Source: Arthrobacter sp. MMS18-M83
GTDB lineage: Bacteria > Actinomycetota > Actinomycetes > Actinomycetales > Micrococcaceae
Assembly: GCF_026683955.1 (NCBI RefSeq)
Contig: NZ_CP113343.1
Location: forward strand, 4,712,001-4,776,000
DNA length: 64,000 nucleotides
Direction of reading: 5' to 3'
The notes under the pieces were generated by a model that had not been told where the DNA came from, made no database searches, and saw nothing but the letters and a program-made list of their open reading frames with translations. This document shows, one piece after another, positions 1 to 64,000 of the stretch (position 1 is its first letter; each line of letters starts with the position of its first letter). A program made the position numbers and the translations under genes.

Positions 1-2508
1 CGTGCGGATGCCACGGCCATCGAGTGCCCGCTGCACGTTTTCGCTCGCCAAGGCGTGCTCGCGAAGCGCGTCCTCGCTGATGTCCGGCGACACCTCGAGG
101 CGGTCGCGGACCTTTCCTTGAACCTGCACGACAGCCGTCACGGTGTCCTGGACAAGGAGGGAGGCATCGTGGGAAGGCCAGCCAGCATTCGCCACGGAGG
201 CCGGGTGGCCCAACTGGTTCCACAGGTCCTCGGCCGTGTACGGCGCGAAGAGGCTCAGGATGATCCCCACCGCCTCGGCGGCTTCACGGACGGCGGGATC
301 TGCACCACCGGCACCGGAATCGATGGTCTTGCGGGTCGCATTGACCAGCTCCATCAGCTTGGCCACCACGACGTTGAACTTGTTGTTGTCCAACAGCTCA
401 GCGGCGTCGGCGATGGTCCGATGGGTGACGGTGCGGAGGGCGCGGTCACCGGTGGTGACATCGACACCCGTTTCGCTCGTGACGTCCTTGCCAAGGCGCC
501 AGGCACGGGCGAGGAACTTCGCCGAGCCCGACGGCGAGACGTCGGCCCAGTCGACGTCGTCCTCTGGCGGCGATGCGAAGACCATGGTCAGGCGAACGGC
601 GTCGACGCCGAACTTGTCCAGCTGCTCGCCAAGATCCACGCCATTGCCGAGGGACTTGCTCATGGCCTTGCCACCGTTGAGGACCTGTCCCTGGTTGAGC
701 AGGGCGCTGAAGGGCTCATCCGCTGCAAGCAAGCCCATATCGTGTATGACCTTGGTGAAGAAGCGGGCGTAGAGCAAGTGCAGGATGGCGTGCTCCACGC
801 CGCCCACATACTGCCCGACGGGCATCCAGTCGTTGATCTTGGCCGGATCAAAAGGGCCCTCGGTGTAATGCGGGGAGACGAAGCGCAAGAAGTACCAGGA
901 CGAGTCAACGAACGTGTCCATGGTGTCCGTGTCCCGCTGGGCGGCCCGTCCGCAGTTGGGGCATTCGACGTTGACCCATTCCAGTGCCGCAGCGAGAGGA
1001 GACGTGCCTCTAGGCGACAGCGCTTCTCCGCGCAGGTTTTCAGGCAGGGTCACAGGCAGTTGATCGTCCGGTACCGGCACCTCGCCACATTCGGCGCAGT
1101 GGATGATCGGGATCGGAGTACCCCAGAATCGCTGCCGGCTCAGGAGCCAGTCGCGCAGGCGGAAGTTGACGAACTTCTCCCCCGTGCCCAGCTTTTCCAG
1201 GATGTCGATGGCTGCAGGGATGGCCTCGGCCTTGGACAATCCGTCCAGTTCGCCGGAGTTCATCAGGGTGCCTTCACCGGCGGTCGCAATGCCGGTTTCG
1301 GCAGGGTCTTCCCCACCGGTGTTCAGCACCGGACGCACCGGCAGGTCAAAGGCCCGGGCGAAATCGAGGTCGCGCTGGTCGTGGGCAGGGACTGCCATGA
1401 TGGCGCCCGTGCCGTAGTCGGCAAGCACATAGTCGGCGGCCCAGACAGGCAGCTTTTCGCCGTTGAGGGGGTTGATCGCGTAGCGGCCGGTGAACACACC
1501 GGTCTTCTCGCGCTCAGTGGACTGGCGCTCAATGTCCGACAAGGCCTTGACCTTTTCGCGGTAGGCCATGAGGGCGTTGTGGTGTTCGGGTGTGACCAGG
1601 TCCAGCGCCAGGTGAGCGTCTGCGGCGACGACGAAGAACGTTGCCCCATACAGGGTGTCCGGGCGGGTGGTGAAGACAGTGACCTCGCGTTCGGCGCGGC
1701 CGTCCGTGGCTTCGATCGCGAATCGCACGTGTGCACCTTCGGAGCGGCCGATCCAGTTGCGCTGCATCGCCAGCACACGCTCGGGCCAGTGCCCCTGGAG
1801 CTCCGACATGTCATCCAGCAAGCGGTCAGCGTATTCAGTGATCTTGAAATACCACTGGTTGAGGGACTTCTTGGTCACGGGAGTTCCGCAGCGTTCGCAA
1901 GCGCCGTTGACCACTTGTTCGTTGGCCAGGACGGTCAGGTCCTTCGGGCACCAGTTGACCGGGGAATCCTTGCGATAGGCCAGGCCGCGCTCGTAGAAAC
2001 GCTTGAACAGCCACTGTGTCCAGCGGTAGTACTCCGGGTCCGAAGTATGCAGCCGGCGGGACCAGTCGGCGGAGATGGCGTAACGCTTGAACGATGCAGC
2101 CTGGGTATCGATGTTGGCGTAGGTCCACTCGCTGGGGTGGGCGTTGCGCTTGATTGCGGCGTTCTCTGCCGGCAGGCCGAAGGAGTCCCAGCCGATGGGG
2201 TGCAGGACGTCGAAGCCCTTCTGCCGGAGGTAGCGTGCCACCACATCGCCCATCGCGAAAGCCTCGGCGTGGCCCATGTGGAGGTCGCCTGAAGGGTAGG
2301 GGAACATGTCCAGGACATAGCGCCGCTCACGGGATCCGTCATCAACAGGAGTGAAGACTTTGAGGTCTTCCCAGACTTCTGGCCATTTGGCCTCCATCGA
2401 GGCGAAGCTGTAGACACCCTCCTCGGGCGTCTCGCCTGCCACTGTTGACTGTGCTCCGGTTTCTGTCTCCGGCTGAACGCTCACTGCTGCCCTCTTCTGT
2501 TCTTCCAT
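1..2508 (-). CDS. leuS: Leucyl-tRNA synthetase, C-terminal tip missing at window edge
   Basis: Class I aminoacyl-tRNA synthetase that charges tRNA-Leu in the cytoplasm. Reading the minus strand from the ATG at 2508 gives an open frame to the window edge (836 codons, no stop). The HIGH-type motif HMGH lies at about residues 77-80 after YPSGDL, and the KMSKS-type motif AMSKS at about 615-619. The family usually ends only a little further on, so probably just the last dozen or so residues are missing. The first 30 residues are a Glu/Gln/Thr-rich extension. The ATG at 2508 is preceded by GGAGCAGGAGG; a GTG a few codons later is a possible alternative. Upstream lies a leader with a Leu-rich mini-ORF and a terminator-like stem, which suggests attenuation control. 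Identity is secure; only the start is slightly uncertain. Confidence 0.97.
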
Positions 2509-2554
2509 GACGGTTTTGCCTCCTGCTCCGGGCCCCGGAAGGTCCCGGACACAC

Positions 2555-2578
2555 AAAAGCCCCTCGGCAAGGAGGGGC
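2555..2578 (-). terminator. Terminator-like stem in leuS leader (putative attenuator)
   Basis: Read on the minus strand: GCCCCT, 8-nt loop CCTTGCCG, AGGGGC, then TTTT. It lies between the Leu-codon leader peptide and the leuS start, so it sits inside the leuS transcript rather than after a gene. The stem is 6 bp and the T-tract only four bases, so it is a modest terminator. Its position is what makes a transcription attenuator likely. Confidence 0.6.
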
Positions 2579-2580
2579 GG

Positions 2581-2623
2581 CCGCTCGGTTCGCGATGGTT
2601 TAGATATCGACGGAACCGGGCGG
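2581..2623 (-). promoter_or_regulatory. Stem-loop directly after the leuS leader peptide
   Basis: Arms at 2613-2623 and 2581-2591 pair over 10 of 11 positions (minus strand CCGCCCGGTTC with GAACCGAGCGG), with a 21-nt loop. The first arm begins at the base after the leader-peptide stop codon, so a ribosome finishing or stalling on the mini-ORF would change its folding. I infer a pause/antitermination element; which alternative pairing would control the terminator stem is not resolved by eye. Confidence 0.5.
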
Positions 2624-2650
2624 CTAGCTAAGCAGAAGGATCGCACGCAT
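2624..2650 (-). CDS. leuS leader peptide, 8 residues MRAILLLS
   Basis: An ATG at 2650 opens an eight-codon frame reading Met-Arg-Ala-Ile-Leu-Leu-Leu-Ser and ends at a TAG. Three consecutive Leu codons (CTT, CTG, CTT) lie upstream of a synthetase that charges Leu. An AAGGTGG ribosome-binding sequence lies about seven bases before the ATG. Together with the stem-loop and terminator-like stem that follow, this is the layout of a classical ribosome-stalling attenuator, in which scarce Leu-tRNA would stall the ribosome at the Leu codons and favour read-through into leuS. The peptide is too short for ordinary gene finders. Translation is inferred. Confidence 0.65.
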
Positions 2651-2675
2651 AAAGCCACCTTACCGCTTTGTCATG

Positions 2676-2697
2676 TGTAGTGTGCAAACACGCTACA
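2676..2697. repeat. Inverted repeat upstream of leuS leader
   Basis: TGTAGTGTG and CACGCTACA are complementary at 8 of 9 positions around a CAAA centre. The element lies 26 bases upstream of the leader-peptide ATG, in the expected promoter zone of leuS. It could be a regulator operator or an RNA hairpin at the transcript start. No regulator can be named from it. Confidence 0.4.
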
Positions 2698-2716
2698 AAC
2701 GCCGCAAGTGGGTGAA

Positions 2717-2793
2717 GGTTGAGGGAGGCCGCACTTCGCCCGGGTGTGGTGGGCACCGCGAAGCGGGCGGGGCAAGTGCGGCCTCCTTCAACC
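2717..2793 (-). terminator. Long hairpin after glpK (probable terminator)
   Basis: Arms at 2717-2736 and 2774-2793 pair at 19 of 20 positions (core GGAGGCCGCACTT/AAGTGCGGCCTCC is perfect), and the loop holds a further CGCCCG/CGGGCG pair. It starts about a dozen bases after the glpK stop. No T-tract follows on either strand, so it would be an unusual terminator or an mRNA 3' stabiliser. Confidence 0.6.
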
Positions 2794-2804
2794 GATGGTT
2801 GAAC

Positions 2805-4319
2805 CTACTTAACGTCCTCGTCCACCCAATCCATGGACTTGGTCACAGCCTTCTTCCACAGGCGCATCTGGCGCTCCTGCTCTTCGGCCGGAAGCTGCGG
2901 CTCCCAGCGCTTGTCCTCGCCCCAGTTGGCGCTGAGTTCGCCGAGGTCCTTCCAGAAACCGACCGCGAGGCCGGCGGCGTAGGCCGCACCCAGGGCCGTG
3001 GTCTCCACGACCTTTGGACGGACCACAGGGACGCCCAGGATGTCCGCCTGGAACTGCATGAGGGCCTCATTGGCAACCATGCCGCCGTCGACCTTCAACT
3101 CGGTCAGTGGAACGCCCGAGTCCGCGTTGACGGCGTCGAGCACTTCGCGGGTCTGGAACGCGGTTGCCTCCAGCGCTGCGCGGGCGATATGGCCCTTGTT
3201 GGCAAAACGGGTCAGTCCCACGATGGCTCCGCGGGCGTCGGCGCGCCAGTACGGGGCGAACAGGCCGGAAAAGGCCGGAACAATGTACACGCCGCCGTTG
3301 TCCTCGACCCCGGCCGCAAGCGTCTCCACCTCGGGAGCTGAGCTGATCATGCCAAGGTTGTCGCGCAGCCACTGGATCAGCGAACCCGTGACTGCGATGG
3401 AACCCTCCAATGCGTAGTGGGGTTTGGCATCGCCCAGCTTGTAACCCAACGTGGTCAGGAGGCCGTTCTTCGAGTGGACGATCTCCTCGCCCGTGTTGAA
3501 GATCAGGAAGCAGCCGGTGCCATAGGTGTTCTTGGCTTCGCCGGCCTGGAACGCCGCCTGGCCAAAGGTTGCCGCTTGTTGGTCACCCAGGATGCCCGCC
3601 ACGGGAACTTCGCGCAGCAGCTGGGACGTGTGCACGGTGCCGTAGACCTCGGAAGAGGACTTGATGGCAGGCATCATCGACGCCGGCACGCCGAACACGT
3701 CCAGAATGTCCTGGTCCCATTGCAAGGTGTCGAGGTCCATGAACATTGTGCGCGAGGCGTTGGTGACGTCCGTGGCGTGCACTCCGCCGTCGATGCCGCC
3801 TGTCAGATTCCACAGGACCCAGCAGTCGGTGTTGCCGAAGATGAGGTCCCCGGCTTCAGCCTTGGCCCGCGCACCTTCAACGTTGTCCAGGATCCACTTG
3901 ATCTTGGTCCCGGAGAAGTAGGTTGCCAAGGGCAGGCCTACCTTCTGCTTGAAGCGTTCGGGTCCACCGTCCTGGGCCAGTTCGTCCACGATCGATTGTG
4001 TACGCGTGTCCTGCCAGACGATCGCGTTGTAGATGGGTTCGCCCGTGTTCTTGTCCCACACGACGGCGGTTTCGCGCTGGTTCGTGATGCCGACGGCGGC
4101 GATGTCGTGCCGGGTCAGGTTCGCCTTGGAGAGCGCCGAGCCAATGACCTCACGGGTGTTGTCCCAGATTTCGACCGGGTTGTGCTCCACCCATCCGGCC
4201 TGGGGGAAGATCTGTTCGTGTTCCATCTGGCCGGAGGAAACGATGTTTCCCGAGTGGTCGAAAACGATGGCGCGCGAGCTGGTGGTTCCCTGGTCAATGG
4301 CGATGACGTATTGCGACAT
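2805..4319 (-). CDS. glpK: Glycerol kinase
   Basis: ATP-dependent phosphorylation of glycerol to sn-glycerol 3-phosphate in the cytoplasm; FGGY carbohydrate kinase family. The ATG at 4319, with AAGGAC about seven bases upstream, gives 504 residues, the usual family length. The N-terminal phosphate-binding signature IDQGTTSSR is at residues 7-15, and the C-terminal half carries the expected [18 protein letters not shown] segment. A longer open frame extends upstream across the glpF end but has no family similarity. It lies 58 bases after glpF on the same strand, so the two are probably co-transcribed. A long hairpin follows the stop. High certainty. Confidence 0.97.
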
Positions 4320-4377
4320 TTTGACGTCCTTGTCTGATTGCTTTGGTGTGGATGCGGGATAGGTGTTGAGCGGAGTA

Positions 4378-5127
4378 CTACTTGGCGATGGTTGCCATGA
4401 TCGGCACTGAGTGGGCAACCAGGCCCGCGATGGTTCCGCCCAGGAGCGGTCCGACCACGGGAACCCACGAGTATGCCCAGTCGCTGGAGCCCTTGCCCTT
4501 GATTGGCAGGATGGCGTGGGCGATGCGCGGACCGAGGTCACGGGCCGGGTTGATGGCATAGCCCGTGGGCCCGCCAAGGGACGCGCCGATACCCACGACG
4601 AGCAGTGCCACTGCGAGCGGTCCGAGGCCGGACGGAGTGCCGCCGAATGTCAGGATCACGAAGACAAGCACAAAAGTGCCGATGATTTCTGTTACGAGGT
4701 TCCAGGGGTATGAGCGGATCGCCGGACCCGTGGAGAACACCGCGAGTTTGCTTGCTGCCAGCGGCTCGGCGTCGAAGTGCTGCTTGTGGGCGAGCCACGC
4801 GAAGATGGCGCCGAGGAAGGCGCCGGTCAGTTCTCCGCCGAAGTAGGTGAACGTGGATGCCGCGCTCACGGCTACCCCTGGGGCGAATTCGGCCTTGCCG
4901 TCAACCAAGAGGCCAAGGGTGACGGCCGGATTCAGGTGCGCGCCGGACATAGCCGCCACGTACACGCCGGCAAATACGGCGATGCCCCAGCCAAAATTCA
5001 CCATCAGGAACCCGCCGCTGTTACCCTTTGTGCCTTTTAGCGCGACGTTTGCCACAACGCCACAACCGAGCAGGGTAAGCATTCCGGTTCCGAACACTTC
5101 GGAAAGGAAAACAATTCCGAGAGACAT
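4378..5127 (-). CDS. glpF: Glycerol uptake facilitator (MIP/aquaporin family)
   Basis: Membrane channel for facilitated diffusion of glycerol. At 249 residues it has the length and hydrophobicity of a six-helix MIP protein. Both pore motifs are present: NPA at 66-68 and NPAR at 193-196. Asp directly after the second motif (NPARD) is the feature that distinguishes glycerol facilitators from strict water channels. The ATG at 5127 is preceded by GAGGAG. It lies between glpD (175 bases upstream) and glpK (58 bases downstream), which fixes the role. The 175-base gap probably contains its own promoter. Confidence 0.95.
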
Positions 5128-5252
5128 CTTTGACTCCTCATTTTCTTCTGTTGTCAGCCCCCGCAGATTTGTTGGAGGCCGTTGGTCCGGCGTCCGTTAG
5201 TGCCGTCCCGGTTGCGGTGATCCCTGGCGGAGCGGAGCACTGCAACCCTTGT

Positions 5253-5274
5253 GTCGCGGCTTCAAGGCCGGGAC
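5253..5274 (-). terminator. Weak hairpin downstream of glpD
   Basis: Minus-strand GTCCCGGC and GCCGCGAC pair at 7 of 8 positions around a 6-base loop, about 30 bases after the glpD stop. No T-tract follows. It may be a weak terminator or processing signal between glpD and glpF. Confidence 0.3.
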
Positions 5275-5289
5275 AATCAAGCTGATGTG

Positions 5290-5302
5290 ACGTACATTAC
5301 GT
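5290..5302. repeat. Short inverted repeat ACGTA-CAT-TACGT
   Basis: Perfect 5-bp arms separated by three bases, immediately downstream of the glpD stop and upstream of glpF. It could be an operator for glpF expression. The arms are short, so chance occurrence is possible. Confidence 0.25.
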
Positions 5303-7189
5303 TCATGCGACGAGGCTGTGAACAGTCACGCCATGAAAACGTAGAAGCACCTCCTGTGCGTGCTGGATTTCCGCGTCACGCTGCGCTGGATCCCAGCCAA
5401 GCGGCCCGGAAAGGACCTCGGCGATTTCGTTGAGCAGCTCCCCTGTCACGAGGCCGCGGAAGGCCAGCGAGGTGCGGCGAATGAGGACATCCACGAGGTG
5501 CCCGATCTGTTCGCTGGCGGCCATGAATTCCAACTCCCGGACGCTGAGTTCGTTCGTGGAACGCAGTTTCCGGTCCTCGCCCGCCTTGAGGAACGCGATG
5601 ACATCCTCGGCGCGGGTACCGTAGCGGGTCAGCAAGCCGCTCACGCGATCGGCGTCGAGTCCGGGAGCCATGTGCTTCTTGACCCAGTCCTGGATCCCGT
5701 CTTCGCTGTCCGGGAAACCGGAGCCGCCGCCGATGGCGAGCTTCGCCGTCGACACCTTGCGTTCCATGCCCAGCTCACGGAGGACGTCGTTACTCAGGTG
5801 TTCGGCGAGGGCACGGAAGGTGGTCCATTTTCCGCCGATCAGTGAGAGGACGACGGCGGCCTTGCCGCCTTGGGTCGCCGCGGCATCGGAGGCTGGGCGA
5901 TCGCTTCGTTCGATGCGGTAATCGCGTGACACGAAGCCCGGCTGGGTATCATCATGGCGTGGCAGGGGGCGGACCCCGGCGAAGCTATAGACGATGTGGC
6001 TGCGGTCCACCGTGATGGATGGAAAGACGTGCCCTACGAGATCGAAGAAGTAGTCAATCTCGCCTTCGGTGCACACAGCGTCCTGGGCCATGTCGGCGTC
6101 GACGTCGGTGGTGCCCACCAAGACGCGGTCACCCATCGGATAGATCAGCACGATCCGTCCGTCCGTGTGTTCGAAGAAGATCTCCCGGCCGCCGCAGGCT
6201 GCAAGCAGTTCCGGGTGATCCAGCACAATGTGGGAGCCTTTGGTGCCGCCCATGAAACGGCTCGCGGCCCCCATGGCCTTGTTGGTGAGGTCCACCCAGG
6301 CACCGGTGGTGTTCACGATGACGTCGGCATGGAAGCTGAATTCTTCGCCGGTAAGTTCATCGCGCAGCAAAACGGCGCCGGTCGCGCCGGCGGCGGCGTC
6401 CATCGCGACAGAGCCCATCGAGACAGAGTCCATCGAGACGAGGGAGACGTAGTTGCTGGCGCGGGCACTGCCACCGGGCAGGTCACTTCCGATGCCGGCC
6501 TTTTCACCGTCCTGGAGCACATCGAGCGTCAGGCGCTCCGGATTGTGCACGGAGGCATCAAAGTACGTAGCGGCGTATTTGATGTCGGGGTGCAGCCGCG
6601 GCAACTCCGCCAGTGCCTTTTCCCTGCCGCGGAACTGATGGCGCGGCACGCTGCCGCCGTCGCGCGAGAAGAAGTCGTACATGCTCAGTCCGAGCTTGAT
6701 GAGGAAGGCGCCGCGTTCCGTCGGCTTGCCTTGCTTGTGCGTGAGGAAGCGTGTGGGGGCGGACAGTATCCCCGAAAAGGTGCTGAAGATGGGGATGGTT
6801 GTCTGCAACGGCTTCACGTAGTGCGGGGCGATCTTCAGGAGGCGGTTGCGCTCGACCACGGATTCCTGCACGAGGCGGAATTCCCCATTCTCGAGGTAGC
6901 GGATACCGCCGTGGATCATGTGGGACGAAGCTCCGCTGGCGCCCTGGCAGTAGTCACCGCGCTCCACGAGTGCGACGTCCACGCCCTGCAGCGCCAGATC
7001 ACGGAAAGTGCCGACGCCGTTGATGCCGCCTCCGATGATCAGTACCTGGGCTTTCGGCCGTTCACGAAGTGCCGAAGCGGAGGTCCGACGTGGTGATCCT
7101 GCTGCGGAACCGGAAATTCTGGTGTGTCCCAAAACTGCTCCCTTGGGCTTTGGTGTGAGCGCGGCATCACTTGACGGCGCACCTTGCAC
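5303..7189 (-). CDS. glpD: FAD-dependent glycerol-3-phosphate dehydrogenase
   Basis: Oxidises sn-glycerol 3-phosphate to dihydroxyacetone phosphate and passes electrons to the respiratory quinone pool; peripheral membrane flavoprotein. The FAD dinucleotide-binding motif GGGING is at residues 53-58, followed by a conserved GASGASSHMIHGGIRYLE stretch typical of GlpD. The C-terminal third fits the GlpD accessory domain. The longest frame (628 residues) starts at a GTG at 7189 and has about 48 residues before the FAD fold, rather long and low in complexity, so the true start may be internal. It is divergent from the SorC-type regulator with under 70 bases between them and is followed by glpF and glpK, so control by that regulator is likely. 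Confidence 0.94.
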   Translation of the reverse strand: MQGAPSSDAALTPKPKGAVLGHTRISGSAAGSPRRTSASALRERPKAQVLIIGGGINGVGTFRDLALQGVDVALVERGDYCQGASGASSHMIHGGIRYLENGEFRLVQESVVERNRLLKIAPHYVKPLQTTIPIFSTFSGILSAPTRFLTHKQGKPTERGAFLIKLGLSMYDFFSRDGGSVPRHQFRGREKALAELPRLHPDIKYAATYFDASVHNPERLTLDVLQDGEKAGIGSDLPGGSARASNYVSLVSMDSVSMGSVAMDAAAGATGAVLLRDELTGEEFSFHADVIVNTTGAWVDLTNKAMGAASRFMGGTKGSHIVLDHPELLAACGGREIFFEHTDGRIVLIYPMGDRVLVGTTDVDADMAQDAVCTEGEIDYFFDLVGHVFPSITVDRSHIVYSFAGVRPLPRHDDTQPGFVSRDYRIERSDRPASDAAATQGGKAAVVLSLIGGKWTTFRALAEHLSNDVLRELGMERKVSTAKLAIGGGSGFPDSEDGIQDWVKKHMAPGLDADRVSGLLTRYGTRAEDVIAFLKAGEDRKLRSTNELSVRELEFMAASEQIGHLVDVLIRRTSLAFRGLVTGELLNEIAEVLSGPLGWDPAQRDAEIQHAQEVLLRFHGVTVHSLVA

Positions 7190-7243
7190 AACTATTCTTC
7201 GAAAGAGTGGAAAATGAAATCAAGCTATTTGCACAAACGTGCA
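7184..7243. promoter_or_regulatory. Putative operator region between glpD and its divergent regulator
   Basis: The octamer TTGCACAA occurs twice, at 7184-7191 and 7229-7236, 45 bases apart. The second copy is part of a perfect palindrome, TGCAC-AAAC-GTGCA (7230-7243). Repeated palindromic sites flanking a divergent promoter fit a tetrameric SorC-type repressor. Assignment to this regulator is inference from position. Confidence 0.5.
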
Positions 7244-7256
7244 GAACGGAACCAAG

Positions 7257-8219
7257 ATGCCACGCGTACGACATTCAGAGGCCCTCCGGGCAGCGCAGAT
7301 GTACTACCTCCAGGACCTCACGATGGACGCCATCGCCCGCGAACTGAGGACTTCGCGTTCAACGGTTTCCCGGTTGTTGTCCTCGGCCCGCGAGTCGGGA
7401 CTGGTGCAGATCCAAATCCGGAGTCCACTTGACTCCGCCCCCGAACTGGAACGGATGATCCGCAGCCACTACGGCGTCGACGTACACGTGGTACCTGTCC
7501 TGGACACCTTGAATGAGGCGGAAACCCTTGACCGGGTGGCGACGCAGGCAGCACGCACTATCGGTCCACTTGTCGATTCCAACGCCATTATCGGCGTGGC
7601 CTGGGGTGCGACCATCAGCGCCGTCAGCAGGCACCTGACCCGCAAGATCACACACGACAGCACTATCGTGCAACTCAATGGCGCCGGGAACATGCAGACT
7701 ACCGGCATCACCTATGCGAGTGACATTATGCGCCGTTTCGGCATTGCCTATGGCGCGCGGGTGGAACAGTTCCCCGTGCCCGCCTTCTTCGACCACGCTT
7801 CCACCAAGACCGCCATGTGGAATGAGCGCAGCGTCCAACGCGTGCTCGATCTCCAGTCGAGGATGAGCATCGCGATCTTCGGTGTCGGGTCGGTCCATTC
7901 GGACTATCCCAGCCACGTCTACGCGGGAGGCTACCTCGATGAAACCGACTTGAATCTGCTGGCCGGCTCCGACGTCGTGGGGGACGTTGCCACCGTTTTC
8001 TTCCGTGCTGACGGCTCTTCCGACGGGATCACCCTCAACGAACGTTCCACCGGCCCAAGCCACGAGCAACTGAGGCAGGTCCGGCGCCGCATCTGCGTCG
8101 TTTCGGGCGCATCCAAGATCAACGGCCTGCGTGGTGCCTTGGCGGCCGGGCTGGCCACGGATCTGATCCTGGACGAGGCCACCGCAAAGCGCCTGGTGAG
8201 TTTCGGGAGCCCATCCTGA
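7257..8219 (+). CDS. SorC-family sugar-binding transcriptional regulator, probable glp regulator
   Basis: DNA-binding regulator responding to a phosphorylated sugar-type ligand. The N-terminal helix-turn-helix lies at about residues 20-45 (IARELRTSRSTVSRLLSSAR), followed by a large C-terminal sugar-phosphate-binding domain with the VGVAWG-like stretch (IIGVAWGATISAV) typical of the SorC/CggR/DeoR-like family. I chose the ATG at 7257 (320 residues), which has GGAA about ten bases upstream; a GTG at 7239 would add six residues but lies inside the palindromic operator candidate. It is divergent from glpD, so it is the best candidate regulator of the glycerol genes. This is unlike the classical GlpR, which belongs to the true DeoR family. 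Confidence 0.85.
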   Translation: MPRVRHSEALRAAQMYYLQDLTMDAIARELRTSRSTVSRLLSSARESGLVQIQIRSPLDSAPELERMIRSHYGVDVHVVPVLDTLNEAETLDRVATQAARTIGPLVDSNAIIGVAWGATISAVSRHLTRKITHDSTIVQLNGAGNMQTTGITYASDIMRRFGIAYGARVEQFPVPAFFDHASTKTAMWNERSVQRVLDLQSRMSIAIFGVGSVHSDYPSHVYAGGYLDETDLNLLAGSDVVGDVATVFFRADGSSDGITLNERSTGPSHEQLRQVRRRICVVSGASKINGLRGALAAGLATDLILDEATAKRLVSFGSPS

Positions 8220-8273
8220 ATATTTGGCTGGTCCTGAATCATTCCCGGCATCGAGGTAGGTAGAGTCTTGGCT

Positions 8274-9155
8274 ATGAAACCCTCGCCTAGGCTCAGTCTC
8301 AACAACGGCGTCCTGATTGACCAGTTGGGGTTCGGGCTCTACAAAGTGCCACCGGCGGACGCCACTTCTGTGGTCGCCACAGCGCTAGGCGCTGGCTATA
8401 GGCACTTCGACACCGCCGCGATGTACGGCAACGAGACCGGCGTAGGCCGCGGCATAGGCAGCGCCGTGATACCCCCGGCCGGTGTGGATGGCAACACCGG
8501 AGGCTCCGGGGAGGGCACGCACCCGCTCTCGCGCGAAGACGTCTTTGTCACGACGAAGCTCTGGAATGACGATCACGGGTATGACTCCACTCTCAGGGCT
8601 TTCGATAATTCCATGGCCAATCTCGGCCTGGACTACGTCGATCTGTACCTGATCCACTGGCCTTGCGCCGGGCGTGGCCTGTTCCAGGAGAGCTACCGGG
8701 CCATGGAGACCCTGTACCGCGAAGGCCGCGTGCGGGCGATCGGAGTTTCCAATTTCCAGCCGGCCCACCTTGAATCGCTGATGCAGAAAGCCGAAGTGGT
8801 TCCAGCCGTGAACCAGATCGAACTGCACCCATGGCTGCAGCAGCCACGGCTCCGGACCCTGCACGAGCAGTTGCGTATCCGCACCGAGGCTTGGAGCCCG
8901 TTGGGGCGCGGACAGGTCCTCCAGGATCCGGCCGTGCGCGCGCTGGCGGACAAGTATGGCAAGACGCCCGCGCAAATCATCATCCGGTGGCACCTCCAGC
9001 TGGGGAACATCGTGATTCCGAAAGCGAGCACCCCGGCACGCATCCTGGAGAACTTCAATGTCTTCGGCTTCGAGCTTGATGCCGAAGACATGGACGGCCT
9101 TGCCACCCTCGAACGCCACCACCGCACCGGGTCACACCCGGACAATGTCAACTAA
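8274..9155 (+). CDS. Aldo/keto reductase
   Basis: NADPH-dependent carbonyl reductase of the AKR superfamily (2,5-diketo-gluconate reductase-like branch); substrate unknown. The catalytic tetrad is visible: Asp46 (HFDTA), Tyr51 (MYGNE), Lys95 (TTKLWND) and His128 (LIHWP). C-terminal IPKAST and ARILEN segments form the cofactor site. About 20 extra residues (roughly 64-84, Gly/Pro-rich) are inserted before the Lys strand relative to typical family members. A TTG two codons before the ATG at 8274 is an alternative start. It lies 54 bases after the regulator and overlaps the next gene, so a small operon with the hydrolase and glycosyltransferase is likely. Confidence 0.88.
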   Translation: MKPSPRLSLNNGVLIDQLGFGLYKVPPADATSVVATALGAGYRHFDTAAMYGNETGVGRGIGSAVIPPAGVDGNTGGSGEGTHPLSREDVFVTTKLWNDDHGYDSTLRAFDNSMANLGLDYVDLYLIHWPCAGRGLFQESYRAMETLYREGRVRAIGVSNFQPAHLESLMQKAEVVPAVNQIELHPWLQQPRLRTLHEQLRIRTEAWSPLGRGQVLQDPAVRALADKYGKTPAQIIIRWHLQLGNIVIPKASTPARILENFNVFGFELDAEDMDGLATLERHHRTGSHPDNVN

Positions 9156-10110
9156 GACCCGTCGAATGGAACAAGTGGACACCCACTCCCCCGAACCCAC
9201 CCCGCCCTCCCCACGGGAGTTCTTCAGCCAGGCCCTGGCTTCCCGGACCAGCGCCTCGGACATCGATCTTGACGGCAGCAACGTGGCGTATTGGTGCTAC
9301 GAACCGGTCACCACGACAGCGACCACACGAACCATCCTGGTCATCCATGGTTTCCGCGGCGACCACCACGGCCTGCTCCGGGTGGCCGACCATTTGCCCG
9401 AGATGCGGATCATCATGCCGGACCTTCCCGGCTTCGGCAGTTCGGAACCTTTTGCGGGAGATCCCCACACGGTGGAACGCTATGGAAAATTCATCACCGG
9501 CTTCATGGCGGCACTGGGCCTCGGGCCGGACACGGTTTTGCTCGGTCATTCCTTCGGCTCCATCGTCGCCAGCCACTTCGCCGCCTCGAACCCGGGTGCA
9601 ATCCGTCCACTGATCCTGGTCAATCCCATTGCGGCTCCCGCGCTCGAGGGGCCAAAGGGCCTCATGACCAAGCTGGCAGTCATGTACTACCAGGTCTCTG
9701 CCAAGCTCCCGCGCAGGCTGGGGCTCGCCGTCTTGCGCAGCCGCCTGATTGTTCGCGTCATGAGCGCCACCATGGCCAAGACCCGCGACAAGGAACTCCG
9801 TGCCTTCGTCCATGGGCAGCACGATGCGTACTTCTCCGCCTTCGCCGACCGTGCCAGCCTTCTGGAGTCCTTCCGGGCCTCCGTGTCCAGCCATGTGGCC
9901 GAGGTCGCCAGCCAACTGGACCTCCCGGTGTTGCTGGTGGCCGGCGAAAAGGATGAGATCGCGCTGCTCCGGGACCAGCACAAACTGCTGGAGCTCCTGC
10001 CCGACGGCGCGCTGGTAGTGATTCCCGACGTCGGGCATTTGATCCATTACGAGACCCCGGCGCCGGCCGCCGCCGCCATCCGCAGCTTCCTGGAGGAACA
10101 CCCCGCGTGA
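9145..10110 (+). CDS. Alpha/beta hydrolase
   Basis: Serine hydrolase fold, substrate unknown. The oxyanion segment HGFRGDHHG is at about residue 69, the nucleophile elbow GHSFGS has Ser at about 136, an acid is in GEKDEI and the His in DVGHLIHYE near the C-terminus. The ATG at 9145 overlaps the aldo/keto reductase stop by 11 bases; an ATG at 9166 is an alternative that avoids the overlap. The stop overlaps the GTG of the next gene by four bases (GTGA), so translation is probably coupled. The N-terminus is Pro/Ser-rich and lacks a signal peptide, pointing to the cytoplasm. Confidence 0.85.
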   Translation: MSTKTRRMEQVDTHSPEPTPPSPREFFSQALASRTSASDIDLDGSNVAYWCYEPVTTTATTRTILVIHGFRGDHHGLLRVADHLPEMRIIMPDLPGFGSSEPFAGDPHTVERYGKFITGFMAALGLGPDTVLLGHSFGSIVASHFAASNPGAIRPLILVNPIAAPALEGPKGLMTKLAVMYYQVSAKLPRRLGLAVLRSRLIVRVMSATMAKTRDKELRAFVHGQHDAYFSAFADRASLLESFRASVSSHVAEVASQLDLPVLLVAGEKDEIALLRDQHKLLELLPDGALVVIPDVGHLIHYETPAPAAAAIRSFLEEHPA

Positions 10111-11189
10111 AAATCGTCATCGACGCCCGCTTTACCCGCACGGACCATCATGACGGCATCAGCCGCTACGGTTCGAGCCTCATAGCGGCGACGTCCAAGA
10201 TCGCGGATGTCACCATGCTGATCAGCGACAAACGCCAGCTGGCGCTCCTTCCGGATGTCCCTTACGTGTTCATCAGCAGCCCGTTGTCGCCGCGCGAACT
10301 GTTCGTGGCGCGCGAAGTCAACAAGCTCGGCGCCGACGTGGTGGTTTGCCCGATGCAGACCATGGGAACCCTGGGCCGGAAGTATGGCTTGGTCCTGACC
10401 CTGCACGACCTCATCTATTATGAGCACCCGGCCCCTCCGGGCTTCCTGCCGGCACCTGTCCGGTTGCTGTGGAGGCTCTACCACAAGGCCTACTGGCCGC
10501 AGCGCCTGCTTCTCAACCGGGCGGACATCGTCGCCACCATCAGCCACACCACTGAGTCGCTCATGGCGAAGTTCAATTTGACCCGCCGGCCTGTCCGGAT
10601 CGTGGGCAACGCACCACAACCAGGCCAGACGCCGCGCGATCCGGAGGGCGGCGCCGAGAAGTCCCTGCTCTACATGGGCTCGTTCATGCCGTACAAAAAC
10701 GTGGAGACCATGATCCAGGGCATGTCCGAATTGCCCGGATTCACGCTGCATCTTCTGAGCAGGATCACCCCCCAGCGCCGTGCCGAGCTCGAGCCCCTGG
10801 TGCCGCCCGGTGCCCGGGTCGAATTCCACAACGGCGTCACGGATGCCGAATACGATTCCCTGTTGATCCGCGCCACGGCCCTCGTCAGCCTATCCAAGGC
10901 GGAAGGTTATGGGCTGCCCCTGGTTGAGGCCATGGCACTTGGCACCCCCGTGATCGCCAGCGACATTCCCATCTTCCGGGAGGTCGGTGCGGATGCCGTG
11001 AGCTATGTGCACCCGGATTCGCCCGCCGAATTTGCTGCGGCCGTCAGGGCCCTTGAAGACGAAGGGCTGTGGCAAGCGCGCTCACGCCGTTCGGTGGAAC
11101 GCGCAGCCGACTTCAAGTGGGACGAATCGGCCCGTCAATTGTTGGCGGTGGCCGAAGAGGTCGTGGCGATGCGCAGTCGCAAGCATTAG
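10107..11189 (+). CDS. Glycosyltransferase family 4 protein
   Basis: GT-B fold retaining glycosyltransferase, probably cytoplasmic or membrane-associated; donor and acceptor unknown. The C-terminal domain has the GT4 signature: the E-x7-E segment in EGYGLPLVEAMALGTPVIA and a YMGSFMPYKN nucleotide-sugar binding start. At 360 residues it has normal GT4 length. The GTG start overlaps the previous stop (GTGA). The 3' end overlaps the convergent priA stop by four bases. No other sugar gene is adjacent, so its product cannot be predicted; co-transcription with the reductase and hydrolase is the only context. Confidence 0.86.
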   Translation: MKIVIDARFTRTDHHDGISRYGSSLIAATSKIADVTMLISDKRQLALLPDVPYVFISSPLSPRELFVAREVNKLGADVVVCPMQTMGTLGRKYGLVLTLHDLIYYEHPAPPGFLPAPVRLLWRLYHKAYWPQRLLLNRADIVATISHTTESLMAKFNLTRRPVRIVGNAPQPGQTPRDPEGGAEKSLLYMGSFMPYKNVETMIQGMSELPGFTLHLLSRITPQRRAELEPLVPPGARVEFHNGVTDAEYDSLLIRATALVSLSKAEGYGLPLVEAMALGTPVIASDIPIFREVGADAVSYVHPDSPAEFAAAVRALEDEGLWQARSRRSVERAADFKWDESARQLLAVAEEVVAMRSRKH

Positions 11190-13312
11190 AGGACGTCCAC
11201 GCCGTCGAGCCGCAGTTGCACGGGTCCCGAGGTGCGCTTCGCCGCACTGGCTGCTTTGACTGCCCGCATGGCCCGCGTGGCTTCGGCCGCTTGGGCGTAG
11301 GGAATGAAGAACAGCGTCCGGACGTCCGGATCGCCGTCTTGCGCCGCTGCGCGCTGCGCTGACAGGGCGAGCGAAACAGGCGCGGGGCCCGCAGTGCGCA
11401 ACTGGACGTTCTTGGCCAGGCCTTCGTTGAAGTGCACGACGTCGGCCCGCTTGCCCGTGACGGACGCGATCCGTACCGCGGGCGGCAACTGGAGTTCCTG
11501 CCGCAGTGCCAGCTCCCGGGAGGCGTACCCGGCCGGATCCCAACGCAGGAGGGCACCCGTCGCGGTGGTGTCGTCGGCAGTGATAACGACGAGTCCGCCT
11601 TCGCTCGCGGGGCGTACGAGCGCCGCCGCGTTGAACCACCGCCGAACGGTGTCCTCGCCGGCACGAAGATTCTCCCGGCGGAGGAGCGAATTGCCATCCA
11701 GGAGCAGCGCCGCAGCATAGCCGCCGGGTGCGATGGGTTCAGCGCCCACGGTGGCCACCACCAGGGCACAGGCGTCGGTGACTGTGTGTTTGACCTGGTC
11801 TCCTGAAGAAGTCACGACAGCCTTGCCCGGAAAAGCCCGGCCCAGCTCTTCGGCGGTCCGGAGCACGCCGGCCGCCCCTCTGCGAAGACGGCCGCCGCCA
11901 CAATTGCGGCAACGCCATTCCGGAGCCGGGGTGGAGCACCAACGGCACTGCGGCAGGGCCGATTGACCGGCGATTGCGAGGGGCCCCTGGCAATTGTTGC
12001 ACCTGGCGGGCTCACGGCAATCCTCGCAGACCAACGACGGCGCGTAGCCGGATCTGGCCACCTGTACCAGGACAGGTCCACGTTCCAGCCCTTCTTTGGC
12101 GGCCCGCCACGCGGCGCCGGGCAGCCGTGCAATCCTGGCCAGGGGGTCCCGCTCCTGCTCGAAACTGTCCGCCGTGTTGAGGACGCGCGGCGCTCTGGCA
12201 CGGACCACGGTCCGAGGGGCTTCCACCGGCACGGCCCAGCCCCCTTCGACCAGTCGCTGAAGCTCGGTGCTGCGGCTGTGCGCAGCCATGAGGCACGCTG
12301 CAGACTCCTGTTCGGAGCGCAAAAGCAGGATTTCGCGGGTGTGGGCGTAAGGAGCGCGCTGGTCGATGTGGAGGTCGTCACCGTCGTCCCAGCACACCAC
12401 GAGTCCAAGGTCCTGGACGGGAGCGTACGCCGCGGACCGCGTACCGATCGCCACCTTGGCTTCGCCGCTCAGCAGCCGAAGGTAGCTCCGGTACCGCGGG
12501 GACTGACCGTCGTCGGCCGTCAGCCGCGCGACTTCCCCAACCGGCAAGACGGCGTCGAGCGCCGCTTCTATTCGGTCAAGGTCACGGTAGTCGGGCACAA
12601 CCACAATCGCGCCCCGCCCCGAGGAACGGACTGCTGCCACCGCAGACGCCACGAGTTCGGGCCAGCCGGCGGCTCCAAAGCCCCGCACTGCGGTGAGGAC
12701 GGCCCGGGGCGAGCCACCTCCGGCGAGATGCTGCAGGTACGGTGCGCCGTTGGTGTAGGAAGCCCAGGTTGCTTGAGCCGGGGATACAGCGCCCTCGGCA
12801 GGGCTGGCAGCCGCCGCTCGATCCTCCAAGAGGGACGCACCGGAAAGGAATAGCTTCTCCAGGCCCGCGACGCGCGGCGGGATGGCTGTCCGGAGAACGT
12901 CGCTCAGCGTCCCGGCGTAGCGTGCGGCGATGCTGGAGGCAAGCTCCAGCAAAGGCGGCGTCAGCACTTGGACGGGTGAAATCACCTTGAGCAGCGGACT
13001 TAATGCATGCCCCGCCTCCGACGATTCCGCACGCTCCAGCACGTAGCCGTTGAGTTCCTGGCCGCTGAAGCGCACTTTGACCCGCACGCCCGCCAACGCG
13101 GTGTCTTCGAACTCAGCCGGGACGCTGTAGTCAAAAGGCCTGTCCAAATGCGGCAGAGGCGATTCGATCAAGATCCGTGCCACGGGATTGCGTGCCGCGA
13201 GGGTTGGCCCGGCGGCGTCGCTCCCCCGAGCGGGGAAACCCTGCAACAAGGACGGCTGGCGGGCCGGCGAAGGCAACGCCATGGCAAAGGGAAGCAGCGA
13301 ATCATCGCTCAT
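11186..13312 (-). CDS. priA: PriA-like primosomal protein N', helicase motifs degenerate
   Basis: Replication-restart protein; the actinobacterial form is generally regarded as lacking helicase activity. The N-terminal DNA-binding domain (residues about 40-150, ending DVLRTAIPPRVAG) and the Cys-rich zinc region (about 428-474, with CEDC, CNNC, CRWC and CRNC pairs) are intact. The Walker A position reads AVRGFGAAGW instead of a GxTGSGKT loop, and the DEEH position reads WDDGDD. Start: the ATG at 13312, three codons into the longest frame, has GGGAGGTGAG ahead of it, giving 708 residues. It lies 163 bases after metK on the same strand and ends against a convergent glycosyltransferase gene. Confidence 0.93.
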   Translation of the reverse strand: MSDDSLLPFAMALPSPARQPSLLQGFPARGSDAAGPTLAARNPVARILIESPLPHLDRPFDYSVPAEFEDTALAGVRVKVRFSGQELNGYVLERAESSEAGHALSPLLKVISPVQVLTPPLLELASSIAARYAGTLSDVLRTAIPPRVAGLEKLFLSGASLLEDRAAAASPAEGAVSPAQATWASYTNGAPYLQHLAGGGSPRAVLTAVRGFGAAGWPELVASAVAAVRSSGRGAIVVVPDYRDLDRIEAALDAVLPVGEVARLTADDGQSPRYRSYLRLLSGEAKVAIGTRSAAYAPVQDLGLVVCWDDGDDLHIDQRAPYAHTREILLLRSEQESAACLMAAHSRSTELQRLVEGGWAVPVEAPRTVVRARAPRVLNTADSFEQERDPLARIARLPGAAWRAAKEGLERGPVLVQVARSGYAPSLVCEDCREPARCNNCQGPLAIAGQSALPQCRWCSTPAPEWRCRNCGGGRLRRGAAGVLRTAEELGRAFPGKAVVTSSGDQVKHTVTDACALVVATVGAEPIAPGGYAAALLLDGNSLLRRENLRAGEDTVRRWFNAAALVRPASEGGLVVITADDTTATGALLRWDPAGYASRELALRQELQLPPAVRIASVTGKRADVVHFNEGLAKNVQLRTAGPAPVSLALSAQRAAAQDGDPDVRTLFFIPYAQAAEATRAMRAVKAASAAKRTSGPVQLRLDGVDVL

Positions 13313-13475
13313 GCTTCTCACCTCCCTGGAGTGCCGGATGCCAGCGACGGCCTCAATGCGAGTGACGGGCTTGGCCGTGAGGACATGGCCCGCTGTTTCG
13401 CTCTTGGGTCAAGCCAAGCAGACACCACCGACAATTTTGCCTTGGCGGAGCAGTCCCCAGCCGACACGGTCCGGA

Positions 13476-14705
13476 TCAGGCGTTGAAATATTCCTTCAAC
13501 TCGCCCACCCGGTCCAGCCGCTCCCACGTGAAATCGGGCTCGTCGCGGCCGAAGTGGCCGTGCGCCGCCGTCTTGGCGTAGATGGGACGCTTGAGGTCAA
13601 GGGCGTCGATGATGGCACGCGGACGGAGGTCGAAGATCTCCGCAATCGCCTCGCTGATCTTGGCCGGGTCAACAGTCTCGGTACCGAAGGTTTCGACGTA
13701 CGTGCCGACAGGACGTGCCTGGCCGATCGCGTAGGCAATTTGGATTTCGGCGCGCTTCGCCAGCCCTGCGGCCACCACGTTCTTGGCTACCCAGCGCATT
13801 GCGTAAGCGGCCGAACGGTCCACCTTCGACGGATCCTTGCCGGAGAAAGCACCCCCGCCGTGGCGGGCCATGCCGCCATAAGTGTCAACAATGATCTTGC
13901 GGCCGGTCAGTCCGGCATCACCGACAGGTCCGCCGATGACGAAGGCGCCGGCGGGGTTCAGGATGTTCGCGACGTGGGAGATATCCAGGTTGGACACTGC
14001 CAGGACGGGATCGATCACGTGCGACGCCAGATCGGCGCGCAAGCGATCGAGGTGGGTTCCTTCGGCGTGCTGGCTGGAAATGACCACCGTTTCAACGGAA
14101 ACCGGGCGGTCGCGGTCGTATCCGACCGTCACCTGGGTCTTGCCGTCAGGGCGCAGGTAGGCCAGTTCGCCGCTCTTGCGGACTTCCGTGAGCCGCTCGG
14201 AGAGGCGGTGGGCCAGCCAAATGGGGGTTGGCATGTAGGACGGGGTTTCGTCACTCGCGTAGCCGAACATGATGCCCTGGTCACCGGCGCCTTGGAGATC
14301 ATAGTCGTCCTCCTGGCGGCCTTCGCGGGCCTCGAGGGAGTTGAAGACCCCGCCGGCGATGTCGTTGGACTGCTGGCCGATCGAGACTGACACGCCGCAA
14401 CGGGCGCCGTCGAAGCCGTTGGCGGAAGAGTCATAACCGATTCCGAGGATGGTCTCGCGGACGATCTGCGGAATTTCGACATATGCATCCGTAGTGACTT
14501 CGCCAGCCACGTGCACCAAGCCGGTGGTGGCCATGGTCTCAACAGCCACGCGGGACTCAGGGTCTGCTGCGAGAAGCGCATCAAGGATGGCGTCGCTGAT
14601 CTGGTCGCAGATCTTGTCCGGGTGCCCTTCCGTAACCGACTCTGAAGTGAAGAGCCGGAGCTTGGACGGGGTTCCGTGGGATTCATGATGCAGCGGTAAA
14701 GTCAC
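13476..14705 (-). CDS. metK: S-adenosylmethionine synthase
   Basis: Makes S-adenosylmethionine from methionine and ATP. The N-terminal signature [11 protein letters not shown] is at about residues 21-31, followed by the [10 protein letters not shown] helix; the central [10 protein letters not shown] and the [16 protein letters not shown] loop are complete. 409 residues is the family length. The GTG at 14705 follows an AAGGTAG sequence. It lies between coaBC and priA, the usual actinobacterial order. The 91 bases upstream show no recognisable SAM riboswitch but do contain a 15-bp tandem repeat. Confidence 0.97.
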
Positions 14706-14757
14706 TCGACTACCTTACTCGGTTGAGGGCGGTCGGCTTCCGCCGTATGTCCCTGTG

Positions 14758-14787
14758 CTAAGGAATGAGCTGCTAAGGAATGAGCTG
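14758..14787. repeat. Two tandem copies of a 15-bp unit between coaBC and metK
   Basis: CTAAGGAATGAGCTG is present twice with no spacer. It lies in the short gap between the coaBC stop and the metK start. No function can be assigned; replication slippage is the simplest origin. Confidence 0.8.
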
Positions 14788-14796
14788 CGTCCAGGC

Positions 14797-16044
14797 CTAG
14801 GTGGCCGGGTGCACGCGGCTCAACTCAGTACTGATGCGGTCAATGACGGCGGCGGCGACGTCGGATTTGGAACCCGCCGCCGACTGCGGCGCCGCACCAT
14901 GGCCGGAGAGAATGATCACAGAATTCTGGTCTTGGCCGAACACACGGCCGACGCCGACCTGGTTGACCACCAAAAGATCGCAGCCTTTGCGTTTGATCTT
15001 TGCGATGGCGTGTTCCAGGACGTTGCCGTCCTCGTCCCCGGTTTCGGCTGCGAATCCGACGATCAACTGTGTGGTTGATCCGGCGTCGCGGCGCTGTACC
15101 AGCTCATGCAGGATGTCAGGGTTCCGTACGAGGCGCACTACGGGAGCGTCCTCGCCTTCGCTCTTTTTGATTTTGGTATCTGAAACTTCAGCGGGACGGA
15201 AATCAGCGACTGCAGCCGCCATGATCACGACGTCGGAGCCAACGGCGGCTTCCAGCGCGGCGTCGCGGAGTTCCAAGGCCGACTCAACCCGGACCAGCTC
15301 AACACCGGCGGGAGGCTGCACTTCCATGTGGGCTGCGAGGAATCTCACATTCGCGCCGGCGTCGAGGGCTGCTGCGGCAAGGGCAACGCCCTGCTTGCCG
15401 GAAGACCTGTTCCCGAGGAAACGGACCGGATCCAGGGCCTCCCGGGTGCCGCCCGCGGAAATCGTGATTGTTCGCCCGGAGAGAGGTTTGGTGCCAACAA
15501 GCTCGCTGGAATGCGCGGAGACGTCGACCAAAGCGAGAGCGGCCGCGAAAATGGACTCCGGTTCAGGGAGCCTGCCCGGGCCGGAATCCGCGCCCGTCAG
15601 CCGACCCACTGCGGGTTCAAGGACGGTGATGCCGCGGCTGCGCAGAGTCTCCACATTCGCCTGGGTTGCTTGGTTCTGCCACATTTCGGTGTGCATTGCG
15701 GGGGCAAAAAGCACGGGGCCATGAGCCATGAGGAGAGTGTTGGTGAGCAGGTCCCCGGCTTGGCCGGTTGCGGCCTTGGCCAATAGGTCGGCAGTTGCCG
15801 GGGCAACCACTATGAGATCGGCCTCGTGACCAAGCCGGACGTGGTTGACCTTCTCCACGTCGTCAAAGACACTGTTGCTCACGGGATTGCCCGAGAGCGC
15901 TTCCCAGGTAGCTACGCCGACGAACCGGCTGGCAGCCTCTGTGGGAATCACCGTCACATTGTGTCCGGCTTCAGTAAAAAGCCGGAGGAGCGATGCAACC
16001 TTGTAGGCTGCAATCCCTCCCCCGACTCCGAGGACTATGCGCAC
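14797..16044 (-). CDS. coaBC: Bifunctional phosphopantothenoylcysteine decarboxylase / phosphopantothenate-cysteine ligase
   Basis: Two consecutive steps of coenzyme A synthesis: ligation of 4'-phosphopantothenate to cysteine, then FMN-dependent decarboxylation to 4'-phosphopantetheine. The N-terminal CoaC domain begins with the flavin-site segment GVGGGIAAYK and has the PAMHTEMW motif (His where many bacterial enzymes have Asn). The C-terminal CoaB domain starts at about residue 190 (ITISAGGTREALDPVRFL) and has the KIKK dimer/active-site motif. 415 residues is normal. It lies 27 bases after rpoZ in the conserved gmk-rpoZ-coaBC-metK order. Confidence 0.96.
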   Translation of the reverse strand: MRIVLGVGGGIAAYKVASLLRLFTEAGHNVTVIPTEAASRFVGVATWEALSGNPVSNSVFDDVEKVNHVRLGHEADLIVVAPATADLLAKAATGQAGDLLTNTLLMAHGPVLFAPAMHTEMWQNQATQANVETLRSRGITVLEPAVGRLTGADSGPGRLPEPESIFAAALALVDVSAHSSELVGTKPLSGRTITISAGGTREALDPVRFLGNRSSGKQGVALAAAALDAGANVRFLAAHMEVQPPAGVELVRVESALELRDAALEAAVGSDVVIMAAAVADFRPAEVSDTKIKKSEGEDAPVVRLVRNPDILHELVQRRDAGSTTQLIVGFAAETGDEDGNVLEHAIAKIKRKGCDLLVVNQVGVGRVFGQDQNSVIILSGHGAAPQSAAGSKSDVAAAVIDRISTELSRVHPAT

Positions 16045-16071
16045 GTGACCTCCGTCAACAGGCAGTCTGTT

Positions 16072-16332
16072 TTACTCTGCGGGCTCGATCGGGGTGGAGA
16101 CCAGCAGGCCTTCATTGATCTCGCGCAGGGCGATGGAAAGCGACTTCTCGTTCAACTTCGTGTCGACCAGCGGGCCAACGTACTCGAAGAGGCCCTCGTG
16201 CAACTGGGCGTAGTAGGCGTTGATCTGGCGCGCGCGCTTGGCGCCGAAAATCACCAGGCCGTACTTCGAATCGGCAGCAGCAAGCAGCGAATCGATCGGC
16301 GGGTTGATGATGCCTTCAAGGTTCGTGGACAC
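16072..16332 (-). CDS. rpoZ: DNA-directed RNA polymerase omega subunit
   Basis: Small subunit that helps assemble and stabilise RNA polymerase. The 86-residue protein has the omega pattern: [10 protein letters not shown] near the N-terminus, then a [16 protein letters not shown] helix matching the conserved core that contacts beta-prime, and a C-terminal ALREINEG segment. It lies 39 bases after gmk and 27 bases before coaBC, the order seen across Actinobacteria. Confidence 0.96.
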
Positions 16333-16371
16333 GAAATCTCCAAATTCTAACGGGCTGACAAGTGCTAGCGC

Positions 16372-16944
16372 TTAGCGCTGGTGCGGGGTAAGCCCCATGA
16401 GTGAAACGAGCTCGTCCGCTGCCCGGCGTACGTCGTCATTGATGACGGTGTGGTCAAACTCCGGTTCAGCGGCAAGTTCCAGTTTAGCGGTTTCCAGCCG
16501 TCGCCGCTGTTCCTCGGGGGTTTCGGTGCCGCGTCCCACCAAGCGGCGGACCATTTCGTCCCAGCTGGGCGGAGCGAGGAAGACGAAGTTCGCGTCGGGG
16601 ACAGCGGCCTTGACCTGGCGTGCGCCCTGCAAATCGATCTCCAGCAGTACGGACTTGCCTTCGCCGATGGCGGCGTCGACCGTGCTGCGGAGCGTGCCGT
16701 AGCGGTTCTTGCCGTGCACCACTGCCCACTCGAGCAACTGGCCATCTTCAACAAGTGCGTCGAATTCCTCGGCGGATTTGAAGAAGTAATGGACACCGTC
16801 CGTCTCCCCCGGACGCGGCGCCCGGGTGGTGGCTGAAACTGACAGCCAGACCTCGGGGTAATTGTCGCGGATATACGTGGATACGGTTCCCTTGCCAACG
16901 GCAGTGGGGCCTGCGAGGACGGTCAGTCCCGGATTCTTGCTCAC
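16372..16944 (-). CDS. gmk: Guanylate kinase
   Basis: Phosphorylates GMP to GDP with ATP. The P-loop [10 protein letters not shown] is at residues 12-21, and the GMP-binding segment has [11 protein letters not shown] and [10 protein letters not shown]. 190 residues is the normal size. The GTG at 16944 follows AAGGACGAT. The gap to mihF is AT-rich and contains a TATAGAAT sequence that could be the -10 box of a gmk-rpoZ promoter, although I see no convincing -35. It follows mihF, as in many Actinobacteria. Confidence 0.97.
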
Positions 16945-16983
16945 ATCGTCCTTCGTGGAGATTCTATATACGCTGCATTTCTT

Positions 16984-17015
16984 TTTAAACGCTGTATTGG
17001 TTTAAACGCTGTATT
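16984..17015. repeat. Duplicated 3' end of mihF
   Basis: TTTAAACGCTGTATT occurs at 16984-16998 and 17001-17015; the second copy is the last codons and stop of mihF. A third, degenerate copy (tatacgctgcattt) lies just beyond. The pattern suggests local duplication of the gene end into the spacer. Confidence 0.7.
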
Positions 17016-17328
17016 TGTCTTCCATAAAATCTATCAGCGACCGGGACTGATGAATTCCCAGACCCCGGACCCTGCGTGATGGTGCGATGCCGATCTCCGC
17101 CATGATGGCCGCGGCCCGGACCGGACCAACACCCGGAACAGCCCCCAGAAGCTCGGAAACACGCATCCGTGCCAGGGCCTCATCAGTCTGCGCCGACTTG
17201 ATCAGCCGGGCGATGCTGAGTTCTCCGGTCCTGAGCTGTTCCTTTGCCAAGGCCCGCCTTGCCCGGGCTCTGGCGGCCTTTTCCAAGGCATCGGAACGTT
17301 CCTCTGCGGACAAGGCTTTCAACGTCAC
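17002..17328 (-). CDS. mihF: Integration host factor, actinobacterial type
   Basis: Nucleoid-associated DNA-binding protein of the mIHF family, not homologous to enteric IHF. The C-terminal half has the helix-hairpin-helix-like LLGAVPGVGPVRAAAIMAEIGI segment and ends with a conserved GLGIHQSRSLIDF-type tail. I chose the GTG at 17328 (108 residues), which lies 7-8 bases after GGGGA; a GTG two codons earlier is too close to that site. The position between pyrF and gmk matches the usual actinobacterial order. The 103-base gap upstream probably holds its promoter. Confidence 0.92.
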   Translation of the reverse strand: MTLKALSAEERSDALEKAARARARRALAKEQLRTGELSIARLIKSAQTDEALARMRVSELLGAVPGVGPVRAAAIMAEIGIAPSRRVRGLGIHQSRSLIDFMEDKYSV

Positions 17329-17437
17329 TGACACATCCCCCTTTGGCCGGCATTGAGTGCGTAGCGGTTTGGACTGCTCCCGAAATTACCGCGTGGTCAG
17401 TGCGGAGCGCAATGCACTGGACCTACCAAGATCTCGA

Positions 17438-18341
17438 CTAACCAGTCAGCAAGCTGTCCCGGGTGACCTCAGTAGCAGAACGCAATCCAGGAATTGAGGA
17501 ACCAGCGGCCAGGATTCCGCGGCTCGACGTCGCCAGTACCGCCGGATATGCCTCACCGAAAGTGGCACGCAGATCCGCCGGCGTGGCTCCTTGGGCTCCT
17601 AGTCCGGGAGCAAGGATGGGGCCCCGAACCGCGTTGAGGTCCAAGCCAAGGTCCACTAAGGCCGTGCCGACAGTCGCACCAACCACAAGACCGACGGACC
17701 CCATGCCCACCCAACCTGGAGCGCCGGCATAGCGACGGTTCTCCTGGGCGGCCGCCTCAACGATACGCCGCGCCACCGACTCGGAACCGCCAACGTGCTG
17801 AACGGACTTGCCCTCGGGGTTGGACGTCAGCGCAAGGACGAAAACACCCCGGCCACACCCGGCCGCGAGGTCCAAGGCCGGCCGCAGTGACTCGAATCCG
17901 AGATAGGGGCTCAGCGTGACAGAATCCGCAGCCAAGGACGAACCGTCGCGCAGCCAAGCGTCTGCATAGGCAGCCATCGTGGAGCCGATGTCTCCGCGCT
18001 TGGCATCAGCGATGCTCAAGACGCCGGCGTCGGACGCAGCCGCAAGGGTCCGTTCCAGTACCGCCATTCCCGCGGAGCCGTGGCGCTCATAGAGTGCCAC
18101 TTGCGGCTTCACCGCGGCAGCGAGGGTCGCCACGGCCTCCACAACGGTGAGCGAAAAACGCTCCAGCCCGGCGACGTCGTCGTTCAATCCCCAGTCCGCC
18201 AGCAACGCGGGGTGCGGGTCGATGCCCACGCACAAGGGGCCGCGGGCAGCCATGGCGGCAGCCAGGCGGGAACCGAACGGCTGTCGGGGCCCCGACCTGG
18301 CAACAGCCCGCCCAAGGGGAGGCTGCCCGACTACAGCAGAC

Positions 18342-18349
<8 letters not shown>
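17438..18349 (-). CDS. pyrF: Orotidine 5'-phosphate decarboxylase (type 2)
   Basis: Last step of UMP synthesis: decarboxylation of OMP. The catalytic segment [11 protein letters not shown] is clear (Asp-x-Lys-x-x-Asp charge network), GIDPHP marks the first beta strand, and GLGAQG near the C-terminus is the phosphate-binding loop. 303 residues with the mycobacterial-type (PyrF subfamily 2) layout. The ATG at 18349 lies inside the last codons of carB (8-base overlap), so translation is coupled. Confidence 0.96.
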
Positions 18350-21649
<3,300 letters not shown>

Positions 21650-21650
<1 letters not shown>

Positions 21651-22930
21651 TACTTGGTGTCCTCGTTCTTCGCGGAGTTCGATGTCTGAGTGGCGGCGGC
21701 CTGCGCGGCGTTCCGGCCGTTCTTCGTGCTCTCCATCAGGTCGATGAAGCGGTCGAAGAGGTAGGCGGCGTCGTGCGGACCGGCTGCGGCTTCGGGGTGG
21801 TACTGGACCGAGAAGGCCGGAATGTCGAGGCAGGCAAGTCCTTCGACGACGTCGTCGTTGAGGCTTACGTGACTGACCTCCACGCGGCCAAAGCGCTCTT
21901 CCGGAGCCAGCGTGGCACCGTCCATGGGAGCGTCGACGGCGAAGCCGTGGTTCTGCGAGGTGATCTCCACTTTGCCCGTACGGCGGTCCATTACCGGCTG
22001 GTTGATACCGCGGTGGCCGTACTTGAGCTTGTAGGTCCCGAATCCGAGCGCGCGGCCCAGGATCTGGTTGCCGAAGCAGATACCGAAGTACGGCAGCTTC
22101 TCATCGAGCACCGAGCGGAGCAGCTTCACCTGGACGTCTGCGGTGGCGGGGTCGCCAGGGCCGTTGGACATGAAGAAGCCGTCCGGATTGACTGCCTTGA
22201 CGTCTTCCAGCGTGGCCGTCGCCGGCAGGACGTGGACGCGGACGCCGCGTTCGGCGAAGCGCGCTGGCGTCATGGCCTTGATGCCAAGATCGATCGCGGC
22301 GATGCTGAATTTCGCTTCGCCGTCCCAACCGTGGTCCGCAGGTTCCACGACGTAGGCCTTGTCGATGCTCACTTCTTCGGCCAGGCGGGCGCCTTCCATG
22401 GGAGCGCTGGCCAGGACGGTGTCCAGGAGCTCCTTGTCGGTGGCATTGGCTGCCTCGCCGGAGAAGATGCCTGCACGCATGGTCTTGTGCTCGCGCAGGT
22501 GCCGGGTGATCGCCCGGGTATCCACGGCCTGGATCCCGACGATCCCCTGCTCCACGAGTTCCTCGTCCAGGCTGCGTTCCGAACGCCAGTTCGACGGGCG
22601 GCGGGCGGCGTCGCGGACCACATAGCCGGCCACCCAGATGCGGCGGGACTCGGCGTCTTCCTTGTTCACGCCGGTGTTGCCGATGTGCGGAGCCGTCTGG
22701 ACCACTAGCTGCCGGGCGTAGGAGGGATCCGTGATGGTTTCCTGGTAGCCGGTCATGCCGGTGGCGAAAACGGCCTCGCCCAGGGCAACGCCTGTGGCGC
22801 CGTAGCTGCGGCCGCGGAACGTGCGGCCGTCTTCGAGCACCAGCACTGCTGCGGTGGACTCGGCTGGGTTGTTGGTGGTCACTGGGTTGCCTGTCACTGT
22901 ATTGCCTGTCGCTGCGTTGGTGTCCGTCAC
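21650..22930 (-). CDS. carA: Carbamoyl-phosphate synthase small chain
   Basis: Glutamine amidotransferase subunit that channels ammonia to CarB. The class I triad is present: Cys in [12 protein letters not shown] and His/Glu in [11 protein letters not shown]. The N-terminal domain has the [16 protein letters not shown] signature. The body begins after a Thr/Asn-rich tail of roughly 25 residues with a [12 protein letters not shown] repeat. I prefer the GTG at 22930 (426 residues), which follows GGAAAG at good spacing and does not overlap the upstream gene; an ATG at 22954 would add eight residues and overlap by 20 bases. Confidence 0.96.
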
Positions 22931-22934
22931 GTTG

Positions 22935-23453
22935 TTACTTTCCACTATCGGCATCCGCCTGGGGGGCTGCAGAGATCAATTCTTGAAGTGCTTCGAGGAG
23001 GGGTTCCTTGTCGGCGGCGTGCCTGGTCCTGAATCCGGTATCGAGCTCACGTTCTCCGAGCAACCAGCTCAAGACCACGAGTCCGTCCTTTTCCACGAAC
23101 TTGCCTGCCATGCCGCTGGCGCTGCGGCAATCGGTCACGGCTCGCGATGGAATGAACAGCGGTCCGGTTCCCTGTCGGTCAAAGAGGACTCCTTCCGGAT
23201 GGATGCTCATTTCCGCGTTCCCGCGGAAGCCCAGGCCATGAACGGCGATCCGGTCAAGCCAGTCTCCCGACGTCGTCGTGGCCACGTACTGGCCTTCAGC
23301 TACAATGCCTGCCGGGCTGAGTTCTTCGGGCACCTCCGGAAGCGGCCCGAAGCCGGCCTGCCGCTTGAGCCTGCTGCGCCAACCCATTGCGATGAGTCCG
23401 GCGGCGACTGCGGCAAGGCCCAAGACCAGGAGCAGGGAAGCGATTTTGTCCAT
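22935..23453 (-). CDS. Conserved membrane-anchored PH-like domain protein of the pyr operon
   Basis: Function unknown. One N-terminal transmembrane helix (residues about 4-25, [19 protein letters not shown]) is followed by basic residues and a soluble domain of about 130 residues resembling the PH-like fold annotated in actinobacterial genomes. Homologues between pyrC and carA are common in Actinobacteria. Start and stop are tightly coupled: the pyrC stop and this ATG share a base, and carA begins four bases after the stop. The location suggests a link to pyrimidine or carbamoyl-phosphate synthesis, but nothing in the sequence shows a reaction. Confidence 0.8.
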
Positions 23454-24814
23454 CAGTTGCTGCTGCCTGCGCCGGCGGTATCCGCTGCGTAGCGGTACGG
23501 CGTATTGAGCTTGCCGTCCAGTACGGTCGGGTGGCCCTTGAAGAAAGTCGCGATGACGGCGCCCGGCAACTCCCTGCCCGCAAAGGGTGAGTTCCGGCCC
23601 ATGGTCGCCATCTTATGCGGATCCACAGTCCATCGGGCAGCCGGGTCCACGAGGATCACATTGGCAGGCTCGCCGACCTCAAGCGGGCGTCCCTGATCTG
23701 CCACCCGGCCAATGGCCGCGGGCACTGTGGACGTGACGCGGGCGAAGTCGGCCCACGTCATGAGCCCTGTCTCGATCATGGTTTCCTGGACTACCGACAG
23801 GGCTGTTTCCAGGCCCGTCATGCCCATCGCCGCCTGGGCCCACTCACATTCCTTGTGCTCGCTCGGATGCGGGGCGTGGTCCGTGCCTACGACGTCGATG
23901 GTGCCGTCGGCGAGCCCGGCGCGGAGTGCCTGGACATCCGCGTCGGTACGAAGCGGCGGGTTGACCTTGTAGACGGGGTCATAGCTGCGGACCAGCTCAT
24001 CGGTGAGCAACAAGTGGTGGGGCGTGACCTCAGCGGTGACGTTGATTCCACGTTCCTTGGCCCAGCGGACGATCTCCACCGAGCCGGCGGTCGATACGTG
24101 GCAGACGTGCAGGCGGGAGCCGACGTGCTGGGCCAGGAGCACGTCGCGGGCGATGATGCTCTCCTCGGCGACCGCCGGCCAACCGGCAAGGCCGAGAACG
24201 GCGGAGACGGTGCCCTCGTTCATCTGGGCGCCGGCGGTAAGGCGCGGTTCCTGCGCGTGCTGGGCAACGACGCCGTCGAACGCCTTGACGTATTCCAGGG
24301 CACGACGCATCAGCACCGGATCGTGCACGCAGATGCCGTCGTCGGAGAAGACGCGGACCTGGGCACGGGAGTCGGCCATGGCGCCGAGTTCGGCGAGCCG
24401 TTCCCCGGCGAGTCCAACCGTGACGGCACCCACAGGGCGGACGTCCACCCAGCCGGAGGCACGGCCCAGGCTGTGCACCTGCTCGACGACGCCGGCGGTG
24501 TCCGCCACCGGGTTGCTGTTGGCCATGGCGTGCACAGCCGTGTAGCCGCCAAGGGCTGCGGCACGGGTTCCCGTTTCTACGGTTTCGGCGTCTTCACGAC
24601 CGGGTTCGCGCAAGTGGGTGTGGATGTCGACCATGCCGGGAAGTGCCACGAGGCCCGCGGCCTCGATCACTGTGGCGCCCTCTGCGGACAGGCCGGTGCC
24701 GCGCTCAGCGATGACGCCGTCGCGGATCAACAGGTCCTCGGCGTCGCCACCCAGGATGGCCGCGCCGCGGATCAGATAGGTACCGGTTGCTGTACCTGTT
24801 GCGGTCTCGGTCAT
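23453..24814 (-). CDS. pyrC: Dihydroorotase
   Basis: Zinc amidohydrolase that cyclises carbamoyl-aspartate to dihydroorotate. The metal site is visible: HTHLREPG (HxH) after MVDI, further His residues in LHVCHVST, and the catalytic Asp in GTDHAPHP. The ATG at 24814 shares one base with the pyrB stop and gives 453 residues, a normal length for the class I enzyme. The first dozen residues are Thr/Gly-rich (TATGTATGTY) before the ILGGDAEDLLIRDG start of the composite domain. The frame is open further upstream, but that part is pyrB in another frame. Confidence 0.95.
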   Translation of the reverse strand: MTETATGTATGTYLIRGAAILGGDAEDLLIRDGVIAERGTGLSAEGATVIEAAGLVALPGMVDIHTHLREPGREDAETVETGTRAAALGGYTAVHAMANSNPVADTAGVVEQVHSLGRASGWVDVRPVGAVTVGLAGERLAELGAMADSRAQVRVFSDDGICVHDPVLMRRALEYVKAFDGVVAQHAQEPRLTAGAQMNEGTVSAVLGLAGWPAVAEESIIARDVLLAQHVGSRLHVCHVSTAGSVEIVRWAKERGINVTAEVTPHHLLLTDELVRSYDPVYKVNPPLRTDADVQALRAGLADGTIDVVGTDHAPHPSEHKECEWAQAAMGMTGLETALSVVQETMIETGLMTWADFARVTSTVPAAIGRVADQGRPLEVGEPANVILVDPAARWTVDPHKMATMGRNSPFAGRELPGAVIATFFKGHPTVLDGKLNTPYRYAADTAGAGSSN

Positions 24815-25827
24815 CAGTTGCTCTCCTTGTCGGAACGGGCGGAGCCCGGTGTAGTGGCGGCTTCCCGGGTGTCCCCCGAGAGCAGCAGGTACAGGGCGGC
24901 CATCCGGACCGAAACACCGTTGCGGACCTGGGCCAGCACGGTGGAGCGGGGCGAATCGGCGGCGGCGGAGGATATTTCCAGTCCGCGGTTCATGGGGCCG
25001 GGGTGCATGATGATGGTGTCCTTGAGCCCGAGTTCGTCGAGGGCCCGGAGGCGGGCATCGTCGAAGCCCCAACGGCGCGAATACTCGCGCGTCGAAGGGA
25101 AGAAGGAAGCATTCATGCGCTCACCCTGGACGCGAAGCATCATTATCGCGTCTACGCCGCCTTCGAGTGTCTCGTCAAGGTTGTAACTGACCTTGCACGG
25201 CCAGTGTTCGACGCCGATCGGCAGCAAGGTGGGTGGAGCCACCAGGGTTACTTCCGCACCAAGGGTGCGCAGCAGCCACACGTTTGAACGGGCGACCCGG
25301 GAGTGCAGGACGTCGCCGGCGATCGCGACGCGCATACCCGTGAGATTTGCGCCCGTGGACGCCGAACCTCTCAGCTTGGACCAGTGCCGGCGCATCGTGA
25401 AGGCGTCCAGAAGGGCCTGGGTGGGGTGCTCGTGCGTCCCGTCGCCGGCGTTGATGACGGCAGCGTCGATCCAGTCGGTGGCAGCCAAGCGATGCGGTGC
25501 ACCCGAGGCCCAGTGACGAATGACCACCGCGTCGGCGCCCATCGCGGCAAGGGTCTGCGCGGTGTCCTTGAGGGACTCACCCTTTGATACCGAAGAACCC
25601 TTGGCCGCGAAGTTGATGACGTCGGCGGAAAGCCGCTTAGCAGCCGCCTCGAAGGAAATACGGGTGCGGGTGGAGTCCTCGAAGAAGAGGTTGACCACTG
25701 TGCGGCCGCGCAAAGCGGGGAGCTTCTTGACTTCCCGGTCCCCCACCGCGGCCATCTCTTCGGCGGTGTCCAGGATCCGGATGGCGTTCGCGGCGCTGAG
25801 GTTCTCCGTGGAGAGCAGGTGTTTCAC
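24814..25827 (-). CDS. pyrB: Aspartate carbamoyltransferase catalytic subunit
   Basis: Condenses carbamoyl phosphate with aspartate. The carbamoyl-phosphate site FEDSTRTR is at about residues 50-57, HPTQALLD is in the middle, and the aspartate-side segment [15 protein letters not shown] is intact. 337 residues, slightly long, with a C-terminal charged tail. It overlaps pyrR by four bases upstream and touches pyrC downstream. No pyrI-type regulatory chain gene is nearby, which fits class B/C enzymes. Confidence 0.96.
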
Positions 25828-26405
25828 GCGCCGGCCTCGATCACTACTTCATTGACGGGCTGACCGTCCACCGAATCGAGTTCTTCCAAGTGGACCCGGA
25901 CTTTCTCCGAGGAAGACGTTGGCAGGTTCTTGCCTACGTGGTCCGCGCGGATGGGCAACTCGCGATGGCCGCGGTCCACGAGCACTGCGAGGCGAACGAT
26001 GCGGGGCCGGCCGAGGTCGATGATGGCGTCGAGGGCGGCACGGATGGTGCGGCCGGAGTACAGGACATCGTCGATGAGGACAACAACCTTGTTGTCGACG
26101 CCGGACAGAGGCAGCCTTGTGGGATAAGGGGGCCTGGCAGGCTGGTGGGAAAGATCGTCCCTGAACATGGTGACGTCCAGCTGACCGACGATTGCCGAGG
26201 CGTTGACGGACGGATCCGCGGCGGCGATCTTTTCTGCCAGCCGCACAGCCAGCGGATAGCCGCGGCGTGGGATGCCCAAAAGAACCAGATCCTGGGAGCC
26301 CTTGTTGGCCTCGAGGATCTCGTGGGCGATACGAGTGAGCGCACGGTCAATATCCGCGTGGTTGAGGACAACCCGGGACGGCACCGGCGCAGTGACTTCA
26401 GTCAT
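25824..26405 (-). CDS. pyrR: Bifunctional pyr operon regulator / uracil phosphoribosyltransferase
   Basis: RNA-binding regulator of pyrimidine genes with phosphoribosyltransferase fold. The PRPP motif [14 protein letters not shown] is complete, and the N-terminal [12 protein letters not shown] helix is typical of PyrR. The ATG at 26405, with GGGGAG eight bases upstream, gives 193 residues, the usual size; a longer frame adds nine basic residues and is less likely. It is the first gene of pyrR-pyrB-pyrC-PH-carA-carB-pyrF. A PyrR-binding-loop sequence lies just upstream of its ribosome-binding site, so autoregulation by translational repression is likely. Confidence 0.95.
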
Positions 26406-26416
26406 CGCTCGTCTCC

Positions 26417-26446
26417 CCTTTCCCCGCCTCACGGGACGGAATTAAA
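26417..26446 (-). promoter_or_regulatory. Putative PyrR-binding loop overlapping the pyrR translation start region
   Basis: On the minus strand 26437-26426 reads GTCCCGTGAGGC, matching the core of the known PyrR-binding loop (UCCNGNGAGG with purine before and pyrimidine after). TTCCG and CGGGGAA on either side can form the stem. The element ends directly at the GGGGAG ribosome-binding site. No terminator stem is visible between it and pyrR, so translational repression as reported for mycobacteria is more likely than attenuation. A TAATTT about 45 bases before the ribosome-binding site could be a -10 box. Confidence 0.65.
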
Positions 26447-26583
26447 AAGGAACATTTGCCCTTCAAAATTACCACAGGGATGACGGCCGTCCGACGCGCC
26501 CCGGATCCTCGCAACGCGTTTTAGCTCACACCCATCCGGGTCCAGGCGCTTCCGGGCCGGAGCGGAGCGAATCCACGCAGAAG

Positions 26584-27249
26584 TCAGATTTCCACCAGCC
26601 GGTACCCCGTGCCCCGGACCGTGGCCAGGCGGTCCGCGCCTAGCTTCTTTCGTAGATACAACACGTAGACGTCCACCACGTTGGACGTTCCGTCATAGTC
26701 ATACCCCCAGACGCGGCTGAGCAATTGTTCCCGGGACAGTACCTGTCCGGGATGGCGCATGAACGTTTCCGCCAACGCAAACTCGCGGGAGGACAGCTCT
26801 ATTTCCTTGCCGTTCAATTTTGCATTCCGGGAGTGCAGGTCCAGCTCGAGGAGACCACATTTCAGTATGTGGTCCAACGTGCCGGGCAGGGGATTGCGGA
26901 GGCGGATCCGTATCCGCGCAAGCAGCTCCTCGAATCGGAAAGGCTTGGCCAGATAGTCGTCTGCCCCGCCGTCGAGGCCCGCAACGGTGTCACGAACAGA
27001 TGTCCTGGCTGTAACCATAATCACTGGAAGACGGACTTTGGTCTCGCGCAGCAATCCCAGAACGGTAAATCCGTCCAGGCGGGGAAGTCCGGCGTCGAGA
27101 ATCAACAAATCAAATTGGCCCGACGTGGCGTAGTCCAAAGCCGTGATCCCGTCAGCCACCACGGAGGGTGTGTGTCCGGCTGCGCGGAGGCCCTTCTCCA
27201 TGAACGTAGAGATCCGCGCTTCGTCCTCGGCTATCAAGATCCGGCTCAT
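26584..27249 (-). CDS. OmpR-family response regulator
   Basis: DNA-binding output protein of a two-component system. The receiver domain (residues 1-115) has the acidic pocket Glu8/Asp9, phospho-acceptor Asp52 (LILDAGLP), Thr in VTART and Lys in AKPFRF. The winged-helix domain (about 130-221) has the RVWGYDYDGTSNVVDVYVLYLRKK recognition region. 221 residues is standard. The ATG overlaps the histidine kinase stop by four bases. It lies at the pyrR-side edge of the accessory island, and targets could include the divergent glycosyltransferase operon. Confidence 0.93.
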   Translation of the reverse strand: MSRILIAEDEARISTFMEKGLRAAGHTPSVVADGITALDYATSGQFDLLILDAGLPRLDGFTVLGLLRETKVRLPVIMVTARTSVRDTVAGLDGGADDYLAKPFRFEELLARIRIRLRNPLPGTLDHILKCGLLELDLHSRNAKLNGKEIELSSREFALAETFMRHPGQVLSREQLLSRVWGYDYDGTSNVVDVYVLYLRKKLGADRLATVRGTGYRLVEI

Positions 27250-28841
27250 GATGCGGCCGCCTCGCTCATCAAGGGAAGATGCAACGTAAATGTAGATCCT
27301 TGGCCCGGGGCCGAATTCACCGTGACCCGCCCCGAATGTGCCTCGGCGATGGCCGTGACAATCGCAAGCCCGAGACCGGCCCCCGCTTCGCCCCGACCGG
27401 TTTCGACTCTGCCGAACCGCTCAAAAATCCGCTCCTGGTCCCGGACCTCGATGCCTATGCCGGTATCGCGGACCCAAACGGCCAGGGTCTCGGGACTGGA
27501 CACCCCGCCTTCGCCGACCACTCCGGGTTCAACCCTGCAACCCAACGCTATTGTGGCTTCATCATCGGTGTACTTGACGGCGTTGGCCGCGAGTTGGACG
27601 AGCGCTTGTGTCAGACGCTGCGGGTCGGCATTCACCACGGCATCGCACTGTTCATCCACTTTCCATTGCCTGTTGGCGAGCACGCGGATCTTTTCCATGA
27701 CCTCGTCAGTGAAGCGGGCCACGTCCAGTTCCTCCCTCCTGACAAACTCCGGACGCTGCGCATTGGCCAGCAACAGGAGATCATCCACCAACCTTTGCAT
27801 CCGGGAGAGTTCATCGAGCAGGAGCGCCCGCGTCTCGGCGACGTCCGACGGGTCGTCATCCGACATCAGTTCCAAGTGACCACGCAGGATGGTCAAGGGC
27901 GTACGAAGTTCATGCCCGACGTCGTCGATGAACCGGTGTTGTTCTTGGGCGCCCGCGTCGAGCCGTTCAAGCATCAGATTGAACTTGTGAGCCAATTGGG
28001 ATACGTCGTCAGCCCGGGACCGCTCGTCCACACGCTGGCTTAGGTCGTCGTGGCTGACTACTTCGGTTGCTTCGCGCATCCGGCGCAGGGGACGGAGAAG
28101 GCGCCCGGCGAAAACGGTGCCGATCAGGCCAGTCGCGAGCAACGCCCCGCCGGAAACCATCGTGTAGGTCCGGATCGAGGAAAGGATTCTCTCCTCCTGG
28201 TCCGACGTATCCCTGCCGATCAGGAAGAATGACTGGCTTCCACCAGCGCCGAGGCTCACCGGCCGGATCGTCAGCCGCATCCGGTCCTTGTCCGCGCCCA
28301 GGCTTCCGACGACGGCGCGTGCCGGGTCCGCCATGTTGAGGACCGGGCCGTACAGGGATTCCGGGAGCACAGGGTCATCCGGGTTGCCCTCTACTTTCCA
28401 ATCCAGGTGCCCGTCGACGAATGCCGCTATCACTTCGTGCCTGCCGGGATCGATTTCGTGTGCCGCTGACCGGAGCTGGGAGATCGACGTGGCGCCAACC
28501 GCTGATGATCGGGCGCGGGCAATTTTTTCCACATTCTGTGCTTTGTCGGAAAGACTCTGATCAACGCGGTTATTCAGTTCCGTGAAGGACACCACGAACG
28601 TCACGACTCCAGTCAGGACGAGGCTGGCAAGCATCATGAGGAGCATCATGGCCAACACCAGGAAGCGGACCGACCGCACCTTGGACTGAACGCCGTTCCA
28701 AACGTTTCCGGCAGTGATACGAAGATGGGAACTTGACGGAGCCGCGGAGTCCGTACCGCGCCACCCCATGACGCGCATGCGCCAAACTCGAGGCATTGGC
28801 CCACCCCATTTTTCACCAACAGCATCGATCAACACCGGCAT
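27246..28841 (-). CDS. Sensor histidine kinase with HAMP domain
   Basis: Membrane sensor partner of the adjacent regulator. A first transmembrane helix (FLVLAMMLLMMLASLVLTGVV) begins near residue 60, followed by an extracytoplasmic sensor domain, a second helix (SGGALLATGLIGTVFAGRLL), HAMP (RPLRRMREATEVVSHDDL), the HisKA box with phospho-acceptor His in FIDDVGHELRTPLT, and the ATPase N (NAVKYTD), G1 (DTGIGI) and G2 (GAGLGLAI) boxes. The longest frame starts at 28940; I prefer the ATG at 28841 because AAAGGAC precedes it (531 residues). ATGs at 28796 and 28769 are further options. The signal sensed is unknown. Confidence 0.9.
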   Translation of the reverse strand: MPVLIDAVGEKWGGPMPRVWRMRVMGWRGTDSAAPSSSHLRITAGNVWNGVQSKVRSVRFLVLAMMLLMMLASLVLTGVVTFVVSFTELNNRVDQSLSDKAQNVEKIARARSSAVGATSISQLRSAAHEIDPGRHEVIAAFVDGHLDWKVEGNPDDPVLPESLYGPVLNMADPARAVVGSLGADKDRMRLTIRPVSLGAGGSQSFFLIGRDTSDQEERILSSIRTYTMVSGGALLATGLIGTVFAGRLLRPLRRMREATEVVSHDDLSQRVDERSRADDVSQLAHKFNLMLERLDAGAQEQHRFIDDVGHELRTPLTILRGHLELMSDDDPSDVAETRALLLDELSRMQRLVDDLLLLANAQRPEFVRREELDVARFTDEVMEKIRVLANRQWKVDEQCDAVVNADPQRLTQALVQLAANAVKYTDDEATIALGCRVEPGVVGEGGVSSPETLAVWVRDTGIGIEVRDQERIFERFGRVETGRGEAGAGLGLAIVTAIAEAHSGRVTVNSAPGQGSTFTLHLPLMSEAAAS

Positions 28842-29144
28842 ACCGTCCTTTTGGGAAGGTGCGGGACCCGATCTGGTATGCAGCCAACCGCAGCACTGGC
28901 CTACCGAAGCGATGTTAGTCAACCAGGCCAGGCGCCGCACGAGTAGTGACTACCTGTTAATTCGGCCTTCTTCCGTTGAGGGTCCGGCTCGGCACGGAGG
29001 CCCTGATCATCGGCAGCGACCCGTGTTGCTGGCGTTCATGAGAAACCGCTCATGTTGGCCACATCCCCCCCTCATGTCCGGTCGCGACAATGGGTATCCC
29101 ACTTTCACTCGGCCCTGGGAAATGACTGACTACGGAGGCTCACC
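28842..29144. promoter_or_regulatory. Divergent intergenic region between the two-component system and the glycan operon
   Basis: About 300 bases without a convincing gene. It should hold promoters for both directions. Three TCATG motifs occur at 29036, 29050 and 29072, the first two forming an inverted pair CATGA-N8-TCATG. A short inverted repeat TGGG-TAT-CCCA lies at 29091-29101. GGAGG seven bases before the GTG at 29145 is the ribosome-binding site of the operon. No clear -35/-10 pair could be picked by eye. Confidence 0.4.
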
Positions 29145-30359
29145 GTGGAACCGCTACGGATTGTCTTGTATTCGCACGACTCGCTGGGACTTGGCCACGT
29201 CCGTCGAAATCTCGCCTTGGCACATTCCCTGACGACCCACTTGCCTGCCCTCATCGGACGGGAAGTCACAGGTGTGCTGATCTCCGGTACGGCCGTTGCC
29301 CCTGGATTTGCCGTTCCGGCGGGCTGGGACTGGGTTCTGCTGCCCGGAGTGGATAAGGGTCCGGCGGGCTACAAGCCCCGGAATTTGGCCTTGACCATGA
29401 CCGAACTGGTGTCGCTGCGTGCCGCGGTGTTATCCGGGGTCTTGGCCGGCTTCAGGCCCGATCTGATCGTGGTGGATCGACACGCCACTGGAATCCACGG
29501 GGAACTCGAAAGTGCGCTGCGCGAAGCACGTTCTGCCGGGCCGGTGAGAATCGTCCTGGGATTGCGGGAAATCCTCGACTCCCCCGTCCCGGCAATGGCC
29601 GAATGGGCCCGGCTTGGAGGTCCCGGCGTGATCAAGGGGATTTTCGACGCGATTTGGATCTACGGTGATCCGTCGATACACGATCCAGTGGCGGCCGGTG
29701 AAATCCCCTTCTCACTCCGCCGCCTGATTCAATTCACTGGATATCTCGCCGAGGGACGACCCACGGGATCTGCGACGACGTGCATGCGGGGGCCTTACTG
29801 TTTAACCACCGTTGGCGGCGGTTCCGACGGTCACCAATTGGCCCTTATCGCAGCGGCCACTCCCCTGCCTCCGGGCTTGGGGCATCTCATAGTCACAGGC
29901 CCGCAGATGCCGGCCAAGCAGGTCCTGGACATACGTCACCGGGCTAATCCAGGCACAAAGGTCCTCACCACGGTCGACGACGTCATCCACCACATGCGGC
30001 ACGCCGCAGCCGTGATCTCGATGGGCGGGTACAACAGCGTCTGCGAAATCATGAGCACCGATGTTCCGGCTCTGATCGTCCCGCGCACTTTGGCGCGCGC
30101 CGAACAGAGGATCAGGGCGCACTCGCTAGCCCGCGCCGGGTTCGTGGACGTTCATGAAATCAGTAGCCTCACTCCGGACATTCTCCATGACTGGTTGCTC
30201 AGGAGGGCGGGGACCGCCATTGACCGGAGTGGTATCCGCTTGGACGGTTTGTCCTGCCTTCCCCGGCTTGCCGCGGCCCTGTTCGATCCGGCACTCGAGC
30301 GGATCAACCTCCGCCCGGCGAAGAAGATGAAAGCCGAGGTAGGCAATGTCGCAATCTGA
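29145..30359 (+). CDS. MurG-like glycosyltransferase (COG4671-type)
   Basis: Predicted GT-B glycosyltransferase, first gene of the island operon. The N-terminus has the SLGLGHVRRNLALAHSL motif characteristic of the COG4671 family (GHxRR loop), and the C-terminal half has the VISMGGYNSVCEIM acceptor/donor segment and ALIVPRTLARAEQRIRA typical of MurG relatives. 404 residues, no signal peptide. The GTG start has an excellent GGAGG site. It overlaps the next gene by 14 bases. Donor sugar unknown; a UDP-sugar is likely from the family. Confidence 0.87.
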   Translation: MEPLRIVLYSHDSLGLGHVRRNLALAHSLTTHLPALIGREVTGVLISGTAVAPGFAVPAGWDWVLLPGVDKGPAGYKPRNLALTMTELVSLRAAVLSGVLAGFRPDLIVVDRHATGIHGELESALREARSAGPVRIVLGLREILDSPVPAMAEWARLGGPGVIKGIFDAIWIYGDPSIHDPVAAGEIPFSLRRLIQFTGYLAEGRPTGSATTCMRGPYCLTTVGGGSDGHQLALIAAATPLPPGLGHLIVTGPQMPAKQVLDIRHRANPGTKVLTTVDDVIHHMRHAAAVISMGGYNSVCEIMSTDVPALIVPRTLARAEQRIRAHSLARAGFVDVHEISSLTPDILHDWLLRRAGTAIDRSGIRLDGLSCLPRLAAALFDPALERINLRPAKKMKAEVGNVAI

Positions 30360-31566
30360 ACCGGAAACGGCTTATGTTCTCAAGATGTATCCGCGTTTCT
30401 CTGAGACGTTCATCGTCTCCGAGATTTTGGCACGGGAGGCCGCCGGAGAAAGGATCAGCATTTTTTCATTGCGGCCACCCACAGGCCCCCGCTTCCACCC
30501 GGAACTGGCCAGGGTCCAAGCACCCGTAAGCTACATCGACCGGCCCCATAAGTCCGAGGATCTCTGGGACATTTTTCGAAGTGCCGAGAAAGCGGGGATC
30601 GGCCACGCAGTGGCCGGGGCCTTCAACGAGTTGACCGGGACGGACCCGGACGACGCGGCCCAGGCGCTCCAACTCGCCATCGCCCTGCAGCAACGCAATA
30701 TTGGGCATTTACACGCCCACTTCGGTTCGATTGCCGCCAATGTGGCGAGGCTTGCTTCATTGTTGACCCGGGTCCCCTACTCGTTCACCGCCCACGCAGC
30801 GGACATCTTCCGTGAATCGAACGACGGCGAGCACTTGCGGATCAAGCTGGAACAGGCCCACCACGCAATAACGATCAGTCAATACAATCTCAGCTACCTG
30901 CGGCGCCGCTTCCCCGGGGCAACGGACCGCCTGCATCTGGTACGCAATGGCTTGGAACTGGAGCGCTTCCCTTATGAGGCACCACGTCCGGTAGGAGAGA
31001 TCGTCCGGATCGCCGCAGTCGGAAGGCTGGTGGAAAAGAAAGGCTTTGAATATCTGCTGGCCGCTGCCGCCGAGCTTCTGGAAGGGGGCTTCCGGCTGGA
31101 GGTGAGGATCGCCGGGGACGGGCAACTCGCCGACGACCTTCAACGGACCATCGACCACCGCAATCTCCGCGCGTCGGTCCGCCTTCTGGGAGCCCAGACC
31201 CAGGATCAGGTCAGATCCCTCCTAAGATCCGCCGACGTGTTTGTCGCACCCTGCGTCATCGGCCAGGACGGGAACGTGGATGGGCTGCCCACCGTCCTCC
31301 TTGAGGCGATGGCCATCGGTGTGCCGTGCATCGGCACCGATGTGACGGGAATCCCGGAGGTCATCAGGGACCGCCACACAGGGATCCTGGTTCCCCCAGG
31401 CAATGGGCACCGGCTGGCCGAGGCCGTACGCGAGATCTGTGGACCTGAAATTGACCGTTCGGCCCTCACGCGAAACGCACGCAGGCTCATCGAACAGAAC
31501 TACGATTCGAGGCAGCAGGCAGTCGAGCTTCGTGCGCTGTCAATGGCGCGGAAGCAGGTTGCCTGA
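30346..31566 (+). CDS. Glycosyltransferase family 4 protein (exopolysaccharide type)
   Basis: GT-B transferase of the colanic-acid/exopolysaccharide type. The N-terminal domain reads YVLKMYPRFSETFIVSEI, a signature of the WcaL-like group; HAHFGS lies in the middle. The C-terminal domain has AAVGRLVEKKGFEYLL and the E-x7-E region in DGLPTVLLEAMAIGVP. 406 residues. The ATG lies inside the end of the preceding gene, and its stop shares a base with the next ATG, so the operon is translated as a coupled chain. Confidence 0.9.
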   Translation: MSQSEPETAYVLKMYPRFSETFIVSEILAREAAGERISIFSLRPPTGPRFHPELARVQAPVSYIDRPHKSEDLWDIFRSAEKAGIGHAVAGAFNELTGTDPDDAAQALQLAIALQQRNIGHLHAHFGSIAANVARLASLLTRVPYSFTAHAADIFRESNDGEHLRIKLEQAHHAITISQYNLSYLRRRFPGATDRLHLVRNGLELERFPYEAPRPVGEIVRIAAVGRLVEKKGFEYLLAAAAELLEGGFRLEVRIAGDGQLADDLQRTIDHRNLRASVRLLGAQTQDQVRSLLRSADVFVAPCVIGQDGNVDGLPTVLLEAMAIGVPCIGTDVTGIPEVIRDRHTGILVPPGNGHRLAEAVREICGPEIDRSALTRNARRLIEQNYDSRQQAVELRALSMARKQVA

Positions 31567-32741
31567 TGCATGTGGCATACGTTTGCGCTGACGAAGGCGT
31601 GCCGGTGTTTGGCACCAAAGGATCGTCTGTCCATGTCCAGGAAATCGTACGCGCCTGGCGCAAGAAGGGGGCGACGGTAACGCTCTACTGCACCCGGCTG
31701 GGCACCGATCGTCCAGACGATCTGGCCGATCTCGACGTCGTCGAAGTTGCCGCCGGGTGCGCCGAAGGACCTGCGCGCGAGCTGGCCCTGGAAGACGCGG
31801 CATTCGCGCTCGCCGCCAGGATCCTTCACGACGGCTGCGAACTGGTTTACGAACGCTATTCGCTATTCAGCCCGGTGGTGTCTGTCGTGGCCAGCGTCCT
31901 CGGCGTCCCGGCCGTACTCGAAGTCAATGCCCCTCTTATTGAAGAACAAGCGCGGTACCGGCAACTCTTTGACGTGGAGCGGGCCGAAAGTGCCCTTGGA
32001 CGCAACGCCCGGGCGGCGGACGTCGTGGCCTGCGTTTCAGCGCCCGTGGTCCGCTGGGTCCACGGCAGGGTACCTACCGCCAGGACTGTGTTGACTCCGA
32101 ACGGCGTCAACGTCGAACGAATAGCCGCCCGTACGGGCGGACGTCACCACGACGGCCACCTCACGGTTGCGTTTGTCGGGACTTTGAAACCCTGGCACGG
32201 GGTTCCCGAGCTGTTTCAGGCTGTCGCACTGGCCAACATGCGCGAGGCCCGCCGCCCGAGCGGACCGAACCGCTGGGCCGTGAAAGTCATAGGCGATGGT
32301 CCAGTCCGGACCACACTTGAAGAGTTGGCAACCTCGCTGGGCTTGGAAGCGGAGTTTACCGGGGCCGTCGCACCCGGATCCGTGCCAGGGCTCCTTCACG
32401 AGTGCGATGTGGCCGCAGCTCCCTACCCCGTTGAGGAGCCCGGACGCGACGACTACTTTTCGCCGTTGAAAGTCTATGAATACATGGCTGCCGGAATGCC
32501 CATCGTGGCAACCTCGGTGGGACAGATCCCGTCCATTCTTGACCATGGACGCACGGGACTGCTGGTTCCGGCCGGCGATCCCGCAGCATTCGCCGCTGCC
32601 CTCGGCGTCCTTGCCGCCGATCCTGGCTTGCGAGATCGCCTGGGAACCCAGGCCCGTGAGCAGGCTGAAATGCGCTTCAGCTGGGACGGCGTGCTCTCGC
32701 GCATCACCGCGGCGTTGCCAGCCCCGCGAAAGGTGGCATGA
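31566..32741 (+). CDS. Glycosyltransferase family 4 protein
   Basis: Third transferase of the operon, 391 residues. The N-terminus has the acceptor-side loop FGTKGSSVHVQEIVRAW seen in GT4 enzymes. The C-terminal domain has VAFVGTLKPWHGV and the region YFSPLKVYEYMAAGMPIVAT, a common GT4 variant. No transmembrane segment. The ATG shares one base with the upstream stop, and the stop overlaps the ABC gene by four bases. With two other transferases it suggests an oligosaccharide of at least three linkages. Confidence 0.89.
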   Translation: MHVAYVCADEGVPVFGTKGSSVHVQEIVRAWRKKGATVTLYCTRLGTDRPDDLADLDVVEVAAGCAEGPARELALEDAAFALAARILHDGCELVYERYSLFSPVVSVVASVLGVPAVLEVNAPLIEEQARYRQLFDVERAESALGRNARAADVVACVSAPVVRWVHGRVPTARTVLTPNGVNVERIAARTGGRHHDGHLTVAFVGTLKPWHGVPELFQAVALANMREARRPSGPNRWAVKVIGDGPVRTTLEELATSLGLEAEFTGAVAPGSVPGLLHECDVAAAPYPVEEPGRDDYFSPLKVYEYMAAGMPIVATSVGQIPSILDHGRTGLLVPAGDPAAFAAALGVLAADPGLRDRLGTQAREQAEMRFSWDGVLSRITAALPAPRKVA

Positions 32742-34621
32742 TCATGACCACGACACCCAGGCATCGGCGTCCAAGACCTGGAATGCAGCCTGCGCGCCCC
32801 CCGCGCAGCGGCAAGGCCGAATCCGGCTTGCGACGGACGTTGCGGTGCGTGCGTCCGCATCTTCACGGCCATCGACTCCTGATGGTCGGAGGGTTCACCG
32901 CCTTGGCCGCAGACGTCCTCTTCCGCCTGATAGAACCATGGCCCGTGAAGCTGGTCATCGACGCCGTCTCCCGTTCCCTCGGCGCGACTCTGCGTAGGCC
33001 GGGCCCCAGCATGGACGCCAGTCTTGAAACTCTTTTGTTGTGCGGTGGAGCGATCGTGGTCATCGCCATCGTGCGTGCCATCGCCAACTACTGGTCCGCG
33101 ATATCGTTCGCCCTTGTCGGCTCAAGGATTGCCGCGGATCTTCGAGCCGAGACCTTCCGTCACGTCCAGAGCCTATCCATGCGCCACCATACCCGTGCTT
33201 CGACCGGCGACACCGTCCAACGCCTTGTTGGAGATGTCTCGCGTCTTCAGGAAGTCGCCGTCACCGCCGGGTTGCCGCTGCTTGGCAACGTGGCCACGCT
33301 CATCTCCATGACGATCATCCTGCTATGGCTCGACCCGCCATTGGCACTCGTCGTCTTTCTAGCGACCGGCGTCTTTGGTCTCCTTTCGCGGAAAAGCTCC
33401 GGACCCATCACCGCTGCCGCCGGCAACTCCCGAAAAGGTGAAGGAACCCTGGCCACGACGGCCGCCCAGACGCTCGGCGCGATCCGGGAAGTCCAGGCCT
33501 ACGGACTTGAGGACACGATCAGCGCGGGCTTCCGGTCCAGCAACCAGGCAACGCTGGGAACGGGGGTTGCCGCCCTCAGGCTCGCCGCCAGTCTTGAGCG
33601 TCGGACCGATGTTCTGATCGGCCTGGCAACGGCAGTCGTATTGGCCGGAGGGGGTTGGCGCGCATTGGACCACTCAATAACGCCGGGAGATTTGATCGTC
33701 TTCCTCACGTATTTGAAGACAGGAATGAAACCGCTGAAGGACCTGGCCAAGCAGACGGGCAGAATTGCCCGCGCCACTGCCTCCGGCGAGAGGGTCGCGG
33801 ACCTCCTCGATGCGCAAACCGATCTTCCCGAGGCGCCCAACGCCCGCGCACTGAAGAGCCGGAACCCGGACATCGTCTTCGAAAACGTCTTCGCCGGCCA
33901 CGGCGAAGGCACGACGGTACTGCACGGGATCAATCTAACGATTCCTTGCGGGGAGCACCTCGCCATCCTCGGACCATCCGGTGCCGGCAAATCCACCCTT
34001 GCCAGCCTTGTCCTTCGCATGATCGACCCGAGCACCGGCACGGTCAGGGTGGGAGGCACGGACGTCAAGGATCTCCAGATCGCTTCGGTACGCTCCCACG
34101 TGTCTATCCTGCTGCAGGACTCGGTCCTGTTCGGAACCACGGTGCGGGACAACATCCGGTTCGGCCGCCTCGACGCGACCGACGACGAAATCGAACGGGC
34201 AGCCGCCCTCGCCCAAGCCGATGGCTTCATCCGCGAGCTCCCCGATGGTTACGACACCATTCTGGGCGATGCTGCGAAGGATCTTTCCGGCGGGCAGCGT
34301 CAACGCCTCGCGATTGCCAGGGCCATCCTCAGACAGGCACCCATCGTCATCCTGGATGAGGCCACCGCCGGACTCGACCCCGCCTCCCGCGAATCGATCC
34401 TGAATGCCCTTGAAGCCCTCACCCGAGGTAGGACGTCAATCACCATCACCCACGACGCACACTCTGCGCGCAACTGCGACCGGGTTATCTGGCTCGAGGA
34501 CGGTCGCATCATCGAAGAAGGCCAGCCGGCCGATCTGCTGAAGGACCCGGCGAGCCGATTCGCTACATGGGTTGAGCAGCAACGAGACACGCGACCAGAC
34601 AGAATGGAGGTGACGGCATGA
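32738..34621 (+). CDS. ABC transporter, fused permease and ATPase (exporter half-transporter)
   Basis: Type IV (ABCB-like) exporter subunit, probably acting as a homodimer. The N-terminal half has a predicted six-helix membrane domain (first helices near residues 45-65 and 95-115). The ATPase half has Walker A GPSGAGKSTLA at about 411-421, the LSGGQRQRLAIARA signature near 515, Walker B VILDEATAGLDP and H-loop ITHDAHS. 627 residues. The first 25 residues are very basic. Location among glycosyltransferases and kinases suggests it flips or exports the glycan or glycolipid they build. It overlaps both neighbours by four bases. Confidence 0.92.
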   Translation: MIMTTTPRHRRPRPGMQPARPPRSGKAESGLRRTLRCVRPHLHGHRLLMVGGFTALAADVLFRLIEPWPVKLVIDAVSRSLGATLRRPGPSMDASLETLLLCGGAIVVIAIVRAIANYWSAISFALVGSRIAADLRAETFRHVQSLSMRHHTRASTGDTVQRLVGDVSRLQEVAVTAGLPLLGNVATLISMTIILLWLDPPLALVVFLATGVFGLLSRKSSGPITAAAGNSRKGEGTLATTAAQTLGAIREVQAYGLEDTISAGFRSSNQATLGTGVAALRLAASLERRTDVLIGLATAVVLAGGGWRALDHSITPGDLIVFLTYLKTGMKPLKDLAKQTGRIARATASGERVADLLDAQTDLPEAPNARALKSRNPDIVFENVFAGHGEGTTVLHGINLTIPCGEHLAILGPSGAGKSTLASLVLRMIDPSTGTVRVGGTDVKDLQIASVRSHVSILLQDSVLFGTTVRDNIRFGRLDATDDEIERAAALAQADGFIRELPDGYDTILGDAAKDLSGGQRQRLAIARAILRQAPIVILDEATAGLDPASRESILNALEALTRGRTSITITHDAHSARNCDRVIWLEDGRIIEEGQPADLLKDPASRFATWVEQQRDTRPDRMEVTA

Positions 34622-35892
34622 GCATGACAGCGCTAAATCGGCCAGGCGCCGACCAATCCCTCGCACTGCGTGACAGCGCCCTTCCTTGCTTAGCTGACCT
34701 GCTCGACAATCACCGGCTGTCAGAGTTGTTGGGAGAGCCGGTACGGATCACAAGGGTCAGATACAAGCCAGGGACGTCCGTGCTGGCCGCCTTTCGCCAT
34801 ACCCGCAATGGCCACCCGGACTACGGCTGGGCGATGACCCGAACCGCGGCCGGCAATTCCAAACTCCGGCGGCGGGAAATCTATTCCAGCACCCACGGCG
34901 GGGATATCCGGCTCCTGCAGCCCGACGGTGGAAAACCGGACGCACTTGTCGCCGTCGGCGGGTTCGAAGACGACTGGGCACTCACCGGAAACCTGCTCTG
35001 GCTCCGGGACCACGGCCTGGAACGGCTTGGGGCCCTCCCCCGAACAGGAGACAGGCTGGTGAGCGGTGCGGCAAGCATAGTCCGCTACAAGCCCGAACGG
35101 CGCCTGGTCCTCATGGACCACTCCCCCGCTGGCTCCATCGTCATCAAAGCCGCCGCCGAGTCATTCAACAACGCAAGGCAACAGCATTTTTGGCAGTGGC
35201 TGCATCGGCACGGGGTGCCTGTCCTTCCGTGGCTCGGAGACGTGGGGTGCGCAGATCACGGCATCAGCGCCAGCCCCTTCTGGGGCGCCGGGGATCTTGG
35301 GTCAGTCGACGACGACGACGGGTCCCGCCACGCGGGCGAGGCCCTGGCCAGGCTCCACAACGCCCCGGGATACGCAGGCAGCTACTCCGCCGATCCGCAG
35401 CCGAGCCTCCTCGGCCAGCTCATGGCCACCACGTCGATGATCACCACACTCCTGCCAATACTTGAAGAACCCGCCATGAAACTCGCTGCCAGGCTCAGCG
35501 GTCAGCTCCGGGCTCAAACAAGCCACCGACACCACACCCTGCTCCACGGCGATTTCTCTCCGGACCAGGTCCTCGTCGCCGATCAGGACGTCCGGATCAT
35601 CGATTTTGACCGGGCCCACTCCGGCGTGCCGGAAGCGGACATCGGTTCGTTCGCCGCCGTCGAAGAAATCAATGCCCGGACGCCGGGCTCAGAGACGGCG
35701 GGCGGTTCAAAAACGGCGCACCTGATCGAAGGCTACCTCGAGGCCGGAGGCAGGTTCTCGCGGGCAAATCTCAATACCTGGGCGGCATTCAGGCTGTTCA
35801 CCGGCAGCGTCGATCCGTTCCGGGACCGTGCTGCCGACTGGGCCGCTGACGCGGCGTGGCAGATCGACCGGGCACTGGAGTTGACCAGATGA
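34618..35892 (+). CDS. Aminoglycoside-phosphotransferase-like kinase 1
   Basis: Protein-kinase-like fold of the APH/choline-kinase superfamily; substrate unknown. The catalytic loop HGDFSPDQ starts at His310, and the metal-binding DFD is in VRIIDFDRAHSG. The position usually filled by Asn in the loop (HGDxxxxN) is Gln. N-terminal VRYKPGTSVLAAFRH resembles the nucleotide-binding lobe, and a second VRYKPERRLVLM copy at about 160 suggests a duplicated beta element. 424 residues. It is more distant from the next two kinases than they are from each other. Resistance is unlikely given the glycan context; phosphorylation of a sugar or lipid intermediate is inferred. Confidence 0.8.
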   Translation: MSMTALNRPGADQSLALRDSALPCLADLLDNHRLSELLGEPVRITRVRYKPGTSVLAAFRHTRNGHPDYGWAMTRTAAGNSKLRRREIYSSTHGGDIRLLQPDGGKPDALVAVGGFEDDWALTGNLLWLRDHGLERLGALPRTGDRLVSGAASIVRYKPERRLVLMDHSPAGSIVIKAAAESFNNARQQHFWQWLHRHGVPVLPWLGDVGCADHGISASPFWGAGDLGSVDDDDGSRHAGEALARLHNAPGYAGSYSADPQPSLLGQLMATTSMITTLLPILEEPAMKLAARLSGQLRAQTSHRHHTLLHGDFSPDQVLVADQDVRIIDFDRAHSGVPEADIGSFAAVEEINARTPGSETAGGSKTAHLIEGYLEAGGRFSRANLNTWAAFRLFTGSVDPFRDRAADWAADAAWQIDRALELTR

Positions 35893-37028
35893 ATTGGCAG
35901 CCTCCCGTCCCGACGGACGCAGTGGACGATTCCGGGACTCCGTGGCACACCGTGCGGGCCTGGCCGGATAAAGCCCCTGGAGACTATCTCCTTGAAGTCC
36001 TGACGCCGGGACGCAAGGGCGTCCGAGCCGCCCACGTGCGGCGCGGCCACTTTGAACTGGTGCCTCGGGACGATCCTGGACTGCCGGCCTTGCTGGTGGA
36101 GGCGAGCCGAGGGGAAGTCATCTCCCATCGACCCCACAAGCGCGCGGTCATCCGGGCCAAGGGGCAGTACATCAAGGTGTTCCGGCCCGGGCGGGCCGTC
36201 GTGTCGGCCGAACGGTGTGAACAAATGGGTGCCCTTCTGCTCGCTGATAGTTTCATCGCGCCCAGGATCAACCACAGTTCCACGGACGTCATGGTTTTCG
36301 GTTCAATCCCCGGACGGACGCTTCGCGAACTTGGCGAGGACCCCAACGTCAACGATGAAACGTTCGCCGCCATATGGGCGCAATGGTCGCGTGCATGGGT
36401 CTCGCAAATCGTCGGGCCGCATGGTGGGGCGCGGCATGACCTCATTGCGGCCTTGCCGATCCATCCGCCGGAGAAGGAAGCGTCCAATCTCTGGCTGTGG
36501 GTGAATCGCTGGGTACACCACAACGAAAGCTCCCCCGAGTCGTGGCCGGAACGTGACGTTCTACGCGCCAGGGCGAATCAGGTGACCGAAGACCTCCTGC
36601 GGTCAACACCGGATCCGTTGGTCTGGGCACATGGAGACCTTCACGACAAGCAAGTCATCTGGACCGAAGAAGAATCCCCGCTCGGATTGCTGGACTTCGA
36701 CGCAGCCGCCCAAGCTGAGGCGGCCCGGGATCTGGCCAATATTGACGTCCACTTGAAGCTTCGGCTCCGACTGCACCTGCTGACTCCTGAACGCTACCTG
36801 GTAGCCCACACACAGGTACTGGCCGCCTCGAAAGACCTGCACGTGAGTCCGGCCCGATTTCACGCCTATGCGGACGCCACTCGCGTCCGGCTAGCCTGCC
36901 TCTACTCCTTCCGCCCGGGGCTTGGATCCGTGGCGTCCGGTCTTCTCGACGAACAGGCAGCCCAAAGGCCATTCTCCGAATTCAACACTCCGGGCAGTTC
37001 CGGGGCGGCTCGGGAGATGATCATATGA
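35889..37028 (+). CDS. Aminoglycoside-phosphotransferase-like kinase 2 (tandem paralogue)
   Basis: APH-superfamily protein of 379 residues. The ATG at 35889 overlaps the previous stop (ATGA); an upstream extension of the frame is not supported. The catalytic loop HGDLHDKQ starts at His248, with Gln in the Asn position, and LLDFDAAAQAEAARDLANIDVHL carries the metal-binding Asp. YIKVFRPGRA holds the likely ATP-site Lys. It aligns along its length with the next gene (same MNW-PPVP start, RRAHKRAVI-like block, IWAQWSRAW block), so the two arose by tandem duplication. Substrate unknown. Confidence 0.8.
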   Translation: MNWQPPVPTDAVDDSGTPWHTVRAWPDKAPGDYLLEVLTPGRKGVRAAHVRRGHFELVPRDDPGLPALLVEASRGEVISHRPHKRAVIRAKGQYIKVFRPGRAVVSAERCEQMGALLLADSFIAPRINHSSTDVMVFGSIPGRTLRELGEDPNVNDETFAAIWAQWSRAWVSQIVGPHGGARHDLIAALPIHPPEKEASNLWLWVNRWVHHNESSPESWPERDVLRARANQVTEDLLRSTPDPLVWAHGDLHDKQVIWTEEESPLGLLDFDAAAQAEAARDLANIDVHLKLRLRLHLLTPERYLVAHTQVLAASKDLHVSPARFHAYADATRVRLACLYSFRPGLGSVASGLLDEQAAQRPFSEFNTPGSSGAAREMII

Positions 37029-38119
37029 ATTGGCACCCTCCCGTGCCGGCTAAGGTCAGCGATGGCGCAGGCGTCACATGGCATGTCCGCAGGGCATGGC
37101 CCGGATCCTTGGCCGGCGAGTTCGTCCTCGAAGTACGGGACCCAGTTGGGCCCGGAGTACGGGCCGCCCACTTCCGGCGGGGGAATTTCGATCCTGTGCC
37201 CCGCGATGATCCGCTGATTCCATCCCTCGCGCGGGAAGCCGCGAAGGGCAATGTCATAGTCCACCGTGCCCACAAACGCGCCGTCATCCATGCCGGTGAC
37301 AAATACGTCAAAGTATTCCGGCCGGGCCGGGCTGTGGATGCCGCGAGCAAGCACCGCATCGCAGCCTCCCTTCTGGACTGCAGTTCGTTCAATACCCCGC
37401 GCATCCTCGAGGCCGGGACCGATGTCATGGTCTTCAGCAGCCTTGGCGGACGCTCCTACTACGAACTCGGACAGGATCACGCCACGGTCACCGACGCAGC
37501 TTTTGATGCCGCCTGGGCGCAATGGTCACAGGCTTGGGCCACAACTGCAACCATTGCCAAAAGCGCTGGCTTCCGCGACAGCCTCGACAGCCTGCCGGCC
37601 CACCCGCCGGAGACAGAGGTGGCCAATCTCCAGCGCTGGATCGATCATTGGCTACGGCACAGCCAGGGGGTTCCGGAAGCGGCCACGGCACGATCTGCTT
37701 TGCTTGCGCGCGCGGAGGCGGCCATCTGCGGGCTCAGCGGCTCGCCCGCCGATCCACTCGGATGGGCGCATGGCGACTTGCATGACAAACAGATATTCGG
37801 GTCCGACGAGAGCTGCGGGCCGGGGCTCTTGGACTTCGACGAGGACTGCCGTGCTGAGGCCGCCCTGGACCTCGCGAACCTCAACGTCCACGTGGAACTG
37901 CGGCTCCGCCAAAAGCTCCTGACAACGCGCCGGTATGTCATCGCCCACCGCCGCATTGTGGCCACCGCAGAAAAACTACACGTCAGCCCGGAACGATTCG
38001 CCGCTTACGCTGCGTGCACCAGGCTTCGCCTCGCGTGCCTGTATTCCTTCCGCCCTCCTTGGGGAGCCGAGGCCACGAAATACCTGAGCGAACCGACCAC
38101 GCCGGAAAGAGCGCTTTAG
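37025..38119 (+). CDS. Aminoglycoside-phosphotransferase-like kinase 3 (tandem paralogue)
   Basis: Paralogue of the preceding gene, 364 residues, overlapping it by four bases. Catalytic loop HGDLHDKQ starts at His249; LLDFDEDCRAEAALDLANLNVH is the metal-site segment; KYVKVFRPGRA the probable ATP-site Lys. Key residues are kept in both copies, so both look active. It is the last of seven overlapping genes; the next gene follows after 76 bases with its own strong ribosome-binding site. Role inferred only from context: phosphorylation of a glycan precursor or of the exported product. Confidence 0.8.
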   Translation: MNWHPPVPAKVSDGAGVTWHVRRAWPGSLAGEFVLEVRDPVGPGVRAAHFRRGNFDPVPRDDPLIPSLAREAAKGNVIVHRAHKRAVIHAGDKYVKVFRPGRAVDAASKHRIAASLLDCSSFNTPRILEAGTDVMVFSSLGGRSYYELGQDHATVTDAAFDAAWAQWSQAWATTATIAKSAGFRDSLDSLPAHPPETEVANLQRWIDHWLRHSQGVPEAATARSALLARAEAAICGLSGSPADPLGWAHGDLHDKQIFGSDESCGPGLLDFDEDCRAEAALDLANLNVHVELRLRQKLLTTRRYVIAHRRIVATAEKLHVSPERFAAYAACTRLRLACLYSFRPPWGAEATKYLSEPTTPERAL

Positions 38120-38195
38120 TACGGGGACGCCTCAGCCAGCTTCACTGCCACCACACCGAATCAGAGGTCAAGCCACAGACACGAAGGAGAGACTT

Positions 38196-39641
38196 ATGGA
38201 AACCATCGGCACCCAACCGAAGGCTGGCGTTCTCGTGCCGCCGACGCGGGCCTCGAACCTTACCGTGTCCGTCATAGGCACCGGCTATCTGGGTGCAACC
38301 CATGCAGTCTGCATGGCCATCTTGGGCCATGACGTCATCGGAATAGACGTGGACGAGAGCAAGATCGACGCCCTCTCGCGAGGGCAGCTCCCGTTCTTCG
38401 AACCCGGGCTGCGCGACCTCCTCTGCCAGGCCCTGGCAACCGGACGGCTGAAGTTCACCACCGATTTCTCTGCCGCGGGGCCAGCGGACCTTCATTTCAT
38501 CTGTGTCGGCACGCCACAGGCGCCCGACTCAGACGCCGCTGATCTGCACTTCGTGCATGCCGCTGTTCGCCGGCTTACCCAACATCTGGGCCGCAGGTGC
38601 CTGATCGTCGGGAAGTCCACGGTGCCCATCGGGACGGCGGCACGGCTGGCGTCCTTGGTACGTTCGTTGTCGCCCGGAGGCAACGCAGTGGAACTTGCTT
38701 GGAACCCGGAATTCCTCCGGGAGGGGCACGCCGTCGAAGACACGCTCAGACCCAACCGCCTTGTCTTCGGAACTGCCAGTGAGTGGGCCCTCGCGCAGCT
38801 GTCCAATTGCTACCTTCCCCTGATTGAAACCGGCACTCCCGTGGTTGCCACCGACCTGGCAACCGCCGAACTCGTCAAAGCCGCAGCGAACTCGTTCCTC
38901 GCCACAAAAATCTCCTACATCAACGCAATGGCGGAAATCTGCGAGGCCACCGGCGCCGACGTCAATCACCTGGCGGAAGCGCTCGCCTACGACACCCGGA
39001 TCGGCGGGCAGTTCCTGAAGCCCGGATTGGGTTTCGGCGGAGGGTGCCTGCCCAAGGACATCAGAGCGTTCGCCTACCGGGCGCGTGAATTGGGCGTCGG
39101 ACAGGCCGTGAGCTTCTTGAACGAAGTCGACCACATCAATCGACGCCGCAGGCAGCGGACCGTCGACCTCATATCCGATCTCGCCTACGGAAACCTCGAC
39201 GACGTCAAAGTCACCGTGCTCGGCGCGGCGTTCAAACCGGACTCCGACGACATCCGGGACGCCCCTGCCCTGGACGTCGCACGGATGCTCTACGCAGCCG
39301 GCGCCCAGGTCACTGTCTTCGACCCCCAGGCAATGGACAACGCCCGGAGGAAGTACCCCGAACTAAGCTACGCAGCCAGCCTCGAAGAAGCGGTGACCGG
39401 CGCGGAGGTCGTGGCGCTCCTCACCGAATGGGCGATCTTCCGGGAAGCCGACCCCGTCAGGCTCGGCCAACTCGTCGCTCGGCGAAATATCGTCGATGGA
39501 AGGCACGTCCTTGACCCAAGCGCCTACCGGGCGGCAGGCTGGGACTACCGTGCGCTGGGCGTGCCTTCTCCCTTGAACTCCCTTACCCTCCTGCCGGCCA
39601 CAATTCCCGGCCTCGTTCATGACACCGCATCAGTTCAATAG
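38196..39641 (+). CDS. UDP-glucose 6-dehydrogenase family protein
   Basis: NAD-dependent oxidation of a UDP-hexose to the uronic acid, most likely UDP-glucose to UDP-glucuronate. The Rossmann motif GTGYLG is at residues 28-33 with Asp in GIDVDESK for NAD; catalytic Cys284 is in GFGGGCLPKD; the KPDSDDIRDAPALDVARML segment marks the C-terminal domain. 481 residues, with a 20-residue N-terminal tail. AAGGAG lies seven bases before the ATG. It would supply uronic acid to the upstream transferases. The 3' end overlaps a convergent gene by 12 bases. UDP-ManNAc dehydrogenase is the alternative. Confidence 0.9.
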   Translation: METIGTQPKAGVLVPPTRASNLTVSVIGTGYLGATHAVCMAILGHDVIGIDVDESKIDALSRGQLPFFEPGLRDLLCQALATGRLKFTTDFSAAGPADLHFICVGTPQAPDSDAADLHFVHAAVRRLTQHLGRRCLIVGKSTVPIGTAARLASLVRSLSPGGNAVELAWNPEFLREGHAVEDTLRPNRLVFGTASEWALAQLSNCYLPLIETGTPVVATDLATAELVKAAANSFLATKISYINAMAEICEATGADVNHLAEALAYDTRIGGQFLKPGLGFGGGCLPKDIRAFAYRARELGVGQAVSFLNEVDHINRRRRQRTVDLISDLAYGNLDDVKVTVLGAAFKPDSDDIRDAPALDVARMLYAAGAQVTVFDPQAMDNARRKYPELSYAASLEEAVTGAEVVALLTEWAIFREADPVRLGQLVARRNIVDGRHVLDPSAYRAAGWDYRALGVPSPLNSLTLLPATIPGLVHDTASVQ

Positions 39642-40652
39642 ATCGTCCATGACAGGTGCGCCCTTGTCGTTGTTGGTCAACGGCGCGAGTCCCCAGGAAG
39701 CTTCGATCGTGTGCAAGAGGGAGTAGTGGCCATACGGGGCCCCCGACTGGTAGCCCTTCTTTGCGGCCGGTCCGGCGAAAATCGCCCCTACTGCATTGCT
39801 TTCGTCGCTGCCTTCATCCCACGTGATCACCAGGAGGGACTTCTGCGTCACGAACGCGGGTGAAGCAAGGATCAGGGGAACCTGCTGTGCAAGCCAAGCA
39901 TCGCCGGTCTCCACCGGGCAGTCGTGCATGTCATTGCATAGGTTCGGACTGATGAACACATAGTTCGGAAGGGTGGAAGCGGAGGCCAGATCCGCGGTGA
40001 ACCGCGTGAACGGGACCACGTGCGCCGCGCAATTGTTCCTGTCGCCGGTGACGCCCGGGTAGTACATGAAAGGATTGTGCCGCACTGCGTATTTGCCCGA
40101 GTTACTGGCCGCACAAGGGGCCGGCATGCCCTCGGCGTACATTTTCCAGCTCCGGCCCGATTGCTCAATCCGGTCAGCGATGCTCGGGACGGCCGCCGTG
40201 CAGTTACCACCCGGACTGCAGTCGTCCGCTATCCCGGCGGTGGTGCCGCTCGTGAGGGCAAGGTAATTGGGCAGGCTCGGATGGGCGAGGGCCTGATAGT
40301 TGTTGGCCAGGGCCGATTCGGCGGCAAGCTTGTTGATGTAGGGAGCGGCAGCCTTGCCGAGGATGTCCGAGGCGGGTTTGTTCTCCTCAACAATTATGAC
40401 AACGTGATCGAAACCGCCTGCGCCGGCAGCGACGGTGCCGTTCGATTGCGAGGTAGCTGGCGCTGACGGCGAGACTGATCGACTGACGTCGGGGACTGTC
40501 GGCGAGACTGATCGACCGACGTCGGGAACTGACGGCGAGGCTGAGTCCGAACCCGAGGGGCCGGCTGAGGGACCTTGGGGCTGGCATCCGGTCGTCAGCA
40601 CCAGCGTGAGAAGACCAACGACCGCAAGATGGTGCCTGCTCTTGGCTCGCAT
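39630..40652 (-). CDS. Secreted phosphoesterase-family (PF04185-like) protein
   Basis: Extracytoplasmic hydrolase related to acid phosphatases/phospholipase C of the alkaline-phosphatase superfamily. The ATG at 40652 starts a signal peptide with hydrophobic core VVGLLTLVLTTG and Cys23; the box LTTGC is an imperfect lipobox. A Ser/Pro-rich linker follows (residues about 30-65) with 11-residue repeats around SVSPxVPDVxR. The catalytic domain starts FDHVVIIVEENK, with HPSLPNYLALTSG holding the nucleophile region and a TWDEGSDES metal segment. 340 residues. Substrate unknown. It is convergent with the dehydrogenase and could process the island product outside the cell. Confidence 0.82.
   Translation of the reverse strand: MRAKSRHHLAVVGLLTLVLTTGCQPQGPSAGPSGSDSASPSVPDVGRSVSPTVPDVSRSVSPSAPATSQSNGTVAAGAGGFDHVVIIVEENKPASDILGKAAAPYINKLAAESALANNYQALAHPSLPNYLALTSGTTAGIADDCSPGGNCTAAVPSIADRIEQSGRSWKMYAEGMPAPCAASNSGKYAVRHNPFMYYPGVTGDRNNCAAHVVPFTRFTADLASASTLPNYVFISPNLCNDMHDCPVETGDAWLAQQVPLILASPAFVTQKSLLVITWDEGSDESNAVGAIFAGPAAKKGYQSGAPYGHYSLLHTIEASWGLAPLTNNDKGAPVMDDLLN
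40468..40544. repeat. 33-bp tandem repeat in the phosphoesterase linker
   Basis: Two near-identical 33-bp units (40468-40500 and 40501-40533) and the start of a third encode the repeated Ser/Pro/Val linker. In-frame unit length means copy number can change without disrupting the protein. Confidence 0.8.
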
Positions 40653-40960
40653 CCCCTGATGATATGCGCGGTGTGCGAATCCGGCTATACCCGAGATACC
40701 CGTTAGATCGATGACGGCTAGGCGGCCTGACCCGAATCCTTCCAAGTGGTTACCCGATTGGAGGGGACCGGAGCGGCCCTCAAACGAGTGGCTGGCACTC
40801 AAGCTAGAAGAGGTTCAGCGGCCGTATTCTCACAGAATGGGGGCCGTTGAGGTCGGCAAAGCATCGAAGGGATGCGTCTGGGAATGACTTGGCTGAAGTC
40901 GAGTTTCGCCACCGTCAACGCGAGGGCCTCGCCAATGCGGCGCATGATAAAAGGAGCATC
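40653..40960. other. Divergent intergenic region
   Basis: 308 bases between the secreted phosphoesterase and the binding lipoprotein. A coding frame runs in from the downstream gene but has no convincing start. AAAGGAG just before 40961 is the ribosome-binding site of the lipoprotein. I see no RNA gene, strong palindrome or clear promoter. Confidence 0.5.
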
Positions 40961-41866
40961 ATGATGGCGATCTTTGCACGCACGCGGTTGAGAGTGGCTG
41001 GGATCTGCGCCGCGTCGGCCCTGGCCCTCAGCGCTTGCGGCAGTACTGGACCCGCGACGAGCACAGCGCCCGCAAGCCGTGCACCCACGGCGATCACCGT
41101 CGCGAAAGATGTTGCCCTGACTGGCAGCCCGACATTTGACAAGATCAGATCCTCCGGAAAAGTCCGAATCGGCGTCAAGCAGGATCAGCCGGGCCTGGGC
41201 TTCAAAGACGCAACGACCGCTGAATACAGTGGTTTCGACATTCAGATCGCCACGTGGATCGCAGCATCGCTGGGTTACGACAAGGACAAGATCGAGTTCA
41301 CGCCGATTCTCTCGGGTACGCGTGAATCCGCTATCACCACCGGAGCCATTGACTACTATGTGGGTAGTTACCCGATCACAGACCACCGCAAGAAAACGAT
41401 CGACTTCGCCGGCCCCTACCTGGTCACGGGCCAGGGCCTGATGGTGAGGAAAGACAACGCATCCATAGGCAGCGAAAAGGACCTTGCGGGAAAGAACGTT
41501 TGCTCCGCCACCGGGGTGGACTCGATAAAGTACATCCAGGCCAACTTCCCAGCCGCCCAAACAACTGAGCTTGACACCTACGCCAAATGCGTCGAGTCGC
41601 TCAAGGCCGGGCAGGTGGACGCAGTTACTACCGATCAAGCAGTCCTGATGGGCTACACCGCCCAGGACCCGGACCATCTGAAGGTGGTCGGTCAGCCGTT
41701 CACTACCGAAAAGTACGGCGTGGGCATTCCGAAGGGCGACAAGGCCCTGCGGACATTCATCGGAAATATGCTTACTGATGGTGGCGCCATCTGGAAGAAG
41801 ATCTACAACGACACGCTCGGTAAGTCGGGGACAACAAGTGAGCAGCCCAAAGTCGACCAGTACTGA
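40961..41866 (+). CDS. Glutamate-type ABC transporter substrate-binding lipoprotein
   Basis: Periplasmic-binding-protein family 3 lipoprotein, similar to GluB-type glutamate binding proteins. The signal peptide ends in the lipobox LSAC (Cys26 if the first ATG is used), and the mature domain begins KIRSSGKVRIGVKQDQPGLGF, followed by a GFDIQIATWIAASLG segment. 301 residues. The ATG at 40961, five bases after AAAGGAG, is preferred; an ATG directly after it is equivalent. No permease or ATPase gene lies on either side, so it must use components encoded elsewhere or act as a sensor. A strong terminator follows. Confidence 0.9.
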   Translation: MMAIFARTRLRVAGICAASALALSACGSTGPATSTAPASRAPTAITVAKDVALTGSPTFDKIRSSGKVRIGVKQDQPGLGFKDATTAEYSGFDIQIATWIAASLGYDKDKIEFTPILSGTRESAITTGAIDYYVGSYPITDHRKKTIDFAGPYLVTGQGLMVRKDNASIGSEKDLAGKNVCSATGVDSIKYIQANFPAAQTTELDTYAKCVESLKAGQVDAVTTDQAVLMGYTAQDPDHLKVVGQPFTTEKYGVGIPKGDKALRTFIGNMLTDGGAIWKKIYNDTLGKSGTTSEQPKVDQY

Positions 41867-41905
41867 GGATCCGGAGCGCGGTGGATCTCCTTGGCCCGGC
41901 AACAC

Positions 41906-41937
41906 AAAACCCCGGCTGGAATCCCAGCCGGGGTTTT
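41906..41937. terminator. Strong bidirectional terminator
   Basis: Perfect 14-bp arms AAAACCCCGGCTGG and CCAGCCGGGGTTTT around the loop AATC, with T-tracts in both directions. It separates the plus-strand lipoprotein from the minus-strand nusB and marks the edge of the island. Confidence 0.95.
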
Positions 41938-41958
41938 GGCGATTACTACTGCCCCTGC

Positions 41959-42369
41959 CTAGGCGAGCAGGGAAGGCTTGAGCTTCTGCAGACGTCCGAG
42001 GAGACCGTTGATGAACGCAGGCGATTCATCGGTGGACATGACCTTGGCCAGCGCCACTGCCTCGCTGACCGCCACGCCGTCCGGCACGTCGTCGTTGTAG
42101 AGGAGTTCCCAGGCGCCGATACGCAGAATGATACGGTCAACCGCCGGCATGCGCTCAAGGGTCCAGCCCTGGGCGTAGGTCTGAAGGAATTCGTCGATGG
42201 TCGGCTGCATGGCAACCACGCCCTCCACGATGTCGGTCGTGTACGGGTTGACTACGAGGTCGGTCATTTCCCGGCGGGCCTTCAAGACCTCGAATGCGGA
42301 GGCGGAACGCTGCTCCGCCTCGAACAGTACTTCGAGGGCCCTGTTACGGGCCTTACCACGGGCACTCAC
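41959..42369 (-). CDS. nusB: Transcription antitermination factor NusB
   Basis: Small all-alpha RNA-binding protein that, with S10 (NusE), promotes antitermination at rRNA operons. The 136-residue protein has the N-terminal KARNRALEVLFEAEQR basic patch and the RIGAWELLYNDDVPDGVAVSEAVALAK core typical of NusB. The GTG start shares one base with the efp stop. It ends 22 bases from a bidirectional terminator and is the last gene of the aro-efp-nusB run. In relatives the next genes are pyrR and the pyr operon; here 15.5 kb intervenes. Confidence 0.95.
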   Translation of the reverse strand: MSARGKARNRALEVLFEAEQRSASAFEVLKARREMTDLVVNPYTTDIVEGVVAMQPTIDEFLQTYAQGWTLERMPAVDRIILRIGAWELLYNDDVPDGVAVSEAVALAKVMSTDESPAFINGLLGRLQKLKPSLLA

Positions 42370-42932
42370 TAGTCGCTGACCCGGCCCAGGTAGCTGCCGT
42401 CGCGGGTGTCGACCTTGACCTTGGTGTTGTTCTCAACGAAGAGGGGCACCTGGATCTCATAGCCGGTTTCAAGGGTGGCTGGCTTGGTTCCAGCGGAGGA
42501 GCGGTCGCCCTGGAGGCCCGGCTCGGTGTAGGTGATTTCGAGGACTACGCTCGGGGGAAGCTCGATGTAGAGCGGGGTGCCCTCGTGGATGGCGATGTTG
42601 ACCATCTGGTTTTCCAGCATGAAGTTGGTGGCGTCGCCTACCGTGGCACCGGAAACCGTGATCTGGTCGAAGTCCTGGGTGTCCATGAACACGAAGTCCG
42701 CGCCGTCCTGGTACAGGTACTGGTAGTCGCGGCGGTCAACGGTGGCGGTTTCGATCTTGAGGCCGGCGTTGAAGGTCTTGTCCACCACCTTGCCAGACAT
42801 GACGTTGCGCATCTTGGTGCGCACGAACGCGCCGCCCTTGCCCGGCTTGACGTGCTGGAACTCAATGATGTTCCAGAGCTGTCCCTCGAGCTTCAGCACG
42901 GTACCGTTCTTGATGTCATTTGTGGTTGCCAC
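42369..42932 (-). CDS. efp: Elongation factor P
   Basis: Ribosome-binding factor that relieves stalling at polyproline. 187 residues in three beta-barrel domains. Lys32 at the tip of the domain I loop ([13 protein letters not shown]) is the position modified in many bacteria; no modification enzyme is visible in this window, in keeping with the PGKGG loop form thought to work without one. The start is a GTG at 42932. It overlaps nusB by one base. 192 bases separate it from the upstream TPR gene. Confidence 0.97.
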
Positions 42933-43099
42933 TAGTATCCTCTGGTTTCTCTCACTGGTTCTAGCTACGCCTTCTGGCTTCCAGCCGACTATGCCAAGCA
43001 GGCATGCCTTGACGGCCGCCAGCGCGTATTTATCAAAAATCCAAAGACCATTCTACCGGCAAATTGCGCCGCGCCCGCCGCGCCCGCTGTTCAACAGGC

Positions 43100-43124
43100 G
43101 AACGGGCCCTGGAGGTCCCCCCGT

Positions 43125-43126
<2 letters not shown>
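43100..43126 (-). terminator. Hairpin at the end of the TPR gene
   Basis: GAACGGG and CCCGTTC form a perfect 7-bp stem around a 13-base loop, overlapping the stop codon of the TPR-like gene. No T-tract follows. It may partially separate the aro operon from efp-nusB. Confidence 0.35.
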
Positions 43127-45296
<2,170 letters not shown>

Positions 45297-45297
<1 letters not shown>

Positions 45298-46496
45298 TAG
45301 TGGCCGACCGAGTCCAGGTTTGCCGGAATGCTGTCCAGGTAACCCCGAAGGTTTCGTGCGGTTTCAGCGACGGAGTCACCGCCGAACTTCTCAGCAACAG
45401 CTTCGGCCAGAACTAGGGCGACCATGGCCTCGGCGACGACACCCGCGGCCGGAACGGCACAGACATCGGAGCGCTGGTGGTGGGCCTTGGCGGCTTCGCC
45501 GGTGCTCACGTCAATGGTCTTCAGTGCGCGGGGGACGGTAGCGATGGGCTTCATGGCGGCGCGGACCCGCAGGACTTCGCCGATGCTCATGCCGCCTTCA
45601 ATGCCACCTGCCCGGTTGGTCTTCCGCACGATGCGGCCGGCCTCGTCCTTGACGATTTCGTCATGCGCAGCGGATCCCCGGCGGGCAGCCGTGAGAAAGC
45701 CATCTCCGACTTCAACGCCCTTGATGGCCTGGATGCCCATCAGGGCCGCAGCCAGGCGGGAGTCGAGGCGACGGTCCCAATGCACGTAGCTGCCGAGCCC
45801 CGGTGGAAGGCCGTAGGCCAGCACCTCGACAACACCGCCGAGAGTCTCGCCTTCCTTGTGCGCTGCGTCGACCTCGGCCACCATGGCGTCCGAGGTCTCA
45901 CGGTCGAAGCAACGCAAGGGGTCGGCGTCGAGGGCCAGGACATCGGACGGCACAGGCAGCGGCCGACCCTCCGGAACAGTGACGCTCGCGATGGAAACCG
46001 TGTGGCTGACGAGTTCGATGCCGAGCTGCTTCAGGAATTGGGAAGCGACTGTGCCAAGGGCAACACGGGTGGCGGTTTCCCGGGCGCTGGCGCGCTCAAG
46101 AACAGGGCGCGCTTCGGGGAAACCGTACTTCTGCATGCCCGTGAAGTCTGCGTGGCCGGGACGGGGACGGGTCAGGGGTGCGTTGCGGGCCTGGTCGGCA
46201 AGAAGGGCGGGATCCACCGGGTCCGCAGACATGATCTGCTCCCATTTGGGCCATTCGGTATTGCCGATCTGGATGGCGACGGGTCCGCCCTGCGTGACGC
46301 CGTGCCTGACGCCGCCGAGGATGTTCACTTCGTCCTGCTCGAACTTCATCCGGGCTCCTCGACCATAGCCGAGGCGGCGGCGCGCCAAGGCGTCGCGGAT
46401 TTCCTCGCTGGTGAGTTCCACACCGGCGGGGACGCCTTCAACAATTCCGAGCAATGCCGGGCCATGGGATTCACCGGCAGTCAACCAACGCAACAT
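45297..46496 (-). CDS. aroC: Chorismate synthase
   Basis: FMN-dependent last step of the shikimate pathway, EPSP to chorismate. The N-terminal [15 protein letters not shown] signature fixes the ATG at 46496 (399 residues), even though the frame is open upstream. The [22 protein letters not shown] stretch and the C-terminal [17 protein letters not shown] signature (with D and R of the FMN site) are complete. It lies 26 bases after aroE. Confidence 0.97.
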
Positions 46497-46522
46497 ATAA
46501 CCAATCCTGCCATGTAAGGCCC

Positions 46523-47389
46523 CTAGTAGACCCGCCGGGGTAGCCCGACTGAGTCGCACATCACATCTATGACATCGGCGGTGACGTCAGCGCCGGAAAA
46601 CAAACGGATTTGCTCTACGGCTTGGTAGAGCAGCATTTCCAGCCCGGGTACCACCACGCCACCGCGTGAATGCCATACTTCGGCGATCCGGCTGGGCCAT
46701 GGATCGTAGGCTACATCCAGCAAGACACCCGAGACGCCGTCAGCAAGCTTGTCGGGGAGTCCGTCAAGCTGCGTGGCAATGCTGTCCGCCGCCCGCGGCG
46801 GAAGGGTGGAAATCACCAGATCGGCTCCAGCCAGGCCTTCAGCCGCCTCGGCCATCGGCAGGAGTTGAACGGCGAGTCCGACGGCGGCAGCGGCGGCTTT
46901 CGCTTCAGCTGCCCGTCCGGCGTCGCGCACGTAGACGTCAACGTGTTTTGAACCCAGCTCGTTGACCGCCGCGATGGCCGCCGCGGACGTTCCGCCACCG
47001 CCAAGAATCGCGGAATTCGGCCGCTCCTTGACCCCGGCATTCTTGACGGCGTCAACGATGCCGGCCACATCCGTGTTGTGGCCAATCCGCCGCACACCGT
47101 GCTCAGTGGCTTCAAACGCGACAGTGTTGATGACGCCCAGGCGGGCGCCGGCCCCACGGACCTCGTCGACTTCGTCCACCATGGCGGTCTTGAGGGGCAT
47201 GGTGACGGACAGGCCGCACCAATTGTCCCTGGCTTCAAGGGCCGCCATGAAGGCCGGCAACCGCTCAACGGTCACGTCGATGGCTGAGTAGTCGATGTCG
47301 AGCCCAAGCTTCGCGTAGGCCGCGCGGTGGAGTGCTGGTGACTTCGAGTGACTGATGGGGTGCCCCAGGACGGCAGCACGTCTACTCAC
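46523..47389 (-). CDS. aroE: Shikimate dehydrogenase family protein
   Basis: NADPH-dependent reduction of 3-dehydroshikimate. The shikimate-binding SHSKSPALH is near the N-terminus, and VTMPLKTAM supplies the catalytic Lys. The NTDVAGI and [10 protein letters not shown] segments form the nucleotide site. I place the start at the GTG at 47389, which overlaps the mltG stop as GTGA and gives [11 protein letters not shown] at the expected distance (288 residues). Earlier starts in the frame lie inside mltG. Confidence 0.93.
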
Positions 47390-49089
47390 ACGCACCGTCC
47401 CGCGTTGGCTGCACACCATGCGTTGTACTGCTCAACGTACTTGCTGTGTTCCGCCAACGTGCTGGAGAACTTCGTCTCCTTGGTATCCAGGTTGATGGTC
47501 ACCCAATAGAGGTAATTATTGGCTGTTGGCTTCGCAGCAGCGTCGATCGCCGTCTTGCCGGGCGAGCCGATCGGGCCAACCGGCAGGCCCACGTTGGCAT
47601 AGGTGTTGTACGGATTGCTCTTGTCAGCCTTCTGGGCGTCGGTCAAGTGGAAGGTCTTGGTACCGAGGCCGTAAGTGACAGTCGCGTCCGATTGGATGAG
47701 CCCATTCGTCTCCGTATTGCCAGGCTTGAGCCTGTTGTAGATGGCGCCCGCTACGTTGCCGTAGTCAGCCTGGCCACCTTCAGCCTGCACAATGCTGGCG
47801 ACAGTGACGGCCTGGTACTGCTTGGTCGGATCCGTGACGCCCTGCGCCTTGAGCTCATCGGTGGTCCCAGTGACAAGCTTCTGGAGAATGTCCTTCGCCG
47901 GCGTCCCAAGCGGGAACCGGTACTCCCCCGGCGCCAGGAAGCCTTCCAGGTTCTTTGCGGGGGCCGGGACGCCAAACTGGGCCGGCGAGTCACTGAGGGC
48001 CTTCAACTCGGACACAGGGATACCTGACCCCTTGGCGATCGCATCGAGCGACTCCCCGATTCGAAGCCCCGCACTGAGCGCGAAGTACATCACCTTGGAG
48101 GCGTCCTTGTTGAGGAGGACATTCACTGCATCGGAGTTCTTCATTTCGGTGCGGAACGTGAAATCGCCCGGTGAGAGTTCACCCCCGGCCGCCGTGAATG
48201 CGGCCAGGAACGTGTCCGCGTTGGCAATGACGTGCTGGTTCTGGAGGTTGGTGGCGACCAGTTTGGGTCCGGATCCCGGGGCAACCGTGACCGTGACGGA
48301 ACCTGTGCCCGGACCGGGGTAGTCACTGACCTTGTCCATGCCGAGCAACGGCTTCAGGAACTGGGCCCCGACCGCAACAGCGGCGACGAACACCGTGAGG
48401 GTCAGCAGAAGTGCAAGGACGCGACGACGGCGCCGGACTTTCTTCGACGGAACCTTTGCCACCGCAGCCGCAGCCGGGATGAGTTCATGTGCATCGTGCT
48501 CGTCATGGACTTCGTAGTCGAAGTGGGGATCGTGGTGCTCATAACCTTCGTCATGTGCATGCACTTCGTGGAACTCGTCGCCGTATGCGGCGTCGTAGAT
48601 CGGAACGGCGTCGTGGTTCCCGGCATCGTGGGGAAGCGCGGCGTCAGGGTGCGCAGTGTCTGGGTGCACAGTGTCAAGGTGCGCGGTGTCCTGGTGAGCG
48701 ATGTCAGGGAGCACGGCGTCTTGGTGGACGGCGTCGTGGAGCAGTGCGTCTTCAGGTGAAGCCTCGTGTTGTTGCACGTTTTCCTCCGGTTGGACCACAT
48801 CGGACTGCGGAGGAAAGTCCCCGGACGGCCCGGCTTCGCCGCGAATGCCGTCATTGTGGAGTTCCGGGGCGTGGGACGGCGTTTCAGGGGCCGCCGCGTA
48901 GTGCGGAACATACGCGGGCTGCGGCTTCGGTACGGCGACGGGTTCAAAGTGGACAGGCACAGGCGGTGGCAACACCTCCTGGTTCTGAGTCTCCAGGAAG
49001 CGTTCCCTGGCACGGATTTCACGACGAGTCAGCGGCCGGGTGCGGCCGTCTGATGCGTCGTTGGAGGGGTCGTTGTTGACCGGGCTCAC
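47386..49089 (-). CDS. mltG: Endolytic transglycosylase MltG with His/Asp-rich N-terminal tail
   Basis: Cuts nascent peptidoglycan strands at the membrane. One transmembrane helix (residues about 224-245) follows a basic RRRRR stretch. The extracytoplasmic YceG domain contains the catalytic-Glu segment VASIVQAEGGQADYGNVAGAIYNRL and TYGLGTK. The cytoplasmic N-terminal part is about 220 residues. Within it residues 108-201 hold 18 His and many Asp residues, partly as xxHxD pentapeptide repeats, which is unusual. 567 residues, longer than typical MltG because of this tail. The GTG overlaps the ruvX stop as GTGA, and aroE is coupled downstream. Confidence 0.92.
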   Translation of the reverse strand: MSPVNNDPSNDASDGRTRPLTRREIRARERFLETQNQEVLPPPVPVHFEPVAVPKPQPAYVPHYAAAPETPSHAPELHNDGIRGEAGPSGDFPPQSDVVQPEENVQQHEASPEDALLHDAVHQDAVLPDIAHQDTAHLDTVHPDTAHPDAALPHDAGNHDAVPIYDAAYGDEFHEVHAHDEGYEHHDPHFDYEVHDEHDAHELIPAAAAVAKVPSKKVRRRRRVLALLLTLTVFVAAVAVGAQFLKPLLGMDKVSDYPGPGTGSVTVTVAPGSGPKLVATNLQNQHVIANADTFLAAFTAAGGELSPGDFTFRTEMKNSDAVNVLLNKDASKVMYFALSAGLRIGESLDAIAKGSGIPVSELKALSDSPAQFGVPAPAKNLEGFLAPGEYRFPLGTPAKDILQKLVTGTTDELKAQGVTDPTKQYQAVTVASIVQAEGGQADYGNVAGAIYNRLKPGNTETNGLIQSDATVTYGLGTKTFHLTDAQKADKSNPYNTYANVGLPVGPIGSPGKTAIDAAAKPTANNYLYWVTINLDTKETKFSSTLAEHSKYVEQYNAWCAANAGRCV

Positions 49090-49676
49090 AATTGTCTTCC
49101 CCTCGTTGGAGAGTGTGGATCAATGCCGGAGGCCGGCAGCGGCGCATTGGCACCGTCAATGTGTTGGGGTGGCGCCGGCGCTTGCACGCGCCTACCCACA
49201 TCGGCACCTCTGGCTTTTTGCATGTCGATCGCGTGCTGCAGAATTCCGGCAGCGGCAACCTGATCCACTACTTTACGATGATCCTTGCTGCTCATGCCAG
49301 CTTCACGGAGATTGCGGTGGGCTGTCACGGTACTGAGCCGCTCGTCCACCATGTTGACCGGAACGTCGAGTCCACGGCGCTGCAAGTGGGCTGCCAGCAA
49401 CTCCGCGTATTCGTTGGCCATGATCGCGGACGCGTGTTCCTCACCCTTCATCGTGCGCGGCAGCCCGACGAAGATCTGGACAACACCGAGCTCCGCGACC
49501 TGCCGGACAATCACACCGATGTCGGAATTCTTCTTGGCGTCCCGGCTCACCGTCTTGAACGGCGTGGCCAGGATCCCGTCCGGATCGCAGATAGCAACTC
49601 CCACACGGACGGTGCCGACGTCTACCCCCAGCTTGATTCCCCGGGGGTAGTCGTCGTTGCTCGCATTGGCCTCCAA
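49086..49676 (-). CDS. ruvX: Putative Holliday junction resolvase / pre-16S rRNA nuclease RuvX (YqgF)
   Basis: RNase H-like nuclease of the YqgF family, implicated in 16S rRNA 5' maturation and junction resolution. The first catalytic Asp is in LGVDVGTVRVGVA, the Glu in VDERLSTVTAHR, and the last Asp in VDQVAAAGILQ. The core ends near residue 155; a Pro/Ala-rich, probably disordered tail of about 40 residues follows. It starts two bases after the alaS stop, a conserved order. Confidence 0.93.
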   Translation of the reverse strand: MEANASNDDYPRGIKLGVDVGTVRVGVAICDPDGILATPFKTVSRDAKKNSDIGVIVRQVAELGVVQIFVGLPRTMKGEEHASAIMANEYAELLAAHLQRRGLDVPVNMVDERLSTVTAHRNLREAGMSSKDHRKVVDQVAAAGILQHAIDMQKARGADVGRRVQAPAPPQHIDGANAPLPASGIDPHSPTRGRQL

Positions 49677-49678
49677 GA

Positions 49679-52357
49679 TCAGCGCTTGGCGATCGCGTCC
49701 ACAACGGCCGCAAGGGCCGGTGCGATCTTCGCAGCGTCGGTTCCGCCGCCTTGGGCGACATCGTCCTTGCCGCCGCCGCCGCCACCGAGGATTCCTGCCG
49801 CCACCCGGACCAGGGCGCCCGCCTTCACGCCCGCGTCACGGGCGGCCTCGTTGGTGGCCACGATGATGACGGGACGGTCGTTGCTGACACCTGCCACAGC
49901 CACGGTGGAAGCGTCGGAGCCGAGCCGGTTGCGCAGATCCATGGCGAGGCTGCGGAGGTCGTCCGCTCCCCCGACCTGGCCGGCGTCGTGCGCTACAACC
50001 CGGACGCCTGCGGCGTACTGTGCTGTGGCAACGAGATTGGCCGCGGCCGCGGTCAGCTGCTCCTTGCGGAGGCGGTCCAGTTCCTTCTCGGTCGACTTGA
50101 GTTTGGCCAAGGTGCTGGAGATCCGATCTGCCAGCTGGCCCGAAGGGACCTTGAGCATCTCTGTGAGCTCGGTGACCAAGGCACGCTCGGCCGCGAGGTG
50201 CCGGAAGGCGTCAAGGCCTACAAAGGCTTCCACGCGGCGGTTTCCCGAACCGACGGACTGTTCGCCGAGGAGCGAGAGGCTGCCGATGAGGGAGGTGTTG
50301 GCCACGTGGGTGCCACCGCAAAGCTCACGGGACCACGCGCCGTCGATCTCCACGACGCGGACTTCGCTTCCGTAGTTCTCGCCGAAAAGGGCCATGGCGC
50401 CGAGGGCCTTCGCCTCCGCGAGGCCCATGACCTTCGTGTCCACCTGGAAGTTGTTGCGGATGGCGATGTTCGAGACCTCTTCGATCTCGGACTTCGTGGC
50501 GGCGCTCAATCCTTCGCCCCAGGCGAAGTCGAAGCGCAGGTATCCGGCCTTGTTGAAAGAGCCACGCTGGGTGGCTTCCGGGCCGAGGATTTGATGCAGG
50601 GCAGCGTGGACGATGTGGGTGCCCGTGTGGGCCTGCTCAGCTGCATGGCGACGTTCGCGGTCGACGGCGGCGCGCACCAAGGCGTCCGAGGAGATCTCGC
50701 CTTCGCGGACGATCGCCTTGTGGACGCTGAGGCCCTTCACGGGGCGCTGGACGTCGAGGACCTCGACGACGAAGCCGTCGCCGGTGATGAGGCCCTTGTC
50801 GGCGGACTGGCCGCCGGCTTCGGCGTAGAACGGCGTCTCGTTGAGCACGAGTTCGATCTCGTCGCCCGTGGAAGCGTGGGCAACACGACGACCGGAGCTG
50901 ACGATGCCGCGGACACGGGCCTCCCCTTCCAGCTCGGTGTAGCCGGTGAAGACGGTCTCGCCCTCGGCCAGGAGCTCCTGGAAGGCCGAGACATCGGCGT
51001 GTCCACCCTTCTTGGCCTTGGCATCTGCCTGGGCACGCTGACGCTGCTCCAGCATGAGGCTGCGGAATTCGGCTTCGTCAACCTTCAAGCCGGCTTCCTC
51101 AGCCATTTCGAGGGTGAGATCGATCGGGAACCCGTAGGTGTCGTGCAGGGCGAAGGCATCTTCGCCGGACAGTGGCCTGCCGGCAGCCTTGGAGAGCACC
51201 ACGGCTTCTTCAAGGCGGGCGGTTCCGGAGGCGATGGTGCGCAGGAAGGCTTTTTCTTCGGCGTAGGCGATGCGGCTGATGCGGTCGAAGTCAGTCTCCA
51301 CCACCGGGTAGACCCCCTTCATGGCGTCGCGCGATGCCGGAAGCAATTGCGGGAGGCAAGCCTCTTCGACTCCGAGGAGGCGCATGGCGCGGACGGCCCG
51401 GCGGATGAGCCGACGCAAGACGTACCCGCGGCCTTCGTTGGACGGCGACACGCCATCGGAGATCAGCATGAGGGCCGAACGGATGTGGTCGGCAACAACG
51501 CGCATCCGGACATCGTCCGTGTGGTGGGGATCGTCAGCGGACTCGGCAGAGGTGTATTCCTTACCGGACAGCGCCGCGGCCCGGTCGATGACCGGACGGA
51601 CCTGGTCTGTCTCGTACATGTTCTCGACGCCTTGCAGGATCATCGCGAGGCGCTCCATGCCGAGGCCGGTGTCGATGTTCTTCTTGGGCAGCTCCCCAGC
51701 GATGTCGAAGTCCACCTTCGATCGGACGTTCTCGATCTGGTACTGCATGAACACGAGGTTCCAGATTTCGACATAGCGGTTTTCGTCCGCGATGGGACCG
51801 CCTTCGGCGCCGTAGGCCGGGCCGCGGTCGTAGTAGATTTCCGAGCACGGACCAGCGGGACCAGGCTGCCCGGTGGACCAGTAGTTGTCAGCCTTCCCCA
51901 TCCTCTGGATGCGTGAGGCAGGGATGCCGGTGTTCTTGAGCCAAAGATCCTGGGCTTCGTCGTCTTCCTCGTAGACGGTTACCCAGAGACGCTCAACGTC
52001 GAGCCCATAGCCGCCGTCGTCGACGCTCTTGGTGAGCAGTTCGAAGGCGAACTTGATGGCGTCTTCCTTGAAGTAGTCCCCGAAGGAGAAATTTCCGCAC
52101 ATCTGGAAGAACGTGCCGTGGCGGGCGGTCTTGCCCACTTCCTCGATGTCGCCGGTACGGATGCACTTCTGGACGCTCGTGGCGCGGTCGAAGGGCGGCT
52201 CCTCACGGGCGGTCAGGTAAGGAATGAAGGGAACCATGCCAGCCACAGTGAAGAGCAGGGAAGGGTCGCTGGATACGAGCGACGCCGAGGGGACGGCGGT
52301 ATGGCCCTTGCTGACAAAAAAGTCCACCCAGCGTTTGGTGATCTCCTGCGACTTCAT
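49679..52357 (-). CDS. alaS: Alanyl-tRNA synthetase
   Basis: Class II synthetase charging tRNA-Ala. The ATG at 52357 (MKSQEITKRWVDFF) gives 892 residues; the open frame before it lacks similarity. The aminoacylation core has GTFFQMCGNFSFGDYFK and GLGMERL (motif 3). The editing domain has HTGTHIVHAAL and the zinc-site CGGTH. A Gly-rich GGGGGKDD segment at the C-terminus belongs to the DHHA1 domain. It is followed directly by ruvX. Confidence 0.97.
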   Translation of the reverse strand: MKSQEITKRWVDFFVSKGHTAVPSASLVSSDPSLLFTVAGMVPFIPYLTAREEPPFDRATSVQKCIRTGDIEEVGKTARHGTFFQMCGNFSFGDYFKEDAIKFAFELLTKSVDDGGYGLDVERLWVTVYEEDDEAQDLWLKNTGIPASRIQRMGKADNYWSTGQPGPAGPCSEIYYDRGPAYGAEGGPIADENRYVEIWNLVFMQYQIENVRSKVDFDIAGELPKKNIDTGLGMERLAMILQGVENMYETDQVRPVIDRAAALSGKEYTSAESADDPHHTDDVRMRVVADHIRSALMLISDGVSPSNEGRGYVLRRLIRRAVRAMRLLGVEEACLPQLLPASRDAMKGVYPVVETDFDRISRIAYAEEKAFLRTIASGTARLEEAVVLSKAAGRPLSGEDAFALHDTYGFPIDLTLEMAEEAGLKVDEAEFRSLMLEQRQRAQADAKAKKGGHADVSAFQELLAEGETVFTGYTELEGEARVRGIVSSGRRVAHASTGDEIELVLNETPFYAEAGGQSADKGLITGDGFVVEVLDVQRPVKGLSVHKAIVREGEISSDALVRAAVDRERRHAAEQAHTGTHIVHAALHQILGPEATQRGSFNKAGYLRFDFAWGEGLSAATKSEIEEVSNIAIRNNFQVDTKVMGLAEAKALGAMALFGENYGSEVRVVEIDGAWSRELCGGTHVANTSLIGSLSLLGEQSVGSGNRRVEAFVGLDAFRHLAAERALVTELTEMLKVPSGQLADRISSTLAKLKSTEKELDRLRKEQLTAAAANLVATAQYAAGVRVVAHDAGQVGGADDLRSLAMDLRNRLGSDASTVAVAGVSNDRPVIIVATNEAARDAGVKAGALVRVAAGILGGGGGGKDDVAQGGGTDAAKIAPALAAVVDAIAKR

Positions 52358-52477
52358 TAGCTGATTACTTACCCTTCTCAATTCACTGCACATGAGTTTG
52401 TGCGCAGCCCTGGCAGTTGCCATTGCCGCAGCTTCTAATTCTGCCTTGTTGACGGCCGCTTGGGCGAACCGCGGTGG

Positions 52478-52708
52478 CTATCGGGTGCCGGCGTCGGGCT
52501 CGTTGATGCCGAGTGCGGACCGGAGGTCGGCTTCCCGCTCATTCATTCCGGCGCGCACTGCGTCGGCGAAGTCATACACGCCATCAGCCAGCCGGGCTAC
52601 GGCGCGATTCAGGCCGTCGGGACCGATATTGGCCTTCGCTTCGGTGATCTTGCGGAAGGCAATGATTCCGATTGCCACGCCGATCCCCATCCAGACGATT
52701 CTTTTCAC
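52478..52708 (-). CDS. Small membrane protein between rpsD and alaS (DUF6167-like)
   Basis: 76 residues. One N-terminal hydrophobic helix (VWMGIGVAIGIIAF) is followed by a charged amphipathic part (LNRAVARLADGVYDFADAVRAGMNEREADLR). The start is a GTG at 52708. Proteins of this kind occupy the same spot in many Actinobacteria. It lies 24 bases after the DUF948-like gene. Function unknown. Confidence 0.75.
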   Translation of the reverse strand: MKRIVWMGIGVAIGIIAFRKITEAKANIGPDGLNRAVARLADGVYDFADAVRAGMNEREADLRSALGINEPDAGTR

Positions 52709-52732
52709 AATGTTCCTGACTTACGAACGGGT

Positions 52733-53107
52733 TCAGCGGCTGCGGCGGCCACTGCTCGATTTGCGGCGGTTGGAAAAAGCCGTACGCACTCCGTAGCTGA
52801 ATGCGGCCACCTTGATGAGCGGTGAACCGACAGTTGCGGCCACCAGGGAGGACAACGCGGAGATGTTGGCTGAGGCATCGGAAACGTTGGAGGTGATGCC
52901 ATCCACCTTCTTCAGCTGCTGGTTGGTCGTGGAGACCGTTGCAGTGACTTCATCCATCAGGGGCGTCGCTCCGTCGCTCAGCGAGCGGATGGAGGTGCGG
53001 ACTTCGTCAAAGACCCGCCCAAGTTTGAGGATCGGGACAGCCAGCAGCAACACAAGGAGCGCAAAGACTCCGGCCGCGATCAGGCCTGCAATATCGCCAC
53101 CAGTCAT
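52733..53107 (-). CDS. DUF948-like membrane protein
   Basis: 124 residues from the ATG at 53107. The N-terminal helix IAGLIAAGVFALLVLLLAVPI is followed by a coiled-coil-like region (VRTSIRSLSDGATPLMDEVTATVSTTNQQLKKVDGITSNVSD) typical of DUF948, and a basic Ser/Arg tail. A GTG two codons earlier is closer to the AGGAG sequence and could be the start. It is conserved upstream of alaS in relatives; probably an envelope-associated structural protein, but no activity is known. Confidence 0.78.
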   Translation of the reverse strand: MTGGDIAGLIAAGVFALLVLLLAVPILKLGRVFDEVRTSIRSLSDGATPLMDEVTATVSTTNQQLKKVDGITSNVSDASANISALSSLVAATVGSPLIKVAAFSYGVRTAFSNRRKSSSGRRSR

Positions 53108-53200
53108 GGACACTCATCTCCTAGCATTTGTTGCGTTGCGGTGGGCGCGCCGTGCGGCTCCGCACGGACGGTCCCCGGCTTGGCTTCCCCAAGTACCTTA

Positions 53201-53244
53201 CATACAAAGAAGCCCGCGGCGCGTGCCACGGGCTTCTTTGTATG
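53201..53244. terminator. Strong bidirectional-looking terminator after rpsD
   Basis: Perfect 16-bp arms (CATACAAAGAAGCCCG and CGGGCTTCTTTGTATG) around a 12-base loop. It follows the rpsD stop by 13 bases on the minus strand and insulates the DUF948-alaS operon. Confidence 0.93.
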
Positions 53245-53257
53245 CGCTTGCTGGAAT

Positions 53258-53878
53258 TTAGCGAGCGTAGAATTCGACGACGAGCTGCTCTTCGCAGGTC
53301 ACGGGGACCTCGGAGCGCTTCGGACGACGAACCAGGCGTGCCTGCAGGGCGTCAATCTTGACGTCCAGGTAAGCCGGAACGACGTTCAGAACGTGTGCGC
53401 CGGCAGCTGCAACCTGGAACGGAGCCATGACTTCGCTGCGGCTGTGAACGTGGATGAGCTGGCCTTCGGCAACGCGGAACGACGGGCGGTCCACGCGGAT
53501 ACCGTCAACGAGGATGTGGCGGTGCACAACCAGCTGGCGGGCCTGGGCGATGGTGCGGGCGAAGCCGGCACGCAGCACGAGGGCGTCGAGACGCATTTCG
53601 AGCAGTTCGATCAGGTTTTCACCGGTCAGGCCCTTGGTGCGACGTGCTTCTTCGAAGGCACGGGTCATCTGGGCTTCGCGGATGCCGTACTGGGCGCGCA
53701 GACGCTGCTTTTCGCGCAGACGTACGGCGTAGTCGGAGTCCTGCTTCTTGCGGGCACGGCCATGCTCACCGGGGCCGTACGGGCGGCGCTCCATGTACTT
53801 GGCGGCCTTGGGGGTCAGAGCGATGCCGAGTGCACGCGAAAGGCGTGCGGTACGGCGAGCACGAGTGTTGTTAGCCAC
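53258..53878 (-). CDS. rpsD: 30S ribosomal protein S4
   Basis: Primary 16S rRNA-binding protein of the small subunit. 206 residues; the N-terminal domain lacks the zinc Cys residues (C-minus form), and the S4 RNA-binding domain is at about 95-155 (LEMRLDALVLRAGFARTIAQARQLVVHRHI). It is monocistronic here: a terminator follows and 170 bases separate it from rarA upstream. Confidence 0.98.
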   Translation of the reverse strand: MANNTRARRTARLSRALGIALTPKAAKYMERRPYGPGEHGRARKKQDSDYAVRLREKQRLRAQYGIREAQMTRAFEEARRTKGLTGENLIELLEMRLDALVLRAGFARTIAQARQLVVHRHILVDGIRVDRPSFRVAEGQLIHVHSRSEVMAPFQVAAAGAHVLNVVPAYLDVKIDALQARLVRRPKRSEVPVTCEEQLVVEFYAR

Positions 53879-54048
53879 TTGTGTCCTTCCAATATCTGCG
53901 GTGTGTCAGTGTTACTGGCCTCCATGAGGGAGAGCATCGGCCAACCGCTGCCTTTTGCTACGGGGCGCAGGGCACAGCATCAAAACGTGAATTTTGATGG
54001 AATGTGCGTCCGTGCCTTGCCAGACAAGCATCCATCGTACCATGAGGC

Positions 54049-55518
54049 TTACTTGCCTCGGATGATCCTGCGGAGCCGCTCGAGTCGGGGGGCAATGTCC
54101 CGTTCGGCACCGTTCCCGGTGGGTTCGTAGTAGTCCTTGCCCACCAGGTCATCCGGGGCGTATTGCTGGGTGGCCACGCCATGAGGGGCATCGTGGGCGT
54201 AGGTGTAGCCCTGGCCGTGGCCAAGCCCCTTCGCTCCTTGGTAATGGGCGTCCCGCAAGTGCGCCGGAATTCCGGTCCCCATCCCCGCTCGTACATCGGC
54301 AATGGCTTTGTTGATGCCCATGTAGGCGGCATTGGACTTTGGCGCTGTGGCCAGGTGCACCACGGCTTCGGCGAGGATGATACGGCCCTCGGGCATGCCG
54401 ATCAGCTGCACTGCCTGGGCAGCGGCGACGGCGGTCTGAAGCGCGGTGGGATCGGCCATTCCGATGTCCTCGGCAGCGGAAATGACGATCCGGCGGGCCA
54501 CGAAGCGAGGGTCTTCGCCGGCTTCGAGCATGCGGGCCAGGTAGTGGAGGGCCGCGTCGACGTCCGAGCCGCGGATCGATTTGATGAACGCACTGGCGAC
54601 GTCGTAGTGCTGGTCCCCTGCCCGGTCGTACCGGACGGCGGCCACGTCCAGGGCCCGCTCCGTGTGGCGGAGTTCGACGACGACCGGAGCCTCGGGGGCG
54701 CCGTCACCCGCGAGCCCCTCCTCTTCGGAGGCGTCGCCGTCGTTGTTCCGGTCCCCGTAAGCGACGCCGGCGGCGGCCTCGAGCGCCGTCAGCGCGCGGC
54801 GCGCGTCTCCCCCGGACAAGCGGACCAAGTGCTCGAGGGCTTCCGGGCTGAGCTCCACCTTCCCTGCCAGGCCGCGGGCGTCGGCAACTGCCCGCTGCAG
54901 GAGACCTTCGATATCGGCGTCCGTGAGAGGTTTCAGGGTGAGCAACAATGACCGGGACAGCAGCGGCGAGACAACCGAGAAGGACGGGTTTTCAGTTGTA
55001 GCCGCGACCAGGACTACCCAGCGGTTCTCGACGCCGGGAAGCAGGGCGTCCTGTTGGGCTTTGTTGAAGCGGTGGATCTCATCAAGGAAGAGCACGGTTG
55101 TTGTCCGGTAAAGATCCCGCGCTGTCAGGGCATTCTCCATGACGAGCCGGACATCCTTGACCCCGGCGGTGATCGCCGACAATTCAACGAACTTCCTGCC
55201 GGGTCCGCGGGCGATGACGTGGGCAAGCGTCGTCTTGCCGGTACCCGGCGGTCCCCACAAGATGACCGAGCTTGGACCTGCGGGACCGGCGGCGTCGGCC
55301 CCGGCGGCAAGCTGCCGCAACGGAGACCCCTGGCCCAGCAAGTGCTGCTGTCCCACGACGTCGTCCAGTGTCCGGGGACGCATGCGGACGGCCAGAGGAC
55401 TCCGCGGCGACGCTCGACGCGCTGTGCCTGCACGTCCATCGCCGGAACGGTTCGAATCGGCCGCCTGGCTGCCGTCGTCGTCGTCGCTGTCCGCGCCGGC
55501 ACCAAAGAGATCTTCCAC
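54049..55518 (-). CDS. rarA: Replication-associated recombination protein RarA (MgsA)
   Basis: AAA+ ATPase acting at stalled forks with SSB. Walker [12 protein letters not shown] is at about residue 90 and Walker [12 protein letters not shown] follows; [14 protein letters not shown] is sensor 2. The C-terminal tetramerisation domain contains [14 protein letters not shown] and [14 protein letters not shown]. 489 residues; about 40 acidic/basic low-complexity residues precede the core, so a later start is possible. A further Asp/Glu-rich insertion ([19 protein letters not shown]) lies in the middle. Confidence 0.95.
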
Positions 55519-55559
55519 ATGGATAGGCTACTCATGATTCCAGCGAAGGAGACATCGAC

Positions 55560-56237
55560 GTGGAGATCCGGCCATCCGGCCCCAACGAAAAGCAACCCCC
55601 TCGGGCGGGGCGCACCGCCTTCATCCCTGGTTCCCGGTTGCCCGGTTGGGTGGAGCGCTTCGCCGCGAGCCATGGCGCGCTTCAGGAAGAGCCCGACGAC
55701 GGCGGTACGCTTTTGCGGGCGGCGGATGGCGCCACGGCGCTGCTGAAAGCCCCTTGGCCCGTTGATGGAAGGCCCGGCAAGGGCACCAACACGCTGGAGC
55801 GTTTGGCATCGCTTGCTTCACAGGAAAGGCGGCTTGGGGTCATTCTGGTCCGCCGGGGAGGCTACGCGGTGGGTGTGGTGAGCGGCGGCAAAGTCTCTGC
55901 GTCCAAATCGGGTTCGCGCTATGTGCAGTCACGCTCGGCGGCAGGAGGATCCTCGCAGCAGCGCTTTGCCCGGCGTCGGGAGAACCAGGCCAACGCGCTG
56001 GCTGAGGCAGTGGCCGGTTATGCCGCCGGTGTGTTCGCCGGACAAAGTATTGAATATCTCGTTCTGGGCGGAGACGCCGCGCTTTCCTCCGCGGTCCTGG
56101 AGGAAAGGGCGTTGAAGGAGTACGCGTCGCGGAAACAATTGCCGTTTCTGGCAGTTGCCGATCCCAACGCAACTGTCCTTCGCAGGGCTGCGGCAGATGC
56201 GTGCGCCGTACGGATCGACGTCACGGATCCGCTGTAG
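55560..56237 (+). CDS. acVLRF1-type peptidyl-tRNA hydrolase / release factor
   Basis: Actinobacterial member of the VLRF1 family (Vms1-like release factors), expected to free nascent chains from stalled ribosomal subunits in ribosome quality control. The catalytic-loop signature is GGSSQQRFARRRENQ (residues 129-143), with Gln133/134 in the place of the conserved catalytic Gln of the Vms1/eRF1-like fold. 225 residues. The GTG at 55560 lies nine bases after AAGGAG. It is divergent from rarA with 41 bases between them and overlaps the convergent PucR-type gene by 17 bases. Substrate range and partners in Actinobacteria are poorly known. Confidence 0.85.
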   Translation: MEIRPSGPNEKQPPRAGRTAFIPGSRLPGWVERFAASHGALQEEPDDGGTLLRAADGATALLKAPWPVDGRPGKGTNTLERLASLASQERRLGVILVRRGGYAVGVVSGGKVSASKSGSRYVQSRSAAGGSSQQRFARRRENQANALAEAVAGYAAGVFAGQSIEYLVLGGDAALSSAVLEERALKEYASRKQLPFLAVADPNATVLRRAAADACAVRIDVTDPL

Positions 56238-57396
56238 CGGTTCGCAGCGCCAACACCGCCAACGCAAGATCGGTGGGGTTCTGGAGGTCCAGCCCGGTGT
56301 AGCGTTCGAACGCCGCCAACCGGTTCACCACTGTGTTCCGATGACAAAAGAGCTTGCGTGCCGTCTCCACCAGGCTGCCTGTCCCGAGGAACGTAGTGGC
56401 CGCTTCGAGGATGCGCGACCGTTCCTGCGGTGCACAGTCCTGCAGCTTGGGAAACACGAGTTGCCCCGGATCACAACCGAGCTGGGACAATCTGTGTCTG
56501 GTGATGGACAACCACCTGTCCCTGAGGGTGAAGACGCCAACGCTTCCCATAGGCAAATCGCGCATGACTTCGCGGGCGGCGGCAGCCGAGGTCCTCACAC
56601 TGCCGAGCCCTTCAGCCAGTGGGGCCACTGCTACTGCCATGCCATCGAAGAGGACTGACTCGTCATAGGTGAGCGCGTCGCTAAGCTCGGCCTGGCCCTG
56701 CCCGCCCCGCTTGTGGATGACCAGGGTGTGGTGCTCTTGGTCGAAAGTAAAGAAGGCTTCTATCCTCCTAGTCCGGTGACGCAGGCGGCGTTGTACGCTC
56801 AGGCTGTCTTCCCTGCTGACCGCTGCTACAAGGAACCGTGCGCCGACGTCGACGCGTAGGGCTCCGGCGATCCGGGCAAGATCCGATTCCGACGGTTCAC
56901 CGGGGGCCAATAGTTGCGAGAGGTACTGGTGATGCAGATCAGCGTTGGCCTGCTCGATATCCTCGAGTTCAGCGACGTACCGTGCTTGGACGCGTGAGGC
57001 AAATGTGTCCACCGTGCGCCAGACGAGTTCGGTCCTGCTGACAAGCAGCGCCGGATCCACCGCCAAGGCGGATGCGGACAACGCATCCCACACCACCGAA
57101 AAGTCCAACCTGATCGCGCGCACCAGGCTGTCCAAGGGGAGCCCTTGCCTGGCGCGGCGCTTGCCTAGCTCTGCGGCGATGGACTCGAGGGCGTCCATGT
57201 TGGTTCCTCCATCCCGCAGCACGCCGAGAATGGCCACCAAGGAATCATGGCTGCTCCGGCGAAGGTCCTCGATGGTGAGCCCGGACTCGCTGTACACCGG
57301 ATCCTGGAGGATTCTCGCGATGAATGTATCCACCATGCCAGGGATCAGTTCCGACAACGCCGCAACCACGCCCCGCCATTTCGCATCGTCCGTCAT
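56221..57396 (-). CDS. PucR/CdaR-type transcriptional regulator
   Basis: Regulator with an N-terminal ligand-sensing region (residues about 20-170, RsbRD-like helical), a GGDEF-like middle domain and the C-terminal PucR helix-turn-helix (LFCHRNTVVNRLAAFERYTGLDL). 391 residues from the ATG at 57396, which has GGAGGTG just ahead. ATGs at 57423 and 57462 are alternatives. It is divergent from the amino-acid permease operon, with a palindrome between, so it is the probable local activator or repressor. Confidence 0.88.
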   Translation of the reverse strand: MTDDAKWRGVVAALSELIPGMVDTFIARILQDPVYSESGLTIEDLRRSSHDSLVAILGVLRDGGTNMDALESIAAELGKRRARQGLPLDSLVRAIRLDFSVVWDALSASALAVDPALLVSRTELVWRTVDTFASRVQARYVAELEDIEQANADLHHQYLSQLLAPGEPSESDLARIAGALRVDVGARFLVAAVSREDSLSVQRRLRHRTRRIEAFFTFDQEHHTLVIHKRGGQGQAELSDALTYDESVLFDGMAVAVAPLAEGLGSVRTSAAAAREVMRDLPMGSVGVFTLRDRWLSITRHRLSQLGCDPGQLVFPKLQDCAPQERSRILEAATTFLGTGSLVETARKLFCHRNTVVNRLAAFERYTGLDLQNPTDLALAVLALRTATADP

Positions 57397-57447
57397 GGCA
57401 CCTCCACTGTCCTCCTTCATCATGCCTCCCCAAGAGGAAACGCCGCT

Positions 57448-57461
57448 TGTACCTTCGTACA
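57448..57461. promoter_or_regulatory. Palindrome TGTAC-CTTC-GTACA, candidate operator
   Basis: Perfect 5-bp arms in the divergent region between the PucR-type regulator and the permease operon, followed by ATTAAT. It lies about 50 bases upstream of the regulator start and 115 bases before the permease start. Probable binding site for the regulator; unproven. Confidence 0.45.
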
Positions 57462-57575
57462 TTAATTGGCCCCGATCCGAGGTGATGTTGTCATTGGCCG
57501 CGCCGCCGTTGCTTGGGACGATCGATGTCAGCCATTTTTATGCGGCTCCCCAAATTTATAGGCCAGGAGTTTTCG

Positions 57576-59069
57576 ATGACCACCAACATCCCTGTCGAGG
57601 AGCGGCCAACGGCTGTCCGCTCCGACGAACAGTCCGGATATAAGAAAGGCCTGTCCAACAGGCAGGTGCAGATGATCGGGATGGGCGGTGCCATCGGCAC
57701 CGGCTTGTTCCTTGGCGCCGGAGGCCGGCTTGCTTTGGCCGGTCCTGTCCTTCCCGTTGTCTATGCGATCTGCGGCGTCTTCGCCTTCTTCGTCCTGCGA
57801 GCCCTGGGCGAGCTCGTCCTGCACCGTCCGTCGTCGGGCTCCTTCGTTTCCTACGCGAGGGAGTTCTTCGGCGAAAAGGCTGCCTATGTTTCGGGCTGGG
57901 TGTACGCGATCTCCTGGGCGCTCACGGCGATCGTGGACATCACCGCCATCGCGGTCTACTTCCACTACTGGACGGCCTTCAGCTCCGTTCCCCAGTGGGT
58001 CCTGGCTCTGGCTGCACTGGCGGTCGTGACCGGCGTGAACCTGATTTCCGTCAAGCTTTTCGGTGAACTCGAGTTCTGGTTCGCCATCATCAAGGTAGGT
58101 GCCTTGGTGGCCTTCCTGATCGTTGGCGGCATCTTCTTCGCCGGCAATTTCCCCGTCGCAGGCCACAGCCCCGGTTTCTCCCTGATCGCCGAAAACGGCG
58201 GCCTGCTGCCGAACGGGCTCCTGCCGGCCGTCATCATCGTCCAGGGCATCGTGTTCGCCTACGCCGGGATAGACCTGATCGGTGTCGCGGCCGGTGAAAC
58301 AAAGAACCCGGCGAAGGTCATGCCGAAGGCTGTCAACGCGGTGATTTTTCGGATCGCTATCTTCTACGTCGGGTCTTCGGCGCTGCTGGCCCTGCTGCTT
58401 CCCTTCAACGCCTACAAGGCCGGCGAATCGCCGTTCGTGACCTTCTTTGCCGCCATTGGCGTCCCTGGTGCAGGCGATGTCATGAACTTCGTGGTGCTGA
58501 CCGCGGCGTTGTCCAGCCTGAACGCGGGCCTGTATTCGACCGGACGTATCTACCGCTCCATGGCCCAGACCGGCACGGCGCCCAAGTTCATGGAACGGAT
58601 GAGCCGAGGGGGTGTTCCCTACGGCGGAATCCTCTTCACCGCGGCCATCACCTTGCTGGGAGTGGGACTGAATGCCGTGGTTCCGGCCATGGCCTTCGAG
58701 ATCGCACTCAACGCGACGGCGTTGGCCATCCTGTGTACCTGGGGAACCATCGTCCTGTGCCAGCTCAAGCTCTACAAGCTGTCCAGGAAGGGGCTCATGC
58801 TCCGGCCGGCGTTCCGGATGCTTGGCGCTCCACGGACGTCATACCTCACTTTGGCTTTTCTCGCCGGCGTCATGGTCCTTATGGTCTTCGACTTCCCCGT
58901 GGGGACATACACGGTTGTATCCCTTGCCATCATTGTTCCGGCACTCATCGCCGGATGGTTCGCCGTCCGCAAACGCGTGAGCGAACTGGCAATCATCAAT
59001 CCCGGAAGCCATCTCCTTCCGGTCATCACATCCACTCCCAAGAACCAAACGGAAGGCTCCGCATCATGA
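57576..59069 (+). CDS. Amino-acid permease of the AAT family (asparagine-permease-like)
   Basis: Twelve-helix APC-superfamily proton symporter. After a charged N-terminus comes [25 protein letters not shown], the AAT signature, then [30 protein letters not shown], which closely resembles AnsP-type L-asparagine permeases. The ATG at 57576, with AGGAG seven bases before, gives 497 residues. The stop overlaps the next ATG. The real substrate may differ, since the downstream genes point to a lysine-type amino acid or derivative. Confidence 0.88.
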
Positions 59070-60340
59070 GCACCCCTACTATCGGAGCGAACACAGGCGT
59101 CACCGCTGCTGAGGCCTTCCTCCGCGACTTCCGCAGCCTCTCCGCCATTGGCGAGACCCCAGGCCATGGCGTAGACCGGCAGGCAGCAACCACCGCCGAC
59201 GCACAGGCCCGCACCTGGTTCACCTCCTTGGCTGCCCAGTACGGCTTCCGCACCGAAACGGACCAGGTAGGCAACATCTACGCCCTCCTGGAATGGACGC
59301 CCGGCGCGCCTTACGTCCTGGTTGGATCTCACCTGGACAGCCAGCCGACAGCCGGCAAGTACGACGGCGCCTATGGGGTGGCTGCCGCCCTGCACGCCGG
59401 GCGGCGCCTGGCCGAGTCCGCCGTTCCCGGGGAGAAGCCCAAGTACAACCTGGCCGTGGTGGACTGGTTCAACGAAGAGGGCTGCCGCTTCGCGCCTTCC
59501 ATGATGGGAAGCTCCGTCTACACCGGAAAACTGCCGGCTGAAACCGCCCTCGCCATCACCGACGTCGATGGCGTCACCGTGCGCCAGGCGCTGTCCGCCA
59601 TCGGGCAGCTTGGCAGCGGCAGCGGCCCCCAGGCGGCAGCCTACGCCGAGATCCACATTGAGCAGGGCCGGTCCCTCGAGGACTCCGGAACCACGATAGG
59701 CCTGGTTCACTCCTGCTGGGCCGCAGCCAAATACAGCGTCACCGTCCATGGCGAGCAAGCCCACACGGGTTCGGCCGTCATCGCCGACCGCAAGGATGCC
59801 CTCCTGGGCGCGTCTCGGATTGTGGTCCTGCTGCGCGAGATCGCAGACCACTTCCAGGGAGCTGTGCTGCACACCTCGGTGGGGCAGCTAACCGTCTACC
59901 CGAACTCGCCCGTGGTGGTTCCGTCCAAGGTGGAACTGGTCATGGACATGCGCACCGCAGACGAGGACGTGCTGGCCGCGGCCAAAACGCTGCTCCGTGC
60001 CGGCATCTCCCACATCGAGGTCGAAACCAACGTCTCGATCGATGTCGAGGAATCCCATGCCTGGGGCATCAACCCGTACCAGCCCGCCGGCGTCGAACTG
60101 GCCCGCGAGTGCGCCGACAAGCTGGAGCTAAGCAGTGCCCCCGTTTTCACCCTGGCCGGCCACGACTCGATCAACATGAAGGACATCGTTCCCACGGTCA
60201 TGCTGTTTGTCCCCAGCGTGGACGGCATCTCACACAACGAGCGCGAGTTCACACACGACGACGACGCCTGCGCCGGAGTGGACATGCTCACCGAAGTGGT
60301 GGCCCGCCTCTGCCGTGGAGACCTGGACGGGGCGAAATGA
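59066..60340 (+). CDS. M20-family Zn-dependent amidohydrolase (N-carbamoylase/allantoate-amidohydrolase-like)
   Basis: Binuclear metallo-hydrolase of C-N bonds such as N-carbamoyl amino acids. Metal ligands: His89 and Asp91 in GSHLDSQ, Asp100 in KYDGAYG, catalytic Glu pair in [10 protein letters not shown] (137-138), IHIEQG and a late His in AGHDSINM. 424 residues, single domain plus dimerisation domain. The ATG overlaps the permease stop (ATGA) and its stop overlaps the next ATG. It may release the amino acid from an imported N-modified form. A role as the only amide-cleaving enzyme is unlikely because an amidase follows. Confidence 0.88.
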
Positions 60341-61161
60341 CACCGGCGCACGAGCCTGATGTGCGTGTTGCCGTCCTTCAGGCTACCGGCCTCGTTGGTT
60401 CGCCGGCCGAAAACCTCCGGCGCATCGCAGCCCGGGCGCAGGAGGCCCGGCAACGCGGCGCAGAGCTCCTGGTCACCCCGGAGCTGTTCACCAGCGGCTA
60501 TGCACCAACCGCGGTCCACGGCACCGACGGCACCGCGCAGCGCGAGCAGCTCGCCGCCATCGCCGTCGAACACGGCATCGCACTGGCGGCCTCCACCGTG
60601 GAACATGAGGACGGCAGGCGCTACATCAGCGCCTCCCTGTTTGGCCCCGACGGCACGGAACTGGCCCGCTACCGCAAGCAGAACCTGTTCGGCACCGACG
60701 AGAACTCTGTGTTCACGCCCGGAAGCGAGGCGCCCGCCGTCGTGGACTTCAAGGGTGTCAAGATCGCCCTGGGCATTTGCTTCGACGTCGAGTTCCCCGA
60801 GTTCGTGCGGTCCACCGCCCTGGCGGGCGCCGAGTTGCTGTGCGTGCCGACGGCGGTACCGCTGCGGGCCGGGGACGACGCTGGCGAGCAGCCCTTCGAC
60901 ACACGGCTGATCCCCTCCATGGTGGTCCCCACCCGCGCTCTCGAAAGCCAGATCTTCATCGCGTACGCCAACCATGCCGGCCCGGACTTCGCAGGGTTGA
61001 GCACCGTCGCCGACCCGTATGGGCGGCGGCTGGCGACGGCATCCGGCGAAGGTGAGCTGATCCTCGCCGACGTGGACCTCGCGGTCCTTGCCCAGGCTCG
61101 CCGGGACACCGACTACCTGGCCCGCTTCATGACCAACGAACCTACCGCAACAAACCACTAA
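60337..61161 (+). CDS. Nitrilase-superfamily amidase (DavA-like)
   Basis: Carbon-nitrogen hydrolase. Catalytic triad visible: Glu49 in VTPELF, Lys114 in RYRKQNLF and Cys148 in LGICFDVEFPE. 274 residues, cytoplasmic. The nearest functional analogy is 5-aminovaleramidase of lysine catabolism, since the next gene resembles lysine 2-monooxygenase, which produces that amide. Other omega- or aliphatic-amide substrates are possible. Four-base overlap upstream; eight bases before the flavoenzyme. Confidence 0.88.
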   Translation: MTPAHEPDVRVAVLQATGLVGSPAENLRRIAARAQEARQRGAELLVTPELFTSGYAPTAVHGTDGTAQREQLAAIAVEHGIALAASTVEHEDGRRYISASLFGPDGTELARYRKQNLFGTDENSVFTPGSEAPAVVDFKGVKIALGICFDVEFPEFVRSTALAGAELLCVPTAVPLRAGDDAGEQPFDTRLIPSMVVPTRALESQIFIAYANHAGPDFAGLSTVADPYGRRLATASGEGELILADVDLAVLAQARRDTDYLARFMTNEPTATNH

Positions 61162-61169
61162 GGACACCA

Positions 61170-62861
61170 GTGACCATCGCAGCCACAAGCACTCCGACTG
61201 CACCCGCGACCACAACCGCGGCCGCTCCCATCACCATGCTCAACCCGGACTTCCCGTTCCCCTATGACGACTTCCTCGCACACCCTGCAGGGATCGGCAG
61301 CGTCCCCGAAGCCATGCACGGCACCGAAGTGGCAGTCGTCGGCGCGGGCCTTTCCGGACTTGTTGCCGCCTACGAACTCATGAAGATGGGCCTCAAGCCT
61401 GTCATTTACGAATCCTCCAGGATCGGCGGCCGCCTCCGCGGCGGGACCCAGCCGGGACAGTCCGGCCCCGTGGCGGACCTCGGCGGCATGCGCTTCCCGC
61501 GGTCGGGACGGTCCTTCTTCCACTACGCCGACAAGGTCGGGATCCAGACCCAGCCGTTCCCCAACCCGCTCACCCCGGCAGCGGGCAGCACGGTGATCGA
61601 ACTCGGCGGACAGGCGCACTACGCCGAGACCGCCGCGGATCTTCCACAGTTCTTTGCCGACGTCGCTGCCGCGTGGGACGACTGCCTCGAGGAACGTGCC
61701 CACTTCACGGCGATGCAGGAAGCCATCCGCAACCGCGACCTGGCCACCATCAAGAAACTCTGGAACGAGTTGGTCCCGAAGTTCGACGACGTCTCCTTCT
61801 CCGGCTACCTCGCCACCTCCAAGGCGTTCTCCGCCCTGCCGTTCGAATACCGGGAGGCCTTCGGCCAGGTCGGCTTCGGCACCGGCGGCTGGGACACCAA
61901 CTTCCCGGATTCGTTCCTCGAAATCCTCCGCGTGGTCTACGTGGACGCCGACGCCGAGCAGCACCGGATCATCGGCGGCGCACAGCTTCTCCCGGAGCGG
62001 CTGTGGCTGCACGCGCCGGAGGGCCTGGCTCATTGGCCGGCCGGCACCTGCCTGGCATCGCTGCACGGGGGCCACCCCCTTGGGGCCGTGACTTCCGTAC
62101 GACGGCTGGCCAACGACGACGGCACCCCGGGCGACATCGCAGTCACGGACCGCTGGGGACGAACTGCCGAATACCCGGCGGTTATCGCCACCTGCCAGAG
62201 CTGGCTGCTTTCGGCGCGCATCGGCGTCGACGAATCGCTCTTCAGCCACAAACTGTGGACCGCGATCGAACGCAGCCACTACATGCAGTCGTCCAAGACC
62301 TTCGTGGTGGTGGACCGGCCCTTCTGGAAGGACATCGACCCCGAAACCGGACGCCAGATCATGAGCACCACGCTTACGGACAGGCTCACCCGCGGAACCT
62401 ACCTCCTGGACAACGGCCCGGACCAGCCAGCCCTGGTCTGCCTGTCCTACACGTGGAACGACGACGCCCTCAAGTGGCTCCCCTTGGATGCCGACGAACG
62501 GGTCCGGCTCATGCTGCACTCCCTCAAGCAGATCTACCCTACGGTGGACATTGCCTCGCACATCGTCGGCGATCCGATCACGGTCTCCTGGGAGGATGAT
62601 CCCAACTTCATGGGCGCCTTCAGCGACAACCTCCCCGGCCACTACCGCTACCAGGAACGGCTCTACACCCACTTCATGCAAGAAGGTCACTTGCCGGAAC
62701 ACCGCGGCATCTTCCTCGCAGGAGACGACATCTCCTGGACCGGAGGCTGGGCCGACGGAGCCGTGACCACGGGCCTCAACGCGGTGTGGGGAGTCATGAC
62801 GCAGCTCGGCGGCGGCACCCCGGGGACAACCCCGGCCCTGGCGACCGCTTCGAAGAACTGA
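61170..62861 (+). CDS. Flavin-dependent L-amino-acid 2-monooxygenase (lysine 2-monooxygenase/DavB-like)
   Basis: FAD enzyme of the monoamine-oxidase fold. The FAD motif GAGLSG is at residues 58-63, with YESSRIGGRLR and LGGMRFP next. As I recall the Pseudomonas lysine monooxygenase, several blocks are nearly identical: ELMKMGLKPVIYE, PFPNPLTPA-GSTVI, AFGQVGFGTGGWD, MQSSKTFVVVDRPFWKD and GIFLAGDDISWT. The expected reaction is oxidative decarboxylation of an L-amino acid to its amide. 563 residues from a GTG after AAGGAC; the first 20 residues are Thr/Ala-rich. Alternative: another amino acid such as Arg, Phe or Trp as substrate. Confidence 0.85.
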   Translation: MTIAATSTPTAPATTTAAAPITMLNPDFPFPYDDFLAHPAGIGSVPEAMHGTEVAVVGAGLSGLVAAYELMKMGLKPVIYESSRIGGRLRGGTQPGQSGPVADLGGMRFPRSGRSFFHYADKVGIQTQPFPNPLTPAAGSTVIELGGQAHYAETAADLPQFFADVAAAWDDCLEERAHFTAMQEAIRNRDLATIKKLWNELVPKFDDVSFSGYLATSKAFSALPFEYREAFGQVGFGTGGWDTNFPDSFLEILRVVYVDADAEQHRIIGGAQLLPERLWLHAPEGLAHWPAGTCLASLHGGHPLGAVTSVRRLANDDGTPGDIAVTDRWGRTAEYPAVIATCQSWLLSARIGVDESLFSHKLWTAIERSHYMQSSKTFVVVDRPFWKDIDPETGRQIMSTTLTDRLTRGTYLLDNGPDQPALVCLSYTWNDDALKWLPLDADERVRLMLHSLKQIYPTVDIASHIVGDPITVSWEDDPNFMGAFSDNLPGHYRYQERLYTHFMQEGHLPEHRGIFLAGDDISWTGGWADGAVTTGLNAVWGVMTQLGGGTPGTTPALATASKN

Positions 62862-62930
62862 AACCCTTCCGCCTCCCCTAGGCAGTCCTGGCGGTAACCG
62901 GACGGCTGAAACGATCGTGATCCTGGCGAC

Positions 62931-62948
62931 GTTGCCGTTGCCGTTGCC
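62931..62948. repeat. Three tandem GTTGCC hexamers
   Basis: Short simple repeat in the 229-base gap between the flavoenzyme and the DUF222 gene. The remainder of the gap shows nothing I can assign. Confidence 0.8.
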
Positions 62949-63090
62949 GCGCCGCTGCTTATCTTGACGCTGGACGGATCCTTGGATGGCTGTACAACCA
63001 CTCTCCGGGCGCCGGTCGGTGTCCGCGAGAGGTGCGCACCGGCCGAAGCGGCGGCACTTAATTGTCGGTGCCTCCTGCGATGCTGTGGGT

Positions 63091-64000
63091 ATGGATGGAA
63101 GGACAGCCTGGACTGCGGACAGCAGGGCGGCCGTGGAGGCCATTGCCGCGTCCGTTGCTGTGCTTGCTGGCTTGAGCGGCGCCGGCGCGGTGCGCTCCGA
63201 GACGCCCGGCCTCGATTCCCCGCGGGACGCCGTTTTTCCCGCGGCACGCCGAGTCCCCGCCGGGCGCCTATCCGCTGCGGCGCCTGGCGGATGATTGCCT
63301 GGACGGCCTCGCCGAGGTGGCCCGGCTGGAAGCCAGGACCGCCGCGCTGAAAGCGACGCTCGCCGCGGACTACGTCCACGCGGCCAGGCTCCTGGCGGGG
63401 CCGGCGGCATCACCGCAGGAACGCACCGCCCAGGAGCTGGCCCTGCTCGCCGAGGTCGCCTGCGTCCTGACCGTCAGCGAACGAACCGCCGGCGCGCTCC
63501 TGTCCGAAAGCCAGGCACTGACCAAGGTGCTGCCGCGGACCCTGGCGGCCCTGCAGTCCGGGACGATCTCCTGGCAGCACGCCCGGATCATGGTCGAGGA
63601 AACCGGCGGCCTGGACCCCGCCGGGGCAGCCGCCCTGGAAGCGCACTTCCTGGACCCCGACGCACCCAACCCCGCCCGGGGGTGCCCGGCCGGGGACCTC
63701 GTCCCGTCCCGGTTCCGCACCAAGGCACGCACCTGGCGGGAACGCCACCACCCCGCCGGCCTCGAGGAACGCCACGCCGCACGAGCCCGGGACCGGCGCG
63801 TCGAATACCTCCCGGACCGTGACGGCATGGCATGGATCTCCGCCCACCTCCCGGCAGATACCGCCGCCGGGATCTGGGAACGGACCACCGCCGCCGCCCG
63901 CGCCCTCCAAGGCCCCCACGAGGCCCGCACCCTCGCCCAGCTCCGCGCCGACATCACCGCCACCTGGCTCCTCACCAACCACACCACCGGCGGGACAGTC
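63091..64000 (+). pseudogene. DUF222/13E12-type HNH endonuclease-like gene, frameshifted, 3' end outside window
   Basis: The frame starting at the ATG at 63091 encodes an N-terminus of the DUF222 kind (DSRAAVEAIAASVAVLAGLSG) but ends at a TGA at 63292. The remaining DUF222 domain continues one frame over from about 63236 to the window edge (PPGAYPLRRLADDCLDGLAEVARLEARTAALKATL is split across text here; key later parts are ERTAGALLSESQAL and SWQHARIMVEETGG). The second frame has no start codon before a GTG near 63317 and a stop at 63173. Removing one base, for example in the TTTTT run at 63232-63236, joins the two smoothly. This may be a real disruption or a sequencing error. The HNH motif would lie beyond the window. 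Confidence 0.7.

What the first reader, a model, noticed from the sequence alone, without database searches (positions are those of the whole stretch)
29145..39641. Candidate undescribed system: three glycosyltransferases, an ABC exporter, three APH-type kinases and a uronate-forming dehydrogenase
Seven genes overlap by 1-14 bases, then a UDP-glucose dehydrogenase follows. No polymerase, Wzx flippase or Wzz was seen, so this is not a Wzx/Wzy capsule locus. Three APH-like kinases in an exporter operon are unusual. I infer assembly of a short, phosphorylated, uronic-acid-containing oligosaccharide or glycolipid exported by the ABCB-type half-transporter.
Basis: inference. Interest (0 to 1): 0.7.

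Follow-up and report, generated by a model that had tools for sequence, protein, structure and literature searches.

The report
Widespread undescribed glycan-making and export operon
Three sugar-joining enzymes, a membrane exporter and two or three sugar-kinase-like enzymes sit in one operon that recurs, patchily but usually as a set, in many actinobacteria and in some proteobacteria including E. coli plasmids, and it probably builds and exports an acidic surface or secreted sugar for which I found no description.

Summary
Seven genes (GT1-GT2-GT3-ABC-K1-K2-K3) overlap by 1-14 bases, and a UDP-glucose dehydrogenase (UGD) follows 76 bases later. It is rare (GT1 in 20 of 394 class genomes) but co-inherited (GT3 in 18, all among those 20). 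Two distant loci keep the set in another order. Two Rhodobacterales plasmids carry it beside a two-component system, with K1 and K2 in one frame; E. coli plasmids carry it with an alginate-export-type outer-membrane protein and a sugar dehydrogenase. Best reading: a two-component-controlled pathway without Wzx/Wzy that makes an acidic glycan and exports it through an ABCB-type transporter, with paired APH-fold kinases acting on the glycan or its precursor. Product, kinase substrates and control are inferred, not shown.

The parts
26584..27249 (-). OmpR-type response regulator (RR), transcribed away from the operon
   Evidence: Pfam Response_reg + Trans_reg_C. A relative at 50% identity or more lies in the fetched stretch of 38 of 71 loci; the best other RR in this genome is 44% identical.
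27246..28940 (-). Sensor histidine kinase (HK); true start is probably about 240 bases inside the listed ORF
   Evidence: Pfam HAMP, HisKA, HATPase_c. In L047, L048 and L049 related HKs align from residue 82 onward.
29145..30359 (+). GT1: MurG-like glycosyltransferase with GT28 C-terminal domain
   Evidence: Pfam Glyco_tran_28_C; profile matches MurG structures 1f0k and 7d1i.
30346..31566 (+). GT2: GT4-type glycosyltransferase, best NCBIfam relative EpsE (198.7 bits, below its cut-off of 400)
31566..32741 (+). GT3: second GT4-type glycosyltransferase
32738..34621 (+). ABC: ABCB-type half-transporter (MsbA / Sav1866 kind)
   Evidence: Pfam ABC_membrane + ABC_tran in one chain; NCBIfam MsbA_rel 361.9 bits, below its cut-off of 780.4; PDB profile hits.
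34618..35892 (+). K1: APH-fold kinase, loop HGDFSPDQ, with an extra N-terminal domain of about 115-150 residues
35889..37028 (+). K2: APH-fold kinase, loop HGDLHDKQ
   Evidence: Pfam APH; 51% identical to K3.
37025..38119 (+). K3: APH-fold kinase, duplicate of K2
   Evidence: Pfam APH; model pLDDT 94.0; Foldseek best match glucosamine kinase 6hwk, E 7.4e-10.
38196..39641 (+). UGD: UDP-glucose 6-dehydrogenase type nucleotide sugar dehydrogenase
   Evidence: Pfam three UDPG_MGDP_dh domains; NCBIfam TIGR03026 417 bits, over its cut-off of 189.8.
26478..41956 (.). Segment of about 15.5 kb absent from the same site (pyrR-nusB) in the close relative G012
   Evidence: blastn: window 21504-26477 and 41957-46867 match G012 at 88-89% with 181 bases between.

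Best explanation
A self-contained, patchily distributed pathway for making and exporting an acidic saccharide, switched by a two-component system. Proposed steps: UGD (or another copy in the genome) makes UDP-glucuronate. GT1 (MurG-like) adds the first sugar to an acceptor and GT2 and GT3 extend it on the cytoplasmic face. K1 and K2 (and K3), acting as a pair, transfer phosphate from ATP to the saccharide or its acceptor, which I think most likely marks or caps it for export. The single-chain ABCB-type transporter, presumably a homodimer, then moves it across the membrane; in the E. coli form an AlgE-like outer-membrane barrel may complete secretion. Shown here: gene content, order, co-inheritance, K1-K2 fusion, intact kinase motifs, predicted kinase folds, and association with TCS and UGD. 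Inferred: that the product is a glycan, that it contains uronate, what the kinases phosphorylate, the direction of transport, and that the TCS controls the operon.
For: Set and order in 67 of 71 long loci from about 20 named genera. Fairer sample: of 20 loci fetched around GT1 hits from class genomes, 12 have the full set in the same order and 2 (with weak kinase matches) have it as GT1-ABC-GT2-GT3-K-K. GT3 genomes (18 of 394) are all among the 20 GT1 genomes; K1 genomes at 198 bits or more (16; line drawn after seeing the list) overlap in 15. K1 and K2 look joined in one protein (two catalytic loops, 600 or more residues) in 57 of the 120 listed of 220 K1 relatives, the named ones mostly Rhodobacterales, and in Brachybacterium L115 and Kocuria L098. 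Catalytic H, D and Q are invariant in 33 K1 sequences; H and D invariant and Q nearly so in 41 K2-type sequences. UGD in 26 of 71 loci, against 5 matches of its family over cut-off in the whole 5.1-Mb genome. E. coli plasmid operon continues into an Alginate_exp barrel and a sugar dehydrogenase. RR relative in 38 of 71 loci; a TCS (RR 37-39% identical) also lies beside the operon in both Rhodobacterales plasmids.
Against: No product is known and no enzyme was tested. No initiating phosphoglycosyltransferase was seen in the operon; one PF02397 gene lies elsewhere in the genome. UGD is absent nearby in 45 of 71 loci and RR in 33 of 71, so neither is part of an obligatory core. K1 is absent from L066, L067 and L075, and from the Tn3-interrupted L060 stretch, so K1 may be dispensable. 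Six of the 20 loci are incomplete. K1-like kinases at E 1e-25 are in 37 of 394 genomes, 21 of them without a GT1 match, some read in other settings; 4 of the 20 GT1 genomes have no K1 match at that line. The APH fold says nothing about substrate: structural matches range over antibiotic, choline, methylthioribose and sugar kinases. In the two Rhodobacterales loci no porin was recognised beside the operon, though few neighbours were tested.
Confidence: 0.5

Rival explanations
1. Specialised saccharide metabolite with self-protection: the GTs build a bioactive oligosaccharide, the APH-type kinases keep it inactive inside the cell as its phosphate, and the ABC exporter expels it, as recalled for streptomycin-6-phosphate (StrA, StrVW, StrK).
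For: APH-fold kinases plus an ABCB exporter; patchy accessory distribution (20 of 394); a phosphoesterase-family gene lies at 39630-40802 in the window, with a 33% identical relative beside one variant locus, L196.
Against: The window phosphoesterase matched none of the 80 related loci and 1 of 20. No other neighbour group recurs in more than 7 of 82 loci (groups not annotated). UGD and alginate-type porin association fits a surface or secreted glycan better.
Confidence: 0.17
2. Glycolipid pathway: GT1 glycosylates a membrane lipid, GT2 and GT3 extend it, the ABC transporter flips the glycolipid like MsbA or PglK, and K1/K2 act on the lipid or its head group.
For: MurG-like GT1, MsbA-type exporter, no polymerase seen; K2 has a sub-threshold choline/ethanolamine kinase match (25.8 of 29 bits).
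Against: A porin in the E. coli plasmid form is not expected for a flipped membrane lipid.
Confidence: 0.2
3. The kinases make activated sugars (sugar-1- or 6-phosphate) for a nucleotide-sugar pathway, as maltokinase and glucosamine kinase do, and the final glycan carries no phosphate.
For: K1 profile matches maltokinase (5jy7, 28.4 bits), next to capreomycin phosphotransferase (29 bits); K3 fold matches glucosamine kinase best in Foldseek.
Against: No partner gene for such a pathway recurs in more than 7 of 82 loci (groups not annotated). The glucosamine-kinase signature is absent from K1-K3. For K3 glucosamine kinase is tied with many APH kinases in VIA-align.
Confidence: 0.1
4. The kinases are antibiotic-resistance enzymes that happen to sit in the operon.
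For: They match the Pfam family that holds aminoglycoside kinases.
Against: Co-inheritance with GTs and exporter across phyla, two kinase types fused to each other; low APH scores of 30-56 bits.
Confidence: 0.03

Closest known systems
ABC-transporter-dependent O-antigen/capsule pathway with chain-terminating kinase (E. coli O9a WbdD)
   Same: Cytoplasmic GTs, ABC export; in O9a a kinase-methyltransferase, WbdD, regulates chain length and acts by phosphorylation (title and start of abstract of PMC3482155 in the listing; paper not opened).
   Different: There the exporter is ABC-2 type (recalled); here ABCB type in one chain. No methyltransferase domain in K1-K3. Two distinct APH-fold kinases.
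Streptomycin-type export of a phosphorylated saccharide (recalled)
   Same: APH-family kinase plus ABCB-type exporter plus GTs.
   Different: No aminocyclitol or deoxysugar gene in the operon; UGD and two-component system instead.
Actinobacterial glucosamine kinase / maltokinase family
   Same: APH fold; D-x-H in the catalytic loop of K2/K3 as reported for SjGlcNK (passages of PMC6520443).
   Different: Signature Q-x2-RE-x2-YA-x3-LP-x-W absent; different gene setting.
Teichuronic acid operon (tua) of Bacillus
   Same: UGD of TuaD type and a TuaC-like GT4.
   Different: Scores far below the model cut-offs (TuaC 89 of 550; TuaD 370.7 of 700); kinases and ABC exporter in the operon.
Sinorhizobium/Rhizobium plasmid cluster with GT1- and GT2-like genes
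   Same: GT1 and GT2 relatives (34-38% identity) in the same order.
   Different: Different third GT, different ABC genes, a cyclase, and in S. meliloti a polysaccharide lyase; no APH kinase match in the 25 kb.

Membership tests
Wzx/Wzy-dependent polysaccharide locus | Wzx flippase and Wzy polymerase encoded with the GTs | tested here: not met
   None in the eight operon proteins by Pfam or NCBIfam. Other neighbours recur in at most 7 of 82 loci and were not annotated. Genes elsewhere in the genome were not searched.
ABC-2 (KpsMT / Wzm-Wzt) dependent capsule or O-antigen pathway | Separate ABC-2 permease and ATPase | tested here: not met
   One chain with PF00664 + PF00005.
ABC-dependent glycan pathways in the wide sense | GTs and an ABC exporter co-inherited, no polymerase in the operon | tested here: met
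   Whether the exporter carries glycan was not testable.
WbdD-type chain terminator | Kinase fused to methyltransferase | tested here: not met
   K1-K3 show no methyltransferase domain.
WbdD-type chain terminator | Phosphorylation of the glycan end | not testable with these tools
   Needs enzyme assay.
APH / choline-kinase-like phosphotransferase superfamily (PF01636) | Score over the Pfam cut-off and catalytic H-x-D loop with metal ligand | tested here: met
   55.9, 35.8 and 30.3 bits against 23.2; loops HGDxxxxQ. The usual ligand is N (recalled); here Q.
Actinobacterial glucosamine kinase | Signature Q-x2-RE-x2-YA-x3-LP-x-W (PMC6520443) | tested here: not met
   Absent in K1, K2 and K3.
Class V lanthipeptide kinase LxmK | NCBIfam NF038156 score over 315 | tested here: not met
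   K1 scores 34.9, although its fold is nearest to LxmK.
Teichuronic acid operon | TuaC and TuaD model cut-offs | tested here: not met
   89 of 550 and 370.7 of 700 bits.
UDP-glucose dehydrogenase / nucleotide sugar dehydrogenase | TIGR03026 cut-off | tested here: met
   417 bits against 189.8. Substrate not tested.
Known anti-phage defence systems (PADLOC) | Match of operon proteins to defence models | tested here: not met
   Of the eight proteins only the ABC matched, to parts of the mad3, mad8 and AriA models; I take these as shared ATPase domains.

The most novel reading that the evidence does not exclude
A phosphorylation-gated glycan exporter: two paired APH-fold kinases put phosphate on a uronate-bearing saccharide, and that phosphate is the ticket read by an ABCB-type transporter, giving a further way to export bacterial glycans beside Wzx/Wzy, synthase and ABC-2 pathways, spread from actinobacteria to proteobacteria under two-component control.
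Probability: 0.25. Interest if true: 0.8.

Novelty: new variant of a known kind. Interest (0 to 1): 0.6.

Why it matters
The cassette recurs in actinobacterial genera that, as recalled, live in soil, on plants and on animals, and on E. coli plasmids predicted to be conjugative. Eight paper searches aimed at it showed no description in their listed titles and abstracts (open-licence PMC only; one search listed 20 of 52). If it makes a surface or secreted acidic glycan, it explains many 'aminoglycoside phosphotransferase' annotations that have nothing to do with drugs, and offers a small, transferable system for studying kinase-coupled glycan export.

Tried and rejected
Considered and set aside: Wzx/Wzy capsule (no such model in the operon). 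Defence system. Class V lanthipeptide maturation, because K1's fold is nearest to LxmK: its NCBIfam score is far below the cut-off; a lyase partner or precursor peptide was not specifically searched for. Glucosamine kinase (signature absent). Teichuronic acid. Drug resistance as main role (co-inheritance).

Led nowhere: neighbour clustering with a crude gene caller gave 11 groups of 6 or 7 loci each, not annotated further. Promoter and terminator scan did not exceed shuffles. No Rfam match in 26000-42500. PDB profile search for K2/K3 gave no hit at 0.001; for GT2, GT3 and ABC it gave only broad families. ABC against plasmids at 1e-100 gave none; a Paracoccus ABC query at 1e-60 then found Rhodobacterales and E. 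coli ones among 18 records. GC content of the segment is like that of its surroundings within 20000-50000. K1's first ~115 residues are barely tested by fold search. Glucosamine kinase leads the Foldseek list for K3 but is tied with many APHs in VIA-align. Promoter-motif comparison upstream of GT1 was not done; no trees were built.

Counts against the reading: L066, L067 and L075 lack K1; six of the 20 loci are incomplete (L190 and L197 on contigs under 9 kb; L192, L194, L196 and L198 on longer stretches). Rows dropped before the 71-locus count: 9 of 80 with under 8 kb downstream of GT1, L081 among them. Cut-offs differ between the GT1 (1e-20), GT3 (1e-60) and K1 (1e-25, then 198 bits chosen after seeing the list) counts. 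Hypergeometric values (3.4e-29 and 4.9e-22) treat genomes as independent and overstate significance; genome lists there were copied by hand. Genus names were copied by hand. Of the papers listed, only PMC6520443 was opened, and only for passages.


Full report
WHAT IS THERE. Eight genes on the + strand run from 29145 to 39641: GT1, GT2, GT3, ABC, K1, K2, K3 and UGD. The first seven overlap by 14, 1, 4, 4, 4 and 4 bases, and UGD starts 76 bases after K3. Pfam places them as a GT28-C-domain glycosyltransferase, two GT4-type glycosyltransferases, a single-chain ABC exporter, three APH-family kinases and a complete UDP-glucose-type dehydrogenase. The window lies in a 5.1-Mb genome whose nearest named relatives are Arthrobacter and Pseudarthrobacter.

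IS IT MORE THAN CHANCE. Among 59 genomes (own, 36 of the same genus, 22 of other families), GT1 at E 1e-70 or better is in the own genome, in 6 of 36 same-genus genomes and in 2 of 22 others; all eight relatives carry GT1-GT2-GT3-ABC-K1-K2 in that order. In named genomes, 80 loci were kept of 564 confirmed stretches. Of the 71 with 8 kb or more downstream of GT1, GT2, GT3 and ABC are in 71, K1 in 67, K2-type in 70, and all five in 67. They come from Arthrobacter, Rathayibacter, Microbacterium, Brevibacterium, Kocuria, Rothia, Janibacter, Ornithinimicrobium, Brachybacterium, Actinomyces, Buchananella, Gleimia, Arachnia, Tessaracoccus, Corynebacterium and others.

A FAIRER SAMPLE. The 80 loci favour near relatives, so I also used 394 genomes drawn evenly from the class. 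GT1 (E 1e-20) is in 20. GT3 (E 1e-60) is in 18 and all 18 are among the 20. K1-like kinases (E 1e-25) are in 37, of which 21 have no GT1 match; the 16 at 198 bits or more, a line drawn after seeing the list, include 15 of the GT1 genomes. Twenty loci covering 21 of the 24 GT1 matches were read: 12 carry the full set in the same order; 2 (L193, L195) carry it reordered as GT1-ABC-GT2-GT3-K-K, with weak kinase matches; 6 are incomplete, two of them on contigs under 9 kb. A set that survives reordering is a strong sign that the parts work together.

BEYOND ACTINOBACTERIA. A plasmid of Paracoccus aestuarii has GT-GT4-GT4-ABC-kinase with a histidine kinase and response regulator transcribed away from it, as in the window (the regulator is 39% identical). 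Pseudorhodobacter turbinis has the same, plus a small PepSY-domain protein beside the two-component genes. In both, one long frame (740 residues, and an ORF of up to 810) takes the place of K1 and K2. Of 220 relatives of the E. coli K1, 120 were listed; 58 of these have 600 or more residues and 57 carry two catalytic loops. The same fusion is seen in Brachybacterium (L115) and Kocuria (L098). An E. coli plasmid carries GT-GT4-GT4-ABC-K1-K2, then an Alginate_exp outer-membrane protein and a nucleotide sugar dehydrogenase; the three GT genes are in 18 of 5,426 complete E. coli genomes, always on plasmids. Sinorhizobium and Rhizobium plasmids hold a more distant cousin with GT1 and GT2 relatives but other partners and no kinase match.

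TWO LINKED PARTS. A response regulator at least 50% identical to the window's lies in 38 of the 71 loci, although the next best regulator in this genome is only 44% identical. UGD lies in 26 of 71 loci; in 18 of them it is co-directional and directly downstream of the last kinase. Either is present in 55 of 71, neither in 16. This genome holds 5 matches of the dehydrogenase family over cut-off, this one included, which can explain loci without UGD.

AN ACCESSORY SEGMENT. Window positions 26478-41956 are missing from the same place, between pyrR and nusB, in the close relative G012, where 181 bases lie between flanks 88-89% identical. G002 has the operon at another site while its pyrR-nusB site has only about 1.4 kb between the flanks. 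Gain and loss cannot be told apart here, but the distribution is that of an accessory unit. In Arthrobacter sp. MI7-26 a Tn3-type transposase gene begins about 1 kb after ABC, where K1-K3 would be expected; its K3, 89% identical, is on a contig of the same length.

HOW IT PROBABLY WORKS. Inference: the two-component system turns the operon on; UDP-glucuronate from UGD and other nucleotide sugars are joined by GT1, GT2 and GT3 at the inner face of the membrane; K1 and K2 add phosphate to the saccharide or its acceptor; the ABC transporter exports it. The alginate-type barrel in the E. coli form favours a secreted, soluble, acidic saccharide over a flipped lipid. My preferred role for the kinases is a cap or export mark, by analogy with WbdD (start of abstract seen in the listing), but precursor activation is not excluded.

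WHAT SPEAKS AGAINST. No product is known. UGD is missing near 45 of 71 loci and the regulator near 33. K1 is missing in L066, L067 and L075. K1-like kinases occur in other settings. No initiating phosphoglycosyltransferase was seen in the operon; one is elsewhere in the genome.

NOVELTY. Each component belongs to a known superfamily; the operon or its kinases fail a tested feature of the specific systems in the membership table (Wzx/Wzy, ABC-2, WbdD, glucosamine kinase, LxmK, teichuronic acid). Eight paper searches aimed at it and one on the rhizobial cousin showed no description in their listed titles and abstracts; only open-licence PMC papers are held and one paper was opened, so this is not proof of absence from print.

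Noticed in passing
L060 (Arthrobacter sp. MI7-26) 16440-19208: A Tn3-family transposase gene lies about 1 kb after ABC where K1-K3 would be expected; the operon looks split by a natural insertion.
   Followed up: partly
L081 (record titled Vibrio cholerae 35D, contig00053): The contig carries GT1-GT2-GT3 at Micrococcales-like similarity (51-52%, one GT2 piece 82%); it is probably a contaminant contig in that assembly.
   Followed up: no
L051 1454-2662, L055 6897-8021, L056 6567-7733, L057 6443-7645, L058 4697-5794: Stand-alone K2-type kinases (53-56% identical to window K2) in genomes that also have the operon; four lie apart from it, the L051 one about 8 kb upstream of it on the other strand. 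Neighbours differ (ABC exporter, ferritin, PucR, rhomboid, ABC-2).
   Followed up: partly
window 39630-40802 (-) and 40847-41866 (+): A phosphoesterase-family protein (PF04185) and an amino-acid-type solute-binding protein lie in the same 15.5-kb accessory segment; the phosphoesterase matched none of 80 related loci and one of 20 (L196). The solute-binding protein was not searched there.
   Followed up: partly
L140 and L144 (S. meliloti pSymB, Rhizobium hidalgonense plasmid): A distant cousin cluster: GT1- and GT2-like genes with an oligopeptide-type ABC importer, an adenylate/guanylate cyclase, a sugar dehydrogenase and, in S. meliloti, a polysaccharide lyase.
   Followed up: partly
L145 4856-5203: A small PepSY-domain protein sits between the two-component genes and GT1 in Pseudorhodobacter turbinis and may be part of the sensing module.
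   Followed up: no
L199, L200, L201: K1-like kinases lie among genes of like lengths (about 185, 269-325 and 324-346 residues) in three genomes of one family; not compared by sequence; perhaps another kinase-containing system.
   Followed up: no
L047 16583-18512, L049 16651-18493: Operons of the three-kinase form without UGD are followed by an alpha/beta hydrolase (L047) or an untested 278-residue gene (L049) and a beta-lactamase-fold protein.
   Followed up: partly
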